The notes beneath the pieces are model-generated. The model was given only the letters and a program-made list of their open reading frames with translations, did not search any database and was not told the DNA's origin. A program made the position numbers and the translations under genes. 64,000 nucleotides of DNA from Chryseobacterium camelliae (GTDB lineage: Bacteria > Bacteroidota > Bacteroidia > Flavobacteriales > Weeksellaceae). The DNA lies in contig NZ_CP115859.1 of NCBI RefSeq assembly GCF_027920545.1, forward strand, positions 2,697,001 through 2,761,000, given 5' to 3'. This document shows, one piece after another, positions 1-64,000 of the stretch. How positions within the stretch are numbered: the stretch's first letter is position 1; the number at the start of each line of letters is the position of its first letter.

Positions 1-970
1 AAACGACAACCGGTTTGGAATTGTGACTTAAATTATTGAACGTACTTTCTCTGACTTCCTGATCAAAAGTATTGATCCAAAAATCGAGAATATGATTGGT
101 AAAAACATTTTCGTAAATCGGAACGTTTTCAAGTCTTTTCTCTTTTTTATTGAAGAGCATTAGTCCGAAATTAAGTTCCGGAACATCAAAATAAGATTTA
201 AAAATTTCTTTTAAATTCTCATCAGGAACCAGGTTTTCAGGATTAATTTCAATCATCGTAGATTTTAAATCTGATAAAGCGACTTCCGAAGTACAATCTA
301 CGAGGGAAATAATTGTAAATCCGCTTAATATCCAGGATTTTGATGGAAAATATCTTTTCCAAAGCGTAATATCATCCAGGTTTTCCAACAGCATATCTAT
401 GACTGCATCTGAAGGAATGGGTGCATCCTTAGTAGGATAAACATCTGAAAAATCCGAATTTACAGTAATTTTATAATGCTTCATGATTCCCTGTTTATTG
501 GGAATATCATAATAAAAGGGGAGTGACGTTTTGATATCTCTTTTGAAATAGGTCTGCAAAATCAGGCAGCTGCAGAAAACATAAAATTCGTCATCATCAA
601 TGTTTCTGAGCTCAATTTCAAAATCTTTTCCTGCTTCTTTCAGAATATTTTTGAAACGTTCCGTATAATTGAACGTAATATTGGACAGCGGAATACTTGC
701 GGCTTTGATTTCGTTGTTCGTTAAACCGGTAGGGAAGAGGTCTGCCAATAAAAGTTTGATGATATCTTCGTATTTGTCTAATAAAGAAGGGTCCTGAAAG
801 CCATTTTTAAGCTCCTGGAAATTGTTGGTTTTCTCGATCAGTGATTCGGCATAATTTGCCCGGTATTCTAATCGGTCATTATAACGGATATGCTCCAGCA
901 CATCCAAATATTTTTTGAATGATATATAAACCTGAAATGGAGCGTCTTTCTTATAAAGGTTTGCCAACAA
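1..970 (-). CDS. Partial conserved protein, possibly GAF-domain family (3' end outside window)
   Basis: The minus strand is open from about position 970 to the window edge, giving about 323 residues without a stop. No ATG lies near the 5' end; two consecutive TTG codons at 970-965 follow an in-frame stop at 991-989, so a TTG start is inferred. The protein begins LANLYKKDAPFQ and is soluble, rich in Asn, Asp, Lys and Leu, with no signal peptide. It reminds me of the N-terminal part of a flavobacterial protein family usually named GAF domain-containing protein, but the GAF domain itself would lie outside the window. The family call is from memory and weak; the reading frame itself is convincing. 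Confidence 0.6.
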   Translation of the reverse strand, partial: MLANLYKKDAPFQVYISFKKYLDVLEHIRYNDRLEYRANYAESLIEKTNNFQELKNGFQDPSLLDKYEDIIKLLLADLFPTGLTNNEIKAASIPLSNITFNYTERFKNILKEAGKDFEIELRNIDDDEFYVFCSCLILQTYFKRDIKTSLPFYYDIPNKQGIMKHYKITVNSDFSDVYPTKDAPIPSDAVIDMLLENLDDITLWKRYFPSKSWILSGFTIISLVDCTSEVALSDLKSTMIEINPENLVPDENLKEIFKSYFDVPELNFGLMLFNKKEKRLENVPIYENVFTNHILDFWINTFDQEVRESTFNNLSHNSKPVVV

Positions 971-1105
971 CTTAAATTTAGAGTAAAGTTATGAAAAAAA
1001 TAGATTTTTAGGGGAAATGGAAAGTGGAAAAATCTTTAAAATCTCCCTAAATTAATGTATTGAAAAGCAAAAACTAAATTAAAAGGAATTATAAAAAATA
1101 TTGAT

Positions 1106-1993
1106 TTATTTACTTCTTTGATAGGCTCTTTCGGGAATTTTTGATACCTCTTTTTTCTGGGATTTCATTAAGGATATGTATTTTTGATACGTCTCTTTAG
1201 CTTTATTCTTATCATTCAGATCCCAATAACTATCTGCTAGATTTAAATAAGCAACAACCCTTTCCGGTGATTTTTTTATAATTTCTTCCAGCAAAGCATG
1301 TGACGAATAGTTTTCTCCAATTTGTTGAAGAGCATAAGCCTGATTATTTGCGGTCTCAATATTGGTGATCTCTAAAGATGGTTTTGCTACTTTGGGATAA
1401 TTGATATATAGATCTTCCGGTGTAGATCGGTATGTTTCTTTAGCAAATATTCTTTTTTGGGAATCATATAAGAAATTTACCGGGGCTGAAGTATTGAAGT
1501 TATCATGTATATCTGAGCCTAAAGATTGTATGTCTTCATAAGTTTTTCCGTTCATTGCATAATGATTGAAGTATAGCTTGTTTAATGAAACACCTTCTCT
1601 TCCAAACTTTATAACTTCTTTATAAGCAAGTGTAAGTCCTTTCTGAGAATAAACAAATACATATTTTTCTTTAATTTTAGTATCAGAAGCATTTAAATCA
1701 TACAATAAAGAGAAGCTATTTCCCTTCTCCTGAATAAACTCAGTTGAAACAGACATTTCATTGATGATTAAATCTTTGTATACAGTCTGTTTGTTATCGC
1801 AGTTGAGAATAATATTCCGGTCTTGTATAGTAACCTTACACGCTGGAGTATTATCCTGTTTAAGATCATTTGTAATATGGTTGTTGTCTTTATTGTTGAG
1901 TGCGATCTCAGAATTTGTTGTTTTGCTCTCAGATTTTTTACATGAATAATTAAAGAAAATAAAAAATGTTATAAATGCTATAAAGTATTTCAT
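1106..1993 (-). CDS. Lipoprotein with C-terminal TPR repeat
   Basis: The 295-residue product starts with a hydrophobic signal (MKYFIAFITFFIFF) ending in the lipobox NYSC followed by KK, so it should be a lipidated envelope protein. Residues 30-200 are not recognised. From about residue 215 to 280 there is a TPR-like helical pair (alternating A/L/Y pattern, AYLNLADSYWDLNDKNKA). It lies 12 bp downstream of the ankyrin lipoprotein on the same strand and is the last gene of the minus-strand set that begins with the LysM proteins at 6.6 kb. A role as accessory or immunity protein for the GH19 protein is possible from position only. Confidence 0.7.
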   Translation of the reverse strand: MKYFIAFITFFIFFNYSCKKSESKTTNSEIALNNKDNNHITNDLKQDNTPACKVTIQDRNIILNCDNKQTVYKDLIINEMSVSTEFIQEKGNSFSLLYDLNASDTKIKEKYVFVYSQKGLTLAYKEVIKFGREGVSLNKLYFNHYAMNGKTYEDIQSLGSDIHDNFNTSAPVNFLYDSQKRIFAKETYRSTPEDLYINYPKVAKPSLEITNIETANNQAYALQQIGENYSSHALLEEIIKKSPERVVAYLNLADSYWDLNDKNKAKETYQKYISLMKSQKKEVSKIPERAYQRSK

Positions 1994-2005
1994 ATGGTTT
2001 GATGA

Positions 2006-2635
2006 TTAAGGTATTAGTTGACTCCACTCTTTGCCTTTCCTAGAAATCAAATATTTAACAGAATTTCCATTCTTGTCGTGAATATTAATATTCACTCCAT
2101 TATCTATCAGTTTCTTTGCAATTTGTAAATTATTGTTTTCTATCGCTACTAGTATGGGTATGTAGGTATAGTCGGTCTCAGCTACATTTGCAGCATTAAT
2201 GTTTGCCCCTTTTTTAATAAGGATATTTAAAATTTCTTTTTCATTGAGTTTTACAGCCAGAGCAACGGGAGTTAGTCCTTCTTCTGTGTATATCTTGTTA
2301 AAATCCACTTTGATTGTACTTAAATATTCAACAATTTTAACCCGATTATTTTCGATCGCAACATATAGGGCGTCATATTCGTATATATCATCTGTTTTGG
2401 CCAAATTGACATCTGCTCCTTTTGATAGTAATTCTTTTACTTCTGATAATTTATTTTCTTTACAGGCAATTCCTAGCTTTGTGTAGGTGTCACCATTACT
2501 TTGTTCTGTAAATTGGTTAATTTTTTCAGCGTGAATACTATTCATTTTATTATTAGAAATAGTATCATTCTTTTTACATGCAATTAATAAACCTGCATGC
2601 ATTATAAATATAAATAGTAGATAAGTTTTTTTCAT
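2006..2635 (-). CDS. Ankyrin-repeat lipoprotein, candidate immunity protein
   Basis: The 209-residue product has a signal peptide with lipobox LIAC at about residue 20. Residues 50-200 form about four ankyrin repeats, seen in the recurring pattern of LL..GADVN, DALYVAIENN, TPVALAV, LIKKGANIN and LIDNGVNIN. Its start lies one base after the stop of the GH19 protein gene, so the two are translationally close. Small ankyrin proteins are often encoded beside peptidoglycan-acting or type VI effectors and neutralise them. An immunity role is therefore plausible here but is inferred from position. Confidence 0.75.
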   Translation of the reverse strand: MKKTYLLFIFIMHAGLLIACKKNDTISNNKMNSIHAEKINQFTEQSNGDTYTKLGIACKENKLSEVKELLSKGADVNLAKTDDIYEYDALYVAIENNRVKIVEYLSTIKVDFNKIYTEEGLTPVALAVKLNEKEILNILIKKGANINAANVAETDYTYIPILVAIENNNLQIAKKLIDNGVNINIHDKNGNSVKYLISRKGKEWSQLIP

Positions 2636-2636
2636 G

Positions 2637-4694
2637 TTACGGTACTTTTGTCTCTACATGTACTGCCGGTTCTTTAGCATCATATTTAATTTTATCATTT
2701 TGAATTACATTATCCAGCGGATGTATTATTTTAGTTACTGCCGGATCTTTTACCAACTCTCTTATAAGATCACGAGGATTTTTTGCTCCTCTTGTATAAG
2801 AGATATCTATGATATTATTTTTTTTATACACTTCTTCGCTTACACAATGTAATGATACCCTTTTACCTGCTACAGACAATTCTTTTATTTTGTTATCCAT
2901 ATCAGAAATTATTTTCTCTTTATTATGTCCGGCATTTTTACCGGCATTAAAAACAGCCACAACTTCTCTTCCCGGTGCTGCATAACGGATGTGGTTTCCG
3001 TTATTCTCATTTTCATACATTACTTCTGCTTGTTTTCTAGTAGAACGTATTGTACTTGTAATGATTAATTGGTCGTTGGCTGAATTCTTTGCAGCTTTTT
3101 CTAATAATGAAATAGTAAACTGGCTCACTACATTTCTCCTGTCTGCCGTTAATCCGGCATCAAATGAAACGATATTGCCGGTGGGAGTTGAAGCCGGTTC
3201 AGGTGTGGTATTATTGCCACAGTTACATTTTTTAATGTTTAAACATTTTTCAATTTTCTCGGCATATCCGGCAATCGTTGCAGCTTTATCCGTTCCGTTG
3301 ATTACTCTTCTTGCGTTTGTATAATCTTTTTGAGTCTCGGTTATATAATTTGAAAGTTTTTTGCCGGTAAAAATACCTTCTTCACTTCCATATATCATAA
3401 TTTTGACCGCTAATTCATGATTTAGAGCATTCTCTCTTTTATCAACAAGATTAACGCCAAACTTTTCTTGCATCCTTCTATAGTTTTTCTTCCAGGTCAA
3501 TTGTACATAGCCTCTCCCAAAATATTTTTCTCCATCACCCTGTTTTGTATTTTCATTCTCTAAAGCCATTTTTTTTCGAGTTTCATTTTTACCAAGAACG
3601 GGGTCATACATTTCTTCAAAATATTTTTTCCTAACATTCCAGCTTAACCAGTTGGCTTCTTCAATAGGGTCGAAACTATGACCGGTTTCATGTTTGGCCG
3701 TAGCCAGCATATAGGCAATGTGATATTTGTTGCAGCATCTTTTTTCATTTGAATAATATTCAGAAATACTTCTGAACATTCTTTTCAGGCTGGTTTTTAC
3801 TGAATTGGGCAGAGGAATTTTATTTCCTTTTTTATCTTTTGTTGGAAATTCTTCATCGTATGTTTTTAAAAAATGTTCTTCATCAATTATGCAGCAGTCT
3901 TCTTGTCCGGTAGTAGAAGGGTTTTGTCCAACGTTTGTTGCTGTATTTCCATTTTCAGGAACAGGGTTGTTTCCTGTGCCGGCCACAGATATTGTTGCAT
4001 TTAAAACTTGCACGGTTTGAACGCTGTGTGTAGAAACGTTATTATGCTTTACCACTAAATAATATTCATGTTCTCCGCCTTCTAACATAGAAGATATTCC
4101 GCTGCCCTGTGCTTTTTGCATCAAGAGCTGTGTAAGAACGATATTTTCATAGTTTAATCCATCTGAATTTACTGTAATTTGTTTTTCATACAATAATGTA
4201 TTCTCAGTTTGATCATGCCCGACGTTTGAAGTTGTATCTCTTTCCCATACCTGAAGAAACAATTTTTCTTTAAATAGATTTTGGGTTTTTACTTCCGCAA
4301 CAAGAGTTTGCCCATATTTAGGTTTCGCTGTAATACGTTTTCTATTACTGTCGAAAAGAGTTAAAGAAACAATTTTAGGGGTACCTTTTACGGGCTTTAT
4401 GTGTACAATGGTATTGCCTTTTTTCTCTGGTAAATTTAAATATCCTTCTACAAAAAACTCGTATCCATAAGCCTTTTCTTCAAACGTAAAGGTTCCGATA
4501 GGCCCTTTCTTTTTAATATTGGTTGAAGTATAATTTCCATTATCTCTTTTTCGGAATAATTCCCATGTTACATGAGCTCCTGTTCTCTGATTTTTAGGTG
4601 TATTGGGGTACCATTCCGTTACAGAATAAGATGCAGGCTCTCCTAATTTTGGGTTTTTAGGACCGGTAATTTTTGCTACTCCTCTTTTTGCCAT
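2637..4694 (-). CDS. Large protein with GH19 chitinase/lysozyme-like domain, candidate contractile-system effector
   Basis: The protein has 685 residues and no signal peptide. Residues 1-235 look like beta-sandwich domains (many VTWELF, EYYLVVKHN type strands). Residues 300-490 match a GH19-type lysozyme/chitinase core: AKHETGHSF with the catalytic-type Glu, then YFGRGYVQLTWKKNY and MIYGSEEG. Residues 500-670 form a further domain of unknown type with LIITSTIRSTRKQAEVMYE and HCVSEEV, perhaps a D,D-peptidase-like fold. The likely target is peptidoglycan. It lies 15 bp after the DUF4280 PAAR-like gene and one base before an ankyrin lipoprotein gene. The order tip, effector, immunity fits cargo of a contractile (type VI-like) system, although no VgrG or sheath gene is in the window. 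Confidence 0.75.
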   Translation of the reverse strand: MAKRGVAKITGPKNPKLGEPASYSVTEWYPNTPKNQRTGAHVTWELFRKRDNGNYTSTNIKKKGPIGTFTFEEKAYGYEFFVEGYLNLPEKKGNTIVHIKPVKGTPKIVSLTLFDSNRKRITAKPKYGQTLVAEVKTQNLFKEKLFLQVWERDTTSNVGHDQTENTLLYEKQITVNSDGLNYENIVLTQLLMQKAQGSGISSMLEGGEHEYYLVVKHNNVSTHSVQTVQVLNATISVAGTGNNPVPENGNTATNVGQNPSTTGQEDCCIIDEEHFLKTYDEEFPTKDKKGNKIPLPNSVKTSLKRMFRSISEYYSNEKRCCNKYHIAYMLATAKHETGHSFDPIEEANWLSWNVRKKYFEEMYDPVLGKNETRKKMALENENTKQGDGEKYFGRGYVQLTWKKNYRRMQEKFGVNLVDKRENALNHELAVKIMIYGSEEGIFTGKKLSNYITETQKDYTNARRVINGTDKAATIAGYAEKIEKCLNIKKCNCGNNTTPEPASTPTGNIVSFDAGLTADRRNVVSQFTISLLEKAAKNSANDQLIITSTIRSTRKQAEVMYENENNGNHIRYAAPGREVVAVFNAGKNAGHNKEKIISDMDNKIKELSVAGKRVSLHCVSEEVYKKNNIIDISYTRGAKNPRDLIRELVKDPAVTKIIHPLDNVIQNDKIKYDAKEPAVHVETKVP

Positions 4695-4709
4695 CGTTTC
4701 TGTTTTTAA

Positions 4710-5567
4710 TTAAAATGCGTAGTTATTTTCGGTATTTACTTCAGCTTTAAATTCCTCAAAATTTATAATGGGATTATAGATATTTTGTTCTTGAGAATTA
4801 GCAGTCATCAGACTGGATTTCCCAACCTCACTTTGTTGACCATGTTTCAGGATCGTAATTTTTCCACCGGTAGAGCACATGAGTTCGGAGAGTTCGGTGA
4901 CACAGCTTTTACCCAGGACTTTCACTTTATCATAGGTTTTTTGCCATTTTCCTGCAGGAGCATAAGCACAGGGAAGATATCCTCCCGAGGTTGGTTTTAG
5001 CTTGCATTGTCCAAAAGGTTGTGCAGCTGGATTAAATTGTAAATCATCTTCAGTTACGGCAAGAAAATCTGCCTGCATATCAGCATTATTCCAATAATGT
5101 TTTTGATGGGAGGTTACCTTAAGCTGCGGAAAGCTAAATCCCTGATTGCATTGGCATGTTCCGTTTTGAATCACAAAATACTTACCATCATGTTCACTGG
5201 AAGTATTTTCTTTTGGTTGTTCATTGTTCTGCTTCTCTTCTGCTTCTTTGGCTGAATCGTCTTTTGGATTTTCTTCCGATTCGTTATTGGTATTTGTACC
5301 TTTATCTAAGAATTCATAATCTTCTCCTTCTTCAATAAAGGGTTCTTCCTGTATGGTTTTTTCTGCATTTTTTTTAGTTTCTTCCTTCATGAATTGTGGA
5401 TCATCCGGAATGAGAATCTGTTTTCCTGCTTCTACTTCATCATTCATTATACTATCTTTTTCACAATATAAATTGTGAAAGGTCTTCAGATAGTTTCCGT
5501 CTTTTATATTAAACCTTTTGGCAAGACTGGAAAAGGTATCGTTAGGTTGTGTAAAATAGGTTTTCAT
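4710..5567 (-). CDS. LysM plus DUF4280 (PAAR-like) tip protein
   Basis: The 285-residue protein begins with a LysM-like segment (residues 4-52, QPNDTFSSLAKRFNI ... ILIPDDP). A charged Glu/Lys/Asn linker (about 60-125) is followed by a Cys-rich DUF4280 region (about 130-260), with NGTCQCNQG, FGQCKLKP, GYLPCAYAP and GKSCVTELSELMCSTGGKI. DUF4280 is a PAAR-like domain that caps the spike of contractile secretion systems and carries effectors. It lies between a second LysM protein (one base apart) and the GH19 effector, so it probably mounts that effector on a spike. Confidence 0.75.
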   Translation of the reverse strand: MKTYFTQPNDTFSSLAKRFNIKDGNYLKTFHNLYCEKDSIMNDEVEAGKQILIPDDPQFMKEETKKNAEKTIQEEPFIEEGEDYEFLDKGTNTNNESEENPKDDSAKEAEEKQNNEQPKENTSSEHDGKYFVIQNGTCQCNQGFSFPQLKVTSHQKHYWNNADMQADFLAVTEDDLQFNPAAQPFGQCKLKPTSGGYLPCAYAPAGKWQKTYDKVKVLGKSCVTELSELMCSTGGKITILKHGQQSEVGKSSLMTANSQEQNIYNPIINFEEFKAEVNTENNYAF

Positions 5568-5568
5568 A

Positions 5569-6594
5569 TTAAGTTTGGTTTATTGATAGATGGTGTTTAA
5601 AATATAATTCTTCCTGCTGCCAAAGTGTAATTACAGCTTGTGCTTCAGAGAGTTGTTTGGATTTGGTGGATGTGGTGTATTCAATATATATTTCCCCTTT
5701 AATACGATCATCTGATACACTGTCATTAAACCGTCTGCTTTTTATAACTTCCAGTAGTGTACAATGATCATTAATATTTCCTTTAACCGTTGTTTTAATG
5801 GTCTGCGAATCATTATTTATATAGTGTTCAGTTTCAAATTCACAGTGTACAGAGAACGAATTGGGATAAACAGTAAAAGCTTCTGTCCAAACTAATGTTT
5901 TGTGAAACCAGTCCATTTTCGGAAATAAAACTTGGTATAAAAGGGTAGAAGTTAAGTGTTTGAAGAGGTAATTTTCATTGCTGAGATTTTCTTCAAACAA
6001 ATCCAGATATTTTTTTGGAATTTCTCCTGAAAAAAAGTCTTCGATGTCGCATCGTTTATTTTTAAATTTTTTTAAGACTTTCTGCGGTTCAAATATTTCT
6101 TGTAAAATCCCGTTACCTGAAATTATAAACGGAACGGGAGAGATGGTTTGCATGCAAGCTATCGAAAGAGAGGAGATTTTATCATCAGGTTTTATATGAT
6201 CCTTTTTGAAATCTGTTTGATTTACTGATATAATGGTTTGGTGTTTTTTATCTTCAACAATTAAGTCGACTTGATACTCTATTGATATCTCTTTTTCCGT
6301 AGACCATTCAATATTTTCTTTAATAGTATAATGCTCCGAATGAAACTCTTTGGAGTATTCTTTAGAAGGGAGTAATTGCTGTTGCCGTTTTAAGTTTTCT
6401 TCTTTATTGGTATAATTTGTTGAGATTAAGATATAATTTACACCTTTCAGATTTTCAACATATAATCTGTTCATTTTCTCACACCTGCTGTTATGAAAGT
6501 TTTTTAAATCTTCCTTTGTTATTTTTAGGCGCGATGCTATAGAAGAAAGAGTGTCGTTTGGGCGAACATTATATTTTATAAAATTAATTTCCAT
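5569..6594 (-). CDS. LysM-domain protein, first gene of effector set
   Basis: The 341-residue protein starts with a LysM-like repeat (residues 8-55: YNVRPNDTLSSIASRLKIT ... ISTNY) much like that of the next gene. The rest is not recognised; it is hydrophilic with many strands and no signal peptide. It probably opens the operon, because the 197 bases upstream are non-coding and end at the nuoN terminator. Cytoplasmic LysM proteins in such loci often act as adaptors or chaperones for tip-linked effectors. Here that role is inferred from position. Confidence 0.65.
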   Translation of the reverse strand: MEINFIKYNVRPNDTLSSIASRLKITKEDLKNFHNSRCEKMNRLYVENLKGVNYILISTNYTNKEENLKRQQQLLPSKEYSKEFHSEHYTIKENIEWSTEKEISIEYQVDLIVEDKKHQTIISVNQTDFKKDHIKPDDKISSLSIACMQTISPVPFIISGNGILQEIFEPQKVLKKFKNKRCDIEDFFSGEIPKKYLDLFEENLSNENYLFKHLTSTLLYQVLFPKMDWFHKTLVWTEAFTVYPNSFSVHCEFETEHYINNDSQTIKTTVKGNINDHCTLLEVIKSRRFNDSVSDDRIKGEIYIEYTTSTKSKQLSEAQAVITLWQQEELYFKHHLSINQT

Positions 6595-6743
6595 AGCCGG
6601 TGATAAATTATGAGATAAAGCTAAAAAAAATCACTTTATTGAACTAATAATTTTGGAAATTGTAGTAGTTCTACGATAGTGTAATGTACACTCCTGGAAT
6701 ATTTTAACAAATTATATGTGTAATTGTACTATGATTAAAACAA

Positions 6744-6771
6744 AAAAGCACAACAGAAATGTTGTGCTTTT
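6744..6771 (-). terminator. Terminator after nuoN
   Basis: A perfect 12-bp stem (AAAAGCACAACA / TGTTGTGCTTTT) encloses a GAAA loop. On the minus strand the stem is followed by a T run, so it ends the nuo operon 20 bases after the nuoN stop. Confidence 0.85.
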
Positions 6772-6791
6772 GTATATTTTTTGGATTGATT

Positions 6792-8177
6792 CTACAACCC
6801 GATTAATCTTGCAAACAGATCAGGGAAAACTCCCAACACAATAATTGAAGCAATTACAAAAACTCCTACAATATTGTAAGTAAGCGTTACTTTTTCTGAA
6901 GATTTGAATGTACTTTCTTTGAAGAAGAACATAGAGATGATTAATCTCAAATAATAAGCAATTGAAACGGCAGAACCTAAAACGGCTACCAATACCAGGA
7001 AAACTCCGTGGTTAGAATTCATTGCCTGGGAGAATAAAGCAAATTTCCCCATGAAACCGGCTGTTAACGGAATCCCTGCCATTGAAAGCATTGAGATTGC
7101 CGCTGTTGTTGCCAATAAAGGTTCTGTTTTTGCCAATCCTTTGAAAGCTCCGAAAGATGTTTCTCTTTTTAGTTTTTCAACGTAAATCAGACACATGAAA
7201 ACTCCTACTGTTGATAAAGCGTATGCAAATAAATAGAACGCTAAATTATAAGTAGAAAGGCTTGTCATTCCGAAAAACACCAACCCGATGTATCCTGCGT
7301 GGGAAACTGAAGAATAGGCCAACATTCTTTTGGCATTCGTCTGAGCAAGACCCATAACGTTTGCTAAAAGCAATGTGATAATTAAGAATACTCCGAAAAC
7401 GTTGATCCATTCTTCTGTAACACCTCCGAAACCGATGGTCATTAATCTGAATAGTGCGAAGAATCCTGAGATCTTTACAACACTTGCCATGAAGGCAGTA
7501 ATTAATGAAGGTGCTCCATAATACACATCAGGACTCCACATGTGGAAAGGTGCTAATGCTACTTTGAATGCCAATGCACAAAGAATCAATAAAACTCCTA
7601 GGATGAACATCACATCTTTAGGGTTTGAAACTCCGAAACCCTGAATTTTATATAAATCAAAACTTCCGACACTTCCGTAGATAAATGCAATACCGAAAAG
7701 TAAGAAACCTGTCGCGAATGCACCCATTAAGAAGTATTTGATTGAAGCTTCGTTTGATCTCAAATCCGTTTTGTTAGCTCCCGCCATTACATATAAAGGA
7801 ATAGAAAGAATCTCAACTCCTAAGAATAACGTTACTAAATTCTGGTATCCGAAAAGGATAATTCCACCGCATAATGCAAAAAGCATCAAAGCGTATAATT
7901 CTGACTGGTGGCTTCTGTGGTTGCTGAATGCAAAACCTCCCAAAAAAAATAATAATAATGTCGTTACGATTGATATTTTAGTGAATAACGCAGTATTGTC
8001 GGTATAGTCATACATATGTCTGTATTGTGCAAAGAAAGCACATTCAGGCATAAAACTTACCCATAATGCGATGATTAATCCCAAAATCCCAATGTATCTT
8101 GCGAATTTCCCTTGTTCAAAAACTCCTGAAAATAACGCAACAACTGCCGTTAGGAAAACAATAATTAAAACACTCAT
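6792..8177 (-). CDS. nuoN: NADH-quinone oxidoreductase subunit N
   Basis: NuoN is one of the three antiporter-like proton-pumping subunits in the membrane arm of complex I. The 461-residue product has about 14 hydrophobic helices and the conserved core with LAPFHMWSPDVYYGAP (about residue 210) and KRMLAYSSVSHAGYIG (about 283-298). Length fits bacterial NuoN. It is the last gene of the operon, 16 bp after nuoM, and is followed by a strong terminator. Confidence 0.97.
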   Translation of the reverse strand: MSVLIIVFLTAVVALFSGVFEQGKFARYIGILGLIIALWVSFMPECAFFAQYRHMYDYTDNTALFTKISIVTTLLLFFLGGFAFSNHRSHQSELYALMLFALCGGIILFGYQNLVTLFLGVEILSIPLYVMAGANKTDLRSNEASIKYFLMGAFATGFLLFGIAFIYGSVGSFDLYKIQGFGVSNPKDVMFILGVLLILCALAFKVALAPFHMWSPDVYYGAPSLITAFMASVVKISGFFALFRLMTIGFGGVTEEWINVFGVFLIITLLLANVMGLAQTNAKRMLAYSSVSHAGYIGLVFFGMTSLSTYNLAFYLFAYALSTVGVFMCLIYVEKLKRETSFGAFKGLAKTEPLLATTAAISMLSMAGIPLTAGFMGKFALFSQAMNSNHGVFLVLVAVLGSAVSIAYYLRLIISMFFFKESTFKSSEKVTLTYNIVGVFVIASIIVLGVFPDLFARLIGL

Positions 8178-8193
8178 TTCTTAAAATATCAAA

Positions 8194-9687
8194 TTAGCTT
8201 ACCATTGATTGGTAGATAAACTTCAACGAACTATTCACCATTTCGATTATCGGTTGTGGGAAAATACCAAATACAATCACAAAAACCGCTAAACTTGCCA
8301 ATACAGAGAATTCTACTGCAGATAAATCTTTTACTGTACTCAAAACTGCATCATCACCTTGTCCGAACATTGCCTTTCCGTAGAATCTCAATAAATATAC
8401 AGCACAAAGAATTACCGTAAGACCGGCGATTACAGCAGCCAATCCGTTAAAGTCATAGACAGACTTCAACAAGATAAATTCTCCGATGAATCCATTAGTC
8501 AATGGAACTCCCATTGAACCTAATATAATGATCAGGAACAATACGGCAAACTTAGGAGCTACTTTCGCCAGACCTCCCATTTGTCTGATGTCTCTTGATT
8601 TAAATCTCTTATATAAAATATCACAGCAGTAGAATAAACCTACAACGTTGATACCGTGGGCAAACGTTTGAACCAAAGCACCTTCAGCACCTTCGATGTT
8701 GAAAGTTCCTCTTAACGTAACTACTGCAGAAGCGAAGATACCAGCAACCATCAATCCAACGTGAGAGAAAGAAGAATACGCAATGATTCTCTTCATATCA
8801 GTTTGGATGATCGCAATTAATGCACCGTGTACAATTCCTACAATCGCAAGAATAATTACAATCTGCCCTGAAATTCCTGCAATCGGAAGCGGAGTGATTG
8901 GTAATAAATAACGCATAACTCCATACACCGCCATTTTAAGCATGATCCCTGATAAAAGCATTGACCCCTGAGTCGGTGAGTAGGTATACGTATCCGGTTG
9001 CCATGTATGGAAAGGGAATACCGGTAATTTCACTGCAAAAGCAAAGAAGATAAACCAGAATACCACAGTCTGTTGTGTTTCGTTTAATTGAGCATTGTAA
9101 AGATCAGTTAGTGCAAAAGAAGCAGAGTGATTGTAAACATAAATCAATCCGGCTAACATGAATAATGACCCAACGAATGTATATACGAAGAATTTCGTAG
9201 TGAATTCAAATCTTTTATTTTCCTGCCCCCAAAGTCCGGCAATAAACCAGATCGGAATCAAAGTTACTTCCCAGAAAATGTAGAACAATAATCCGTCTAG
9301 CGAAGTGAAAACTCCTACAAGCCCGAACTGCATTAGCAGGATCAAACCATAGAACGTATTTCTGTAGCTTACATTTTCGTTAAAAGAAGATAAAATAATG
9401 ATTGGCGCTAAAATATTAGTCAACAATAAAAGAAGCAAGCTCATCCCATCGATACCGAAGTGAAGAGAACTCTTCATGAATTGTGACCAAGGATAATTGA
9501 TCTCGTGCTGTAATACGCTGTCTACTGTCGGAGTAAAATCAAAATCCGCTGCAATGTAGAAGGTAATCAGCATTTGAACCAATGCAATTCCCAGTGCCAA
9601 ATATTTGCTGGAATTATTCTTCCAGGCAAAAACTAATCCCGAACCTACTAGAGGTAATAGTAATAATGTTAATAATAAACAAGACAT
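8194..9687 (-). CDS. nuoM: NADH-quinone oxidoreductase subunit M
   Basis: NuoM is a second antiporter-like subunit of complex I. The 497-residue membrane protein carries the family marks: FYIFWEVTLIPIWFI with the conserved Glu (about residue 147), KLPVFPFHTWQPDTYTYSPT (about 225), and KRIIAYSSFSHVG (about 300). It starts two bases after the nuoL stop, typical of tight coupling within the operon. Confidence 0.97.
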   Translation of the reverse strand: MSCLLLTLLLLPLVGSGLVFAWKNNSSKYLALGIALVQMLITFYIAADFDFTPTVDSVLQHEINYPWSQFMKSSLHFGIDGMSLLLLLLTNILAPIIILSSFNENVSYRNTFYGLILLMQFGLVGVFTSLDGLLFYIFWEVTLIPIWFIAGLWGQENKRFEFTTKFFVYTFVGSLFMLAGLIYVYNHSASFALTDLYNAQLNETQQTVVFWFIFFAFAVKLPVFPFHTWQPDTYTYSPTQGSMLLSGIMLKMAVYGVMRYLLPITPLPIAGISGQIVIILAIVGIVHGALIAIIQTDMKRIIAYSSFSHVGLMVAGIFASAVVTLRGTFNIEGAEGALVQTFAHGINVVGLFYCCDILYKRFKSRDIRQMGGLAKVAPKFAVLFLIIILGSMGVPLTNGFIGEFILLKSVYDFNGLAAVIAGLTVILCAVYLLRFYGKAMFGQGDDAVLSTVKDLSAVEFSVLASLAVFVIVFGIFPQPIIEMVNSSLKFIYQSMVS

Positions 9688-9689
9688 TA

Positions 9690-11603
9690 TTATTGTAATA
9701 TAAAGTTAACAATCAGTATAATTCCCACAGCTAAAGACATGATCAGAATGTAATTCTCAACATTTCCGTTCTGAATACGCTTCATCGCTTTTCCGCTGTC
9801 TTCAGCACCTTCGCCTACAAAGTCTACAAAACGATCAAGAATACCTTTATCAAACATCTTTCCTCCGCGTCCTAATCCTTCAACAGTTTTTACAATTAAT
9901 GCATTGTAAAGTTCGTCAACATATAATTTTTTAGCAGACAATTTTTCCCATCCTGTGTATTGTGCTTCCGGAAGTGCTTGTTTTTTCTTATTTACATAAG
10001 TGTTTTTAACAATGAACCACACGCAGAAGAACATCAGAACTGTCGCTCCTAAAAGTATCATTTCAGTACCAAACGGAACTCCGGATAGAGTAGCTTCCAT
10101 TTGCTTAAAGCTTTCCTCGGTAAGAACCGGCTTCAGCCATTCCATTAATTTTGCATAATGACCGTGACCGATGAAGTGAGGAAGGTTAATTAAACCACCT
10201 AAAACAGAAAGAATAGCCAATACGATCAATGGTAACGTCATATTAGACGGGCTTTCGTGTAAGTGGTGTTTCTGTTCTTCAGTACCTCTGAATTCTCCGT
10301 GGAAAGTCAGATAGTACAATCTGAACATATACGTTGCAGTCATTGCCGCTAAAACAAATAAAAGTACCCAGTAAACCGGATTTTTAGCGAAAGCTGCTAC
10401 TAAAATTTCGTCTTTAGAAATCATCCCTGACAATAAAGGGAATCCTGAGATAGCCAATGTTCCGATCAGGAAAGTTGCGTGAGTGATTGGAATGTGTTTT
10501 TTCAAACCTCCCATGAAACGCATATCCTGTTCGTTGCTCATTGCGTGGATGACAGAACCTGCTCCCAAGAACAATAAGGCTTTGAAGAAAGCATGTGTCA
10601 TTACGTGGAACATCGCTGTTGTATAAGCTCCAAGACCTAAAGCAATGAACATAAATCCAAGCTGTGAAACTGTAGAATATGCCAATACTTTTTTGATATC
10701 GTTCTGACGTAATGCGTAGAATCCTGCCAAAGCAGCGGTTAAGAATCCGATGAATAAAATTCCTCCCTGAACGGTAGGTGCTAAAGTAAATAAGAAATTT
10801 GATCTTACTACTAAATAAATACCCGCAGTTACCATCGTTGCCGCGTGAATTAACGCAGAAACCGGAGTAGGACCGGCCATCGCATCCGGTAACCATGTAT
10901 ATAAAGGAACCTGAGCGGATTTACCGGTTGCACCGATAAATAAACTCGCCGTAATAAAGATAATTACGCTTCCGTCTAATTCAAATTTTCCAGCGTTTTC
11001 TGCTACCGTAAGATAATCTACAGCATTGGTTTGCCCGGCAATCATGAAAATACCGATCAGTAACGCAAGGTCACCGATTCTGTTCATAATGAAAGCTTTT
11101 CTTGCTGCTTTACCATATTCTTCGTTGGTATACCAGAATCCGATCAGTAAATAAGAACACAATCCTACACCTTCCCATCCGATGAATAGGATCAGGTAGT
11201 TGCTTCCCATTACCAATAATAACATGGAGAAGATAAATAAGTTCAAATAAGTGAAAAACTTATAGAAACCTTTATCGTGGCTCATATATCCGATAGAGTA
11301 CAGGTGAATTAAAGAACCGATACCTGTGATGATCATGACCATCATTAATGATAACTGATCGATCTGGAATCCGAAATTGATCTGAACTCCGTTTACTCTA
11401 AACCATTCAAAAGCTTTTACGATTACGGGCTGGCTTTCAGAATTGAAACCCATGAAAATACTTACTGCAATGCAGAAAGATGCAAAAACCATTGCCGTAG
11501 CCAAACTGCCCACAACAATTTTTGGAAGATTTTTCCCGAATAAACCGTTAATAAGAAACCCTAAAAGTGGTAAAAGTACTATTGCATATACTAAATTCTC
11601 CAT
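9690..11603 (-). CDS. nuoL: NADH-quinone oxidoreductase subunit L
   Basis: NuoL is the distal antiporter-like subunit, with the long lateral helix of complex I. The 637-residue protein shows GWEGVGLCSYLLIGFW (about residue 144), QVPLYTWLPDAMAGPTPVSA (about 230) and KKVLAYSTVSQLGFM (about 305). The C-terminal part contains the amphipathic section and a last membrane helix. nuoK lies two bases upstream. A 160-residue antisense-like reading inside it is only a frame shadow. Confidence 0.97.
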   Translation of the reverse strand: MENLVYAIVLLPLLGFLINGLFGKNLPKIVVGSLATAMVFASFCIAVSIFMGFNSESQPVIVKAFEWFRVNGVQINFGFQIDQLSLMMVMIITGIGSLIHLYSIGYMSHDKGFYKFFTYLNLFIFSMLLLVMGSNYLILFIGWEGVGLCSYLLIGFWYTNEEYGKAARKAFIMNRIGDLALLIGIFMIAGQTNAVDYLTVAENAGKFELDGSVIIFITASLFIGATGKSAQVPLYTWLPDAMAGPTPVSALIHAATMVTAGIYLVVRSNFLFTLAPTVQGGILFIGFLTAALAGFYALRQNDIKKVLAYSTVSQLGFMFIALGLGAYTTAMFHVMTHAFFKALLFLGAGSVIHAMSNEQDMRFMGGLKKHIPITHATFLIGTLAISGFPLLSGMISKDEILVAAFAKNPVYWVLLFVLAAMTATYMFRLYYLTFHGEFRGTEEQKHHLHESPSNMTLPLIVLAILSVLGGLINLPHFIGHGHYAKLMEWLKPVLTEESFKQMEATLSGVPFGTEMILLGATVLMFFCVWFIVKNTYVNKKKQALPEAQYTGWEKLSAKKLYVDELYNALIVKTVEGLGRGGKMFDKGILDRFVDFVGEGAEDSGKAMKRIQNGNVENYILIMSLAVGIILIVNFILQ

Positions 11604-11605
11604 TC

Positions 11606-11935
11606 TTATCCTCTTAATTTATTAAATATACTTACATCTACAGAACGGGTATTTCTATACAGCATAGCAATAATTGCCAAACCTACCGCTACTTCCGCAG
11701 CAGCAACCACCATAATGAAGAAAACTAAAAGTTGCCCGTCTCCGTTACCTTTGTATGCTGAAAATGCAGCCAATAAAAGGTTCGTAGAATTTAGCATAAG
11801 CTCAACACAACCCAAAATAACAATTGCATTTTTTCTCAACAATACTCCCAACACTCCTAAACTGAACAATACAGAAGAAAGAATGATGAAATAATTCAGA
11901 GGGATGCTTTGTATAAATGTATTTACTTCTCCCAT
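11606..11935 (-). CDS. nuoK: NADH-quinone oxidoreductase subunit K
   Basis: The 109-residue protein has three membrane helices and the typical NuoK segment GCVELMLNSTNLLL, where the Glu in the second helix takes part in proton transfer. AAAEVAVGLAII in the third helix carries the second conserved Glu. It sits between nuoJ (4 bp apart) and nuoL (2 bp apart). Confidence 0.96.
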   Translation of the reverse strand: MGEVNTFIQSIPLNYFIILSSVLFSLGVLGVLLRKNAIVILGCVELMLNSTNLLLAAFSAYKGNGDGQLLVFFIMVVAAAEVAVGLAIIAMLYRNTRSVDVSIFNKLRG

Positions 11936-11939
11936 AATT

Positions 11940-12437
11940 TTATAAATCTTTTTTACCGATTAATACCGCACCTACGATACCTGCCAAAATAAGGATGGAT
12001 GCAAGCTCAAACGGTAAAACATATTCATTAAACAAAAGTCTGCCCAGATTCTTCGTTAAACCAACACCTTTGTCTACGTTCTCAACAACGACATGGTTTT
12101 GCTGAACTCCTCTGAATACGCCTAAAACTCCAATTAATAAAAGACCTGCTGTAAAAACTCCGACAAACTTTAAAGTATTGTTCTTCTTACTTTCGTCTTG
12201 CTTATTAAGGTTAAGCATCATCAGGATATAAAGGAATAATACCATGATGGCTCCGGCGTAAACAATAATCTGGATAATCGCAAGGAATTGTGCATTCAGA
12301 AGAATGTACATGCCCGCAATAGAAAACATCGTAACAATTAATGACAAAATAGCATACAAAGGATTTCTGGCAAATACGAAATAAACTGCACTTGCTACTG
12401 CTAAAAACGCCACCAAGAAAAATAAAAACTGATCCAT
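11940..12437 (-). CDS. nuoJ: NADH-quinone oxidoreductase subunit J
   Basis: The 165-residue protein has five hydrophobic segments. The segment IIVYAGAIMVLFLYILMML is the family signature, including the pi-bulge helix of ND6/NuoJ. The first base of its start codon overlaps the last base of the nuoI stop, so translation is coupled. The length matches the short NuoJ forms of Bacteroidota. Confidence 0.96.
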   Translation of the reverse strand: MDQFLFFLVAFLAVASAVYFVFARNPLYAILSLIVTMFSIAGMYILLNAQFLAIIQIIVYAGAIMVLFLYILMMLNLNKQDESKKNNTLKFVGVFTAGLLLIGVLGVFRGVQQNHVVVENVDKGVGLTKNLGRLLFNEYVLPFELASILILAGIVGAVLIGKKDL

Positions 12438-12994
12438 TATTTTACCGCATTTTTTTGTTTCTCGGATTGTCTTTCAGTGATATCAATCCTTTCATTTATT
12501 TTTTCAACCAATTTATCTTTTCCGTAAATGAAAGAACCTCTGTTGGTTTCCACATCTACCAATCTGTCGGTAAGATAGATGGCAGATTTCGGACAAGCTT
12601 CTTCACACATACCGCAGAAAATACATCTTAGCATATTGATTTCATATACTGAAGCGTATTTTTCTTCTCTGTAAAGGTGTTTTTCTTCTTTAGTTCTTTC
12701 AGCAGCAGTCATTGTAATTGCTTCTGCAGGACACGCCACCGCACAAAGTCCGCAAGCGGTACATCTTTCTCTGCCTTCTTCGTCTCTTTTCAAAACGTGC
12801 TGACCTCTCCAGATATCTGCTCTGGGCTTCAGTACCTCCGGATACGAATATACTGCGGGAGCACCTTTCAATACGGTTCTTACAGCATGCTTAAAGGTAA
12901 TCCCCATTCCTGTAAAAATCGCAGGTAAGTAGATTTTTTCAGCAAGGGTCATTTCTTTATTAGAAACAACTTTTGATCTGTTCGTAAGTTTCAT
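12437..12994 (-). CDS. nuoI: NADH-quinone oxidoreductase subunit I (two 4Fe-4S clusters)
   Basis: NuoI passes electrons between the peripheral arm and NuoB. The 185-residue product has two ferredoxin-type motifs, [12 protein letters not shown] (about residue 80) and [12 protein letters not shown] (about 125), which bind clusters N6a and N6b. The N-terminal section is amphipathic, as expected for a subunit that lies on the membrane. The gap to nuoH upstream (128 bp) contains repeats rather than a promoter that I can recognise. Confidence 0.97.
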
Positions 12995-13000
12995 TTAATT

Positions 13001-13037
13001 ATAGATGTTAGATGTTAGACATTAGATTTTAGACTAA
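13001..13037. repeat. Short direct repeats (TTAGATGTTAGA type) in nuoI-nuoH spacer
   Basis: The spacer contains repeated TTAGATG / TTAGACA / TTAGATT units in a row. Similar short repeat strings of other sequence occur in the other wide gaps of this operon: TTTTAGC type at 17,634-17,670, GCTTTAGG/CTTACTG type at 19,567-19,625 and TAGATTTTA type at 20,699-20,735. They have no coding capacity. Their role is unknown. Confidence 0.6.
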
Positions 13038-13076
13038 TCTTGTCTGTTATCTTAATTTTTAATATTCAATTCACAC

Positions 13077-13109
13077 AAACCTTATAGGTTTTTAAAACCT
13101 ATAAGGTTT
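13077..13109. repeat. Perfect 16-bp palindrome in nuoI-nuoH spacer
   Basis: AAACCTTATAGGTTTT is followed after one base by its exact reverse complement. The transcript would form a very stable hairpin between nuoH and nuoI. It has no T run on the minus strand, so it is not a clear terminator. It resembles a dispersed palindromic repeat and could set mRNA processing or partial attenuation within the operon. Confidence 0.75.
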
Positions 13110-13122
13110 AGATACGGACTAA

Positions 13123-14187
13123 TTAATTTCCAAACGCTAAAATTACAGCTCCTGTAATTAATAAGTTTACCAATGCCATTGGAATTAAAGTTTTCCAACC
13201 TAAATGCATCAACTGGTCATATCTAAATCTTGGAAGCGTCCATCTGATCCACATGAAGATCAAAATTCCGATTACCGTTTTAGTTAAGAAGGCTACGATA
13301 CTCAAGATACCTGCAGTGTTTTCACCCCAGTTTTGAGTGACCCATTCAATTCCAGGGTAGTTGTACCCTCCGAAGAAAAGAACGACCATGAAAGCATTGG
13401 AAATAAACATGTTCACATATTCACCGAACATATATAAACCTAACTTCATCGATGAGTATTCTGTAGAATATCCTGTTACCAATTCAGATTCACATTCAGG
13501 TAAATCGAAAGGGTGTCTGTTGGTTTCAGCTAAAGCGGCTACGAAGAATACAAGGAACGCAATCGGTTGGTAGAAAATATTCCAGTTCATTCCGGAACCC
13601 CAAGGAATAATTCCCCAAAGTTTTCCTCCGGTCTGGCTTTCCGTAATTTCTTTTAAATCTAAACTTCCTGTCATCATAATGATAGAAAGTAAAGCCAATC
13701 CCATTGCCAATTCGTAAGAAATCATCTGGGAAGAAGCACGGATAGCACCTAATAACGAATATTTATTATTCGAAGCCCAACCTCCGATCATAATTCCGTA
13801 AACCCCGATTGAAGCCATTCCGATGATGAAAAGTACACCAACATCGATGTTGGCCACCTGAAGATCATAAGAAGTACCTGCAATATTTAAACTTTTACCC
13901 CAAGGAATAACCGCTCCCGTGATTAATGAAATAAACATTACCAAAGCCGGGCCCAATACGAAAAGGAATTTTTCTGCATTGGCAGGTGTAAAATCTTCTT
14001 TAAAGAAAAACTTTCCACCGTCAGCAAGAGGCTGCAGCAATCCGAAAGGTCCTGCTCTGTTCGGACCAATTCTATCCTGCATGATAGAGGCAACTTTTCT
14101 TTCCGCCCATGTAGAGTAGGCTGCAATCGTTAACGAAAGCAAGAAAAGCGCTAGTACAAGTATAAGTTTAAATGTAAGTAAATCCAT
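13123..14187 (-). CDS. nuoH: NADH-quinone oxidoreductase subunit H
   Basis: NuoH forms much of the quinone chamber at the junction of the two arms of complex I. The 354-residue membrane protein carries the hallmark stretches ERKVASIMQDRIGPNRAG (about residue 29), LAETNRHPFDLPE and ESELVTGYSTEYS (about 220-240). It has eight to nine predicted helices, and the length is normal. Confidence 0.97.
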   Translation of the reverse strand: MDLLTFKLILVLALFLLSLTIAAYSTWAERKVASIMQDRIGPNRAGPFGLLQPLADGGKFFFKEDFTPANAEKFLFVLGPALVMFISLITGAVIPWGKSLNIAGTSYDLQVANIDVGVLFIIGMASIGVYGIMIGGWASNNKYSLLGAIRASSQMISYELAMGLALLSIIMMTGSLDLKEITESQTGGKLWGIIPWGSGMNWNIFYQPIAFLVFFVAALAETNRHPFDLPECESELVTGYSTEYSSMKLGLYMFGEYVNMFISNAFMVVLFFGGYNYPGIEWVTQNWGENTAGILSIVAFLTKTVIGILIFMWIRWTLPRFRYDQLMHLGWKTLIPMALVNLLITGAVILAFGN

Positions 14188-14208
14188 TTTTTATTTTAAA
14201 TGTTTGAA

Positions 14209-14353
14209 GATGGGAGCTGGAAGCTGGAAGTTTATCACGTCGTGGCATCAACTCTTCATCACATTACCAATTTATTTTATTTTTTTAAAACAGCTAAAGT
14301 TAAAGTGGAATGTGGGTTTTATTAAAACTTCAAGCTTCCGACTTCTAGCATCC
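14209..14353. repeat. 145-bp element with imperfect terminal inverted repeats between nuoH and nuoG
   Basis: The left end (14209-14233, with GGAGCTGGAAGCTGGAAG) and the right end (14325-14353, with CTTCAAGCTTCCGACTTC) are imperfect reverse complements of about 25-29 bp. The interior has no coding frame. This is the layout of a small non-autonomous inverted-repeat element. I cannot tell from this window whether it is repeated elsewhere in the genome. Confidence 0.5.
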
Positions 14354-14360
14354 AACTATT

Positions 14361-15359
14361 TTATTTTTCATCTTTTTCACTGATTTCTTTAGCCATCGGA
14401 TTGTCTAAAACTCTTAGCTCATCTTTAGGCTTCTCATAGTGGTTCAATGAAATAACTGAGTGTCTGTCGATGTGTCTTGGACCTTCGATATTCCAGTCTG
14501 ACAATGATTTTCTTTCGAAACGGCAAGTATCACAGATAAACTCTTCAACTTCTCCCCACTGGTCTTTTCTCGCTGTAACTCTTGAAATTTCATCACCTTT
14601 CATCCAAACCGTAGCTTTTCCTGAACACTTATCACATTTACAAGTAGCGTTCATTGGTTTTGTAAACCAAACTCTGCTCGCAAAACGAGAAGTTCTGTCC
14701 GTTAATGCTCCAACCGGGCAAACGTCGATTACGTTTCCTATGAAGTCATTATCTAAAGCTTTATTTAAATAGGTTGAAATTTCAGCGTGATCTCCTCTGA
14801 ACAGAATTCCGTGCTCTCTTTCTCCAGTTAATTGGTTTGCAGCGAGTACACATCTTGCACAAAGAATACAACGGTTCATATTCAATTTAATGTTCGGACC
14901 AAGATCATCTGCTTCGTAAGTGTTTCTTTCAAACTCGGTTCTTGTCTCAAGATTTCCGTGCTCATAACCCAAATCCTGAAGATGACATTCTCCAGCCTGA
15001 TCACAAATAGGGCAGTCTAACGGGTGGTTTACCAATAAAAACTCAGTCACCGCTTTTCTGCCTTCCTGAGCTTTTTCAGAAGTAAGATTTTTTACTTCCA
15101 TTCCATCCATTACATTGGTTCTGCAGCTTGCAACCAACTTTGGCATAGGACGCGGATCTGCTTCAGATCCTTTAGAAACTTCTACAAGACAAGTTCTACA
15201 TCTTCCTCCGCTGGTTTCCAATTTGCTGTAGTAGCACATTGCAGGAGGTACAGATTTTCCACCGATTTGTCTGGCTGCTTCCAAAATAGAAGTTCCGGGC
15301 ATAACTTCGGTAGTTTGTCCATCTATAGTTATTTTGAATTTTTTAACCTCTTCGCTCAT
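14361..15359 (-). CDS. nuoG: Short NADH-quinone oxidoreductase subunit G (Fe-S domains only)
   Basis: The 332-residue protein has the 2Fe-2S ferredoxin domain (CYYSKLETSGGRCRTC, about residues 42-57), the His-Cys motif HPLDCPICDQAGEC (about 111-124), and a 4Fe-4S region with CILCARC and VCPVGAL. Then come CKCDKC and CDTC, as in the start of the molybdopterin-oxidoreductase 4Fe-4S domain. The usual NuoG runs to 700-900 residues, so the large molybdopterin-like domain is absent. No leftover of it lies in the 170 bp downstream, so this is a short family form, not a recent frameshift. Confidence 0.92.
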   Translation of the reverse strand: MSEEVKKFKITIDGQTTEVMPGTSILEAARQIGGKSVPPAMCYYSKLETSGGRCRTCLVEVSKGSEADPRPMPKLVASCRTNVMDGMEVKNLTSEKAQEGRKAVTEFLLVNHPLDCPICDQAGECHLQDLGYEHGNLETRTEFERNTYEADDLGPNIKLNMNRCILCARCVLAANQLTGEREHGILFRGDHAEISTYLNKALDNDFIGNVIDVCPVGALTDRTSRFASRVWFTKPMNATCKCDKCSGKATVWMKGDEISRVTARKDQWGEVEEFICDTCRFERKSLSDWNIEGPRHIDRHSVISLNHYEKPKDELRVLDNPMAKEISEKDEK

Positions 15360-15401
15360 ATTCTATGCTTTTCGCTTATGCCTTAGCAATTAAGCTCTAT
15401 T

Positions 15402-16259
15402 TTAATTATACTTTTTTGTATTGAATGTATATCCGATTCCAAAATTGAACTGTGCATATACAAAATCCTGCGAAGCCTTATCAGGCTTGTTATTCAGAGT
15501 AGTTTTGATATCCGGCATATTGATATATCCCAATTTTCCTTCTGCCTGAAGAACAATATGTTTTATCAAAACCATACTAACTGCTGCTCTTGCATCAAGA
15601 CCAAAACCTGCCAAATGGAACCTGTCGCTTCTTTCATTTCCCATCAGTTGAACATTTGATTTTGGTAACAAAGCTCCAAATCCTCCTCCATAGCTCAAAA
15701 ATAAATCAATATTTTTTTTATCTAAAACATTGTGATATTTCTGAGCACCTAAGTTGATATAATTTAATCCATCTGTATGTTCAAAGGTCAGAAACTTTGT
15801 ATCACTTAAATCTATCTGACCATTATTAACCATTCCTGCATATTCCGGATCGCTGATATTTCCTTTGAAATTTACAGTCTGATTCTGATCCATCACATAT
15901 TTCATATGATCCATTCCCAACGTAATTCCGAAATTATCTTTAGGAAAATAAGTAATTCTGTAATTCACTTGAGGAATTGTAAGATTACCCGGATTAAAAT
16001 ACGTTCTCCAGTCAAATTTCGTCTGTCTGTCGTGAGCAACTACATCATCTAATTGAAAATCATAACCATCCCCTTTAAAGTGAATGTCTGATTTCGAATA
16101 TTTTGCATTATTCCATCCCCAAAAGACCATTACAGATCCTTTTTTGAACGGGTTTACTTCAACTTTTGAATTTTTATATGCTTTTGTCTCAATCTGTATG
16201 CTTTGTTGTGCAAAAATAAAATTTGACATCATTAAGCTTACCACCAATAACTTCTTCAT
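15402..16259 (-). CDS. Outer-membrane beta-barrel protein inside the nuo operon
   Basis: The 285-residue product begins with a clear signal peptide (MKKLLVVSLMMSNFIFAQ). The rest shows alternating strands rich in aromatic and glycine residues, ending in FNFGIGYTFN, as in outer-membrane barrels of about 8-12 strands. It starts 6 bp after the nuoF stop and ends 42 bp before nuoG, so it must be transcribed with complex I. It is not a known complex I subunit. Its function is unknown; the barrel assignment rests on strand pattern and signal only. Confidence 0.75.
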   Translation of the reverse strand: MKKLLVVSLMMSNFIFAQQSIQIETKAYKNSKVEVNPFKKGSVMVFWGWNNAKYSKSDIHFKGDGYDFQLDDVVAHDRQTKFDWRTYFNPGNLTIPQVNYRITYFPKDNFGITLGMDHMKYVMDQNQTVNFKGNISDPEYAGMVNNGQIDLSDTKFLTFEHTDGLNYINLGAQKYHNVLDKKNIDLFLSYGGGFGALLPKSNVQLMGNERSDRFHLAGFGLDARAAVSMVLIKHIVLQAEGKLGYINMPDIKTTLNNKPDKASQDFVYAQFNFGIGYTFNTKKYN

Positions 16260-16265
16260 TTATAA

Positions 16266-17624
16266 CTAAGCGTTCTTTTCTACTGCAGGGATTGGATCTG
16301 CATAATGTGCTATTCCGTAATTTTGGGTTTGAGACAATTCAGGGTTTTTAATGTGCCATTCGAATTCATCTCTGAAATGACGAATAGCTGCTGCAACAGG
16401 CCAAGCTGCCGCATCACCCAATGGACAAATCGTGTTCCCTTCAATCTTTCTCTGGATATCCCAAAGCAGATCGATATCTTCCATTTTTCCTTCTCCCTTT
16501 TCGATTTTCTTTAAAATCTTGTACATCCATCCCGTTCCTTCACGGCAAGGAGTACATTGTCCACAACTTTCGTGATTATAGAATCTTGCCAAAGTCATGG
16601 TATGATCTACGATACATTGGTCTTCATCCAATACGATGAAACCTCCTGAACCCATCATGGTACCGGTAGCAAAGCCACCGTCTGCCAGCGATTCATAGTT
16701 CATGTATCTTGGCTCTCCGTTTACGGTCTTTAATAATAAATTGGCAGGAACGATCGGAACTGAGCTTCCTCCGGGGATACAAGCTTTTAATCTTTTTCCG
16801 TCTTTAATACCTCCGCAATATTCATCAGAGTAAATGAATTCTTCAACAGTGATTGTCATGTCGATTTCATAAACTCCGGGCTTGTTGATGTTTCCACAAG
16901 CAGAAATCAATTTTGTACCTGTAGATCTTCCTACACCGATTTTAGCGTATTCGGCTCCTGTAATATCAATGATTGGAACAACCGCCGCAATAGATTCAAC
17001 GTTATTAACTACCGTCGGTCTTTCCCAGAGTCCTTTTACAGCCGGGAATGGCGGTTTTAGTCTTGGGTTCCCTCTTTTACCTTCAAGAGATTCCAGCAAT
17101 GCAGTTTCTTCACCGCAGATATATGCTCCGCCACCTCTTTGAACGTAGATTTCTAAGTCGAAACCTGTTCCTAAAATATTTTTACCTAAAAATCCTGCTG
17201 CTTTGGCTTCTTCAATCGCTTCTTCCAAAATATCCGGAATCCAAGAATATTCTCCACGGATGTAGATATAAGAAACATTTGAACCTAAACAGTAAGATGA
17301 AATCAGCATTCCTTCGATCAATAAATGAGGAAGAAACTCCATCAGATATCTGTCTTTGAAAGTTCCCGGCTCAGATTCATCGGCATTGACCACCAAGTGT
17401 CTTGGGACACCTTCCGGTTTTGCCAAAAAGCTCCATTTCATCCCTGTTGGGAACCCTGCTCCACCACGTCCGCGAAGTCCAGAAACCTTTACTTCTTCAA
17501 GAATTTCGTCCGGTGTCATTTTCAAGGCTTTTTCAGCAGCTGTGTAACCTCCCTGTTTACGGTAGGTTTCAAAGTAGCGGATACCTTCTATATGTGCGTC
17601 TTTAAGTAAAAGTTTTTTACTCAT
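16266..17624 (-). CDS. nuoF: NADH-quinone oxidoreductase subunit F (NADH and FMN site)
   Basis: NuoF oxidises NADH with FMN and passes electrons to cluster N3. The 452-residue protein shows GRGGAGFPTGMKWSF (about residues 51-65, NADH/FMN binding), GAYICGEETALLESLEG (about 170), and the 4Fe-4S ligands ESCGQCTPCREG with CPLGDAAAWP (about 350-405). Length is normal. The barrel gene follows after 6 bp. Confidence 0.97.
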   Translation of the reverse strand: MSKKLLLKDAHIEGIRYFETYRKQGGYTAAEKALKMTPDEILEEVKVSGLRGRGGAGFPTGMKWSFLAKPEGVPRHLVVNADESEPGTFKDRYLMEFLPHLLIEGMLISSYCLGSNVSYIYIRGEYSWIPDILEEAIEEAKAAGFLGKNILGTGFDLEIYVQRGGGAYICGEETALLESLEGKRGNPRLKPPFPAVKGLWERPTVVNNVESIAAVVPIIDITGAEYAKIGVGRSTGTKLISACGNINKPGVYEIDMTITVEEFIYSDEYCGGIKDGKRLKACIPGGSSVPIVPANLLLKTVNGEPRYMNYESLADGGFATGTMMGSGGFIVLDEDQCIVDHTMTLARFYNHESCGQCTPCREGTGWMYKILKKIEKGEGKMEDIDLLWDIQRKIEGNTICPLGDAAAWPVAAAIRHFRDEFEWHIKNPELSQTQNYGIAHYADPIPAVEKNA

Positions 17625-17700
17625 TTTAGTATGCTTTTAGCGAATGGCTCCTAGCTTTTAGCTAATTGCTGTACGCCTTTTTAATTAGTTTAAAATTTAT

Positions 17701-18210
17701 TTAGCCCAAATCAACCTGTCCTTCTCTGCAAAGATCAAGGATTTCGTCAACTTTTTCTATCGTTAAATTTTCATGAAAGAATTTTCCTAACTGCATCATC
17801 GGTGCATATCCACAAGCTCCCAAACATTCTGCTGGCTTTAATGTGAACATTCCGTCTTCCGTAGTCTGCCCGTCTTTAATGTTCAGTTTGGTTCTGATAT
17901 GATCAAGGATTTTTTCGCTTCCGCAAACCATACAAGGTCCCGTTCTGCAAACTTCCAAAACATATTTACCAACCGGCTTCATGTTGAACATTGTATAAAA
18001 AGTAGCCACTTCATATACTTCAATCGGCTTAATACTTAATAATTCAGCAACATAATCCATCACGGGAACGTCTAACCATCCTCCGAATTCTTTCTGTGCC
18101 AAATGAAGTACAGGAAGAAGGGCAGACTTTTGTCTTCCTTCAGGATATCTTGCGATAATTTTGTGTACCTGTGCTAAACTTTCCGGTTTAAAAGCTATTG
18201 TCTCGCTCAT
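17701..18210 (-). CDS. nuoE: NADH-quinone oxidoreductase subunit E (2Fe-2S)
   Basis: NuoE carries cluster N1a beside NuoF. I take the ATG at 18210 (MSETIAFKPES) as the start instead of the ATG at 18234, because the eight extra residues add nothing seen in the family; this gives about 169 residues. The four cluster ligands are in CRTGPC and ECLGACGYAP. The helical N-terminal domain (ARYPEGRQKSALLPVLHLAQ) is typical. Confidence 0.96.
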   Translation of the reverse strand: MSETIAFKPESLAQVHKIIARYPEGRQKSALLPVLHLAQKEFGGWLDVPVMDYVAELLSIKPIEVYEVATFYTMFNMKPVGKYVLEVCRTGPCMVCGSEKILDHIRTKLNIKDGQTTEDGMFTLKPAECLGACGYAPMMQLGKFFHENLTIEKVDEILDLCREGQVDLG

Positions 18211-18335
18211 TTTTTTATATAGATTAAACAACAAAGAATCAAGAAAAAAGGCTTTTTGATTCGTGATCTAAATTCATTTTATTTAATTTGAAGAAAGTCT
18301 TTATTCTTTCCTCTTTTATCTTTTTGTCTAATGTA

Positions 18336-19559
18336 TTATGCGTCTAATTCTCCCGCAATAATATTCATACTACACATCGTCACGATCGCGTCTGAAATTA
18401 CAGAACCTGTAATCATTTCAGGATAAGCCTGGTAGTATATAAAACATGGTCTTCTGAAGTGTAGTCTGTAAGGACTTCTTCCGCCATCACTCACTAAATA
18501 GAACCCTAATTCTCCGTTTCCACCTTCTACAGCGTGGTAAACTTCACCTTTAGGCACATCCGTTTCTCCCATTACGATTTTGAAATGGTAGATCAATGCT
18601 TCCATTTTCTGATAAACATCTGCCTTTTCAGGAAGATAGAAATCAGGAACATCCGCGTGGAACGGCCCTTCAGGAAGATTTTCGTAGGCTTGCTTGATGA
18701 TTTTTATAGATTCCCAGATTTCCTGCTGACGAACCATGAAACGGTCGTAAGTGTCACCGGAAGTTCCTACCGGAATAATGAAGTCGAAATCTTCGTAAGA
18801 AGAATAAGGCTGTGCAACTCTTACATCATAATCCACACCTGCTGCACGTAAGTTCGGACCTGTGAAACCGTAGCTTAACGCTCTTTCTGCAGAAATTGCT
18901 CCTGCTCCGATGGTTCTGTCCATGAAAATCCTGTTTCTTTCCAATAAAGTACAGAATTCTTTGAATCTTGGCGGGAAAGTTTTAAGGAAATCCTGTAATA
19001 ACTCATGGAACTTTGGAGTGAAATCTCTTTCAAAACCTCCAATTCTTCCCATATTGGTTGTCATTCTCGCACCGCAAATCTGCTCGTACATATCATAAAT
19101 ACGTTCTCTTTCGATGAACATATATGTAAGACCGGTAATTGCTCCGGAGTCCATTCCAGTTACCCCGTTACAGATCAAGTGGTCACCGATTCTTGCCAGT
19201 TCCATTAAAATGACACGCATGTAATCTACACGTTTTGGAACTTTAACCCCGATCAGCTTTTCAACGGTCATATGCCATCCTAAATTATTGATCGGTGCAG
19301 AACAGTAGTTCATACGGTCGGTAAGGGTAGTGATCTGAGAATAGTTTCTTCTTTCAGAAATTTTCTCAAATGCTCTGTGGATGTATCCCACAGTTTGCTC
19401 AGCGTGAAGAATTCTTTCCCCGTCCATCGTTAAGATATTCTGGAAAATCCCGTGCGTTGCAGGGTGAGTGGGTCCTAAATTGAGGGTGTACAACTGACCG
19501 TCAATCTGCTCCTTACTTTCGTATTGGTTTAGTATATTAGATAATGAGTTATCTTTCAT
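18336..19559 (-). CDS. nuoD: NADH-quinone oxidoreductase subunit D
   Basis: NuoD shapes the quinone-binding site with NuoB and NuoH. The 407-residue product has LNLGPTHPATHG near the N-terminus (about residue 26, with the quinone-site His), GYIHRAFEK, and the C-terminal IISDAIVTMCSMNIIAGELDA. It is separate from nuoC, unlike the NuoCD fusion of enterobacteria. Confidence 0.97.
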   Translation of the reverse strand: MKDNSLSNILNQYESKEQIDGQLYTLNLGPTHPATHGIFQNILTMDGERILHAEQTVGYIHRAFEKISERRNYSQITTLTDRMNYCSAPINNLGWHMTVEKLIGVKVPKRVDYMRVILMELARIGDHLICNGVTGMDSGAITGLTYMFIERERIYDMYEQICGARMTTNMGRIGGFERDFTPKFHELLQDFLKTFPPRFKEFCTLLERNRIFMDRTIGAGAISAERALSYGFTGPNLRAAGVDYDVRVAQPYSSYEDFDFIIPVGTSGDTYDRFMVRQQEIWESIKIIKQAYENLPEGPFHADVPDFYLPEKADVYQKMEALIYHFKIVMGETDVPKGEVYHAVEGGNGELGFYLVSDGGRSPYRLHFRRPCFIYYQAYPEMITGSVISDAIVTMCSMNIIAGELDA

Positions 19560-19634
19560 ATTTTAAATGCTTTAGGCGATAGGCTTTAGGCTTTAAGCTT
19601 ATGGCTTACTGCTTACTGCTTATTGCATTATATT

Positions 19635-20129
19635 TTATCTTCCGAACATGCTGTCGTTCTTATCGGTTCTTGTTCCGTCTTCCAAACGATATTCCTTCAA
19701 CATTGGGTGGTATCCGAGATCTTCCATATTTAAAATAGGTCTAAGATCAGGATGTCCTTTAAATTTAATTCCGAAGAAATCAAAAGTTTCTCTTTCCATC
19801 CAGTTGGCTCCTGCATATAATTCTACTAAAGAATCTACTTCGATATTTTCTCTGGACATAAAGATTTTTAGTCGCAATCTGAAATTAGCCATCATATTAT
19901 GCAAATGATAAACAACACCTATTTCTTTCTCCGGATATTCCGGGTAATGGATTCCACAGATATCTGTAAGAAAATTAAACTCTAAAGATGAATCTTTAAG
20001 ATAATGAATGATCTTCTTGATGTCTTCTTTCTTCACCTCAATCGTCAGCATTCCGTACGGCTCCGAGCTTGAGATTACAGACTCCGGAAATTCTCTTGTG
20101 ATTGCTTCTAATACAAATTCGTTTGTCAT
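19635..20129 (-). CDS. nuoC: NADH-quinone oxidoreductase subunit C
   Basis: The 164-residue product is the small 30-kDa-type subunit of the peripheral arm. The signature ERETFDFFGIKFKGHPDLRPIL (about residues 112-133) is clear, followed by HPMLKEYRLED. It starts 5 bp after the nuoB stop. Confidence 0.96.
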   Translation of the reverse strand: MTNEFVLEAITREFPESVISSSEPYGMLTIEVKKEDIKKIIHYLKDSSLEFNFLTDICGIHYPEYPEKEIGVVYHLHNMMANFRLRLKIFMSRENIEVDSLVELYAGANWMERETFDFFGIKFKGHPDLRPILNMEDLGYHPMLKEYRLEDGTRTDKNDSMFGR

Positions 20130-20134
20130 TTCCG

Positions 20135-20695
20135 TTAGTTGCTTATGTTGTAAGAATCTAATAATTTTTGGTATTCAGGCATATCTCTTCTTCTGATGCT
20201 TTCGCTTTCTGCCAAAGCCTGAACCTGCATTACACCTTCGATAATCTGCTCCGGTCTTGGAGGACATCCCGGAACGTATACATCCACAGGGATAATTTTA
20301 TCGATTCCTTGTAATACTGAATACGTATCAAAAATACCACCGCTGGAAGCACAAGCTCCAACTGCTACCACCCATTTCGGCTCTGCCATCTGAGTGTAAA
20401 CTTCTTTTAGGACTGGGCCTAATTTCTTAGATATAGTTCCGCAAACCATCAGCATATCTGCCTGTCTTGGCGAGAAAGAGTTTCTTTCCATACCAAATCT
20501 TGAAGCATCATACGTCGGGTTCAGGGTAGCCATAAACTCGATACCACAACAAGAGGTTGCAAAAGGCAAGGGCCAAAGTGAAAACTTTCTGGCCATCCCG
20601 ATTACACTGCTCAGTTTCGTTGCGAAAAACCCTTCTCCTTCAAATCCTTCCGGAGCAGGTGCATCTGTTCTTATTACTGGTTTGTTATCTGACAT
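20135..20695 (-). CDS. nuoB: NADH-quinone oxidoreductase subunit B (cluster N2)
   Basis: NuoB holds cluster N2, the last electron carrier before quinone. The 186-residue protein has the adjacent cysteines in ATSCCGIEFMA (about residue 48), the third in VGACASSGG (about 115) and the fourth in VPGCPPRPE (about 145). The gap to nuoA (104 bp) consists of AT-rich TAGATTTTA-like repeats. Confidence 0.97.
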   Translation of the reverse strand: MSDNKPVIRTDAPAPEGFEGEGFFATKLSSVIGMARKFSLWPLPFATSCCGIEFMATLNPTYDASRFGMERNSFSPRQADMLMVCGTISKKLGPVLKEVYTQMAEPKWVVAVGACASSGGIFDTYSVLQGIDKIIPVDVYVPGCPPRPEQIIEGVMQVQALAESESIRRRDMPEYQKLLDSYNISN

Positions 20696-20799
20696 TTTAG
20701 TAGATTTTAGATTTTAAATTTTAGATTCTAAATTATTGTTAATGTTAACTTTAATTAAAAATCACCATCTAAAATTTGTAATTTAAAATTTATAATTCC

Positions 20800-21171
20800 T
20801 TATTTATCCCAATCTAATGCGCCACGTTTCCAGACATAGAAAAATGCCATGAAGAAAATCGCTACGAAGGTAAGCACAGCCAGGAATCCTTCCATTCCGA
20901 ATTCTCTGAAGTTAACTGCATATGGATAAAAAAATACGATTTCAATATCGAATAATACGAATAATACCGCTGTCAAAAAGTATTTGATAGAAAACGGCGT
21001 TCTTGCATTTCCTTCTACCGGGACACCACATTCCCAGCTTTGGTTTTTTACAGAATTTCCTTTCTTCTGTTTTGGACCTAAAAAATGCGCTCCAAGCAAT
21101 GAAACGGCTACGAATGCTACCGCAACACCTGCTTGTATAAGGATTGGAATATAACTTTCAGGTAAATTCAT
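20800..21171 (-). CDS. nuoA: NADH-quinone oxidoreductase subunit A
   Basis: First gene of the complex I operon. The 123-residue protein has three membrane helices and the conserved stretch SWECGVPVEGNARTPFSIKY followed by LFDIEIVFFYPYA, whose acidic residues lie near the quinone channel. A good promoter -7 box lies 24 bases upstream. Confidence 0.96.
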   Translation of the reverse strand: MNLPESYIPILIQAGVAVAFVAVSLLGAHFLGPKQKKGNSVKNQSWECGVPVEGNARTPFSIKYFLTAVLFVLFDIEIVFFYPYAVNFREFGMEGFLAVLTFVAIFFMAFFYVWKRGALDWDK

Positions 21172-21194
21172 TTTTACATTATTATCTCAATTTG

Positions 21195-21202
21195 CAAATT
21201 TA
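21195..21202 (-). promoter_or_regulatory. Probable promoter -7 box of the nuo operon
   Basis: On the minus strand the sequence reads TAAATTTG, an exact match to the Bacteroidota TAnnTTTG box. It lies 24 bases before the nuoA start. No clear TTTG -33 box is seen at the expected distance (a TTTC is near), so strength is uncertain. Confidence 0.55.
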
Positions 21203-21292
21203 GCGAATAAACAAGAAAGCATGAAATTTATCACCTTTAAAATAGAATGAAAATAGGAAAAATCGGTAATTTAGAATCAATAAAAATAGTGT

Positions 21293-21469
21293 TTATTTTT
21301 TCATTTTTTTAAGAAGAGAAAATGCCATGAATGAGATGTAACCAAATAAAATACTTGCATAGATTATGTTAACTACAGTGTTAGTTCTGTCATCATTTAT
21401 CTTGAAAAAGAAATTATAAACAATAAATCCTGCGATTAAAATGGCAAAAACGATAAGATGTGGTTTCAT
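21293..21469 (-). CDS. Small membrane protein, 58 residues
   Basis: A short ATG-to-TAA frame (MKPHLIVFAILIAGF ... MAFSLLKKMKK) encodes 58 residues. It has two hydrophobic helices (about 4-20 and 35-50) separated by a charged FKINDDRTN loop, with a Lys-rich end. This two-helix hairpin topology with positive ends looks like a real small protein rather than chance. It lies between the GNAT gene and nuoA on the same strand. Function unknown. Confidence 0.55.
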   Translation of the reverse strand: MKPHLIVFAILIAGFIVYNFFFKINDDRTNTVVNIIYASILFGYISFMAFSLLKKMKK

Positions 21470-21548
21470 TACAAAAAGGGTAGGGTTTGTGGATTTTAGT
21501 TTATAAAAAAATAAGTTAGGTAAGTACTTAAAAAATGCTCATTACCAA

Positions 21549-22682
21549 TTACTCATTACTCATATTCAGGGAATAGGTTCTTCTTCTTTTATGATTTACG
21601 GGGTTGTAATCCTGCCATAGCAGCTGGATGCTCTTATTTTCCTCCAATTCCGGATTGGTTTCCAGGTATTTTACTCCTTTTTTATTGAAAACATCCCAGA
21701 TCTCTTTAAAAATAATTGAAGTCACACCACGTCTCTGGTAATCAGGGTGAATTCCGATCAAATAAAAATTAGCTCTGTCGTTTTTCTTTCCGGCTCTAAG
21801 GAAATGCCACCATCCGAAAGGCCATAATTTTCCTTTCGATTTCTGTAATGCTTTAGAATAAGAAGGCATGGTGATGGCAAACGAAATCAGATGGTTGTTT
21901 TCATCTACGATACAAATAATAAAATCCTTATCAAGAAGGGGGAAGTATTTCTCTTTATACGTTTTTCTTTGCTCATCGGAAATTGGGGTGTAGGTTGAAA
22001 GGTGCTTGTAAGTTTCATCCAAAAGATCAAACATGGCATCAGCATAAGGTAAAATTTCTTCCTTCGTCTTAAATCTTAAAACTTTTAGATGATACTTTTG
22101 GGAAATCAGTTCGTTGAATTTGTAGATTTTTTCAGGTAAAGTATCGGGGAACATGATTTCAAATTCTACCCATTCTTTTTCTTTTACCAAACCTAATTTT
22201 TCAAGATGCTTCGGATAATACTCACTGTTATAAATTCCGATCATGGTTGCCAATTTGTCATAACCTAATGTCAGCATTCCGGCTTTGTCCAGATTGGTGA
22301 AACCCATTGGACCTTCAATACGGTCGATGTTTTTTTCTTTTGCAAAATCTATCGCAGTTTGAATTAATGCCTGTGAAACTTCCTCATCGTCTACAAAATC
22401 GATCCATCCGAAACGTACTTTCCTGATTCCTAATTCTTTTTCCTCTTTATGGTTGATTATCAGGGCTATTCTTCCGACAAGAGCATTGTTTTTATAGGCT
22501 AAAAACTGTTTAGCTTCAGAATATTGAAGAGCAGGATTTTGCTTGGGATTCCAAATGTTAATTTCATCATTGATGAATGCGGGAACATAGTAAGGATTGT
22601 TTTTATATAAATCCATTGGAAATCGAACAAATTTCTTTGATTGATCCGGAGTTTTTACTTCAATAATGGAAACTTTCGACAT
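21549..22682 (-). CDS. GNAT-family N-acetyltransferase-like protein
   Basis: The 377-residue cytoplasmic protein carries a C-terminal GNAT fold with FYLIGIHPDYQRRGVTSIIFKEIWDVF (about residues 307-332), which includes the acetyl-CoA pyrophosphate loop Q-R-R-G-V. The N-terminal half (VRFPMDLYKNNPYYVP) is a conserved extension common in Bacteroidota proteins of this length. The substrate is not known. It starts 106 bp from, and divergent to, the YugP-type peptidase gene. Confidence 0.8.
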   Translation of the reverse strand: MSKVSIIEVKTPDQSKKFVRFPMDLYKNNPYYVPAFINDEINIWNPKQNPALQYSEAKQFLAYKNNALVGRIALIINHKEEKELGIRKVRFGWIDFVDDEEVSQALIQTAIDFAKEKNIDRIEGPMGFTNLDKAGMLTLGYDKLATMIGIYNSEYYPKHLEKLGLVKEKEWVEFEIMFPDTLPEKIYKFNELISQKYHLKVLRFKTKEEILPYADAMFDLLDETYKHLSTYTPISDEQRKTYKEKYFPLLDKDFIICIVDENNHLISFAITMPSYSKALQKSKGKLWPFGWWHFLRAGKKNDRANFYLIGIHPDYQRRGVTSIIFKEIWDVFNKKGVKYLETNPELEENKSIQLLWQDYNPVNHKRRRTYSLNMSNE

Positions 22683-22733
22683 AATAAATGACGCTGATTA
22701 GACAGACAAATATAATTAATAAAATGCAATACT

Positions 22734-22750
22734 TTGGCACAGTTTTTACA
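22734..22750 (+). promoter_or_regulatory. Possible sigma-54-like promoter before the YugP gene
   Basis: TTGGCACAGTTTTTACA resembles the -24/-12 sigma-54 element (TTGGCAC-N5-TTGCA) with one mismatch in the normally conserved GC of the -12 box. It lies 38 bases before the start of the peptidase gene. The mismatch makes this tentative. Confidence 0.3.
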
Positions 22751-22788
22751 TCAAAATAATAAAAAAAACACAATAAAAATCCAATAAA

Positions 22789-23499
22789 ATGTTAGATTAT
22801 TATATTATTATAGGGGTATCCATGCTGGTAAGTTGGTGGGTATCATCCAGGTTGAAATCAAAATTCGCCTATTATTCCAATGTGCATCTCAGAAACGGGC
22901 TCTCAGGAAAGGAAGTGGCAGAGAAAATGCTAAGAGATAACGGGATTACGGATGTTCAGGTAATTTCAGTTCCGGGGCAATTAACAGACCATTACAACCC
23001 GGAAAATAAAACGGTAAATCTTTCTGAGGCTGTTTATATGCAGAGAAATGCAGCAGCGGCGGCAGTTGCGGCACATGAATGCGGTCATGCCGTTCAACAT
23101 GCCAAAGGATATTCTATGCTTCAGCTGCGTTCAAAATTAGTTCCTGTGGTTAATATCAGTTCTAATTTGATGCAGTTTGTTCTTATTGTGGGGCTTGGTA
23201 TTATGGTGGCTACAAGAAGTATTGATAACCCGAACGGCAATACACTGGTTTTAGCAATAGGAGTGATCATGTTTGCATTTACAACATTATTTGCATTTGT
23301 GACACTTCCTGTGGAATATGATGCAAGTAACAGAGCGATGAAATGGTTGAAAGATACCGGAACGGTGACTTCCGAAGAATATGTCGGAGTTCAGGATAGT
23401 TTAAAATGGGCAGCGAGAACGTATGTTGTTGCCGCTATCGGTTCGTTGGCTCAGCTTCTTTATTGGGCGTCTTTGCTTATGGGCGGAAGAAGAGATTAA
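22789..23499 (+). CDS. YugP-type membrane zinc metallopeptidase
   Basis: The 236-residue protein has an N-terminal membrane helix (MLDYYIIIGVSMLVSWWVSS) and the zinc motif HECGH within AAAVAAHECGHAVQH (about residues 95-105). Two further membrane helices follow at about 125-180, then NRAMKWLKDTG and a last hydrophobic segment. This is the layout of the YugP / Zn_peptidase_2 family of integral-membrane peptidases, whose substrates are mostly unknown. It stands alone, divergent from the GNAT gene, and has its own terminator. Confidence 0.9.
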   Translation: MLDYYIIIGVSMLVSWWVSSRLKSKFAYYSNVHLRNGLSGKEVAEKMLRDNGITDVQVISVPGQLTDHYNPENKTVNLSEAVYMQRNAAAAAVAAHECGHAVQHAKGYSMLQLRSKLVPVVNISSNLMQFVLIVGLGIMVATRSIDNPNGNTLVLAIGVIMFAFTTLFAFVTLPVEYDASNRAMKWLKDTGTVTSEEYVGVQDSLKWAARTYVVAAIGSLAQLLYWASLLMGGRRD

Positions 23500-23526
23500 A
23501 CTTGATATCAGATTAATTTAATAAAT

Positions 23527-23560
23527 ACACCTCGGAAACTTTCTGAGGTGTTGTTTTTTT
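23527..23560 (+). terminator. Terminator after the YugP gene
   Basis: ACACCTCGGAAA pairs with TTTCTGAGGTGT (one G-T pair) around a two-base CT turn and is followed by a T-rich tract. It is 27 bases after the peptidase stop codon. Confidence 0.85.
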
Positions 23561-23623
23561 ATTAAAATGTTTTCATCTCAATTCTATTTAATATTTTTGA
23601 TAAAACATAATCGGAAACCCTAA

Positions 23624-24739
23624 ATGCTTACAAGAGATATATCAGAAAAACAAATCAGCTATTTAATAAAGGTGATTGCTTTTTTCTGGCTTATCACAAA
23701 AACCTGGAGCTATAAAACATGGGTTGCAGAAAGGGCTTATCCGGTGATTCCTCCGGCTGATATTTTAAAAAATATTCCTGATTTTTTGCATCATTTTTTA
23801 TTGGGTTTTTCTCTTGTGTTATTGCTGGTAATACTATGTCTTAAAATCAATCGATGGCTGCTGATTGTCTTATTGATATCTGAAATCATAAGTTGTTCAT
23901 TGGATGTTGTAAGATGGCAGCCTTGGGAATATATGTATTTGTGCTTTTTGTTGTTGATTATTGTTAATTTTTATAAGCCTAAAAATATCTTGTTATTAAG
24001 CCATCTGTTTTTAGTGTCTATTTACCTTTTCAGTGGCTTGCACAAAATGAACCGTGATTTTCTTTCTTCCGTATGGTTGAATATGGTATTGGTAGATTTT
24101 TTAGGACTTACAATGGAGTTTGTATTAAAGTATAAACTGTTTTTTGCGGGCTTACTAGTTCCTATTGTTGAAGTTACTTTATCAGTACTGCTTCTCGTTT
24201 CAAGATCAAAAAAGAAAATCAGCTATCTGTTGATCTTCATGCATTTGAGTGTTTTGGTTTTAATCGGACCATTCGGTTTGAAATACAATTCTGTGATCTG
24301 GCCATGGAATTTGGCGATGATATGCATTTTGATTATTGTGTACTCAAAACCATTTGAATCGGTCAGTAAAAATAATATCATTCTTAATTTGCCTTGGCTT
24401 GCTCTTTGGTTTGTAATGCCTGTTTTTAGCTTTTTCGGAAGTTGGTACCAGTATTTTTCCTTCAATTTATATTCCGGAAAGGGGAATCAGATGTACATCT
24501 GTATTTCGGAGAATGCAAAAGAGCTGAAGCCTTATTTTGAACCTCAAAATAATACTCTTTGTAAAGGAAAGAAATGCATCAATTTGCAAAACTGGGCATT
24601 GGAGGAAATAAAATCGGTTCCAATCCCTGAACCTGAAACTTACACAAAAATTGGAGTTTATCTGAAGAAGAAATATGCTAAGGAACAGGTAAAAGTTATT
24701 CTCTACAATCCTGAAACACATAAAAGTGTTAAATTGTAG
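23624..24739 (+). CDS. Multi-pass membrane protein of unknown function (HTTM-like)
   Basis: The 371-residue product has about eight hydrophobic segments between residues 15 and 285 and a soluble C-terminal domain of about 85 residues with four Cys (MYICIS, NTLCKGKKCIN). Segments such as IYLFSGLHKMNRDF recall HTTM/DoxX-type membrane proteins, but I see no diagnostic motif. It is monocistronic and convergent with the YigZ gene (10 bp between the stop codons). Confidence 0.7.
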   Translation: MLTRDISEKQISYLIKVIAFFWLITKTWSYKTWVAERAYPVIPPADILKNIPDFLHHFLLGFSLVLLLVILCLKINRWLLIVLLISEIISCSLDVVRWQPWEYMYLCFLLLIIVNFYKPKNILLLSHLFLVSIYLFSGLHKMNRDFLSSVWLNMVLVDFLGLTMEFVLKYKLFFAGLLVPIVEVTLSVLLLVSRSKKKISYLLIFMHLSVLVLIGPFGLKYNSVIWPWNLAMICILIIVYSKPFESVSKNNIILNLPWLALWFVMPVFSFFGSWYQYFSFNLYSGKGNQMYICISENAKELKPYFEPQNNTLCKGKKCINLQNWALEEIKSVPIPEPETYTKIGVYLKKKYAKEQVKVILYNPETHKSVKL

Positions 24740-24749
24740 CTTTCTGAGC

Positions 24750-25349
24750 TTATAATGTATACTCTACAAACTGTAAGTTGCTTAAAGCGTTTACAATTTC
24801 ATCCTTATGTTTCAATTTTATCTTGGCGACAATGGATGCTTTTTCCTGTGAATCGAAGTTGATAATTCTCGCGTCAAATTTTGACAATAAGGTGAAAATG
24901 ATATTCTGCTGATTAAAGTTAAATTGAATTTCAATATCTATTTCCAATTCTTTGGTGATGATATTCGCTTCTTCCAATGTGATTTTTGCAGATTCCTTGT
25001 ATGCTTTTACCAGGCCGGAAACCCCGAGTTTTGTTCCGCCGTAATACCGGACTGAAATAATCAGAACGTTGGTGATTTCATTTGCTAAAAGCTGATTGTA
25101 AATTGGCAGACCCGCACTTCCTGAAGGTTCTCCATCGTCGTTTGCACGATAATTTTCACCATTCAAACCCATTCGGAAAGCATAGCAATGATGTGTTGCT
25201 TTCGGATGTTCCGCTCTTATTTTTTCCAAAGCGTTCTTCAGTTCTGCTTCATTATCTACAGGAAAGGCAAAGCCGATGAATTTGCTTCCTTTTTCCTTTA
25301 ATAAAGTGTTTTCGATGGGTCTTTCGATGGTTTTATATTCGAATTGCAT
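24750..25349 (-). CDS. YigZ/IMPACT family protein
   Basis: The 199-residue protein shows the family signature DDGEPSGSAGLPIYN followed by VRYYGGTKLGVSGLVKAY (about residues 75-120). The C-terminal ferredoxin-like domain (about 135-199) is also present. Members are linked with translation control and peptide metabolism (IMPACT in eukaryotes, YigZ in E. coli), but the exact reaction is unknown. Length is normal. Confidence 0.9.
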   Translation of the reverse strand: MQFEYKTIERPIENTLLKEKGSKFIGFAFPVDNEAELKNALEKIRAEHPKATHHCYAFRMGLNGENYRANDDGEPSGSAGLPIYNQLLANEITNVLIISVRYYGGTKLGVSGLVKAYKESAKITLEEANIITKELEIDIEIQFNFNQQNIIFTLLSKFDARIINFDSQEKASIVAKIKLKHKDEIVNALSNLQFVEYTL

Positions 25350-25415
25350 TTTATTATAAAGCTTTGTGTTGGGGCGCTTCGGTTTGGTTCGCTAATTCAG
25401 ACTCTTGCTATTCAC

Positions 25416-25445
25416 TGTCATGCTGAGCGGGTCGAAGCATCTTTT
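25416..25445. repeat. Dispersed intergenic repeat fragment (TGTCATGCTGAGCGG type)
   Basis: A short element reading TGTCATGCTGAGCGG followed by GTCGAAGCATCTTTT lies between the ribD and YigZ genes. Elements of the form TGTCAT-CTGAGCG-GTCGAAG-ATCT are common in intergenic regions of Bacteroidota. This is the only copy I noticed in the window, so the repeat call rests on general knowledge. Confidence 0.5.
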
Positions 25446-25457
25446 TACTACTGGATA

Positions 25458-26480
25458 TTACTTATTATGGTAAAATTCAACAATATTATCCCTGAAATTT
25501 TCGATTTTACCAGGTTTAAAATTAAAATCAGGAGCCGGAGTTCCATTTTCCAGTTTTAGATTTTCATTTTTAATGATAATGGCTTCATCCCATAGATTAG
25601 TATTGATGAACTGTTGTAAAGTAAACCTTCCGCCTTCAATAATCACAGATTGAATCTGTTCTTGGTATAAAGCATTCATTAGGTCGGGTAGGAAATTTTC
25701 TTTTTCAATTCTAATGAAATGAATATTTTCTTTGCTTTCCTCTTTTGTGAAATTGAAAACTAAAGTTTTAGCTTCGGTGTTATAAATGCTGAAACTTTGA
25801 GGGACTTTCAAGTCAAAATCAATTAAGATCCTGACAGGATTTGTACCTTCTACATTTCTTACGGTTAAGCTCGGATTGTCATTCAAAGCGGTTTGGGTTC
25901 CCACCAAAATAGCGTGTTCGTCTGCTCTTAATTGATGGGCAAATTGATTCACCAAAACATTAGAAATAGAGGTAGGCTTGAAATCTTTATCCAAAAATCC
26001 GTCACCGGATTCTGCCCATTTCAGAATGATATAAGGTCTTTTCTTTTCGTGGTAGGTGAAAAATCTTTTATTTAGCTCGATGCATTCTTTCTCCAGAATC
26101 CCGGAAACAGCTTCAATCCCTGCATCCTGAATGATTTTTTTCCCCTTTCCGTTTACTTTGTCATGAGAATCCATCGCACCGATGACCACCTTTTTGAATC
26201 CTAATTCTTTAATTTTCAAAGCGCAGGGTGGTGTTTTTCCGTAATGGGCACAAGGCTCCAATGAAACGTAAATGGTAGATTCGGGGATCAGGCTTTTGTC
26301 TTTTACGGAATTGATGGCATTAATTTCTGCATGAGGTTCTCCTGCTTTATGATGATAGCCTTCACCGATTATTTTTCCATTGTGAACAATTACGCTTCCT
26401 ACCAAAGGATTAGGATAGGTGTTTCCGATAGCTTTTTGAGCCAGTTCGATGCATCTTTTAATGTAAAATTCGTCTTGCAT
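25458..26480 (-). CDS. ribD: Bifunctional riboflavin deaminase/reductase
   Basis: RibD performs deamination and then side-chain reduction of the pyrimidine intermediate in riboflavin synthesis. The 340-residue protein has the zinc deaminase motif PHAEINA (about residue 49) with PCAHYGKTPPC (about 73-83). The reductase domain follows, with ILKWAESGDGF, LVGTQTALNDNPSLTVR and a VIIEGG stretch (about 285). Length is slightly short of the usual 360-370 but all motifs are present. Confidence 0.95.
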   Translation of the reverse strand: MQDEFYIKRCIELAQKAIGNTYPNPLVGSVIVHNGKIIGEGYHHKAGEPHAEINAINSVKDKSLIPESTIYVSLEPCAHYGKTPPCALKIKELGFKKVVIGAMDSHDKVNGKGKKIIQDAGIEAVSGILEKECIELNKRFFTYHEKKRPYIILKWAESGDGFLDKDFKPTSISNVLVNQFAHQLRADEHAILVGTQTALNDNPSLTVRNVEGTNPVRILIDFDLKVPQSFSIYNTEAKTLVFNFTKEESKENIHFIRIEKENFLPDLMNALYQEQIQSVIIEGGRFTLQQFINTNLWDEAIIIKNENLKLENGTPAPDFNFKPGKIENFRDNIVEFYHNK

Positions 26481-26539
26481 AGGAAAGAAAAAAGCGAAGA
26501 CAAAATGATTGGCTCCGCTTTTTAGATTTTTTAATAAAT

Positions 26540-28348
26540 TTATTCTCCTGCAATAATGCTGTGAAGATTTTGTCTTAATGTTTCTAAATGAGCTTTTTTC
26601 TCATCGATAGTGTTGTAAGTGTCCTTCAATAGAGGGTTTTCTCTCGATGGTTTATTGAAGAACGACAAGTTATTCTCCAGTTTTACGATTTCAGCTTCAA
26701 GGTCAGAAATCTGGCTCTTGATTTTTCTTGCTTTATCGGTAAGCTGGTTTTCAGACAGGCCTTCTTCTTTAAGTTCAAGCTCGTTGATTTTATTCAGCTT
26801 CAGTTTCTCTCTCAGAGCTTTGTTGAATTCGGTGTTGATGGAGATCTTATCCCTAGGAACTTTTCCGATATTATTCCAGGCAGTTTTAATTGCTTCGATC
26901 TTTTCGATACTGCCGTCTTCATTGGAAACCGTTTTCAGTTCTTCAAGAAGCTCTTTTTTGTTTTTATAATTTTCTTTCCAGTTATCTGTGGAAGTATTGC
27001 TTTTTTCTCTGTAATTGTTGAAAAATGTATTGCAGGCATCACGGAACTCATCCCAGATTTTGTTAGTCATGCTTTTAGGAACGTGACCGATTTTTTTCCA
27101 GTCTTCCTGGAGTTTTTTGAATAATGGTACTGAAATGTCCCATTCTTCATTATTCATATTATCCTTAGCTGTCTGGATGAGTTTTAATTTTTCTTCCAGG
27201 TGATTCTGTTGAGAACCTTTCAAGGATTTATAATAATTATTTTTAGTCGTATTGAAACTTCTTAATGTAGTTTTGAAGTCATTCCAGTTTTGATTGGATA
27301 ATTTTCTTGGAACACTTCCGGTTTTTAAGAATTCTGAACGAAGATCTTCAACTCTTCGGATGGCATTTTGCCAGTAACTATGATTAGAGGCTTCTGAAGG
27401 TTCTGAAAGTTTTTTGATTTCAGCAATAATCTGGTTTTTCTTTTCTAGATTAATGCTTTGTTCAGATTCTATAGCAGCAGAAAGTTCCGATTTTCTTTCA
27501 TGTATTTTGTTGGAAATTTCTTTGAACTCCTCCCATGTTTTTTCACGGAATTCTTCAGCAACAGGCTCAGCTTCCTCTTTCCAAAGTTTGTGAAGGTACT
27601 GAAGCTCATTCAAAGCTTTTTGGATCACGGGTTCATTTTCCAGTTCTTTGGCACGTTCTATAATGTGCTGTCTTTTCTCCAGATTATGACCATATTCTTG
27701 TTCAAGAAATTCTTTATTTAAATCCAGCATTTGATAAAACTGGTTCAGATGATGGAAATAATTGTTGTTAAGAATTTTAAATTCAGATTTAGCAACCTGT
27801 CCTGCTTTAGACCATTCCTCTTTGATTTCACGGATCGATTTGAAAAGATTCGTTCCGGGCTCGGAATTGGTATACAGGTTTTTAAGTCGTTCAATAATAT
27901 TTTGACGATGTTCAAGACTTTTCTTCTGATCTTCTTCCTGACCTTTTTGGTAAGTATCGTGCTTTTCTTTGAAGATATTTACCAAAGCGGAAAACTTGGC
28001 TTGAGAAGGATGTTCGTAGCTGAAGTTTTCAGGAGCATTTCCGGCTTCTACATATTCATGCTTTTTATCCTCTGTTTCATCATGAATGTAATGACTTGCT
28101 TTTTCCTTTAAAAGATTGAATTTTTTGAAATTTTCACCGGCATTAGGCATGTTGATGATTTTTTCCATTTCCTTTAAAGCATCCGTCAAAGAAATTTCAA
28201 CCTCTTCTTCGTGGTCTTCTGCAGAATCTGTCTCTTCATCATGAGGAGGCTCATGAGAAGAAAGGGTTTCTTCTGATGGATTCTGTGGAGATACTTCGGG
28301 AGTGTTTTTCTTTTCTTCGTTTTCAGAAAGATTGTTTTCTGTAGTCAT
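26540..28348 (-). CDS. DUF349-repeat protein
   Basis: The 602-residue protein has an acidic, disordered N-terminal region (residues 1-55, Glu/Asp rich) and then at least five helical repeats of about 70 residues, each with a W..A..V..L..EF..TG.VP pattern (for example SYWQNAIRRVEDLRSEF, DWKKIGHVPKSM, TAWNNIGKVPRDK). This is the DUF349 arrangement. The C-terminus is a coiled coil (about 535-595). Members occur singly in most Bacteroidota; their role is not well defined. No signal peptide. Confidence 0.9.
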   Translation of the reverse strand: MTTENNLSENEEKKNTPEVSPQNPSEETLSSHEPPHDEETDSAEDHEEEVEISLTDALKEMEKIINMPNAGENFKKFNLLKEKASHYIHDETEDKKHEYVEAGNAPENFSYEHPSQAKFSALVNIFKEKHDTYQKGQEEDQKKSLEHRQNIIERLKNLYTNSEPGTNLFKSIREIKEEWSKAGQVAKSEFKILNNNYFHHLNQFYQMLDLNKEFLEQEYGHNLEKRQHIIERAKELENEPVIQKALNELQYLHKLWKEEAEPVAEEFREKTWEEFKEISNKIHERKSELSAAIESEQSINLEKKNQIIAEIKKLSEPSEASNHSYWQNAIRRVEDLRSEFLKTGSVPRKLSNQNWNDFKTTLRSFNTTKNNYYKSLKGSQQNHLEEKLKLIQTAKDNMNNEEWDISVPLFKKLQEDWKKIGHVPKSMTNKIWDEFRDACNTFFNNYREKSNTSTDNWKENYKNKKELLEELKTVSNEDGSIEKIEAIKTAWNNIGKVPRDKISINTEFNKALREKLKLNKINELELKEEGLSENQLTDKARKIKSQISDLEAEIVKLENNLSFFNKPSRENPLLKDTYNTIDEKKAHLETLRQNLHSIIAGE

Positions 28349-28421
28349 AGCAAGTCTTTTATGTGAGTGGCAATAATATCTTCTAAATATAGCAATAAGC
28401 CAATTAAAACACTAATTTATG

Positions 28422-29159
28422 TTATTTTTTTTGAAAATTCCAAATTTCCCAGGCTTTTTCTGCCTGTTGTTCCAGCATATAATAGCCGTTTACGGTTTTG
28501 GCTCCTTTTTCGGAAGCATTGATGATGAATTGGGTATAATTCGGATTATAAATTAAATCAATAACCAGATGATCTTTAGACAGTCCTTCAAAAGGAAACT
28601 TCAGGCAGTCGTTCACATTCGGGAAAGTTCCCACGGGAGTACATTGAATAATAATAGGATGATCCTCAACAGTTTTCTGATCTAAATTATCGAAGTTGAT
28701 TTCTGTACTTCTGGAAACAGTGACAGCGGAAATTCCGAGTTTATCCAAAACATATTGTACGGCTTTTGCAGCTCCTCCGTTGCCTAAAATAAGGGCAGCG
28801 TTTTGGTGAGGCTTTTTATGAAGAAGCAATGTTTTTTCAAACCCGAAAGCATCTGTATTGTATCCGGTTTTTTTTTCGTTATGAATCAGGACACAGTTTA
28901 CCGCACCAATTTTTTCAGCTTCATCACTAAGCTCATCCAGATAATCAATGATTTTTTCTTTGTAGGGAATCGTCACATTAAAACCTAAAAGATCAGGAGT
29001 AGAAATTAAGTTTTCCACTTCATGGATTTCATTTAAATCAAAAATTTCATAAGAGAAACCTTTCAACATGAGTTTTTGAAATTTATTCTCAAAGAATTTT
29101 TTTGAAAAAGAATAAGAAATATTGCGTCCTATTAAACCTAATTTTTTGTTTGAAATCAT
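28422..29159 (-). CDS. aroE: Shikimate dehydrogenase
   Basis: AroE reduces 3-dehydroshikimate with NADPH in aromatic amino acid synthesis. The 245-residue protein has the substrate motif SYSFSKKFF (about residue 15), GFNVTIPYKEKI with the catalytic-type Lys (about 60-70), GYNTDAFGF, and the nucleotide loop LGNGGAAKAV (about 124-133). It is a little shorter than the E. coli enzyme, as in other Flavobacteriia. Confidence 0.94.
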   Translation of the reverse strand: MISNKKLGLIGRNISYSFSKKFFENKFQKLMLKGFSYEIFDLNEIHEVENLISTPDLLGFNVTIPYKEKIIDYLDELSDEAEKIGAVNCVLIHNEKKTGYNTDAFGFEKTLLLHKKPHQNAALILGNGGAAKAVQYVLDKLGISAVTVSRSTEINFDNLDQKTVEDHPIIIQCTPVGTFPNVNDCLKFPFEGLSKDHLVIDLIYNPNYTQFIINASEKGAKTVNGYYMLEQQAEKAWEIWNFQKK

Positions 29160-29174
29160 ACTTCAAAAATAAAA

Positions 29175-29199
29175 AAAAGACCGAAAAAACCGGTCTTTT
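29175..29199 (-). terminator. Terminator after the secreted nuclease gene
   Basis: AAAAGACCG / CGGTCTTTT forms a 9-bp stem with a 7-base loop. On the minus strand it is followed by a run of T. It is 18 bases after the stop of the EndA-type nuclease gene and so separates it from aroE. Confidence 0.85.
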
Positions 29200-29217
29200 A
29201 AAGATTAAATTTTGTAA

Positions 29218-31011
29218 TTATTCTACAATGAATTTTGTTGTCTTGGTATCTGTTTTCAGCAGGTAAACTCCTTTTGATAAAGATGTAAGATCTATTTTGT
29301 TGGAGTTCTTAAAAGGATGCTGAATTACCTGAATAAGCTTTCCTGAGAGATCAATAACTTCTGCTTTAGAAATTTTATTTAAGTTTTCACCTTTTACAAA
29401 CAGTTGGTTGTTTTTTACAGGGTTAGGGTAAATGCTGAATGCTTTTTCTTTCGAAGCTTCAGTAGTTGCTAAACTGTTGTAGCAAGTCCAGCTCAGGTCA
29501 TCGATTGCCACTCTGTTTCCGGTAGTTGGATTAGCAATTTTTATCACGACATTTCCACTTACATTGATGTTGTTGATGGTAACAGGAGTTGATGAAGTAG
29601 CTGTATAAGGAATAGTTCCTACCTGAACCCCGTTGATTTCAACATTAAGACTGCTTGAGCTTCCAGAGAATTTTAAGGCAGCGGTAACGGTCAGGCTTTG
29701 AATTCCTCCGGAAAGGGTAGAGCTGGTAAGGTTTCCGTTCCTTATCGTAATAGCTTTGTTATTAGAATTATCAATAATGCTTTGATCTGTTCTTGCATCG
29801 GTTGCGTTCCATGTAATTCCGTTATTGGTCCAGGTTTGAGTGGCGTAACTTGAAGCGGCGGCAGGAATATTGCTGAAGTCTTCAGTTCCACAGCTTCCTC
29901 CTCCCGGTTGCCCAGCAAGAGTTGTTTCCGTTGCCGTATTACTTTGTGGTGATGAATTTCCTGCGGCATCTTTGGCAATAACATAGAATGTATAGATTGT
30001 AGAAGGTGTTAATCCCTGAACTGTAGCGGTTGTTCCTGTTACGGTAGCATAAAAAGTTCCGTTAGAAAAATAAATATCATAGCCTGCTACTCCTACATTG
30101 TCTGTAGCAGCAGTCCAGCTTAAAGAAATTGAATTACTGGTTGGGTTGCTGGCAGCTAAATTGGTAGGAGATGTAGGAGCTTGATTATCTACAACCGGTG
30201 TTCCCCAGATCTGGTCCACATATTCCGGATGATCGATGTAAGGGTTTCTGTTTCCCTGATACGTATAAGAAGCATTGTTTCTTCCGATTTCGGCAGGAGA
30301 AACAGGATCTAATGTATTCCAAGCTAATAATTGATTAAGCTCCCAGGTTTGAAGACCCGGAAAAGCTGAACTTCCAAGCATATTACCGGAGCTGAATCCG
30401 GACAGTTGTGTTTCATATCGGGTTACAAAATAAAGAATCATTCTTGCGACGTCTCCTTTAAAAGCGTCAATCGGCTCGAAGACCGTTCCGGAATATCCAG
30501 GAGAAACGGAAGTTCCCAGCTTAGAACCATTTAAAGAAGTAAAAGAAGCAGAACCTACTTTTCCGTAAGGGTAGTTAGATCTCATTCCGTTTACCTTTCC
30601 ATCGGTGGCTCTGATGAAATGGATGTCTGCAACCATCGGAGAATTGCTGTTGAATAAGCTTTGGGGCACTACGTGTTCCCTGTTGTAGCAGTTGCCTTCT
30701 GTGCTGTAATTACCGCATTGATTGGTTCCGTAAGTATAAGTGTAAGGGTCTGTACCATTAGGATTTTCAGAATAAATATCTAAGATAGTTCCGTCATTTT
30801 CATAATAATAATCACGATCGGTCGTTTGATAGCCAGTCCACAATCCACTATAGCCATTGTCAACGTGACCATTGGTGATGATTTGATTAAGTTTTGTTTT
30901 CAAAGCAGCACCGGTAAGTCCTGCTGTACCGTTATAATATCCTGTCGGAATTTGTGCAAATACATTAATAAACACAAATGTTAACAGCAAAGAAAATAAT
31001 ATTCGTTTCAT
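29218..31011 (-). CDS. Secreted endonuclease I-type nuclease with FN3 domain and T9SS tail
   Basis: The 597-residue product has a signal peptide (MKRILFSLLLTFVFINVFA). Residues about 50-265 form an endonuclease I domain with CYNREHVVPQS, whose His is the usual metal/catalytic residue, and ADIHFIRATDGKVNG. Residues about 275-365 form a fibronectin type III domain. A beta-sandwich follows (about 375-510), and the end is a type A T9SS sorting domain (FSIYPNPVKNN ... TTKFIVE). The enzyme is probably exported to the surface or medium and degrades DNA or RNA for nutrients. Confidence 0.93.
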   Translation of the reverse strand: MKRILFSLLLTFVFINVFAQIPTGYYNGTAGLTGAALKTKLNQIITNGHVDNGYSGLWTGYQTTDRDYYYENDGTILDIYSENPNGTDPYTYTYGTNQCGNYSTEGNCYNREHVVPQSLFNSNSPMVADIHFIRATDGKVNGMRSNYPYGKVGSASFTSLNGSKLGTSVSPGYSGTVFEPIDAFKGDVARMILYFVTRYETQLSGFSSGNMLGSSAFPGLQTWELNQLLAWNTLDPVSPAEIGRNNASYTYQGNRNPYIDHPEYVDQIWGTPVVDNQAPTSPTNLAASNPTSNSISLSWTAATDNVGVAGYDIYFSNGTFYATVTGTTATVQGLTPSTIYTFYVIAKDAAGNSSPQSNTATETTLAGQPGGGSCGTEDFSNIPAAASSYATQTWTNNGITWNATDARTDQSIIDNSNNKAITIRNGNLTSSTLSGGIQSLTVTAALKFSGSSSSLNVEINGVQVGTIPYTATSSTPVTINNINVSGNVVIKIANPTTGNRVAIDDLSWTCYNSLATTEASKEKAFSIYPNPVKNNQLFVKGENLNKISKAEVIDLSGKLIQVIQHPFKNSNKIDLTSLSKGVYLLKTDTKTTKFIVE

Positions 31012-31060
31012 TTTTTAAAATTGGGGGGCGTAAAGATACGAAAAAGTGAAATCTTATATA

Positions 31061-32266
31061 TTAACTTTTAGTAATATAGCCTTTGCCGATCTTTGAGAAA
31101 AACCATGAAATTAGAATACCGAATACAGAAGCGGTAAGGGTGACAATGATATAGTTATTGCCAACGATTTTGATTGGGAAAGGTAGTGTCCCGATGGCTT
31201 TGAAGAATTCTGTATACAGCTGGAAATAGCATAAAAGTGTTCCTAGAATCAATCCGGAAATAATCCCTAAAGTTACGATAAGAACTCCCGTATAAAAATA
31301 AGTCTTTCTTAAATGGGCTAAAGGAAATCCAAGAGAAACCAATGATCTTGCCTGTTCTTTTTTATCGAGTTGCAAAATAATAATAGCACCTGCGAGATTG
31401 AAGGTTGTAATGAAGATCACCAATGCGAAAATAAGGTAAATGAATAATTTTTCTGTATTAATCATTTTCCAGAAAGCGGCATTTTCTTCCTCTTTTGTTT
31501 TTATTTCGATTGTTTTTCCAAGTTGTGAAACTAAGTTTTGCTTAACCAGATCAGCATTTTCAGGCTTTTTAAGCTTAACCACAATCTGATAGGCCGATTT
31601 TTTAGGAAGATCCAGCAATTCCTCAGTCAGTTCAATGGGAGCAATAATATAATTGTTAAGCTGCTCATTCCCCGGAAAAATACCTGTTACGAAAATATTC
31701 TTTTTATTATAGATGTCTTCCTCTTTAGTGATAATCCCTGTTCCGGGTTTAGGCATGAAAATCGTAGCAAAATCTGCCGTAGAATCTACAGGGATGGAGA
31801 GCCTGTTTTTTAGAGAATGCTCCATGAGCACCTCATTCGAATATTTAAAGTTGGGATAAGTTCCGTAGAAGATACTTTTATCAATAGGATTTACTTTCGT
31901 ATAGGCGGAATCCACCCCTCGTAAATAGGCGATATCTCCTTTTCCACTATAATTAATGTATACTTTTTCTTCTATAACTTTTGAAAAGTTTAGAATATCC
32001 TTGTTCTTTTTTAAAACATCTTCAGCCTGCTGTAAATTTTTGATGGTTTTTCCTGACCTGCTTTTTAAAGTAAGATCGGCATGCAGATTGGCAACAAGGT
32101 CTTTATTGAAATCTTCAAGCCCGGAGAAGACAGAAATGATCACGAACATTGCAGTCACAGCTACCGCCATCGCACTCACAGCAAGCCACGTGATAAACGT
32201 AATAGCAGTGCTCCCTTTTTTTGCTAAAAGGTATCTGGATGCGATATAAAATGCAATGTTCTTCAA
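31061..32266 (-). CDS. FtsX-like permease of LolC/E type
   Basis: The 401-residue protein has an N-terminal membrane helix (ITFITWLAVSAMAVAVTAMFVI), a large periplasmic domain (about 50-265) and three C-terminal helices (about 270-395). This is the topology of MacB/FtsX/LolE permeases. In Bacteroidota such proteins are annotated as lipoprotein-releasing permeases, but the matching ATPase is not nearby. It begins 6 bp after the rbfA stop and is co-transcribed with it. Confidence 0.85.
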   Translation of the reverse strand: MKNIAFYIASRYLLAKKGSTAITFITWLAVSAMAVAVTAMFVIISVFSGLEDFNKDLVANLHADLTLKSRSGKTIKNLQQAEDVLKKNKDILNFSKVIEEKVYINYSGKGDIAYLRGVDSAYTKVNPIDKSIFYGTYPNFKYSNEVLMEHSLKNRLSIPVDSTADFATIFMPKPGTGIITKEEDIYNKKNIFVTGIFPGNEQLNNYIIAPIELTEELLDLPKKSAYQIVVKLKKPENADLVKQNLVSQLGKTIEIKTKEEENAAFWKMINTEKLFIYLIFALVIFITTFNLAGAIIILQLDKKEQARSLVSLGFPLAHLRKTYFYTGVLIVTLGIISGLILGTLLCYFQLYTEFFKAIGTLPFPIKIVGNNYIIVTLTASVFGILISWFFSKIGKGYITKS

Positions 32267-32272
32267 GGGTGT

Positions 32273-32632
32273 CTATAAAACAGGATTGTCGCCTTCGCCT
32301 CTTAGTTCTCTTTCAAGTTTTTCTACATCATCAAGAGTGGTGTCCAGATAAAAATTAAGCTGAGGAATGACACGCACCTGTTTTGCCATTTTCTGGCCAA
32401 TGAAATTTCTGTACTGAGCTTTGTTTTCTTCAATTTCCTTCATCACCGCAGTACGATATTCCTGCGGGAAAATGCTTAAATAAATTTTAGCAATACCCAA
32501 ATCTGCCGTTACTTTTACATCAGAAACGCTTACTAAAATGCTTTGCTGGCTGTTGGCCGCCTGTTTGCGGAAAAGCTCTGCGAAGTCTTCCTGTATAATC
32601 TGTGCTACTTTTCTTTGTCTGTTACTTTCCAT
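32273..32632 (-). CDS. rbfA: Ribosome-binding factor A
   Basis: RbfA assists maturation of the 16S rRNA 5' end on the 30S subunit. The 119-residue KH-like protein has RQRKVAQIIQEDFAELF at the N-terminus and VSDVKVTADLGIAKIYLSIFP (about residues 33-53), followed by RVIPQLNFYLDTTLDD. Length and motifs are typical. Confidence 0.95.
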   Translation of the reverse strand: MESNRQRKVAQIIQEDFAELFRKQAANSQQSILVSVSDVKVTADLGIAKIYLSIFPQEYRTAVMKEIEENKAQYRNFIGQKMAKQVRVIPQLNFYLDTTLDDVEKLERELRGEGDNPVL

Positions 32633-32640
32633 AAGTTCTG

Positions 32641-32648
32641 CAAATTTA
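32641..32648 (-). promoter_or_regulatory. Probable promoter -7 box of rbfA
   Basis: The minus strand reads TAAATTTG, an exact TAnnTTTG box, 8 bases before the rbfA start, which would give an almost leaderless transcript. No clear -33 box is seen. Confidence 0.4.
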
Positions 32649-32726
32649 GTACTTTTGTTTGAATTGATACTTTGAAATTCAGATGCAGTATCAAATTTAC
32701 AACTTAAAATTATTGATTAGTATTGT

Positions 32727-33125
32727 ATGAAGCTAGAACATATTGGTATTGCCGTAAAGTCTTTAGGAATCTCTGATAATCTTTTTGCTAAATTATTGGG
32801 AAAAGAATCTTACAAAAAAGAAACTGTAGAAAGGGAAGGTGTCGTAACCTCTTTTTATGAAACCGGAGAAAGTAAAATTGAGCTTTTGGAAGCCAGTAAT
32901 CCGGAAAGCCCGATCTCAAAATTTATAGATAAAAAAGGAGAAGGGATTCATCATTTGGCATTCGGAGTAGAAAATATATTGGAAGAAGTAAAAAGATTAA
33001 AAAATGAAGGTTTTCAGTTTATCTCCGAAGAACCGAAAGAAGGTGCTGATAACAAATTAGTTGTCTTCCTACACCCGAAATCCACCAACGGAGTACTCGT
33101 AGAATTGTGCCAAGAAAAACCATAA
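32727..33125 (+). CDS. mce: Methylmalonyl-CoA epimerase
   Basis: The 132-residue glyoxalase/VOC-fold protein interconverts the methylmalonyl-CoA epimers in propionate metabolism. Visible metal-ligand features are LEHIGIAVKSL (His near residue 5), GIHHLAFGVENI (about 72-83) and VELCQE at the end with the C-terminal Glu. Length is normal. It is divergent from rbfA and lies just before the tRNA gene. Confidence 0.93.
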   Translation: MKLEHIGIAVKSLGISDNLFAKLLGKESYKKETVEREGVVTSFYETGESKIELLEASNPESPISKFIDKKGEGIHHLAFGVENILEEVKRLKNEGFQFISEEPKEGADNKLVVFLHPKSTNGVLVELCQEKP

Positions 33126-33130
33126 AAAGT

Positions 33131-33160
33131 TTTGTAGTGAAAGAATTTTTGTTATTTTTG
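33131..33160 (+). promoter_or_regulatory. Promoter of the CAU tRNA gene
   Basis: TTTG at 33131-33134 and TATTTTTG at 33153-33160 are separated by 18 bases. This fits the Bacteroidota TTTG / TAnnTTTG promoter and lies 28 bases before the tRNA. Confidence 0.75.
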
Positions 33161-33188
33161 CAAACACAAAATTTAACCAAAGTTTTGA

Positions 33189-33262
33189 GGTCCTATAGCT
33201 CAGTTGGTTAGAGCACCTGACTCATAATCAGGTGGTCCCTGGTTCGAGCCCAGGTGGGACCA
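33189..33262 (+). tRNA. tRNA with anticodon CAU (Met, or Ile2 if lysidine-modified)
   Basis: A full cloverleaf can be drawn. The acceptor is GGTCCTA / TGGGACC with discriminator A, the D-arm is GCTCAGTTGGTTAGAGC, and the anticodon arm is CCTGA-CTCATAA-TCAGG. The T-arm is CCTGG-TTCGAGC-CCAGG. CCA is not encoded. The CAU anticodon means elongator Met or Ile2, which I cannot separate by eye. Its 3' end is the integration site of the island that follows. Confidence 0.95.
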
Positions 33263-33271
33263 CTACAAAAA
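33251..33271 (+). repeat. attL: left copy of 21-bp direct repeat (tRNA 3' end)
   Basis: The 21 bases starting CAGGTGGGACCACTAC cover the last part of the T-arm and the acceptor end of the tRNA plus nine bases beyond it. The identical 21 bases recur at 62698-62718. The tRNA stays intact on this side. Confidence 0.85.
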
Positions 33272-33277
33272 CTCGAC

Positions 33278-33302
33278 AAGCCCCTATTTATGGGGCTTTT
33301 TT
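33278..33302 (+). terminator. Terminator after the tRNA (island side)
   Basis: AAGCCCC / GGGGCTT stem with TATTTAT loop followed by a T run, 16 bases after the tRNA. It belongs to the island, which therefore supplies a new terminator to the tRNA; the original one lies beyond attR. Confidence 0.85.
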
Positions 33303-33569
33303 ATTTCCCAAAAATACAACGCTGAAATATACGCTTAAACTTCCTTGGAAAAGCCTTACTGGATTGACTTCGCAAGGATGTGGTTCTATTTTAAAATAAA
33401 AATTAAAATGATTTTGTGATTATAAAATTACAGAAGTTATTCTCCTATTTTATATCTGTGTTGCCTTTGCCTAAAGAGATTGAAAAAATTTCCATTTTCG
33501 TCAATCTCCAATATTTCTTCAAAAAATACCAAATATTTTTATCTTAGTCCTCCTAAAAGTCCTCTTACA

Positions 33570-34517
33570 ATGTCTAAACATGATATAACCCAAATACCTA
33601 TTAAATCTGCTGTTAAGATTTTCACGTTTTTAGATCAGTTTTTAGAAGAGGAAAATCTTGACCCCAAGTATTTTGAGGATTGCATGAAAAGCTTTACCTC
33701 TGAGGAACAATATTTTATTTTTGTTTATGCTTCCAAATATTTTGATTATAGAGAAGGAAATTTTATACATAAATGGGTCGAAAACTTAGTTAATTCGTAT
33801 GGCTTTGATGAAGTGAAAGATTATTTATCTATGATTCTCACTAATGCTGAAAAAGTGCTTAAAAAAGTAAATACAGAAACTACCAGATTTAAAGAAATTG
33901 ATTATCTGAATGCTGTTTTAACAAAAAGTAAAGAATCGGGGTTGACCTCACATGCAGCTACTAGCAAACCTCTGAGACAAAAGATAACTTTGAAATTGAA
34001 GAAAGGAGAAAATGTTAATGATTTTAAAGCTCACACCAGAATACCTTTATATATTGATAAAAGAGTACGATTATCCTTTAAGGATGACATGCATAATATC
34101 CTTAAAGATATTATGGATTATGAGCTGATTGATAAGTTGTTTTATAATACGTTTGAATTTCCTGCAAATACGTATGAATTGCAGTTCTTATACCTGAGTG
34201 TAGGACGAAAATCCAATCTTGAAGCTTGTATAAATACTTTGTATAAAACTTATAAGGACAAAATACTAAAACATCGGACGTATGAATCGTATGTTGTAAA
34301 ATACAACAAAAAAATAGATGCTAAACCTAAAAAAACAGGTGATCTTATCGATCTTAATCCTAAAAAAATAGCACCCCCTGAAATTCTCCGCTATCATTTT
34401 ATGGTTGCTCTTTATAATGCTTTCCCCTATATCAGGGAATCTATAAGTGAATCTATAGAAAAAGATTCCACAAAAACTATTGAAAGCTGTCTTACACAAA
34501 AAATCAAAAATCTCTGA
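33570..34517 (+). CDS. Island protein of unknown function
   Basis: I place the start at the ATG at 33570 (MSKHDITQIP) instead of the TTG 90 bases upstream, because the extra N-terminus is low-complexity and the ATG is better. This gives about 315 residues. The product is soluble, helix-rich and basic in the C-terminal half, without any motif I recognise. It lies first in the replication/integration module, about 100 bp before the HTH gene. A regulatory or replication accessory role is possible but unsupported. Confidence 0.6.
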   Translation: MSKHDITQIPIKSAVKIFTFLDQFLEEENLDPKYFEDCMKSFTSEEQYFIFVYASKYFDYREGNFIHKWVENLVNSYGFDEVKDYLSMILTNAEKVLKKVNTETTRFKEIDYLNAVLTKSKESGLTSHAATSKPLRQKITLKLKKGENVNDFKAHTRIPLYIDKRVRLSFKDDMHNILKDIMDYELIDKLFYNTFEFPANTYELQFLYLSVGRKSNLEACINTLYKTYKDKILKHRTYESYVVKYNKKIDAKPKKTGDLIDLNPKKIAPPEILRYHFMVALYNAFPYIRESISESIEKDSTKTIESCLTQKIKNL

Positions 34518-34609
34518 AAATGCGTAAAATTTTCTTACAATTTGTAAGAAATTACGCATTCTCCCTTTAGGTCGATAATCCCATTACTTTTGTCTCAAAT
34601 GCGAAAGTA

Positions 34610-34921
34610 ATGAATGACAAAGACTCACTAATTTATCATTTTTCAAAATTCGTTTCCGAGTTGGAAAACCGAATAGCTCAGAGAGTACTATCTGAACTAA
34701 CGGCACATTCTGGCTTGCTTGGAGGTGTACAGCCAAGCGAGGAAAGGCTTTTGAAAGCCGATGAACTGTGCGAACTGCTCCACATTTCTACCTCGCATTT
34801 ATATAATCTTAGAAAAAAATTCCCTGACTTCCCGATTCAATACTTCGGAGGATCACCGAGGTATAAGCTATCGGAAGTTGAGGAATTTATCAAAGTTCAA
34901 CCTTTAAAAAAGAAAAAGTAA
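34610..34921 (+). CDS. MerR/excisionase-type helix-turn-helix protein
   Basis: The 103-residue protein has a helix-turn-helix of the excisionase/HTH_17 type: LKADELCELLHISTSHLYNLRKK (about 47-69) followed by a wing-like PIQYFGGSPRYKLSEVEEFI. Such small proteins bind DNA as excisionases or regulators in Bacteroidota integrative elements. Its stop overlaps the start of the helicase-like gene by one base, so the two are translationally coupled. Confidence 0.8.
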   Translation: MNDKDSLIYHFSKFVSELENRIAQRVLSELTAHSGLLGGVQPSEERLLKADELCELLHISTSHLYNLRKKFPDFPIQYFGGSPRYKLSEVEEFIKVQPLKKKK

Positions 34922-36492
34922 TGCGTAAAGTAAAAATATCAGCAAGGATTATCTTTATCCCTTGGTACGTGGTTGACGGAAAACATGTCAGAATAAAAAC
35001 CGTTGATTTTCTGAACTTTCTGGTCTTCCTAAATATAATGGTCGCTAAAATAGGCAAAGAAAGAGAATATGTGCTTATTGAAAACAATATTATCAGAATT
35101 ATTGAGGTATCAGACATTGTACAGATGTTACTCCGATGGCTGGATGAAAATTTTGTAAAATTCGAAGAAGAAGTTCCTATAGATGATGTAAAAGAGGCTT
35201 TTATCAATAAATCAAGCATGCTGTTCGATAAAACAACTCTTTTCTTCTTGAAAGAAATTGAGTTTAAGCAAAAGTTTGATCCGAAAGACGAAAGTTACTT
35301 TTATTTTCTCAATACGGCTGTAAAAGTTGATAAGGGTGGGATTCACCTTATCAAATACACCGATTTGCAATGGCTGATAATGGAGGAACAGGTTGTAAAA
35401 CGTGATTTTTTCCTACCGAAGAAACCGCTTGATAAGCTTACTATTCCATATCAAATATTTATCTGGAATATCGCTGGACAAGACGAAGTAAGATACAAAG
35501 CTTTTATGTCCGTGATCGGTTATCTGCTTCATAGGTATCAGGATGCAGCCAATGCTAAAGCTATTAATCTGCTTGATGAAACCGAAGAAACTGATCTTGC
35601 AGAAGGAGGTAGAGGAAAATCACTGTTTGTCAAAGCAATTGGGTTTATGGTTACTGTCTGTGCGTTATCAGGTAAAGATTTTACACGAAACAACATTTTT
35701 GCTTTCCAAAGGGTCAACCGTTATACATCTGTTTTATTAATAGATGATGCAGGACATAACCTGAGATTTGAAGTTTTTTATAATCGGATCACTGACGGTT
35801 TTGCAGTTAATGTGAAGTATAAGCAGGAATACCATATCCCTTTCGAGGAATCCCCTAAGGTTGTTATTACCAGTAACCACATCTTGAAAGCACTCGCTGG
35901 GAACAGTACTGACAGGAGAAGATATGAGATAGAATTGAGTTCACACTATGGAAAAGATTTAACTGTATATGATGATTTCGGACATTATTTCTTTACAGAT
36001 TGGGATCAGAAACAGTGGGACGAATTTACTTTGTATATGCTAAGTTGTGTTCAGCTGTATTTAATAGAAGGATTAATAGAAGCTCCATCTATCCATCTGA
36101 ATGAGCGGAGATTGGTTTCTGAACTTGGAATTGAATTCTTGGATTTCATGGAAGAGGAACTCAATGGAAAAACCAAACTTCATAAGAAAGAATTGTTCAG
36201 CAAGTTTTCAAAAGGTGGGTATGTCAATCAAAGGTATCTTCCTAATCAGCGAACATTTACCACAAAGGTTAAGAAATATCTTGAATACAAGGATATTCCG
36301 TACAGAGAAACTCCTTTAAATACTAGAATGTACTTTGAAATTCTAACTGAAAAGGACTTAAAGCCAATGATTACTATTGATAGCGTTGATACCGACTACA
36401 GGACGGTTGATACCACTAATAAATTAACACGACTGGTTAATCAGTTACAGAAATTTTTCAGTACTGGTACTGATAATACCACTAAAAATTAA
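34921..36492 (+). CDS. Primase/SF3-helicase-like ATPase
   Basis: The 523-residue protein has a Walker A loop GGRGKS (about residues 228-233), Walker B SVLLIDDAG (about 276) and the sensor-type stretch PKVVITSNH, followed by DRRRYEIELSSHYG with arginines that fit an arginine finger. This is the layout of phage/plasmid primase-helicases (D5/DUF5906-like). The N-terminal 200 residues are of unknown fold and might hold a primase-like part, but no primase motif is clear. It would open DNA for the polymerase encoded two genes downstream. Confidence 0.75.
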   Translation: MRKVKISARIIFIPWYVVDGKHVRIKTVDFLNFLVFLNIMVAKIGKEREYVLIENNIIRIIEVSDIVQMLLRWLDENFVKFEEEVPIDDVKEAFINKSSMLFDKTTLFFLKEIEFKQKFDPKDESYFYFLNTAVKVDKGGIHLIKYTDLQWLIMEEQVVKRDFFLPKKPLDKLTIPYQIFIWNIAGQDEVRYKAFMSVIGYLLHRYQDAANAKAINLLDETEETDLAEGGRGKSLFVKAIGFMVTVCALSGKDFTRNNIFAFQRVNRYTSVLLIDDAGHNLRFEVFYNRITDGFAVNVKYKQEYHIPFEESPKVVITSNHILKALAGNSTDRRRYEIELSSHYGKDLTVYDDFGHYFFTDWDQKQWDEFTLYMLSCVQLYLIEGLIEAPSIHLNERRLVSELGIEFLDFMEEELNGKTKLHKKELFSKFSKGGYVNQRYLPNQRTFTTKVKKYLEYKDIPYRETPLNTRMYFEILTEKDLKPMITIDSVDTDYRTVDTTNKLTRLVNQLQKFFSTGTDNTTKN

Positions 36493-36510
36493 TTATTAAA
36501 ACGTAACAAT

Positions 36511-37011
36511 ATGAATAAAAGAAAGATCCTCGTCATAGACTTGGAGACTACGGGCTTAGACCCATTTACAGACCATATAGTGAGTGTTGCTGTATCTGTT
36601 GAAAAAGGAAAGGGATTTAACATTGTTCTCCCTTTTTATAAAAACAAAGCCAAAGCGAAAGAATTCTTACAGCCAATTCTATCAATATTGGAAAATGAAA
36701 CAATTACAAAAGTCTTTCATAATGCTAAGTTTGACTTAAAATTCTTTCATCAGTACGGAATTGAAATTAAAGGTGAAATCAGAGATACCATGATTTTAGA
36801 TTATTTATCTGATCCCAATCGTAAAACCCACGGACTAAAGGAAATTTCCGAATTGCATTTGCAATATCATCAAATCTCCTACAAGGAGATGCTGAAAGAC
36901 AGGGATATTACCGAAGTTCCGAGAGAAGAATTAACAAAATATGCCTGTGAAGATACAGACCTTACTCTGCAATTATATCATTGTTTAACTCAACAATTAA
37001 ATCATAACTAA
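36511..37011 (+). CDS. DEDDy 3'-5' exonuclease (PolA proofreading domain as separate gene)
   Basis: The 166-residue protein is a single RNase H-like exonuclease domain. Motif ExoI is VIDLETTGL (D10, E12), ExoII is HNAKFDLKFF (about residue 72), and ExoIII is KYACEDTDLTLQLY with the Tyr and Asp (about 147-160). This matches the proofreading domain of family A DNA polymerases and RNase D. It is followed one base later, in another frame, by a gene for the polymerase domain, so the two probably act together as a split enzyme. Confidence 0.9.
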   Translation: MNKRKILVIDLETTGLDPFTDHIVSVAVSVEKGKGFNIVLPFYKNKAKAKEFLQPILSILENETITKVFHNAKFDLKFFHQYGIEIKGEIRDTMILDYLSDPNRKTHGLKEISELHLQYHQISYKEMLKDRDITEVPREELTKYACEDTDLTLQLYHCLTQQLNHN

Positions 37012-37012
37012 A

Positions 37013-38290
37013 ATGGATATAACTATTAATCAGTTAGAACAAGATTTAATCCGTGTTCTCGTTAAAATCGAACTTAATGGTGTAAAAATAGACATCAAAA
37101 AATTAAACGATGTAGAACATCAGTTATTGAACCGACTACAGACAACCACCGAAAAAATAACAAAAATCGCAGGAGCGGAAATCAACCTTAACAGCAACGA
37201 ACAGTTGAGTACTCTTCTTTTTGAAGCATTGGAGCTTCAACCGAAAGTTACTTCCAAAGGTAAATCAGGATTAATTTCTGTTGATAAATCGCACTTAGCA
37301 AAACTTAAAGAAGACCACGAAATTATACCGCTCATTTTGGATTATAAGAAAATCAACACCCTGTTAAGCTTCTGTAATCAATTGAAAGAAGTTCACCCGA
37401 AAACAGGACGATTACACTGTAGTTTGAATCAAATCGGTACGGCTACAGGAAGATTCAGCTGTAGTAATCCGAACTTACAGAATATTCCTAATGTAAAGCT
37501 GAAAGATAAGGACAGTGAAACTGATGAGCTTAAAATTATCGCTTCCAAATTCAGAGAGGTTTTTATTGTTGAAAAAGGCTGTGTATTGATTGGTGCGGAT
37601 TATTCGCAGATTGAGCTTAGGGTAATGACAGAAATGAGTCAGGACAGCTTTTTACTTCATGCCTACAATAATGGTGTAGATATTCACGAATTAACCGCTT
37701 CTAAAGTGTTCAATTGTAAGATTTCGGAAGTAGCGGAAGAACAGAGAAAAATTGCAAAGACGATCAACTTCGGTTTGATCTACGGAATGTCAGCTGGAGG
37801 TTTAGCAAAATCTCTTACAACAATTACAAATAAACATCATTCTAAGGAAGATGCCGAAAAGATGATGAGTGGATATTTTAACGAGTTTAACGGTGTAAAA
37901 TCCTGCTTGGAGGGATTAATAGATTACGCCGATCACTACGGATATTCAAAAACTCTGTTTGGAAGAACCAGACCAATCCCTGAACTCGCCTCTAACGATT
38001 TAGAGATTCGTGAGAGAGGAAAACGCCTTGCTAAAAACTCTCCTGTACAGGGAAGTGCAGCCGATATTATCAAAATGGCAATGGTGAACTGTGATAAAGC
38101 CATTGCAGAGAAAGGTTTGAAGTCTAAAATGATCCTTCAAATTCATGATGAACTGTTATTCGAAGTTCCTGAAAATGAAGTTGAAATTATGGAAAATCTG
38201 ATAAAACATGAGATGGAAAATGTAGTAAGACTTTCTATACCTCTTACAATAGAACTTGGCAAAGGTGCTAATTGGGCAGTTGCTCATTAA
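37013..38290 (+). CDS. Family A DNA polymerase domain (split PolA)
   Basis: The 425-residue protein contains only the palm-fingers-thumb part of DNA polymerase I. Visible features are the thumb with GTATGRFSCSNPNLQNIP (about residue 138), motif A GADYSQIELR (D196), motif B RKIAKTINFGLIYG (about 243-258) and motif C QIHDELLFEVPE (D near 379). All catalytic residues are present. The 5' nuclease domain is absent and the 3'-5' exonuclease is encoded by the gene just upstream. The window's polymerase is smaller than chromosomal PolA (about 900) and is probably dedicated to the element. Confidence 0.93.
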   Translation: MDITINQLEQDLIRVLVKIELNGVKIDIKKLNDVEHQLLNRLQTTTEKITKIAGAEINLNSNEQLSTLLFEALELQPKVTSKGKSGLISVDKSHLAKLKEDHEIIPLILDYKKINTLLSFCNQLKEVHPKTGRLHCSLNQIGTATGRFSCSNPNLQNIPNVKLKDKDSETDELKIIASKFREVFIVEKGCVLIGADYSQIELRVMTEMSQDSFLLHAYNNGVDIHELTASKVFNCKISEVAEEQRKIAKTINFGLIYGMSAGGLAKSLTTITNKHHSKEDAEKMMSGYFNEFNGVKSCLEGLIDYADHYGYSKTLFGRTRPIPELASNDLEIRERGKRLAKNSPVQGSAADIIKMAMVNCDKAIAEKGLKSKMILQIHDELLFEVPENEVEIMENLIKHEMENVVRLSIPLTIELGKGANWAVAH

Positions 38291-38318
38291 ACGGGAAATA
38301 ATTTTAAAATTTAATTAT

Positions 38319-39254
38319 ATGTTAAAAAAAGTAGAATTTATAAGTGATACAGCTGATATAGAAGCAACAAAAAACATTATAGAGTCAGAGTTATTTAACT
38401 TTCAAATTGACTTTGTAAAACTCGAAATCCCTTGTTTCGGTATTAAGTTTAAAAATCTGGTGGAACATTCAACCATTAAAAAACAATATAGTTTGAAACC
38501 TGAAGTGTGGAAACATCATAAGAATTTCAATATCTATTTCACAGAAAAGAAAGCTACACTAAAATTTAGTCTCCCATACTTCCTCCACGGCCATAATTAT
38601 TGTAAACTCGAGGCAGAGGACTTATTGAAAATAGAGGGTATTTTATCAAAAAAACTTGGAATATCTATTGGAGCTGCAAAAGTTAAAGAACTGGAGTTTG
38701 GAGCGTATGAAAACAGCAATGATGACGGCAAAAATTATGTTGACAGTATTCTAGGAATCAAAAATTACGAGCTCGAAAAATCAACTAAAGGTTTTAAGAT
38801 GTTTGGAGATAGAAAAAGACATTTCCACTATAAAATCTATGATGCTGTTGCTAATGCCAAAGCTAAAAAAACTTTTACTCTTGGAAACTATCCAGAAAAT
38901 GGTTTGATAAAACATGAAATCAAGCTAACTAATGTGAAGCCTTATTTTGAGAATTTGAAGTATAGCGACTTATATAATCCATTTGCGGATTATATTGGAA
39001 AATTGAAAAAAGATCTGATGAGTTCCCGAAAATCGTTAATTCTAAAGAATGAAAATCCTGTATTACTCCATGATACAGACCTAACTCATATTCTCTACGC
39101 AGGGCTTAAACAATATGAGAACGGTGTTGCTTCCGAAAATGTTGTTAAATCACTTTTTAATCTGGTTGAAAATTCGGGGTTAACTCCATCACAAAAGAGC
39201 AAACGCCGAAAAGCAATCAATCTCTTGGAGGATCATTACAATCAAAGGTTTTAG
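38319..39254 (+). CDS. Phage/plasmid replication protein, II/X-like
   Basis: I take the ATG at 38319 (MLKKVEFIS) as the start; the upstream TTG frame overlaps polA. The resulting 311-residue protein has KFSLPYFLHGHNY followed by LSKKLGISIGAAKVKELEFG, and later HYKIYDAVANAKAKK with a candidate active-site Tyr. These recall the gene II / X family of rolling-circle initiators of filamentous phages and small Bacteroidota plasmids. The match is by pattern only. It fits the neighbouring replication genes. Confidence 0.5.
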   Translation: MLKKVEFISDTADIEATKNIIESELFNFQIDFVKLEIPCFGIKFKNLVEHSTIKKQYSLKPEVWKHHKNFNIYFTEKKATLKFSLPYFLHGHNYCKLEAEDLLKIEGILSKKLGISIGAAKVKELEFGAYENSNDDGKNYVDSILGIKNYELEKSTKGFKMFGDRKRHFHYKIYDAVANAKAKKTFTLGNYPENGLIKHEIKLTNVKPYFENLKYSDLYNPFADYIGKLKKDLMSSRKSLILKNENPVLLHDTDLTHILYAGLKQYENGVASENVVKSLFNLVENSGLTPSQKSKRRKAINLLEDHYNQRF

Positions 39255-39375
39255 CATTTGATTGAAAATTTAAAAACTTTAACCCTAGCTGTTGTAGTAC
39301 AATAGAGTTTAGGGCTAAAGTTATAACGATAAAACAATGTCATAAAATCACAATTAACAATCTAAAATTAAAATA

Positions 39376-40623
39376 ATGGCAACATTTAAATTTATCCTGA
39401 GTAAGCTTGACTATCAGAAGAAAAAGAAAAGCCCTGAATCTCTGCTGATGCTTAGATATACTCATAAGAAAAAAACTACCCATTTTTCAACACATAAGAA
39501 TATTGACGAAAAATATTGGGATGAAAGAACACAAATGGTGAAGAGAAGCTATCCTGGTTCGGATAGGTTTAATATTTACATTAAGGGAATTCGTCAGAAA
39601 GTGGAAGATATCGTTAATGGTATGTTGATCGATGGTAATGACCCTACTACAGATTATGTAAAGTCTGTTTACAATGCTGATAAGAATGGAACGGAGAAAA
39701 AGAAGCAATATACTTTCTTTGAATATGCTGAAAAATACTTAGAAAATGGTAAGAACCGTCTTACAGCGAGTACTATAAAAAGCTATCGTACTGCCTTGAA
39801 TAAGTTTGAAGATTACCAAGAATATAACAGAAACAAATTAGACTGGATGAGTTTTGATATTGATTTCTATTATGACTTCATGGATTTCTATACAGGAATT
39901 GAAGGTTTAACCAATAATGGTTTCGGGAAAATCATCAAAAATCTTAAAGCTATATTAAATTCGGCAACTGAGGACGGCTATAATACCTTTACGGGCTATC
40001 AACACAAAAACTTTAAAACAGTAAGAGAAGATGTTAACAATATTTACCTCAGTGAAGAAGAGATTTCAAAACTTTTAAAATTGGATTTAAGTGGTGATAA
40101 AACAATGGAAAGAACAAGAGACTTATTTGTATTTGGCTGTTATACAGGGTTGAGGTTTAGTGATTTCAGCCAAGTGAAGCAAGAGCATATTATTGGTGAT
40201 ATTCTCAGAATCAAAACAATCAAGACGAGCGAATGGGTTAATATTCCGATTCTTCCGGCAGTAAGGGAGATTATGGATAAGTATAAAGATAATCCTAATA
40301 ATCTTCCGAAGTCAGTATCTAATCAGACAATGAATAGGAATCTGAAAGATTTAGGGGAAATGGCGAAAATTAATGATAAGATCCTAAAAATTAGAAATAA
40401 AGGTAAAGAAAGGATTGAAGATCATCTCTTAAAATATCAGATGATTTGTACTCATACAGCTAGGAGGTCATTTGCAACGAATATGTTTAAAAGAGGTGTT
40501 CCTACTAGGGTAATTATGAATATTACAGGACATAGAACTGAAAAAGCATTTAACAGCTATATCAAAATATCTCAAGATGAGAATGCGGAACTGTTGAAAG
40601 AATACTTTAGTAAATCAGCATAG
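39376..40623 (+). CDS. Tyrosine recombinase (integrase)
   Basis: The 415-residue protein has the Bacteroidota integrase layout. An N-terminal arm domain (about 1-100) is followed by a core-binding SAM-like domain (about 105-205, YTFFEYAEKYLENGKNRL) and a catalytic domain. The latter carries R260 in TGLRFSD, H360 and R363 in HTARRSFAT, H386 in TGHRTEKAF and the nucleophile Y395 in SYIKIS. It is the obvious candidate to have integrated the island into the CAU tRNA, although it lies 6 kb from attL. Confidence 0.93.
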   Translation: MATFKFILSKLDYQKKKKSPESLLMLRYTHKKKTTHFSTHKNIDEKYWDERTQMVKRSYPGSDRFNIYIKGIRQKVEDIVNGMLIDGNDPTTDYVKSVYNADKNGTEKKKQYTFFEYAEKYLENGKNRLTASTIKSYRTALNKFEDYQEYNRNKLDWMSFDIDFYYDFMDFYTGIEGLTNNGFGKIIKNLKAILNSATEDGYNTFTGYQHKNFKTVREDVNNIYLSEEEISKLLKLDLSGDKTMERTRDLFVFGCYTGLRFSDFSQVKQEHIIGDILRIKTIKTSEWVNIPILPAVREIMDKYKDNPNNLPKSVSNQTMNRNLKDLGEMAKINDKILKIRNKGKERIEDHLLKYQMICTHTARRSFATNMFKRGVPTRVIMNITGHRTEKAFNSYIKISQDENAELLKEYFSKSA

Positions 40624-40646
40624 TTTAACTTTTAGAATATAATTAA

Positions 40647-40670
40647 AAGCCTGCTTTTTAGCAGGTTTCT
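40647..40670 (+). terminator. Terminator after the integrase
   Basis: AAGCCTGC pairs with GCAGGTTT across a TTTTTA loop (8 bp including one G-T pair) and is followed by a T-rich stretch, 24 bases after the integrase stop. Confidence 0.75.
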
Positions 40671-41030
40671 TTATTACTAATAGAGCTATTTTGAATAAAA
40701 TTTAATACAATGTTGAATGAGTACTATTATAATATGGGCAGTGAATCTTTGAAAGAAAATGGACTGCCACAAATTCGCAAGCTAAGAAGTAATTTTTAAA
40801 TGATTCCATCAGCTTATAACTCGTGTAAAAGAAGGATCGTTTGATTTAATAATAGATTAAAAAAAGCGATATGTTATTCTCGCTAAACTTTCATTGGTGT
40901 TTTTAGGAAAGAAAATAATACGACACCCTTTGTCGCTATCCAGAAATATCTTTGTCGTAGAAACCTCACCAATAGATAAAATAGCATTGAAAAGTTATAA
41001 AATTTAAAATTATTTTATTCTATAAATCTA
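40671..41030. other. Non-coding stretch between integrase and RHS operon
   Basis: No convincing gene is seen. A 29-codon ATG frame at 40710-40799 and scattered short frames look like remains of a lost gene. The stretch marks the border between the integration module and the RHS operon. Confidence 0.5.
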
Positions 41031-41059
41031 TTCGGTGTGAAGTAAAAATGATATTTTTG
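41031..41059 (+). promoter_or_regulatory. Promoter of the T9SS/RHS operon
   Basis: TATTTTTG (41052-41059) is the same -7 box as in the tRNA promoter. TTCG at 41031-41034 lies 17 bases upstream as a weak -33 box. The first gene starts 36 bases downstream. Confidence 0.6.
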
Positions 41060-41094
41060 CAAAAATTTAACAACTATTAACACTTAAACACGGG

Positions 41095-42675
41095 ATGAAA
41101 AAACTTTACATGGGTGCATACTTCTTATGCACGGTTTTGAGCATATCCGCTCAGGAAGTATTGTGGCAGAAAGACATTAAATCCTCTACTCAGGATTTTC
41201 TAAGCCAGGTCACTCCAACGGTAGACCTTCAGTATTTAATTACAGGAAGCTCCATTCAGTCATCTAAACTTTCTACGGAAAATAAGCAGAACAACGGTTA
41301 CGATTTCCATTTGGTAAAACTGAACCAACAGGGAGAAGAAGTCTGGGAAAAATATTTCGCAGGAAAAAACCATGATTACCTGTCTGCTTCATTATCCACT
41401 CAGGATGGAGGATTTCTGCTGGCAGGAACTTCTTATTCAGGAAAAGGATTGGACAAGAAAGACGATTCTAAAGGAGGTTCGGATATGTGGCTGATCAGAA
41501 TTAATGAATTCGGAGATGAATTGTGGCAGAAAACTATAGGAACAGCATCCGATGAAGAAGCCAGAGCGGTTATTCAAACGACTGATTTAGGATTCTTTGT
41601 GGCAGGAAACATTCAGAATTCTGCACAAGGCTTTGGTTCCAAAGATGTTCTGATCGTCAGATTAGACAAGAACGGAAAAGAGCTTTCTCAGCTTATTTTG
41701 GGTGGAAAAGGTTTAGATGAAGTCGAAAAAATGATTCCAACCAGAGATGGAGGTGTTTTGTTGGGAGCCTATTCACGAAGTAGAAAAACTGCAACCAACA
41801 ACCTACCATCTGCAACCCCAAAACAAACTGAAAACTACGGTGAAGGCGATTACTGGATCATCAAGCTGAATAAAGACGGCAAAGTAGAATGGGAAAAGAA
41901 TTTTGGAGGAAGTGGAGATGATCACCTAAGAACAATGGCGATGACTACTTCAGGATTTATCATAGGAGGAGAAAGCCGTTCTGCAAGATCAGGCAATAAA
42001 AGTGTAGGTATCGAAGAAGGAACAGATCTTTGGCTGATTTCATTAAATGAAAGAGGCGAAGAAATCTGGCAGAAATCCTACAACTTGGGTAACAGAGATG
42101 TTTTGATGGGAATGCATGTGATCTTAGGTCATAACGAAAGAGAAAAGAACAAAGACTTAACCAAAGGAGTTTTACTGGGAGGCTATACTCAGGCAGAAGG
42201 AAGAATGGAAACCGATGATGAAACTTTCTGGATGTTATATGTTGATGAGAACGGTAATGAGCAGTGGAGAAAACATGTAAAAGGGGAATCGAGAAAGAGA
42301 GAAGAAAGATTATCGGATATCCGACTGAACAGAGACGGATCGATTATTCTGGCAGGAACGAGTGCTGAGGAATTAGGAAAAGAGAACTGGAAGATCGTAA
42401 AGCTGGGTGATCAGCAGGTGGATCAGCTGATCGAAAAGCAGGATATCAAGATCTATCCGAATCCGGTATCGGATTATGCCTATGTAGAGATCGGTTTTGA
42501 CTTCAAGGAAGCGGATATTGTGATGTATGATATGTCAGGAAGACAGCTTCAGAGTTTGAAAACCAAGAACAAAGTAACGAAGATCAACACTCAGCCTTTG
42601 ATACAGGGTGCTTACCTGATTACGATAAAAACGGATACGAATAAAACCGCAAATGCTAAACTGATTAAGAAATAA
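41095..42675 (+). CDS. Exported propeller-like protein with type A T9SS sorting domain
   Basis: The 526-residue protein has a signal peptide (MKKLYMGAYFLCTVLSISAQ). Its body has at least six repeats of the form GGFLLAGTS ... DMWLIRINEFGDELWQKTIG, with conserved W, D and G, suggesting a beta-propeller. The end (IKIYPNPVSDYAYVEI ... ANAKLIKK, about 455-526) is a type A T9SS sorting domain, so it is exported through type IX secretion and attached or released at the surface. It precedes the two YD/RHS genes by 4 bp and is co-transcribed with them. Confidence 0.9.
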   Translation: MKKLYMGAYFLCTVLSISAQEVLWQKDIKSSTQDFLSQVTPTVDLQYLITGSSIQSSKLSTENKQNNGYDFHLVKLNQQGEEVWEKYFAGKNHDYLSASLSTQDGGFLLAGTSYSGKGLDKKDDSKGGSDMWLIRINEFGDELWQKTIGTASDEEARAVIQTTDLGFFVAGNIQNSAQGFGSKDVLIVRLDKNGKELSQLILGGKGLDEVEKMIPTRDGGVLLGAYSRSRKTATNNLPSATPKQTENYGEGDYWIIKLNKDGKVEWEKNFGGSGDDHLRTMAMTTSGFIIGGESRSARSGNKSVGIEEGTDLWLISLNERGEEIWQKSYNLGNRDVLMGMHVILGHNEREKNKDLTKGVLLGGYTQAEGRMETDDETFWMLYVDENGNEQWRKHVKGESRKREERLSDIRLNRDGSIILAGTSAEELGKENWKIVKLGDQQVDQLIEKQDIKIYPNPVSDYAYVEIGFDFKEADIVMYDMSGRQLQSLKTKNKVTKINTQPLIQGAYLITIKTDTNKTANAKLIKK

Positions 42676-42679
42676 ACAA

Positions 42680-45600
42680 ATGAAGAAGAAATTAATATTA
42701 TTTTTTAGCCTAAGTATATTATCAATTTATGGACAAACCAACTCGAGTGGTCTAATTCAAAACTCTGTTAATAGTACTGCTCCTAAATCTCCCGATGCTG
42801 CGGCTTTATTTAGATATATCGAAACTCCAGTTTCTTTATACACAGGTGTTCCAAATATTAACATTCCTTTATACACGATAAAAGAAGGGGATATAGAAAT
42901 TCCTATTTCCATTTCCTACCATGCAGGAGGAATAAAAGTGACTGATGAAGCTTCTTCAGTTGGACTAGGGTGGTCTCTAAATGCTGGAGGAAGGGTTTCA
43001 CATATAATGGCGGGAGCTAATGATTTTAGTTTATATGGATATTACAATATTTATCCCAAAACAGCATATCCACAATATGGAGGTGTAACAGGGTGTCCAC
43101 AATTACCATGGAATACATCTACATATAATGGAACTTTTTATACCGATTGGTTTATGAAAATAGACAATTCTTCACAATCAAACTCAACGATATATGAAGG
43201 ATACGATTTCCAGCCAGATCTGTTTTCAATTAATTTACCTAATAAATCGTATAAAGCTTACTTGGATATGGCGAAAACAACAAAGCCCGGAGCCATCAAG
43301 TTTTTGATTTCGGAACAGGAAAATATCAATTTTAAATTAATTGGTTCTCCAAATCCAGGTGGAAACTACAATTTTCAAGTAACTGATGAAAACGGTTTAA
43401 ATTATTATTTTGATCAAGGAGAAATAACGACCCGGGAAACAGGTTGGAATACAATTTCTGGCCTTTCAAGAATACTTTCTAAAATTGAAGATACTAAGGG
43501 AAATAAAGTTAATTTTTACAGTTCCAACAGTATTCGAAATGCCAGATTATCAGGATGTAAAAATACAAGGACAGACTTTGTATATGCACCAGGCGAAAAC
43601 TTAGGATATTTTAAGGAGAATGGGCTGACAGATTGCACTAAACTGCTAGCGGATGAAAGTTATCTGGAGAAAATTGAATTTACTAATGGAAAAATTGAAT
43701 TCAATTGGACGGCAAGGGAAGATGTTTATAATTCTAAGAAATTGTCTTCCATAAAAATATATAATAATTACAAACTTATAAAGCAATATGATTTTAATTA
43801 CGATTATTTTATTGCAACAGATAATTTGAACACAAATCAAATAGCTACCTGGCTAGGAGCTTCAAACAATAATATATTTACTCATCGACTAAGGCTTCTT
43901 AATATTACAGAATCCATTACCAACGAAAAATATTCTTTTGAATATAATTCTACATACAATTTACCAAACAAATTAAGTTATTCATCTGATTTTTGGGGCT
44001 ATTTTAATGGACAAAATAATAGTGATACATTTATACCTGATCCAGAAAAATATATCAAGGGAGAAACTGTATTTAATGTGACATCCTTTAACAAAGATGA
44101 TACGAATTATTGGTATGAAGAATCTTCAGCCCCACCAACATTTGATCCGAATAATGGAGGAACTCTAATTTATACAAACTTTTCTCCTAACGGCAAGCAT
44201 TATCTTTCGGACAGAAGAACCTCTCTTTATTCTACGGCAGGAATGTTATCTGCCATTAATTACCCAACAGGTGGAAAAACTGAATATGAATATGAGCCGA
44301 ACACATTTTCTAATTTCCCAATGCAGTCGTTAATTAATGACAATACAATTAAAGAGGTAGGAGCCAGCCACCTTATTAACAATATCAATGGAAATACTAT
44401 TCACACAGATAATCCGACAGAATTTAAGGTTATAGGAACTAATATCAAAGTAAATATTTTTACTCATTTTGGTTTTAATTATTTGTCTTCTGTAGGAAAT
44501 GATGTGAAAAATTCATTTTGGACTTATATAAAAGACAAATCAACAGGAGCCATTATAAAAAAAATATACAATCCCAACGTGGGATCTTATCAAATCACTT
44601 CCGTTATGGACAGTGTTATTTTACAATCTGGTACTTATGAAATTGGAATGTCCTATAATTCGGATTTTACATATGCTGATATACAGGTTTCTGGAGGTAG
44701 TAGTGCGAGCGATAATACTAGCAAAGTAAAGTATGTTAATGAAAAAAGCATTATTAATGGGATAGAATATGATTATAGCTCTGGAGCAGGTGTTAGAATC
44801 AAAAAAATAAAAACAACTGAAAAAACAGGAGCTGCACCTATTATAAAAAATTATATTTACGATGAAATTTCAAATAACGGGACAAAAATTACCTCTAATG
44901 GAAATTTGGCTGAATTGCCTAAATTCTACGAAATTGAAAATAGGTGCTATTATTCTTCCGTTCATACAGGTGTTTCAAGTTCTATTTATTCTAATCCTGG
45001 TTGTTTTATGAGTCTAGCACCAGGTGATACTCCGTTTAAGATATCTGTATATGAAGGAACTCCTAATCAAGGGGCATCTACACTTCCTCAAGGGAACCAT
45101 GTTGGTTACTCAAAAGTAACTGAGCAAATTATTGGTAAAGGAAAAATTGAAAATTATTTTAAAAATGATTATAACCAGTCTTGTTTGTTAATGGCTGCAA
45201 AGGGAGCATCTTTACTTATAGGTGATGGTGATCTACTAAAACAAAGTATTTATGATAAGGACAATATGCTACTTAAAGAAGTTTTGTATAATTATAGGCC
45301 AAACAATCAAGATGGTTTGAACACTTATACTTTGTCTGGGACGATTTTAGAACCTGTAAGTAAATTTGTTAATGGTGTTGGAGCATCGCCTGGTCCAAGT
45401 GGGGCTATTGATTATGCTTCATACGGGGGACTACTTCATACCTATTCCATTAATTTATGGCAATCTCTATTAGAATCGACAACTACAAAAGAATATTTTC
45501 CAGCCGGATCAAACAGCTATGTTGAGACAAAATCTTTAACAACATATAATAATAAATATCTGCCTAGTGTTCAAAAAACTACCTACCCGGACACATCTTT

Positions 45601-46810
45601 TAGTGAGACAACTTATAATTATGCACAAGAAAAAGGAAACCAGTTATTAATTGATAAAAATATGGTTAGCATACCATTGGAAACGATCACTACTCAAACT
45701 AGTAATGGAGTTTCGAAGATACTATCTAAGACAGAGACTCTTTATCCAACTTCGTTACCAGATGCTCAGACAGGTAGTTTTGCTCTACCTAAATCGGTTA
45801 AATCATATGATCTTTCAAATAGCTCCTCCTCTTTTACAGAAGTTACATTAGATAAATATGATCATAAAGGGAATCTTATCCAATATACAACAAAAGATGG
45901 AATTCCTGTATCTGTTATTTGGGGATATAATGCTACATTACCAATAGCTAAAATTGAAGGGGCACAGTATGATAACATTGCTATGCACCTTAATGATATT
46001 ATTTCAGCAGCTGATTATGATGCTCTAAATCCCACCAATGAACAAGCTTTATTAACAGCAGAGGATAATCTAAGAAAAAACTCCAATTTGGCAAATTACC
46101 AGATTACCACTTATAGTCATGATCCTTTAATCGGTGTTACCAGTGTTACGCCTCCCTCAGGGATCAGAGAATATTATCAATATGATACCACTAATAGATT
46201 AGAAAAGATTGTAGATAATAGTAATAAAATATTAAAAGAATTTAATTATCATTATGCCAACAATTCAACAACAGTATATCATAATGTAGAAAAGAATCAG
46301 GTATTTACTAGGAACAATTGTCCCACTACCTCTATAAGTGGCACCTATAATTACGTCGTTCCTGCCGGAGCCTATTTTTCAACAGTAAGCCAATTAGCTG
46401 CCGATCAAAAAGCGTTGGATGACATCAATACGAATGGACAAAACATCGCTAATCAGAATGGATCTTGTACTCCAGTTCTATCTTGTCCATTTACATTTTC
46501 ATCTATTACTGCAAATGCTCAGTATAAATATAATGGTACAACAACGGTAAATAATAATGTCAGTTTTAATGTTTCTTTTTCTGCTTATGGAATTTGGCAA
46601 AATTGGACAGATGGGTTAAATATTGGCACAATTGAGGGTGACTGTAAACCAACATCTAATAAAGAAATTATATTTTCCGAACCAAGCTTTAACCGTCAGT
46701 GGAGAGTTTTCATAGACACAGCAGGTAATTGTACTTTAAAATTACTTTCTGGAACTGTTGATGCTTCTTCAACTAATCCGATTCTTTTACAGTTCCAATA
46801 TCAAAAATAA
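42680..46810 (+). CDS. Giant YD-repeat protein with SpvB-like N-terminus
   Basis: The 1376-residue protein has a short signal peptide (MKKKLILFFSLSILSIYGQ). Residues 40-120 contain VSLYTGVPNINIPLY and SVGLGWSLNAGGRVSHI, the start motif of SpvB/TcB-type shells in YD-repeat proteins. The body has many Tyr-Asp type beta repeats (YEYEPNTFSN, YYQYDTTNRLEKI). The C-terminus (about 1250-1376) is not an RHS core and is not recognised. It probably builds part of a hollow shell together with the RHS protein encoded next; their frames overlap only through a spurious upstream extension. Confidence 0.85.
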   Translation: MKKKLILFFSLSILSIYGQTNSSGLIQNSVNSTAPKSPDAAALFRYIETPVSLYTGVPNINIPLYTIKEGDIEIPISISYHAGGIKVTDEASSVGLGWSLNAGGRVSHIMAGANDFSLYGYYNIYPKTAYPQYGGVTGCPQLPWNTSTYNGTFYTDWFMKIDNSSQSNSTIYEGYDFQPDLFSINLPNKSYKAYLDMAKTTKPGAIKFLISEQENINFKLIGSPNPGGNYNFQVTDENGLNYYFDQGEITTRETGWNTISGLSRILSKIEDTKGNKVNFYSSNSIRNARLSGCKNTRTDFVYAPGENLGYFKENGLTDCTKLLADESYLEKIEFTNGKIEFNWTAREDVYNSKKLSSIKIYNNYKLIKQYDFNYDYFIATDNLNTNQIATWLGASNNNIFTHRLRLLNITESITNEKYSFEYNSTYNLPNKLSYSSDFWGYFNGQNNSDTFIPDPEKYIKGETVFNVTSFNKDDTNYWYEESSAPPTFDPNNGGTLIYTNFSPNGKHYLSDRRTSLYSTAGMLSAINYPTGGKTEYEYEPNTFSNFPMQSLINDNTIKEVGASHLINNINGNTIHTDNPTEFKVIGTNIKVNIFTHFGFNYLSSVGNDVKNSFWTYIKDKSTGAIIKKIYNPNVGSYQITSVMDSVILQSGTYEIGMSYNSDFTYADIQVSGGSSASDNTSKVKYVNEKSIINGIEYDYSSGAGVRIKKIKTTEKTGAAPIIKNYIYDEISNNGTKITSNGNLAELPKFYEIENRCYYSSVHTGVSSSIYSNPGCFMSLAPGDTPFKISVYEGTPNQGASTLPQGNHVGYSKVTEQIIGKGKIENYFKNDYNQSCLLMAAKGASLLIGDGDLLKQSIYDKDNMLLKEVLYNYRPNNQDGLNTYTLSGTILEPVSKFVNGVGASPGPSGAIDYASYGGLLHTYSINLWQSLLESTTTKEYFPAGSNSYVETKSLTTYNNKYLPSVQKTTYPDTSFSETTYNYAQEKGNQLLIDKNMVSIPLETITTQTSNGVSKILSKTETLYPTSLPDAQTGSFALPKSVKSYDLSNSSSSFTEVTLDKYDHKGNLIQYTTKDGIPVSVIWGYNATLPIAKIEGAQYDNIAMHLNDIISAADYDALNPTNEQALLTAEDNLRKNSNLANYQITTYSHDPLIGVTSVTPPSGIREYYQYDTTNRLEKIVDNSNKILKEFNYHYANNSTTVYHNVEKNQVFTRNNCPTTSISGTYNYVVPAGAYFSTVSQLAADQKALDDINTNGQNIANQNGSCTPVLSCPFTFSSITANAQYKYNGTTTVNNNVSFNVSFSAYGIWQNWTDGLNIGTIEGDCKPTSNKEIIFSEPSFNRQWRVFIDTAGNCTLKLLSGTVDASSTNPILLQFQYQK

Positions 46811-46820
46811 AATACAGATC

Positions 46821-49800
46821 ATGAAAAAAATCATAATTCCGATAGGCGCTTTATTATTTTCAGGTTTGGCACATGCGCAGTTAAGCCCAACCGAAAATTA
46901 CATATATACCAAAACTTATCTTAACCATACAGATCCTTCAGATGCTACTCAATTACTTAAAACCTCAGAAACGGTTCAGTATTTTGATGGATTGGGAAGA
47001 CCAAAACAGATTATTAATATAAAAGCCTCTCCAGCCAATAAAGATTTAGTAACCACTATTCCTTATGACGGATTCGGGAGACAGGCAGATTCTTGGTTGC
47101 CGGCTCCGATGTCATCATTGAATGGGGGTATACAGTCTGGTGTTGACGGTGCTGCACAAAGTTATTATAGTGACAGTACCCCGTTTACCCATCAGAACTT
47201 TGAAGCCTCTCCTCTAGACCGTGTTTTATCTCAGGTACAACCGGGGCTGGAGTGGCAAGGACATGCGGTACAATTTGGATATGACACAAATATAGATGGC
47301 GAAGTAAAGAAATATGCTACCACTTTCAATTATTCGACATTTACCTCTTCTGTTCCTGTTTCTACAACTTATGCAGCCAATCAGTTGTATAAGAATACGA
47401 TAACTGATGAAGATGGTAACAAAACCATAGAGTTCAAAAACGGTAAGGGACAAGTGGTATTGGTAAGGAAAATGCTGAACTCTACAGATAGTGCCGATAC
47501 CTATTATGTTTATAATGATTATGATCAGTTAGCATATGTTATTCCTCCTTTGGCATCTGTTATTGCTTCATTGGATCAGACTGTCCTTAACGATCTTTGT
47601 TATCAATATAAATATGATGGCAGAAATCGCTTAGTTGAGAAAAGACTTCCAGGGAAAGGCTGGGAATATATGGTGTATGATAAAGCTGACCGTCTGATTG
47701 CAACACAGGATGCCAATTTAAGACCAACTTCAACATGGTTTGTTACAAAATACGACAAATTGGGAAGAGTAGCTTATACAGGGCTTATGCCCCTTCCTGG
47801 TAAAACACGAGAATGGCTACAAGACACGACCAATCTTTTTGTAATCACTGAAAATAGAGATGCACAGGGCTTTACGATGAGCGGAATGCAGATCTATTAT
47901 ACCAACGGTTTGTATCAGCAGATAGAAACCATCCTATCTGTCAATTACTATGACACCTATCCAACAGGAACGCCTGCTTTTATCCCAACGATTCCCAACC
48001 AGAGTGCAGTATTAACAGACAATATGAGTTCAGAATTGAACACAAAAGGCTTGCCTTTAGTATCCTATGTGAAGAATATAGAAGATAACAACTGGACGAA
48101 GAACTATAGTTATTATGATACAAAAGGAAGAGTAATTGCGAAACATTCGATCAATCATTTGGGAGGCTATACCAAAACAGAATCGGAGCTGGATTTTTCA
48201 GGAATGCCACAGAAAGTTTATACTTATCACTTAAGAAAACAAGGAGAAGCAGGAATTACAGTAAAAGAACGATTTATTTATGATGCTCAAAACAGGTTAG
48301 AAAAACATTACCATAAGGTAGATGATAAAGCTGAAGAATTACTGGCTGACAATACCTATAATGATCTATCACAATTAACCAATAAGAAAGTAGGAAACAA
48401 TCTTCAAAGTATCGATTACAATTACAATATTAGGGGATGGCTAACGGAAATCAACAAAGATCAGATGAGCGTTCCTGATTTGAGTAATAAATTATTTTCA
48501 TATAAAATTAAGTACACCCAAAAAGAAGGAATTGACAATCCTGATTCTGTGCAATTTCCTGGTAAAAATGTGTCCGAAAAATACAATGGTAATATTGCAG
48601 AAGTAGATTGGAGAGCTGTGGAAACAATAGGAGTAAATCCATTATCTACTCCGAAAAGATACGGATATGTATATGATGGACTGAACAGGTTAACAGCAGG
48701 GTACTATCAAAACCCATTGAATCCGACCAGTAAAGAAAATACAGAAACCTTAAGTTATGATTTGAATGGCAATATCAGCAGTTTGTACAGGACTTCTGTA
48801 GTGGAGCCCGGAAATACAACGGCAACGCTAATCGATAATTTGGAATATATTTATGAAACGGCAAATAAAAGTAATAAGCTGACGAATATCAATGATTATG
48901 CCTACAACTATACAGGCTATGAAGGTGGAGGGAACACGATTGAATATGATCTTAACGGGAATATGACCAATATGCCGGATAAAGGGATTAGTACCATTCA
49001 GTATAATTATTTGAATCTTCCAAAGCATTTAGAATACAGCAGAGCCAGTGATGAAAGCGTGGTTATTGATACTAAATATGGTGCAGACGGAGAAAAACGA
49101 AGCAAAACAAACACCACGACTATTTTTGGTTTTATGGGCTATACGACCACGATCAAAATAACGGATTATCTGGACGGGTTCCAGTATTTATCTAGTCCGC
49201 CACCTCCTGGCGGCGGAGGATCTTCGGGTTCATTTGCTGCGAATTCTGAAACTTCAAGAGCATTGGAAATGCAGGCATATTCTTTGGATGAGGGAAGTAC
49301 AGGCAAAAATTTATTGGGAGTTAAGACAGCTGATCTACAGTTTTTTCCGACCGCCGAAGGTTTTTATGATTATGTGAAAAATCAGTACATTTACCAGTAT
49401 AAAGATCATTTAGGAAATACCAGAATAAGCTTTGGAAGAAACAGTTTAGGTAATCTTGAATTGGTAGACAAGAATGATTATTATCCTTTTGGGATGAATC
49501 ATTTGAAGAGTGGAACTTCTTTCTTTGGAACAAGTTCGTATAAGAATTACAAGTACAACGGAAAGGAGCTACAAGAGAGTGGGATGTATGATTATGGAGC
49601 AAGAATGTATATGGCAGATATTGGGAGATGGGGAGTGATTGATCCATTGGCGGAGAAATATATAAATTGGTCTCCTTATAACTATACAATTAATAATCCT
49701 TTGAGATTTATTGACCCTGATGGAAGAGGAACTAATGATGTTATTTTGAGAGGTGATCAAGCTAAAGAAGCTTTTGAGCAGTTAAAAAATGCTGCAAGTA

Positions 49801-50414
49801 ATTTAAACTTAAAAATGGATTCAAAAGGAAAAGTTACTGGAACATTAAAAAAAGGAGCAACAGCGACCGAGGCAGAGGCTGCTTTGCTTACTGCTACGAG
49901 AGATAAAAGCGTAGTAGTGGACGTTTTGGCACAAAGTAGTAACGTTATAGAATCTAGTAATACAGCAATATTTGGAGGTGGATTTATGGGAAGTAAAACA
50001 AACTCACCAATAGATGGTTCACTTGAGGGATCCCCTAACAAAATAACTCACGCAAATCAAGTCATAAATCCAATAGATTTAGGAATAATGGATACTTTTT
50101 ATAATGCTATAAAGGGAATTGGAGTTATGCATGAAATACTTGAAGCTTATGATGGTGCAATCAATAGTCCAGGTACTATTAATACTGTGGGGATAAAAAA
50201 TCGAGAAGTAAGTTGGGATAATTATCTTTCAGCCCATTATAATGCAATTGATCTTGATCCTCGAATAAATTATGGTTTGCAATCTGAAAATAAAATTTTA
50301 CCTAGGACTGCAAATGGTAATATTATAATTGAACGAACTATCTTTAAAGAGGTGAATGGTGTGAAAGTGTCTAAATCATTAGGAACTGTAGAATTAAAAC
50401 CTAGAACAAAATAA
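46821..50414 (+). CDS. RHS-repeat protein (DUF6443 type) with variable C-terminal tip
   Basis: I take the ATG at 46821 (MKKIIIPIGALLFSGLAHAQ), which gives a proper signal peptide; the longer frame overlaps the preceding gene. The protein has about 1197 residues. It opens with the DUF6443 segment (TVQYFDGLGRPKQII), continues with YD repeats, and has an RHS core near residue 910-970 (YKYNGKELQ, YDYGARMYMADIGRWGVIDPLAE, PYNYTINNPLRFIDPDGRG). The remaining 230 residues form a tip domain of unknown type; it contains MHEILEAYDG, which could be a metal site. Such tips are often toxins. Confidence 0.9.
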   Translation: MKKIIIPIGALLFSGLAHAQLSPTENYIYTKTYLNHTDPSDATQLLKTSETVQYFDGLGRPKQIINIKASPANKDLVTTIPYDGFGRQADSWLPAPMSSLNGGIQSGVDGAAQSYYSDSTPFTHQNFEASPLDRVLSQVQPGLEWQGHAVQFGYDTNIDGEVKKYATTFNYSTFTSSVPVSTTYAANQLYKNTITDEDGNKTIEFKNGKGQVVLVRKMLNSTDSADTYYVYNDYDQLAYVIPPLASVIASLDQTVLNDLCYQYKYDGRNRLVEKRLPGKGWEYMVYDKADRLIATQDANLRPTSTWFVTKYDKLGRVAYTGLMPLPGKTREWLQDTTNLFVITENRDAQGFTMSGMQIYYTNGLYQQIETILSVNYYDTYPTGTPAFIPTIPNQSAVLTDNMSSELNTKGLPLVSYVKNIEDNNWTKNYSYYDTKGRVIAKHSINHLGGYTKTESELDFSGMPQKVYTYHLRKQGEAGITVKERFIYDAQNRLEKHYHKVDDKAEELLADNTYNDLSQLTNKKVGNNLQSIDYNYNIRGWLTEINKDQMSVPDLSNKLFSYKIKYTQKEGIDNPDSVQFPGKNVSEKYNGNIAEVDWRAVETIGVNPLSTPKRYGYVYDGLNRLTAGYYQNPLNPTSKENTETLSYDLNGNISSLYRTSVVEPGNTTATLIDNLEYIYETANKSNKLTNINDYAYNYTGYEGGGNTIEYDLNGNMTNMPDKGISTIQYNYLNLPKHLEYSRASDESVVIDTKYGADGEKRSKTNTTTIFGFMGYTTTIKITDYLDGFQYLSSPPPPGGGGSSGSFAANSETSRALEMQAYSLDEGSTGKNLLGVKTADLQFFPTAEGFYDYVKNQYIYQYKDHLGNTRISFGRNSLGNLELVDKNDYYPFGMNHLKSGTSFFGTSSYKNYKYNGKELQESGMYDYGARMYMADIGRWGVIDPLAEKYINWSPYNYTINNPLRFIDPDGRGTNDVILRGDQAKEAFEQLKNAASNLNLKMDSKGKVTGTLKKGATATEAEAALLTATRDKSVVVDVLAQSSNVIESSNTAIFGGGFMGSKTNSPIDGSLEGSPNKITHANQVINPIDLGIMDTFYNAIKGIGVMHEILEAYDGAINSPGTINTVGIKNREVSWDNYLSAHYNAIDLDPRINYGLQSENKILPRTANGNIIIERTIFKEVNGVKVSKSLGTVELKPRTK

Positions 50415-50416
50415 AA

Positions 50417-50806
50417 ATGAAGAACATTTTTTTTCTATTAATAATTGGTGGAATAGTAGCTTGCTGTTCTAGTAATTTGCAAACTAAAAATGGTAATCAA
50501 AATACTTTATATAAAGTATTAAAAATTGACAGTACTAAAAGTATGTATTTAATACAAATACAGAACAATAATATAAAAGAATTAGTATTATCTGAAAGGG
50601 ATTGCAAATTAAAAACACGAAGCAAAAATAAATTAACAGAAGGAAAAAAATACTATTTGAAAATTGACCCTCTAGATTCTTATTTTAATGATGATGATTT
50701 TGAAAAGGCGGAATTAAAAGTTGATGATGTTAATATTAAAAACCTTACACAAGGAACCGTGTATATGAGTAATAATCTTTGTGGTCTTTATGTCTTGAAA
50801 TATTAA
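50417..50806 (+). CDS. Small lipoprotein, candidate immunity protein for the RHS tip
   Basis: The 129-residue product has a signal sequence with lipobox IVACC at about residue 16-17. The rest is a compact beta-rich domain (YKVLKIDSTKSMYLIQIQNN, KKYYLKIDPLDS). It starts three bases after the RHS stop, the usual place for the immunity gene of a polymorphic toxin. That function is inferred from position; the sequence itself is not recognised. Confidence 0.65.
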   Translation: MKNIFFLLIIGGIVACCSSNLQTKNGNQNTLYKVLKIDSTKSMYLIQIQNNNIKELVLSERDCKLKTRSKNKLTEGKKYYLKIDPLDSYFNDDDFEKAELKVDDVNIKNLTQGTVYMSNNLCGLYVLKY

Positions 50807-50843
50807 ATTATCTGTTTTACAAAAAACTCAGTATTTAAAAATA

Positions 50844-50870
50844 AACCCTCGCAATTTGTGAGGGTTTTTA
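50844..50870 (+). terminator. Terminator of the RHS operon
   Basis: AAACCCTCGC pairs with GTGAGGGTTT (one G-T pair) around a five-base loop, followed by a T-rich tract. It is 38 bases after the stop of the small lipoprotein gene. Confidence 0.85.
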
Positions 50871-50879
50871 TTTTGTAGG

Positions 50880-51185
50880 TTAATTGAAATACACATATTC
50901 TACTTTATCTTTCCATTCTGATTGACTTTCTTGTACTATGTTGAGATCAGATATATATTATAATCATTCCATATTTCATCATCTTCAGTTTCAAAGATTT
51001 TTTGTAAAGATATTTTTATCTGCAAGGGTTGTATATCGTACTCCGGGTTATATCTAATTCTAATATCCTTCGAATTTATTTACATAGCTCACCCACTATC
51101 ACACCATCTTTTTTGTCATACAGAACAATTGTAAAGTCTGATTCTATTGCAAATCCGATCTCATCTTCAAAATTCTGTACAGCCT
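50880..51185 (-). pseudogene. Decayed minus-strand gene with several frameshifts
   Basis: Three consecutive minus-strand pieces in different frames read as one protein. The first ends ...VQNFEDEIGFAIESD followed by FTIVLYDKKDGVIVGEL (51180-51077 region). The second is IRIRYNPEYDIQPLQIK through IFETEDDEIWNDYNIYL (about 51050-50950), and the last is VQESQSEWKDKVEYVYFN with stop at 50880. In-frame stops and shifts separate them. The acidic, small-domain look suits an old immunity protein, but the family is not recognised. It lies convergent to, and just after, the RHS operon. Confidence 0.6.
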
Positions 51186-51409
51186 ATAGTAGATATTTTC
51201 AGGAATATTCTACTTAATCAATTATGAAAACTGATCCAGAATCCCAATTGAAAATTTCCAAGTGGAGAGCATAGTTCAAAATCGTTCACAATATTTTATT
51301 GGATTGAAGTTGTCTTTAATTCAAAGAGATTCAGAATTATTATTAGTTCAAAGGATGTTTAAATTATGATTCAATGGATTTTACTTGATTCTCTTTTGAA
51401 AAAGAAAGC

Positions 51410-51427
51410 GAAGCGGTTTACCGCTTC
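51410..51427. other. Hairpin GAAGCGG-TTTA-CCGCTTC at the border of the origin region
   Basis: A perfect 7-bp stem with a 4-base loop lies directly before the AT-rich 13-mers. It could be a terminator shielding the origin or a part of it. About 220 bases to its left (51190-51409) I see no gene or repeat. Confidence 0.5.
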
Positions 51428-51434
51428 TTATTAT

Positions 51435-51486
51435 CTCTTTAATTAAGGTTTTTAATTAAAGTCTTTAATTATGTCTTTAAATATAA
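51435..51486. repeat. AT-rich 13-bp repeats (DNA-unwinding element candidate)
   Basis: TTTAATTA occurs at 51438, 51451 and 51464, exactly 13 bases apart, and a fourth related TTTAAATA follows at 51476. AT-rich 13-mers next to iterons are the standard unwinding part of plasmid and chromosomal origins. Confidence 0.65.
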
Positions 51487-51594
51487 GTGCAAAATTGGTG
51501 ATAATGAAATGCAGATTTAGTGATATTGAAGTGTAGAAATGGTTAGATTGAAATGCAAAATTAGGTGAATTGAAATGCACAATTGGTGATAAAA
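51485..51594 (+). repeat. Five tandem 22-bp iterons
   Basis: Five direct repeats start at 51485, 51507, 51529, 51551 and 51573, with exact 22-base spacing, close to two helical turns. The approximate consensus is AARTGCAAAATTGGTGATAT plus TG. The third copy is the most diverged. No spacers exist, so it is not a CRISPR array. A single further copy (AAGTGCGAAGCTGGTG) lies just after the initiator gene at 52467. They are probable binding sites of the protein encoded at 51823. Confidence 0.8.
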
Positions 51595-51822
51595 AAGTAC
51601 TGTTACTCCCTGAAAAATATAGTTGTGGTAGTCGTTTTATCTAGCAGTAGTAGAGGATACCTCCTGATGCCAACAGAGAAAACGAGTGGTACGAAATAAA
51701 AAGAGGACATAAGAGTAGTCGACTACTTTTCGTAGTCCATGGTAGAGTGTAAAGACAAGAAACATGAGGTGGAAAACCAAGGAACTGTCCAAAAAAGTAG
51801 TAGTAAAAATTAGAACAGTACA
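51595..51822. other. Leader between iterons and initiator gene
   Basis: About 230 bases with no gene. It contains the 12-bp palindrome GTAGTCGACTAC (about 51716-51727) and several AGTAGT/GTAGTC words, which could be an operator for autoregulation. Confidence 0.4.
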
Positions 51823-52461
51823 ATGAAAAAATATGCCAGAAAAGATAATAATGATTCGAAAAATCTTTTAATGGAAGGAGTTTCGAATAAATTAACCATA
51901 GAAATTCCTTTTGAGATTTTATCAAATTCGGAGTTATCACTTAATGAAAAACTATTGTTAGGGTTGGATTTCTCTCTGAAAAACAAACTCGGATTTAATC
52001 AAATAACAAATAAAGATGTGGGAGAATTTTTTAATTTACATCCCAATATTACTGGAGATTGTAGAAAAAAGCTTATTGAAAAAGGATATTTAACGAAAGA
52101 AGGGCGAAAATATTTCCTAACCGAATACTATAAAACTGTGGAAGAATCCGAAGAAATTCAGGGAAATACTAAGAGGAAAGACCGAAGAAATATCAAAATT
52201 CCGTTTGAGGTCTACTCTAATAAAGCCTTAAAAACAGGAGAAAAGCTACTTTGGGGAGAATATAACTCAATAAGCAAAGGAGAAAAAGAATACTTTGCAA
52301 AAAGAGAATACACTGCATACCGCCTCAATGTAAGTGTTGAAAGTGTGTCGAATTGGACAACATCTCTGAATGAAAAAGGTCTCTTCAAAAAATATGAAAT
52401 TGTAAGTGGATACTACACTCACCAAAGAAAGATTATCACTTGTCGTTTTGATAAGAAATAA
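51823..52461 (+). CDS. Plasmid-type replication initiator with duplicated winged helix
   Basis: The 212-residue protein has two similar winged-helix units. Unit 1 is IEIPFEILSNSELSLNEKLLL ... KDVGEFFNLHPNITGDCRKKLIEKGYL (about residues 26-93). Unit 2 is IKIPFEVYSNKALKTGEKLLW ... RLNVSVESVSNWTTSLNEKGLF (about 122-190). This HTH_36-like duplication is seen in plasmid Rep proteins that bind iterons as a monomer or dimer. The iteron array and AT-rich block just upstream support a replication role. A pure regulator of the same operators is the alternative. Confidence 0.7.
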   Translation: MKKYARKDNNDSKNLLMEGVSNKLTIEIPFEILSNSELSLNEKLLLGLDFSLKNKLGFNQITNKDVGEFFNLHPNITGDCRKKLIEKGYLTKEGRKYFLTEYYKTVEESEEIQGNTKRKDRRNIKIPFEVYSNKALKTGEKLLWGEYNSISKGEKEYFAKREYTAYRLNVSVESVSNWTTSLNEKGLFKKYEIVSGYYTHQRKIITCRFDKK

Positions 52462-52466
52462 AATTG

Positions 52467-52488
52467 AAGTGCGAAGCTGGTGCTTTGA
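52467..52488 (+). repeat. Isolated iteron-like copy after the initiator gene
   Basis: AAGTGCGAAGCTGGTG matches the iteron consensus at 12 of 16 positions and begins 6 bases after the initiator stop codon. Confidence 0.5.
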
Positions 52489-52599
52489 GGTATATTTCTG
52501 TATAACACTATTTTTAATAAAGTAGATAGATTTTAAATCACTTTTGGTATCAAATACCCAAATTGAAATGATAAACGATTTTTGAATGTAGTATACTGC

Positions 52600-52872
52600 T
52601 TATTTCTTTTCTGTTTTATTTTCTAAATGTTGCTCAGGAAGAAAATCTTTAGGTGAACATTCAAATACTTCTGCAAGTCTGTTAATATGGGAAAGATTAT
52701 ACTTGGCTCTGGATTTATAGCTTTCCACATCTCCAATAAATCCTATGGATAAATCTAGAGAGTATGCAAGTTCCTTCTGAGAAATCTTTTTTTCCAATCT
52801 CATTTTTCTAACAACATCAATAACATATTGTTCAATAGGTTCTAAAAGTGAATTCTCTTCCATTATAAACAT
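52600..52872 (-). CDS. XRE-family transcriptional regulator
   Basis: The 90-residue protein (start may be the second Met, MEENSLLEP) has a classic lambda-repressor-like helix-turn-helix: KKISQKELAYSLDLSIGFIGDVESYKS (about 29-55) and INRLAEVFECSPKDF. It lies between the initiator gene and the lipoprotein genes, on the opposite strand. It could control either neighbour. Confidence 0.85.
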   Translation of the reverse strand: MFIMEENSLLEPIEQYVIDVVRKMRLEKKISQKELAYSLDLSIGFIGDVESYKSRAKYNLSHINRLAEVFECSPKDFLPEQHLENKTEKK

Positions 52873-52973
52873 TTAGAACAAAGAGAACAATTGCTATAAA
52901 AATATTCACTCGTACATATACGAGTGTTTATGTTTTTTACAGATATTTGTAGAAAATTAAATTTCGAACCCCT

Positions 52974-53489
52974 ATGAGAAAAACAACCACTCTAATTTTT
53001 GTTCTACTGATTGTACTAAATCTTCTTTCGTGCAATTCAAAAGAGAATAATTCACAACCTAACCAAACCAACCTATTCAAAATCACCAAGATTACTAAAA
53101 GTGGTTTTGAAAGATTTGGAGATTCTTACAAATACAATTTCATAGGAGAAGCTAGGAATAATTCCATCAATATTTATGATGAGGTTTACACTACTTTAAA
53201 AGTCCAGCTTGAACTTGAAAATGGAAGTATTATTACCGAACGAGATTATGATAGTGGGCTTATGACAGGCTTTGGAGATATTGAAAAAGTATGGAAGCCA
53301 AATGAAGTCAGAAAAATAGATGACCACGGAGGCTTAGATTCGGACTTTATCCCTGCACATTACAAAGAATATAAGATTAAGAAAGTAGTAGCAATATTTG
53401 ATTTTGATACAGAGGATCTCACTAACCATACTAAGAATACTTCTTTCGATACCTTGGATATTACCAAGCAATGGAATGCTTTAAAATAG
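52974..53489 (+). CDS. Lipoprotein of unknown function
   Basis: The 171-residue product has a signal sequence and lipobox LLSC (about residue 20). The mature part shows beta-sandwich features (FIGEARNNSINIYDEVYTTLKVQLELENG) resembling the FxLyD type of extracellular domain, but the match is loose. It is divergent from the XRE gene, whose product may regulate it. The following lipoprotein gene starts 46 bases later. Confidence 0.65.
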   Translation: MRKTTTLIFVLLIVLNLLSCNSKENNSQPNQTNLFKITKITKSGFERFGDSYKYNFIGEARNNSINIYDEVYTTLKVQLELENGSIITERDYDSGLMTGFGDIEKVWKPNEVRKIDDHGGLDSDFIPAHYKEYKIKKVVAIFDFDTEDLTNHTKNTSFDTLDITKQWNALK

Positions 53490-53535
53490 TATTAAAGACT
53501 ATTAAAAATAAATTATGAATCTTAAAATTTACATT

Positions 53536-54417
53536 ATGAAAACAAAAACTGTGAAAGCCCTCGTCTTGGTATTGTCTGTACTTTTAGTCGGGTGTTCAAA
53601 GACTACTGATGAAGAAATCATTGAATCAAAAACTCCGAATATTGAAAAAGTATTTGCATTTAAATATATAGATAATGGAATTAATAGTATTGTTCAACTT
53701 AATCCTAATAATGGGAGTGAGATCAAGACAATAGCTAATCTGGGAAATCAATATCTAAGAATTGCGAAATATTACGGCACTACAGATGAGATATTGGGAG
53801 AAGTAAATGAGAATAATACTAAAAAATTCTACAGAATAAAAGTTTCTGATGGAACAATTTCTAAGTATAACTACAATGGATATGATGATTTTGTCATTGG
53901 AGAAAATAAAATATATGCCTTTAAATACAATAACAACAATAATAGTATCGTTGAATTGAATCCTATTAATGGAGCAGAAATTACCACCTTAAAATCTGTT
54001 GGAATCAATTATCTTAAAAACTTTGTCTTTTCACAAAACACCAATACCATTATCTGTGAAAATAATACAACAAAATCTCTTTATAAAATCAACTCTACTA
54101 ATGGAAATACAGAATCTTTTAACTACTTCGGATATGATAATTTAGCTATTTCAAAAAACGGACAGTTATATGGATTTAAATACACTACCAATAATAACCA
54201 GATCGTAGAATTGAATACTTCGAATGGTAATGAAATAAAAACGATTAAATCAGTTGGAAGTAAGTATTTAAAGAATATGTTCTATTTAAATTCTACTAAT
54301 GAGATTGTTGGAGATTTAATAACTAATTCATCTACACATAATTACTTTAAATGTAAAGTTTCTGACGGTATTTCAAATGAAAACACTTTTGGAAAATATG
54401 ATTATTTTATTTTTTAA
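53536..54417 (+). CDS. Lipoprotein with threefold internal repeat (partial propeller-like)
   Basis: I use the ATG at 53536 (MKTKTVKALVLVLSV), which gives a proper signal and lipobox LVGC; the ATG at 53515 adds seven residues before it. The mature protein of about 275 residues has three repeats of about 85 residues. Each starts like AFKYIDNGINSIVQLNPNNGSEIKTI, continues with NQYLR or NYLKN, and ends with SKYNYNGYDDFVI-type blades. This suggests a six-bladed or smaller propeller. Function is unknown. Confidence 0.7.
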   Translation: MKTKTVKALVLVLSVLLVGCSKTTDEEIIESKTPNIEKVFAFKYIDNGINSIVQLNPNNGSEIKTIANLGNQYLRIAKYYGTTDEILGEVNENNTKKFYRIKVSDGTISKYNYNGYDDFVIGENKIYAFKYNNNNNSIVELNPINGAEITTLKSVGINYLKNFVFSQNTNTIICENNTTKSLYKINSTNGNTESFNYFGYDNLAISKNGQLYGFKYTTNNNQIVELNTSNGNEIKTIKSVGSKYLKNMFYLNSTNEIVGDLITNSSTHNYFKCKVSDGISNENTFGKYDYFIF

Positions 54418-54469
54418 AAATTTAAGTATCTTAAATCATTTAATGAAATTAATTCTTTGTCTATATATG

Positions 54470-54497
54470 AAAAGCCCTCTTTTAAAAGGGCTTTTTT
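54470..54497 (+). terminator. Terminator after the lipoprotein pair
   Basis: AAAAGCCC pairs with GGGCTTTT (extendable with one bulge) and is followed by six T. It is 52 bases after the stop codon of the repeat lipoprotein. Confidence 0.85.
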
Positions 54498-54819
54498 GAT
54501 TAATATAGTATCCTATTGTATTAGCATCGAGGATCAAATAAACAATGTCTCTGAAAAGTATTAGTATCTCAAAAGAGACGTAACAGATCGAAGATTAAAA
54601 CAAAGGAAAGTTTAGAAAAATATTCCTGATTCTGATGATTATTTTTTAATGTCTCAAAATACTTAGAAAATAAATAATACTTAATGATGGAATACCTTAA
54701 ATAGTTTATAGTTTCCTTAAGGAATACAGGGTTAAATTATAAATAATAGATATAGTCCATAAAGTTTATTTGTGTTTATTTTTAAATTGCTGTAAATTAG
54801 TGTATTATTAAATTGGGTT
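54498..54819. other. Non-coding AT-rich stretch before the defence locus
   Basis: About 320 bases without a reading frame or clear repeat. The base composition becomes visibly more AT-rich from here to the right end of the island, which hints at a different origin of the defence locus. Confidence 0.5.
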
Positions 54820-55260
54820 ATGGACATTTGGAGTAAAGAAAAAAGAACCGAGGTGATGTCAAAAATTCGGTCTAAGAATACTAAACCAGAATTATTGTTA
54901 AGGAAATATTTGTTTAGTAAGGGGTTAAGGTATCGTATTAATTATAAAAAATTGCCAGGTAAACCAGATATTGTATTCCCAAAATATAAAACCGTTGTTT
55001 TTGTTAATGGTTGTTTTTGGCATGGTCACGATAATTGTAAAATTGCACATATTCCTAAAAGTAATGTGGAGTTTTGGACAAATAAAATCAATAACAATAA
55101 AAAAAGAGATGAAGATAATTTAAAAAGTCTTTTACTTCTTGGTTGGTGTGTGTTTATAGTTTGGGAGTGTGAAATAAATAAATTTAACCTAGAGAATTTG
55201 TATGAAAAAATAAAAAAAAGTATTTCATTAATGCTTATAATTTCTTATCAATTTAGATGA
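54820..55260 (+). CDS. vsr: Vsr-type very short patch / restriction-linked endonuclease
   Basis: The 146-residue protein matches the Vsr family. It starts DIWSKEKRTEVMSKIRSKNTKPE and has GKPDIVFPKYK with the catalytic Asp (about residue 50), VFVNGCFWHGHDNC with the zinc/catalytic His residues (about 63-75), and the ending LLLGWCVFIVWECE. Vsr nicks at T:G mismatches created when 5-methylcytosine deaminates, so it is usually paired with a C5 methyltransferase, as here (135 bp upstream of it). It may also act as a component of the defence system. Confidence 0.93.
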   Translation: MDIWSKEKRTEVMSKIRSKNTKPELLLRKYLFSKGLRYRINYKKLPGKPDIVFPKYKTVVFVNGCFWHGHDNCKIAHIPKSNVEFWTNKINNNKKRDEDNLKSLLLLGWCVFIVWECEINKFNLENLYEKIKKSISLMLIISYQFR

Positions 55261-55395
55261 ATATAATATTTTTATTTAGAGAATTATAATGTTTAAATGA
55301 TTTATTTAACTTAAAATCAGAATATTATAGGTTTGTTATTTTATTTTTAAATTGGTTGTTTTTTTATTACTTTAGTAAGTTTAATAAATCACTTT

Positions 55396-56622
55396 ATGAA
55401 GTATATAGATTTATTTGCTGGCTGTGGAGGTCTATCCTTAGGGCTTAATCAATCAGGATGGAAAGGATTGTTTGCTATTGAGAAAAGTCCTTTTGCATTT
55501 GCCACACTAGAACATAATCTTATAAATAATTTAGGTCACTTTGATTGGCCAGAATGGTTAGAACAAAAAAATCATGATATAAATGAACTATTAACACATA
55601 ATAAAAGAGAACTTAAGGAATTAAGAGGAGAGGTAGATTTAGTTGCTGGAGGACCACCATGCCAAGGCTTTTCAACAGCAGGGAGAAGGGAAGAAGGAGA
55701 TCATAGGAATAAACTTATTAATTCGTATATAAAATTTATAAGATTGGTTCAGCCTAAAATTATTTTCTTTGAAAATGTAAGGGGGTTCACACAACGATTT
55801 GAGAAAAATAAAAGTAAGGGTATTAAATATTCTGAATTTGTACAAGAAAGATTAAAGCGTTCGGGTAAGGATTTTACTGGGTATGAAGTACATGGGGAAT
55901 TAGTTGATTTTTCAAAATTTGGTGTGCCCCAAAAAAGAACACGTTTTATTTTAGTTGGTATTAGAAAAGATATCTATAATACTTATAAAGATAAATCCCC
56001 ATTACAATTCTTTGATCTAATTAAAAATCAGAGGGAGAATTTTTTAGCAAATAAAGGTATAGGACTTTCAACAAGTTTAAAAGACGCCATATCTGATTTG
56101 TTGGAAAAAAATGGAACCACTGAATGTCCAGATTCTAAAGGGTTTTTAACATCTTTTTATGGCTCCGAGAAGAGTTCTTATCAAAAAATGATGAGGTTGG
56201 GTTTACAACACCAGTTAGTTCCTGATAGCCATCGTTTTGCCAATCATGGTAAAGAAACGATTAAATTATTCCAAAACCTTTTACTTACTGCTCCAAAAGG
56301 GAAAAAAATTGGAGGGGAAGAACGGAGGATATATTCGATTAAAAAAAGGGGAATAGTTATATTAGATCCTAATCAACCTACCCCTACACTTACATCTCAT
56401 CCTGATGATTATATTCATTACTGTGAACCAAGAATATTGAGTGTTAGGGAGTATGCAAGGGTTCAAACATTTCCCGATTGGTTTGAGTTTAAAAAAAAAT
56501 ATACAACTGGTGGTAAATTAAGGATTGTAGAGGTTCCAAGATATACGCAAGTGGGAAATGCAATTCCTCCATTATTTGGTGAACAAGCAGGAAATGCCTT
56601 AAAGCAGTTACTAAATGAGTAA
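55396..56622 (+). CDS. DNA (cytosine-5) methyltransferase
   Basis: The 408-residue enzyme shows the ordered C5 motifs: I (DLFAGCGGLSLG), IV with the catalytic Cys (GGPPCQGFSTAG, about residue 88-99), VI (FFENVRGF), VIII (QKRTRFILVGIR) and X (QVGNAIPPLFGEQAGNAL). The target-recognition region lies at about 230-330. The recognition sequence cannot be told. No restriction endonuclease gene of the classical kind is adjacent. The stop codon lies inside the start of the GHKL gene (8-bp overlap), so both are one transcription unit. Confidence 0.96.
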   Translation: MKYIDLFAGCGGLSLGLNQSGWKGLFAIEKSPFAFATLEHNLINNLGHFDWPEWLEQKNHDINELLTHNKRELKELRGEVDLVAGGPPCQGFSTAGRREEGDHRNKLINSYIKFIRLVQPKIIFFENVRGFTQRFEKNKSKGIKYSEFVQERLKRSGKDFTGYEVHGELVDFSKFGVPQKRTRFILVGIRKDIYNTYKDKSPLQFFDLIKNQRENFLANKGIGLSTSLKDAISDLLEKNGTTECPDSKGFLTSFYGSEKSSYQKMMRLGLQHQLVPDSHRFANHGKETIKLFQNLLLTAPKGKKIGGEERRIYSIKKRGIVILDPNQPTPTLTSHPDDYIHYCEPRILSVREYARVQTFPDWFEFKKKYTTGGKLRIVEVPRYTQVGNAIPPLFGEQAGNALKQLLNE

Positions 56623-58921
56623 TGTAGAAAATTTTAAAATAAGTGCAGCATTAAAAGATATCATTGGTAAGGAACTTATTACTGATGAATTTGTTGCCGT
56701 ATTTGAATTAGTTAAAAATTCCTTTGATGCTAATGCTTCTAAAGTAGAGGTTATATTTGAGAATAATTATGAAAAAGAAAAAGCTAAAATCATAATTAAA
56801 GATAATGGTAAGGGAATGGATTATGATGACCTAGTCGATAAATGGTTGTTCGTTGCTTATTCAGCTAAAAAATTAGGTAGGGAAAATACAGATTATCGGG
56901 ATAAAATTAAGTCTCAAAGAGTTTTTGCTGGAGCTAAGGGAGTTGGAAGGTTTTCTTGTGATAGATTAGGGCGTTTTTTGAATTTGATAACAATAAAGGA
57001 TGAGCCTAATTATAAAATTGAGAATTTAGTTGTTAATTGGGAAGATTTTGAAAATGTAGATGATAAAGAATTTGTTAATATAAAAGTCATCCATAATACA
57101 TTAAAGGAAAATAAGTACAATTTAAAAAGTGGTACAGTTCTCGAAATTTCAGGATTAAGAGACATTTGGGATAGAGATAGGATTCTTAAATTGAAAATCT
57201 CATTGGCAAAATTGATTAATCCTAATCAAGGTAATGATAGTATTAATTTTGATATAGAAATTATTGCTGAAGATGAACGAGGGCTTGATAAAGAACCAAA
57301 TAGTAAAGGAGAAAAGCGTAATAATTTGGAGGTTGTTAATGGTAAGGTTAAGAATTCAATTTTTGAAACTTTAGACATAAAAACATCTAATATACTTGTC
57401 CATATCAATTCGGATGGAAGCCTTATTGAGACAACATTGAGGGATAGGGGAGACTTGATTTATTTTTTGAAAGAAAAAAACCCATATAAGGATTTAAAAA
57501 ACATATCCATTTACCTGTTTCAGCTTAATAGAACTGCTAAGTTTAACTTTACAAAAACAATGGGAATGGAGCCCGTTAAATATGGTTCTGTTTTTATGTA
57601 TAAAAATGGTTTTAGGGTATATCCTTATGGGGAAGAAGGTGATGATCTTTTACAAATTAATAGGAGGAAACAACAGGGGTACAATAGATTTCTAGGGACA
57701 AGAGATGTAATTGGTAGGATTGAAATAAATGGAGAACAGCCTGATCTAAGAGAAATTTCCAGCCGCGACGGAGGGTTAGTTAAAACTCCAACGTATTTTA
57801 ATCTACTTGAGTTTTTTTATGATTTTGTTTTAAAACGACTGGAAAATTATGTAGTAAATATTATTCAATGGGGTGATGAACGCTTAAATAAAGAAACAGG
57901 GGAGGTAAGGCCTGAGTTATGGGCAAAAGATGTTAAAGTTCAAATTCTTGAACTTATCTCAGGTTTTATTAATTCTAAAGATATTGTTGATATTCAATAT
58001 GAAAAAAATTTTTTAGAAATAATTGAATCTAAACAAAGTAAGAGTGTTGAGAAAATTGTAAAAAATATTTCAAAAGTTGCTGCAAAATCAGATAACCCTG
58101 AATTAGTAAAAGAAGCGAAAAAAATAGAGAAGGCGGTTAAGGAAATAAAAGCTGATGCGCAAATTGCCAATGTAAAAGCAACAAAAGAGGAAAGCCTTAG
58201 GAAGGTTAAAGAAGTTGAATTAGAAACGGAAAAATTAAAAACAGAGTTTTATAAAAAGCAGCTTGCACCAGATTCGGATGCACTAATTCATCATATTAAA
58301 AATAACAACATATCAATAAAAACAACAGTTGAAAACATATTGCAGGATATTAAATCACCTCAATATGATGAAAATGATCTGCTAAAAGATTTATCTTTTA
58401 TTTTATTCCATTGTGATAAAGCCATTAAAGCAGCTAATATTATAACTCATGTTGATCTATCTGAAAGTGATGCGCAAAACGTCGAATTGAGTGGCTTTTT
58501 AGGAGGTTATATTGATAATTATCAAGAGATAACAAGTACTAAAAGAACAAAAATCAGGTATGAGCATGAAGGAAAAGGTTTTAGAATGATGATAAGTAAA
58601 ATAGAACTCGCAATTATTATAGATAATCTTGAAGATAATTCATATAAATGGGGTGCTAAAAATATTTATATTAAAACAATTACAAATAATCCTCGTAGCA
58701 TGACATTAATTTATTCTGATGATGGTAAAGGGTTATCAGATAAGTATTTGAGTGATCCTAGCCAAATTTTAAGATTTAAAGAAACAGATAGTAAAAATGG
58801 AACAGGTTTAGGTTTGTATGTTGTTCATCAAGTTTTGGATAGAATGGGAGCCTCTATAGAATTTATTGGTAATAATATTTATCAAAAAGGGGCTAATTTT
58901 AAAATTGAATTTATCCGTTAA
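56615..58921 (+). CDS. Double GHKL ATPase: MORC/Hsp90-like plus histidine-kinase-like
   Basis: The 768-residue protein carries two ATP-binding GHKL domains. The N-terminal one has E31/N35/D38 in FELVKNSFDAN, D63 in DNGKGM and the lid loop GAKGVGRFS (106-114), then a RVYPYGEEGDD/REISSRDGG region (about 325-390), as in MORC-like ATPases of restriction loci. A coiled coil follows (about 470-550) with a His-rich helix LIHHIKNNN (about 555-563). The C-terminal domain has IIIDNLEDNSYKWGA (about 665-680), DDGKGL (about 702) and NGTGLGL (about 728). The last three elements look like a sensor kinase. It overlaps both neighbours in the operon. Confidence 0.88.
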   Translation: MSNVENFKISAALKDIIGKELITDEFVAVFELVKNSFDANASKVEVIFENNYEKEKAKIIIKDNGKGMDYDDLVDKWLFVAYSAKKLGRENTDYRDKIKSQRVFAGAKGVGRFSCDRLGRFLNLITIKDEPNYKIENLVVNWEDFENVDDKEFVNIKVIHNTLKENKYNLKSGTVLEISGLRDIWDRDRILKLKISLAKLINPNQGNDSINFDIEIIAEDERGLDKEPNSKGEKRNNLEVVNGKVKNSIFETLDIKTSNILVHINSDGSLIETTLRDRGDLIYFLKEKNPYKDLKNISIYLFQLNRTAKFNFTKTMGMEPVKYGSVFMYKNGFRVYPYGEEGDDLLQINRRKQQGYNRFLGTRDVIGRIEINGEQPDLREISSRDGGLVKTPTYFNLLEFFYDFVLKRLENYVVNIIQWGDERLNKETGEVRPELWAKDVKVQILELISGFINSKDIVDIQYEKNFLEIIESKQSKSVEKIVKNISKVAAKSDNPELVKEAKKIEKAVKEIKADAQIANVKATKEESLRKVKEVELETEKLKTEFYKKQLAPDSDALIHHIKNNNISIKTTVENILQDIKSPQYDENDLLKDLSFILFHCDKAIKAANIITHVDLSESDAQNVELSGFLGGYIDNYQEITSTKRTKIRYEHEGKGFRMMISKIELAIIIDNLEDNSYKWGAKNIYIKTITNNPRSMTLIYSDDGKGLSDKYLSDPSQILRFKETDSKNGTGLGLYVVHQVLDRMGASIEFIGNNIYQKGANFKIEFIR

Positions 58922-59625
58922 TGCTAGAAAGATATTTGATATTGGTTGATGATACCGATCAGTCCCAGACATTAAGGAATTTGGAGAGAAAGTTACGTGA
59001 AAATGAATCCATAAAATTGGAGTATGTTCACATTAATACTAAGCTAGCTAAATACCAAGTATATAATGAGACAAATGATACTCAAGAAACCGATGTGAGC
59101 AAAATTATAGGTGATATAACAGCAGTTTATTTTTTTAAATGGGCAGATACAATTGCTTTAGATTATAATTTGAGTGATACTCTTAAAGGATTTGAATTAG
59201 CTGCCCATATACGAAAAAATGGGTATAAAAAAGCAAAAGAAATAATCTTATATTCAGGTAAAATTGAAGATGCTATAACTGAAATTCTAAGAAAAGACGA
59301 TTTAAAGGAAAAAATTAATGCTATAAAAATGTTAAATGAATCAAATATTCATTTTGCTACAAGAGGAGATGATTTTAGTAGTTCAGTAATTAATCATATT
59401 AAAAAGAATCCTGAATTTGATTTTGATTATGAATTACTTAAATGGATGTATAAATTTAGCGACAAGCAATTTATAGGAGTGTTTCCTAAATATGATAAAA
59501 AATCTCTAGGTGAAATAGCACAAGAAATAGAAGGAAATACCTCCTTAAGCAATGAATTTAAAAAGGCCCTTTTAGAGCAATTATTTTCAATTTTAGTACA
59601 AATTAATGAATTGGAGGAACTGTGA
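58921..59625 (+). CDS. Atypical receiver-domain protein
   Basis: The 234-residue protein starts YLILVDDTDQ (D10, D11), like the acidic pair of response-regulator receivers. ALDYNLSDTLKGFELAAHIRKNG (about 79-101) resembles the phospho-acceptor strand with D81 as candidate acceptor, and IILYSGK gives the Ser/Thr position. The conserved Lys of classical receivers is not clearly present. The C-terminal 70 residues are a helical extension of unknown type. The gene overlaps the double-GHKL gene by one base, so the protein is the natural partner of its kinase-like C-terminal domain. Confidence 0.75.
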   Translation: MLERYLILVDDTDQSQTLRNLERKLRENESIKLEYVHINTKLAKYQVYNETNDTQETDVSKIIGDITAVYFFKWADTIALDYNLSDTLKGFELAAHIRKNGYKKAKEIILYSGKIEDAITEILRKDDLKEKINAIKMLNESNIHFATRGDDFSSSVINHIKKNPEFDFDYELLKWMYKFSDKQFIGVFPKYDKKSLGEIAQEIEGNTSLSNEFKKALLEQLFSILVQINELEEL

Positions 59626-60352
59626 TATATTTTGTATTTATCCTCACGATAGAACAACTTTCTTTTTGGATAGAATTGTGAGTCACCTGAACATGGAATT
59701 AGGAGATAAATTTCATTGTTTTAAAGTTAAATTAAATGATTCTTCTCATAATGAATGTTTGAAAATCATAAATGAAATGGTTGGTAAATTTATTATTTTT
59801 TTGGGACATGGAAGAAGTGATGCCTTATATGGTGCTTGTGGAGATCAAGGAGATAATATTTTCATTAGTGATGATTTAAAAGAAGAAGATCCAATTTACT
59901 ATGATAGACAAGATTTCATAACAATCGAGAATAGTAACGTATTTAATCAAAATATTATTTTTTCTTTATCATGTAATTCGAACATTATAAAAAAAAGTAT
60001 AGGAGAATCCTCTATTAGGAATGGCGCTGTGTCCTTTGTTGGTTTTGGTAATATACAAACAGACTATGAAATTGATAAAAATTTTACAAAAAGAGAGATA
60101 GCTATTTTTAATGGGATACTTGTAAAAATAATTAAAAAGAGTATTGTTTATGCATATCAAAAAAAATATACAGTTGAAAAATTGACGGATATCATCAAAA
60201 TAATGACTAATAAAGAAATAAATTGCTTACTTACAAAACATAAGGGTATTAAGTATAGACATAGAATTGCTTGCCATTTATATAACTTCAAGAACGAAAT
60301 TCAAATTTTTGGCAATAAACATATAACATTGACAAATTTTTCTAATAACTGA
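59606..60352 (+). CDS. Caspase/CHAT-like peptidase
   Basis: The 248-residue protein shows two core strands of the caspase-like fold. FIIFLGHGRSDALYG carries the candidate catalytic H68, and NIIFSLSCNSNII carries the candidate nucleophile C123; GAVSFVGFGNIQTD follows, as in CHAT and C25/C14-type peptidases. The start codon lies 20 bases inside the receiver gene, so it is translated with it. The natural reading is a protease effector controlled by the upstream sensor and receiver. Fold assignment is by motif, and specificity is unknown. Confidence 0.7.
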   Translation: MNWRNCDIFCIYPHDRTTFFLDRIVSHLNMELGDKFHCFKVKLNDSSHNECLKIINEMVGKFIIFLGHGRSDALYGACGDQGDNIFISDDLKEEDPIYYDRQDFITIENSNVFNQNIIFSLSCNSNIIKKSIGESSIRNGAVSFVGFGNIQTDYEIDKNFTKREIAIFNGILVKIIKKSIVYAYQKKYTVEKLTDIIKIMTNKEINCLLTKHKGIKYRHRIACHLYNFKNEIQIFGNKHITLTNFSNN

Positions 60353-60404
60353 TGTTGATTAAAGTTGTAGAACTTAGGTATTTACTTTAAAAACACGCTT
60401 AAAT

Positions 60405-61157
60405 TTAAAGCCATGTTTTTTTTATTTGTTGAATATGTGCATTCAGAGATTTTGAAAATATTTCATCGTCAATTTCTTCAGTTTTTTCAAAGCATTCAAT
60501 TAGTTTTTTACTCTGTTCCCAAATTTGGAACAATTCTGAAATTTTTGGTTTTAAAGCAATGGAATTGTCTGGAGTATAATGCACTATTTTATTTCTTAAA
60601 GAAAACAAATTTGATATTTCATTTAAATGTAATTTATTATTTGCAATTTCTTCTTTAAAAATGAATATTAATCTTTCCATAATCTTGGAAATTGAAATTC
60701 TTGCATAACTGAAATCATTAATTTTACCACTTTGATAAAGATAAAGTAAGTGTCTGTTTGTCAGTGTTTCTATAAAGAATCCAAAATTATTTAAATGACC
60801 TAAGATTTCAATTGAAGTCATTTGATGATTTTTATTGAATTTATGATTGTTTTTTTGAGAATAAATTTGCGACTTTTTCCATGCATCCTTAAAGGATTGT
60901 ATAGTTTGTTCTGTTAGAAACTTTATTTCTTTAGATTTTAAATTTTCAATAATATTATCGGATACAAATTCCGAAGATTTTTTCACAAGTTCTTCATCCT
61001 CTTTAGTAGGGTCTATTTTTTCAATAAGCTGGCCGAAAATCATATTCCTTAATTCAGAATTAAAGCATGAATGTATATATGTGAAAGACTCTGTTAAATA
61101 AAATGCTGCTCCTTCTGCTAGTTTTGCGTATGTTTCAATATCGTGCTTATTACTCAT
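60405..61157 (-). CDS. HEPN-like helical protein
   Basis: The 250-residue protein is all-helical. It has the HEPN RNase-type motif R188-N-K-I-V-H193 within LFSLRNKIVHYTPDN, where the N after R is typical of active HEPN domains. No membrane segment is present. It lies on the strand opposite to the caspase-like operon, tail to tail, with the gene for a second HEPN-like protein 142 bp upstream of it. An RNase or abortive-infection role is a reasonable inference, but surface or regulatory HEPN proteins exist too. Confidence 0.6.
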   Translation of the reverse strand: MSNKHDIETYAKLAEGAAFYLTESFTYIHSCFNSELRNMIFGQLIEKIDPTKEDEELVKKSSEFVSDNIIENLKSKEIKFLTEQTIQSFKDAWKKSQIYSQKNNHKFNKNHQMTSIEILGHLNNFGFFIETLTNRHLLYLYQSGKINDFSYARISISKIMERLIFIFKEEIANNKLHLNEISNLFSLRNKIVHYTPDNSIALKPKISELFQIWEQSKKLIECFEKTEEIDDEIFSKSLNAHIQQIKKTWL

Positions 61158-61299
61158 TAATTGTCGGTATTATTTTTTTTATATTCATTGTCATCTTTAA
61201 TAAGATGTATTGCATTTGTTGATAAAATATTGAAACAGCTTTTTTATAGTAGGATATTACTCAATTGCTACAATGAAACAGTAATTAATAGAATTTGTA

Positions 61300-62382
61300 T
61301 TAAACTTGTTCGCTCAGTTTTTTCTTCTTACCATTTTTCAAAACATAATTAACAATACTCATTTTACTATATTGCATTGCTGCTATTAATTCATTGTTAT
61401 GTTCTTCACGAGTTTTAGGATTGTCCCATTCAAAATACTGGTCTCCAGTTAGTAAGCTTCCTGTATGGGCTATTTTTGATCTTCGGCTATATAATTTATT
61501 AATTATAGTTTTAAATCTTTCATCAGCAGAAAGATATTTTTCAAGATACAACTTAATTTGCTGACTAATCCCCCATATTGGTTTACCACAACTTTTGCAA
61601 TGATAGCTCGATGATTTAATAGATTGACAGGATTTACATTCGAATTCAATTTCTTCTTTATTTACCTTTCCTTCCAAATTAGTCATAGCTTCAATGCTTG
61701 AAATAAATGCAAGAAATGCAAGACTTTTCATAGAGTTTCTTATATTTTGACCATTATAAATTAGAGTTACAGCTGAGTCAAAATATTGTTTTTGTAAAGT
61801 ATCTAACTTTTCTATAAATTGAAAAAATAGCTTAGTATATTGAGAAAATGTAACCTCATTATTTCTTTCATTATCTAAATCTGGGTTTGTATAGTATTTC
61901 GAGTGTTCGATTGGTTCAATTTCATCCCCACTAAGCGTTGAAAATTCTTTAATAATCATTTTATCCTTTAAACTCTCATCATAATAAACCTTTGCTCCAT
62001 ATTTACAAGAGAATTCTTCTGAAGAAGCTCCATTTAAATTCAAAAACCACCCTTGATCATTGACGTTATAGACAAAAAAATGAAAATTTGAAACAACTGA
62101 CAGTAATTTTAGAATATAAATCATAGTTCTGTACTCATAATCAGATTCGGAAAGAAACTTTTTTGTTTTGTCGTCAATTGTTTCAAGTACATCTTCATAC
62201 GAAAAATAGCTTATATTGTCCTTATTAACTTGATATTCTAAAATAAAAGGGTAATGTGTTGTATTTATATCGGAATCAATATAGTCTTCTAATGGTATTA
62301 TCTGAAACCAGTCGCAGTTAAATCCTTTTTTTATTTTCTTATTACAGAAACATATTGCTCTTTTATAGTAGATATTTGACAT
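61300..62382 (-). CDS. Apea-like HEPN protein with zinc ribbon
   Basis: The 360-residue protein has an unrecognised N-terminal half (about 1-190), then a helical segment with SSIEAMTNLEGKV (about 230). A four-Cys zinc ribbon CKSCQSI ... CKSCGKP (about 248-270) is inserted before the HEPN-type motif R301-S-K-I-A-H306 in YSRRSKIAHTGSLLTG. The combination, with the ribbon inside the helical domain, is like the Apea-like HEPN proteins annotated in many bacteria, several near defence genes. Target unknown. Confidence 0.65.
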   Translation of the reverse strand: MSNIYYKRAICFCNKKIKKGFNCDWFQIIPLEDYIDSDINTTHYPFILEYQVNKDNISYFSYEDVLETIDDKTKKFLSESDYEYRTMIYILKLLSVVSNFHFFVYNVNDQGWFLNLNGASSEEFSCKYGAKVYYDESLKDKMIIKEFSTLSGDEIEPIEHSKYYTNPDLDNERNNEVTFSQYTKLFFQFIEKLDTLQKQYFDSAVTLIYNGQNIRNSMKSLAFLAFISSIEAMTNLEGKVNKEEIEFECKSCQSIKSSSYHCKSCGKPIWGISQQIKLYLEKYLSADERFKTIINKLYSRRSKIAHTGSLLTGDQYFEWDNPKTREEHNNELIAAMQYSKMSIVNYVLKNGKKKKLSEQV

Positions 62383-62697
62383 ATAATATTGATTATTTGA
62401 TTTGGGATTGTATGCTAGCTAATTTAAGTATATTATATATTTTTTCAAAAAGAAATCTTAATTCTATCACTAGATTTACGATTTATTCCACTCTAAAATT
62501 TAATTTTAAGATTAGTAGAGTTAATTAATGCTTGCTACTCAGTAATAAATTATTTTTCTGTAACTGAATTTGATCTTAAACACGCTTAAACCCATCTACA
62601 TCCAGAATACTCCATGAAGTTCCAATATTTTTATAAATAGCTGATATAAAGTAAATATAACCACATCTAACTCCACATAAATACACGGGGGACATTA
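62383..62697. other. Non-coding right edge of the island
   Basis: About 315 bases without a gene. It holds AAACACGCTTAAA at 62578-62590, which also occurs at 60391-60403, and a shorter ACGCTTAAAC at 33331-33340 near attL. Such words near both ends could be recombinase arm sites, but chance repeats of this size are expected in AT-rich DNA. Confidence 0.4.
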
Positions 62698-62718
62698 CAG
62701 GTGGGACCACTACAAAAA
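62698..62718 (+). repeat. attR: right copy of 21-bp direct repeat
   Basis: Identical to 33251-33271. It is preceded by unrelated sequence and not by a complete tRNA, which is what integration into the tRNA 3' end leaves behind. Confidence 0.85.
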
Positions 62719-62753
62719 AAGACATTTACAGTATTATTGTAAGTGTCTTTTTT
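62715..62753 (+). terminator. Original tRNA terminator, now beyond attR
   Basis: AAAAAAGACATTTACA pairs with TGTAAGTGTCTTTTTT (one G-T pair) across a 7-base loop, followed by a T run. In the island-free chromosome it would directly follow the CAU tRNA. Confidence 0.8.
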
Positions 62754-62933
62754 ATTCATATGTACATATGTTTTAATTTGGTTTGCTTTTTCATTTCACA
62801 AGCACTATAAAACAAACCATCTTGATATCAAAAGGCATAATATGGATAATGTATGAGGAATGCCACTCCATAAATATTATCGAATTCAATTTGCCATCAG
62901 TATAATCAATCAACTTGAAAGTATATTCTTTTA

Positions 62934-63012
62934 TGAGAGGAAAGGATTTGAACCCTCGTACTGTTACCAGTATACTACCTTTCCAGGGTAGCTCCTTCAA
63001 TCTAGGATAGCC
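62934..63012 (-). pseudogene. tRNA-Ser(GGA)-like remnant
   Basis: On the minus strand an anticodon arm CTACC-CTGGAAA-GGTAG, a long class-II variable arm TACTG-GTAA-CAGTA, and a T-arm with GAGGG-TTCAAAT-CCTTT can be drawn. The anticodon GGA means Ser. A 4-bp D-arm-like hairpin TCCT-AGATTGA-AGGA is also present. The 3' acceptor strand CCTCTCA has no partner upstream, so the 5' part is lost or replaced. It may be a scar of an earlier integration. The 69-codon frame across it is not treated as a gene. Confidence 0.5.
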
Positions 63013-63024
63013 GATGAAAGAGTA

Positions 63025-63372
63025 TTATTTTCGATAAAGCACAATTTTCCTTTCCGAATCTTCTGTTTTTAAAACGAGTTTATCTTCTTTAATGGTAACT
63101 ATTCCGAATAATCTATTCGGAGTGTCTTCCTTTTCAGGACCTTCATACGATAACGTTAAGATATCGTTTGCAATGTGATAGCTTCCTGTGGTGATTGTTG
63201 TAATATCAAATGAAAATGTTTCTTTAAACTTGTTTCCCTCCAATATATGCAAACAGAATTTATCCGTTTTTGTACAATAGTTGCCGACTATAATTGCTTT
63301 TGTTTGTGAGAATAAGAAGTTGGAGCTGAGAATAGAAAACGCGATAAGGCAAAAAAATAGTAATTTTTTCAT
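63025..63372 (-). CDS. Small exported protein of unknown function
   Basis: The 115-residue product has a signal peptide (MKKLLFFCLIAFSILSSNFLFSQ). The mature part of about 92 residues is a single beta-rich domain (IIVGNYCTKTDKFCLHILEGNKF ... LFGIVTIKEDKLVLKTE) with two Cys that could form a disulfide. This recalls small lipocalin-like or copper-resistance-type barrels, but no family mark is visible. It stands alone next to the island. Confidence 0.65.
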   Translation of the reverse strand: MKKLLFFCLIAFSILSSNFLFSQTKAIIVGNYCTKTDKFCLHILEGNKFKETFSFDITTITTGSYHIANDILTLSYEGPEKEDTPNRLFGIVTIKEDKLVLKTEDSERKIVLYRK

Positions 63373-63587
63373 ACGCTGATTTTACATTTTAAAAAGTTTT
63401 CAAGTTTAAGAATTTAATTCGAAAATCATTATGAAAACGATGATTTTTTTAGATAAATCTGAATTTATCTTTTTTATATTAAAATTTATCTTAAATACAT
63501 ATTGTTTCTTATTGCAACTGTATGTTTGTATACTCCGCTAATCGCCGATGAAATGACAGAAGTTGCCCGGAATTTTTTCAGAATATA

Positions 63588-63622
63588 AAAAAGAGTTTTA
63601 CAGATAAGTAAAACTCTTTTTT
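63588..63622 (-). terminator. Terminator after deoD
   Basis: AAAAAGAGTTTTAC pairs perfectly with GTAAAACTCTTTTT across a 6-base AGATAA loop, with A/T runs on both sides. It is about 40 bases after the deoD stop on the minus strand. A second hairpin, AGATAAAT-CTGA-ATTTATCT at 63451-63470, lies further on. Confidence 0.85.
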
Positions 63623-63661
63623 ATTAATTATTTTCAAGCAGTTAGCAAATTTATTTGCTTT

Positions 63662-64000
63662 TTACAAACTCTTAACAGCCGATTCCAAAGCCAGTTCCAT
63701 CATAGGTTTTAAAGCTGTTTCTCTTTCGTCGGCAGAGATTTTTTCATGGGTAGGAATAATATCCGTTACCGTAAGAATCGTGGCTGCGTTTTTTCCTAAA
63801 TGTTGAGCATTGGCAAATAATCCGAAAGCCTCCATTTCTACAGCGGGACAATTGTATTTGGTGGCAATAGCAGGAACAGCAGGATCTTTTCTGTAGAAAA
63901 TATCACTACTGTGAACATTAATGGCCTTTGTTTTTAAAGATAATTCTTCAGCAGTTGCATTAATCGTATCAAAAATAGTCCCCTGATGAGAAATAATATC
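63662..64000 (-). CDS. deoD: Purine nucleoside phosphorylase, 3' part (5' end outside window)
   Basis: The last 112 codons on the minus strand read DIISHQGTIFDTINATAE, then CPAVEMEAFGLFANA, AATILTVTDII and the end ALESAVKSL. The VEMEAFGLFANA stretch holds the conserved Glu of the DeoD-type hexameric purine nucleoside phosphorylase, which splits purine (deoxy)nucleosides with phosphate. The 5' half lies beyond 64000. The stop is at 63662-63664. Confidence 0.93.
   Translation of the reverse strand, partial: DIISHQGTIFDTINATAEELSLKTKAINVHSSDIFYRKDPAVPAIATKYNCPAVEMEAFGLFANAQHLGKNAATILTVTDIIPTHEKISADERETALKPMMELALESAVKSL

Follow-up and report, generated by a model that had tools for sequence, protein, structure and literature searches.

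The window analyzed here comprises 64,000 nt of Chryseobacterium camelliae (NZ_CP115859.1, 2,697,001-2,761,000), and all feature coordinates are window positions. From 55396 to 60352 (+) it carries genes encoding a C5 methylase, a 768-aa protein in which a paraMORC-type ATPase is fused to a histidine kinase (termed PMHK), a receiver and a caspase-like protease, in that order; a gene encoding Vsr precedes them.

54820..55260, +, Vsr mismatch endonuclease, neighbor (PF03852, 8e-36; TIGR00632)
55396..56622, +, C5-cytosine DNA methyltransferase, 408 aa (PF00145, 3.5e-54; GPPCQ motif, C89)
56615..58234, +, paraMORC-like GHKL ATPase/sensor half, aa 1-540 of PMHK (HATPase_c_3, 1.1e-20)
58235..58921, +, histidine-kinase half of PMHK, DHp then HATPase_c (8.7e-16; sensor-kinase models); H559 of DHp at 58289-58291
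58921..59625, +, receiver, 234 aa (profile match to Response_reg-bearing relatives); phospho-acceptor D81 at 59161-59163
59606..60352, +, caspase-like (CHAT/clan CD-type) cysteine protease by modeled fold, 248 aa, predicted effector; H68 at 59807-59809, C123 at 59972-59974

An earlier note on this DNA had described five ORFs, four of them overlapping by 8, 1 and 20 bp and read as a single operon. All five were located on the plus strand as listed, the overlaps were exact, and the operon was upheld: its four-gene order was kept in 9/9 protease-type loci, beyond chance, with PMHK present as two ORFs in L042. When the protease alone was used as query, matches were obtained in 5/320 genomes, the window's included, and 5/5 were located inside this operon, with no scattered copy among them. 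The note had also counted Vsr in the set. The gene indeed lies just upstream, with a gap of 135 bp to the methylase gene, but Vsr is missing beside 7/8 other protease-type loci, adjoining only L045, and none turned up in the flanks fetched for L001-L007. Vsr is thus a neighbor suiting a C5 methylase, outside the core set. Overall, the observation of the note was confirmed and its interpretation stood in part, Vsr membership being the part left unsupported.

The PCQ motif is a feature of C5 methylases, and the PF00145 match provides the C5 methylase that belongs to type II restriction-modification (R-M) systems of the HgiDII/BbrUII kind. The gene immediately preceding that of PMHK encodes a methylase in 7/7 loci of one set and in 22/23 of the tree-set loci; the tree-set locus L048 has no adjacent methylase. 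Judged from this position, the methylase is probably cognate to PMHK.

PMHK proved to be a double-GHKL protein as claimed, with HATPase_c_3 at aa 27-158 and HATPase_c at aa 663-765; a Pfam scan up to E 1 added DMPK_coil (0.076). The sensor half matched the BbrUII/HgiDII restriction-enzyme model of NCBIfam (1.1e-17, under the model cut-off) and also MutL models. This match does not extend to a full-length restriction subunit, since NF050001 scored 63.8 bits, its cut-off being 550, and covered aa 28-202 only. The ATP-site motif residues were invariant in the 8-row alignment A1. The MORC/MutL-like ATPase is joined to a sensor-kinase half in which H559 is kept and the N, G1 and G2 box residues are invariant (alignment A1), following the general DHp/N/G-box logic of histidine kinases; the aligned phospho-acceptor histidine was present in 23/23 tree-set loci. 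Furthermore, a distant PMHK (L060) carries an EcoRII-N domain (1.2e-16). These domain assignments suggest that PMHK may bind DNA and read its methylation.

The window receiver had no significant Pfam match of its own. Its profile aligned with Response_reg-matching relatives (hhalign E 1.5e-5, probability 80%) and D81 was invariant in the 8-row alignment A3, and the receiver claim was therefore retained. Receiver active sites generally hold a conserved lysine; on inspection, A3 shows arginine in 8/8 rows at the column following strand 5, the usual lysine is not conserved, and the window receiver has a residue other than lysine at the usual lysine position. Of the residues of a two-component phosphorelay, the histidine, the N/G1/G2 boxes and the receiver aspartate are present, and phosphotransfer from H559 to D81 would be the expected reaction.

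Scans of the protease against Pfam, NCBIfam and PADLOC gave no match up to E 1. Its structural model (pLDDT 91) matched CHAT, gingipain, separase and caspase folds, and the modeled fold is of the CHAT/caspase type. H68 and C123 were invariant in 28/28 rows of alignment A2 (window, L007 and 26/29 database matches, the window's own P0001 and the short P0010 and P0011 being dropped) and in 9/9 operons, so the proposed His/Cys pair was borne out. We infer that the protease is the effector and is activated by the receiver.

Relatives were collected by genome searches. One search returned 37 places, and all but the window's own (36) were fetched; from the 42 places of a further search 20 regions were fetched, covering every place at E 1e-60 or better. 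The wider set comprised 62 loci, two of them truncated (L120 and L122); L002 and L108, being one and the same place, count once. In close relatives the place of the protease is taken by a receiver-HEPN protein or by a receiver alone, and MBL or HNH proteins are the outputs in distant ones; the identifiable outputs are thus HEPN-type, caspase-like, MBL and HNH, and many distant loci fall outside this list. The Rx4H motif was present in 11/11 HEPN-type proteins, and 8/10 viral-contig relatives combine PMHK with receiver-HEPN.

The exchange of outputs takes place at the sensor/kinase boundary, and the kinase half is an exchangeable module. The sensor half of the window is 81% identical to that of one HEPN-type locus, the kinase half only 26%; identity to three HEPN-type loci was 10-38% in 60-residue windows starting at aa 521 or later. 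Trees were calculated from 22-23 rows with long branches, flagged by the tree tool. In the HK-half tree the 9 protease loci grouped on a single branch (99/98), and label changes were at their minimum of 2. A single protease clade was rejected both for the sensor half (AU p 2.9e-7, 5 label changes) and for the methylase (p 1.9e-4, 8 label changes; L048 absent). HK, receiver and protease diverge closely together: the distance correlation HK-receiver was the highest of the pairs (0.86 among protease loci and 0.92 among HEPN loci), followed by 0.78 for HK-protease, as compared to 0.10 for methylase-protease. The correlations omit L111 on account of its highly divergent methylase. Three further close loci, L113, L114 and L116, which by motif are of the receiver-HEPN type, entered neither the trees nor the correlations. 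Apparently, exchange is not free, because output labels on the sensor half are still clustered (5 changes vs 9.6 in shuffles) and sensor and kinase halves co-diverge within each output type (0.72 and 0.89).

The DNA-modification partner varies as well. A methylase or other modification module adjoins PMHK in all tree-set loci except one, and three kinds of module occur beside PMHK across the wider set. Eco57I-type methylases, which act on adenine N6, were found in 7 loci, and SspC/SspD genes directly precede PMHK in 4 distant loci. Near-identical methylases accompany differing PMHKs (95% vs 40% in L045/L046, 89% vs 34% in L007/L110, 83% vs 34% in L115/L039). Since the methylase tree conflicts with the sensor tree, the two are not necessarily a fixed pair.

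Additionally, the flanks of 19 loci (63/66 listed ORFs scanned, leaving out L040:8754-9500, the Vsr of L045, L115:14021-14501 and any ORF >1600 aa) matched 151 PADLOC families at 1e-10. A control set (35/38 listed ORFs; two long and one antisense ORF dropped) matched 3. This comparison lends weak support, because families and not genes were counted, related models repeat, and the control consists of mostly core genes of one genome; no conclusion drawn here depends on it.

The operon was compared with known systems. The earlier note knew of no described system with this exact set; PADLOC v2 indeed matched no named system beyond methylase and Vsr, but an account from 2021 already presents the core as two-component-like and linked to R-M loci, consisting of a C5 methylase, a HATPase_c_3/histidine-kinase protein and a response-regulator-like protein (Bellieny-Rabelo et al. 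2021, PMC8011034). In this HEF_HK (PF19191) and Response_reg_2 (PF19192) set, a HATPase_c_3-kinase-HATPase_c protein likewise stands beside a response-regulator-like protein, with a C5 methylase and often Vsr as in the window (PMC8011034). The passages on that core hold neither a protease nor a claim of defense and describe no effector exchange; a text search of PMC8011034 for caspase or HEPN found none. The architecture, with N-terminal HATPase_c_3, C-terminal HATPase_c and linked C5 methylase, is present in the window; PF19191 was not found in PMHK, nor PF19192 in the receiver, in Pfam scans up to E 1. L070 is a true member of the HEF_HK set (HEF_HK 2.9e-20, Response_reg_2 4.3e-29). Since its sensor half is 34% identical to that of the window, both sets appear to represent remote branches of a single larger family.

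The Detocs-like logic noted earlier stands, as a histidine kinase, a receiver and a putative effector share one operon. In Detocs (defensive two-component system), a histidine kinase likewise signals through a receiver to a toxic effector; Detocs is a family of three genes, and the best described of its effectors is a PNP cleaving ATP (PMC11249213). Unlike Detocs, the window combines a DNA methylase with a sensor of the GHKL/MutL-like type, and its putative effector is a caspase-like protease. No Detocs-named model was among the PADLOC matches (2023 library, which may hold no such models). With paraMORC restriction systems (PMC2292703) and the restriction enzymes HgiDII/BbrUII the operon shares GHKL ATPase similarity (aa 28-202), the methylase and Vsr as neighbors. 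ParaMORCs are described there with helicases, nucleases or fused REase/TIR domains, whereas the window PMHK ends in a histidine kinase and the sole nuclease is the neighboring Vsr. Likeness to the MzaB ATPase of MZA was weak (NCBIfam 5.8e-5, 21.6 bits against a cut-off of 850 and over ~50 residues only; PADLOC 0.011). SAVED-CHAT and the TPR-CHAT of Craspase differ in that the window protease stands alone beside a receiver, without SAVED or TPR fusion, and would respond to another trigger. SspBCD phosphorothioation defense also pairs a DNA mark with a separate reader module; unlike SspBCD, the window has a C5 methylase, and the Ssp readers SspE and SspFGH are not known to be PMHKs. A figure legend of PMC13092281 lists HATPase and REC among abbreviations for predicted, not yet validated systems, and this prediction may overlap with the operon. 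The caspase-like protease, effector exchange and the Ssp link were not found among the matches listed from the open-licence literature, bioRxiv preprints aside.

Because relatives swap the protease for other putative killing enzymes, a restriction-like defense by signaling rather than DNA cutting is suggested, to which we assign a probability of about 0.55. The methylase would mark host DNA, which the paraMORC half, a relative of the HgiDII/BbrUII-type ATPase, would inspect. Invading DNA lacking the mark would cause an ATP-driven clamp of this half to activate the fused kinase half; H559 would be phosphorylated and pass its phosphate to D81. The receiver would then activate the protease, which may cleave cell or phage proteins so that infection stops. 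In relatives, the homologous front end would drive predicted HEPN RNase, MBL or HNH effectors.

Considerably less probable, yet the strongest competitor, is the same relay and protease with another trigger, such as a phage protein, DNA ends or a DNA structure, the methylase being a separate defense layer or a partner kept otherwise. The conflicting methylase and sensor trees, the near-identical methylases beside very different PMHKs and the methylases on the opposite strand in L113, L114 and several viral-contig loci fit this view. It accounts poorly for a modification module adjoining PMHK in nearly every tree-set locus, for the three kinds of module, and for the HgiDII-like ATPase and the EcoRII-N fusion. 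That the two-component pair controls expression or activity of R-M genes, with the protease as a regulator and no killer, appears improbable. Signaling cascades controlling R-M systems are a speculation of PMC8011034, but none of 15 regulator-position proteins scanned had a DNA-binding output domain, the identifiable outputs are of the four enzyme types named above, and the window operon holds no nuclease other than the neighboring Vsr. Slightly less probable still is a mainly selfish addiction module, in which methylase loss frees the sensor and the protease fires in segregants, phage defense being secondary: R-M systems are described as selfish and their loss can kill the cell (PMC8011034), and relatives occur on contigs classed as viral, but nothing found here favors addiction over defense, and sequence cannot separate them because the proposed mechanism is common to both.

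Extending signaling restriction to a general class across bacteria is tentative and falls somewhat short of an even chance. In such a class, a paraMORC histidine kinase would replace the restriction nuclease, read the absence of a 5mC, N6-methyladenine or phosphorothioate mark and fire an interchangeable suicide effector (caspase-like, HEPN RNase, MBL, HNH or others) by a His-Asp relay, and kinase, receiver and effector would travel together as a single cassette.

Restriction is usually viewed as a choice to cut or not to cut. If a DNA check feeds a phosphorelay, one detection step could serve any toxic output, and bacteria could swap the output with the detector left untouched. R-M, two-component signaling and caspase-like immunity would then be joined in one compact operon, and a function would be suggested for the response-regulator family described without one in 2021. 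The question thus raised is whether DNA methylation can be read by a histidine kinase.

All five ORFs proposed in the earlier note were present, and the reported overlaps of 8, 1 and 20 bp joining the methylase, double-GHKL, receiver and caspase-like genes were correct. The genes and their family matches are:

54820-55260, + strand: Vsr (Pfam Vsr, 8e-36)
55396-56622, + strand: C5 methylase (Pfam DNA_methylase, 3.5e-54)
56615-58921, + strand: double-GHKL protein, PMHK (Pfam HATPase_c_3, 1.1e-20, aa 27-158; HATPase_c, 8.7e-16, aa 663-765)
58921-59625, + strand: receiver (Pfam, NCBIfam and PADLOC: no significant hit)
59606-60352, + strand: caspase-like protein, the predicted effector (Pfam, NCBIfam and PADLOC: no significant hit)

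Scanning genome contigs with PMHK yielded seven loci, all with a methylase directly upstream. Of 320 genomes in the window's family group, 35 matched in a whole-genome search with its paraMORC-like sensor half (aa 1-540), as did 37 of 395 genomes sampled from the phylum. Nine operons carry the caspase-like protease after the receiver (the window and loci L001, L007, L042, L043, L044, L045, L112 and L115 from other genomes or contigs). The order methylase, PMHK, receiver, protease was kept in 9/9, always with overlaps or intergenic gaps of ≤20 bp; in L042, sensor part and kinase part are two separate ORFs. Since these loci had been collected via PMHK, the same 320 genomes were searched with the protease alone as the query. 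Five genomes matched, including the window's own, and each match was the gene directly 3' of the receiver in this operon. The neighbourhood is conserved.

Comparison of the window's PMHK with that of L002, a locus with a receiver-HEPN protein as output, revealed 81% identity in the sensor half and 26% in the histidine-kinase (HK) half. In 60-residue windows, identity was 93-67% for starts at residues 1-481 and beyond that 48%, then 10-38%. Against protease-type L001 it was 50-82% along the whole length; against protease-type L007 it fell to 10-17% at 421-481 and rose again in the kinase half. With long branches flagged by the tree tool, L111 most of all, the kinase-half tree united the nine protease loci in a single branch (99/98) and explained the three output labels (protease, HEPN, lone receiver) with two changes, the minimum; the sensor-half tree required five and the methylase tree eight, both rejecting a single protease clade (AU p 2.9e-7 and p 1.9e-4, respectively). 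Labels are still clustered on the sensor-half tree (shuffled mean 9.6 changes, as low in 0/200 shuffles), which counts against free exchange of outputs. HK-receiver distances correlated at 0.86 in protease loci (n = 9) and 0.92 in HEPN loci (n = 10), sensor-HK distances at 0.72 and 0.89, HK-protease distances at 0.78 and methylase-protease distances at 0.10.

Besides the sensor/kinase break, there is a second one at the methylase/PMHK junction. Between L045 and L046, identity is 95% for the methylase and 40% for PMHK; for L007 and L110 the values are 89% and 34%, and the downstream HNH_2 gene is also common (78%). In L007, L109 and L110, which between them represent both output types, the effector gene is followed by one for an HNH_2-type nuclease (L007 and L110 by Pfam HNH_2, L007 also by PADLOC HNH, 1.4e-90, and L109 by BLAST), which may be an optional restriction enzyme.

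Furthermore, distant PMHKs are linked to DNA marks. The PMHK of L060 (5505-8204) carries an N-terminal EcoRII-N DNA-recognition domain (1.2e-16); this fusion adjoins Vsr, a C5 methylase, a regulator and an MBL-fold protein. In L050, L052, L057 and L119, SspC (E = 0) and SspD (1e-83 to 1e-91) of the phosphorothioation system lie directly upstream of PMHK, and SspB was matched in 3/3 scanned loci among these four. Here PMHK is followed by a receiver-like regulator and an uncharacterised protein of ~250 aa, and the module is a candidate for a new reader for Ssp. In seven loci (L049, L051, L054, L055, L059, L062 and L068), PMHK precedes a regulator, a ~250-aa protein and an Eco57I-type methylase (called by Pfam in L049, in the other six by BLAST to L049). 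Regulator and 250-aa protein are homologous in both sets; therefore, one type of reader-output module occurs with two DNA modifications. This association is the strongest hint that PMHK may read DNA marks; both sets are distant from the window's PMHK (26-32% sensor-half identity). L056 encodes a second, distinct caspase-like protein (4282-4890, - strand; YSHG and CSC motifs by inspection) downstream of a receiver-like gene; it resembles the profile of the window's protease only weakly (E 0.0015).

Of the proposed mechanism, components, motifs, gene order and exchange are shown. The methylase would mark self DNA, PMHK would check DNA, its kinase half would fire a relay to the receiver, and the receiver would activate the protease; we infer the sensing, the phosphotransfer, the activation and the cell's fate thereafter. 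A two-component pair merely regulating restriction-modification (R-M) genes would be an alternative, but the evidence speaks against it: none of 15 scanned regulator-position proteins has a DNA-binding output domain, and the identifiable outputs form a series of toxic-type effectors.

Two neighbouring genes on the - strand, 60405-61157 and 61300-62382, show HEPN-type motifs by inspection (RNKIVH and RRSKIAH), without significant family matches, and are possibly further defence genes of the same island. Upstream of the operon lies an ORF for a large Rhs/teneurin-like repeat protein (46758-50414, by inspection). Three further features, the latter two by inspection, point to an integrated element lying between the operon locus and core genes:

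33189-33263: tRNA-Met
37013-38290: PolA-like polymerase gene
39376-40623: tyrosine-recombinase-like gene

An exact repeat (≥14 nt) of the tRNA-Met 3' end was not found downstream. The PADLOC RTasPolA model (DRT) matched one of 35 scanned window ORFs (best E 1.1e-37), presumably the PolA-like gene.

In the set reported by Bellieny-Rabelo et al. (2021; PMC8011034), HEF_HK and Response_reg_2 form pairs that are tied to HATPase_c_3, C5 methylases and Vsr; a text search of the article found neither HEPN nor caspase. L070 is a locus of this kind; Pfam finds neither domain in the window's kinase or receiver. ParaMORC families within R-M operons were described by Iyer et al. (2008; PMC2292703), whose text names no receiver, HEPN or caspase. 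ParaMORCs fused to Ymh-family HEPN domains, reported by Anantharaman et al. (2013; PMC3710099), are an independent HEPN link. The figure legend to the predicted systems of DefensePredictor (PMC13092281) lists HATPase and REC among its abbreviations; overlap with the present operon is possible. Judged by review passages, Detocs, a defensive two-component system, is the closest known system by logic. The operon is real, conserved and modular. It appears to form a remote branch, equipped with a protease effector, of a two-component-like family that has been published without an assigned function. As far as the searched literature shows, this is the first evidence that the output of such an operon is exchanged as a cassette.
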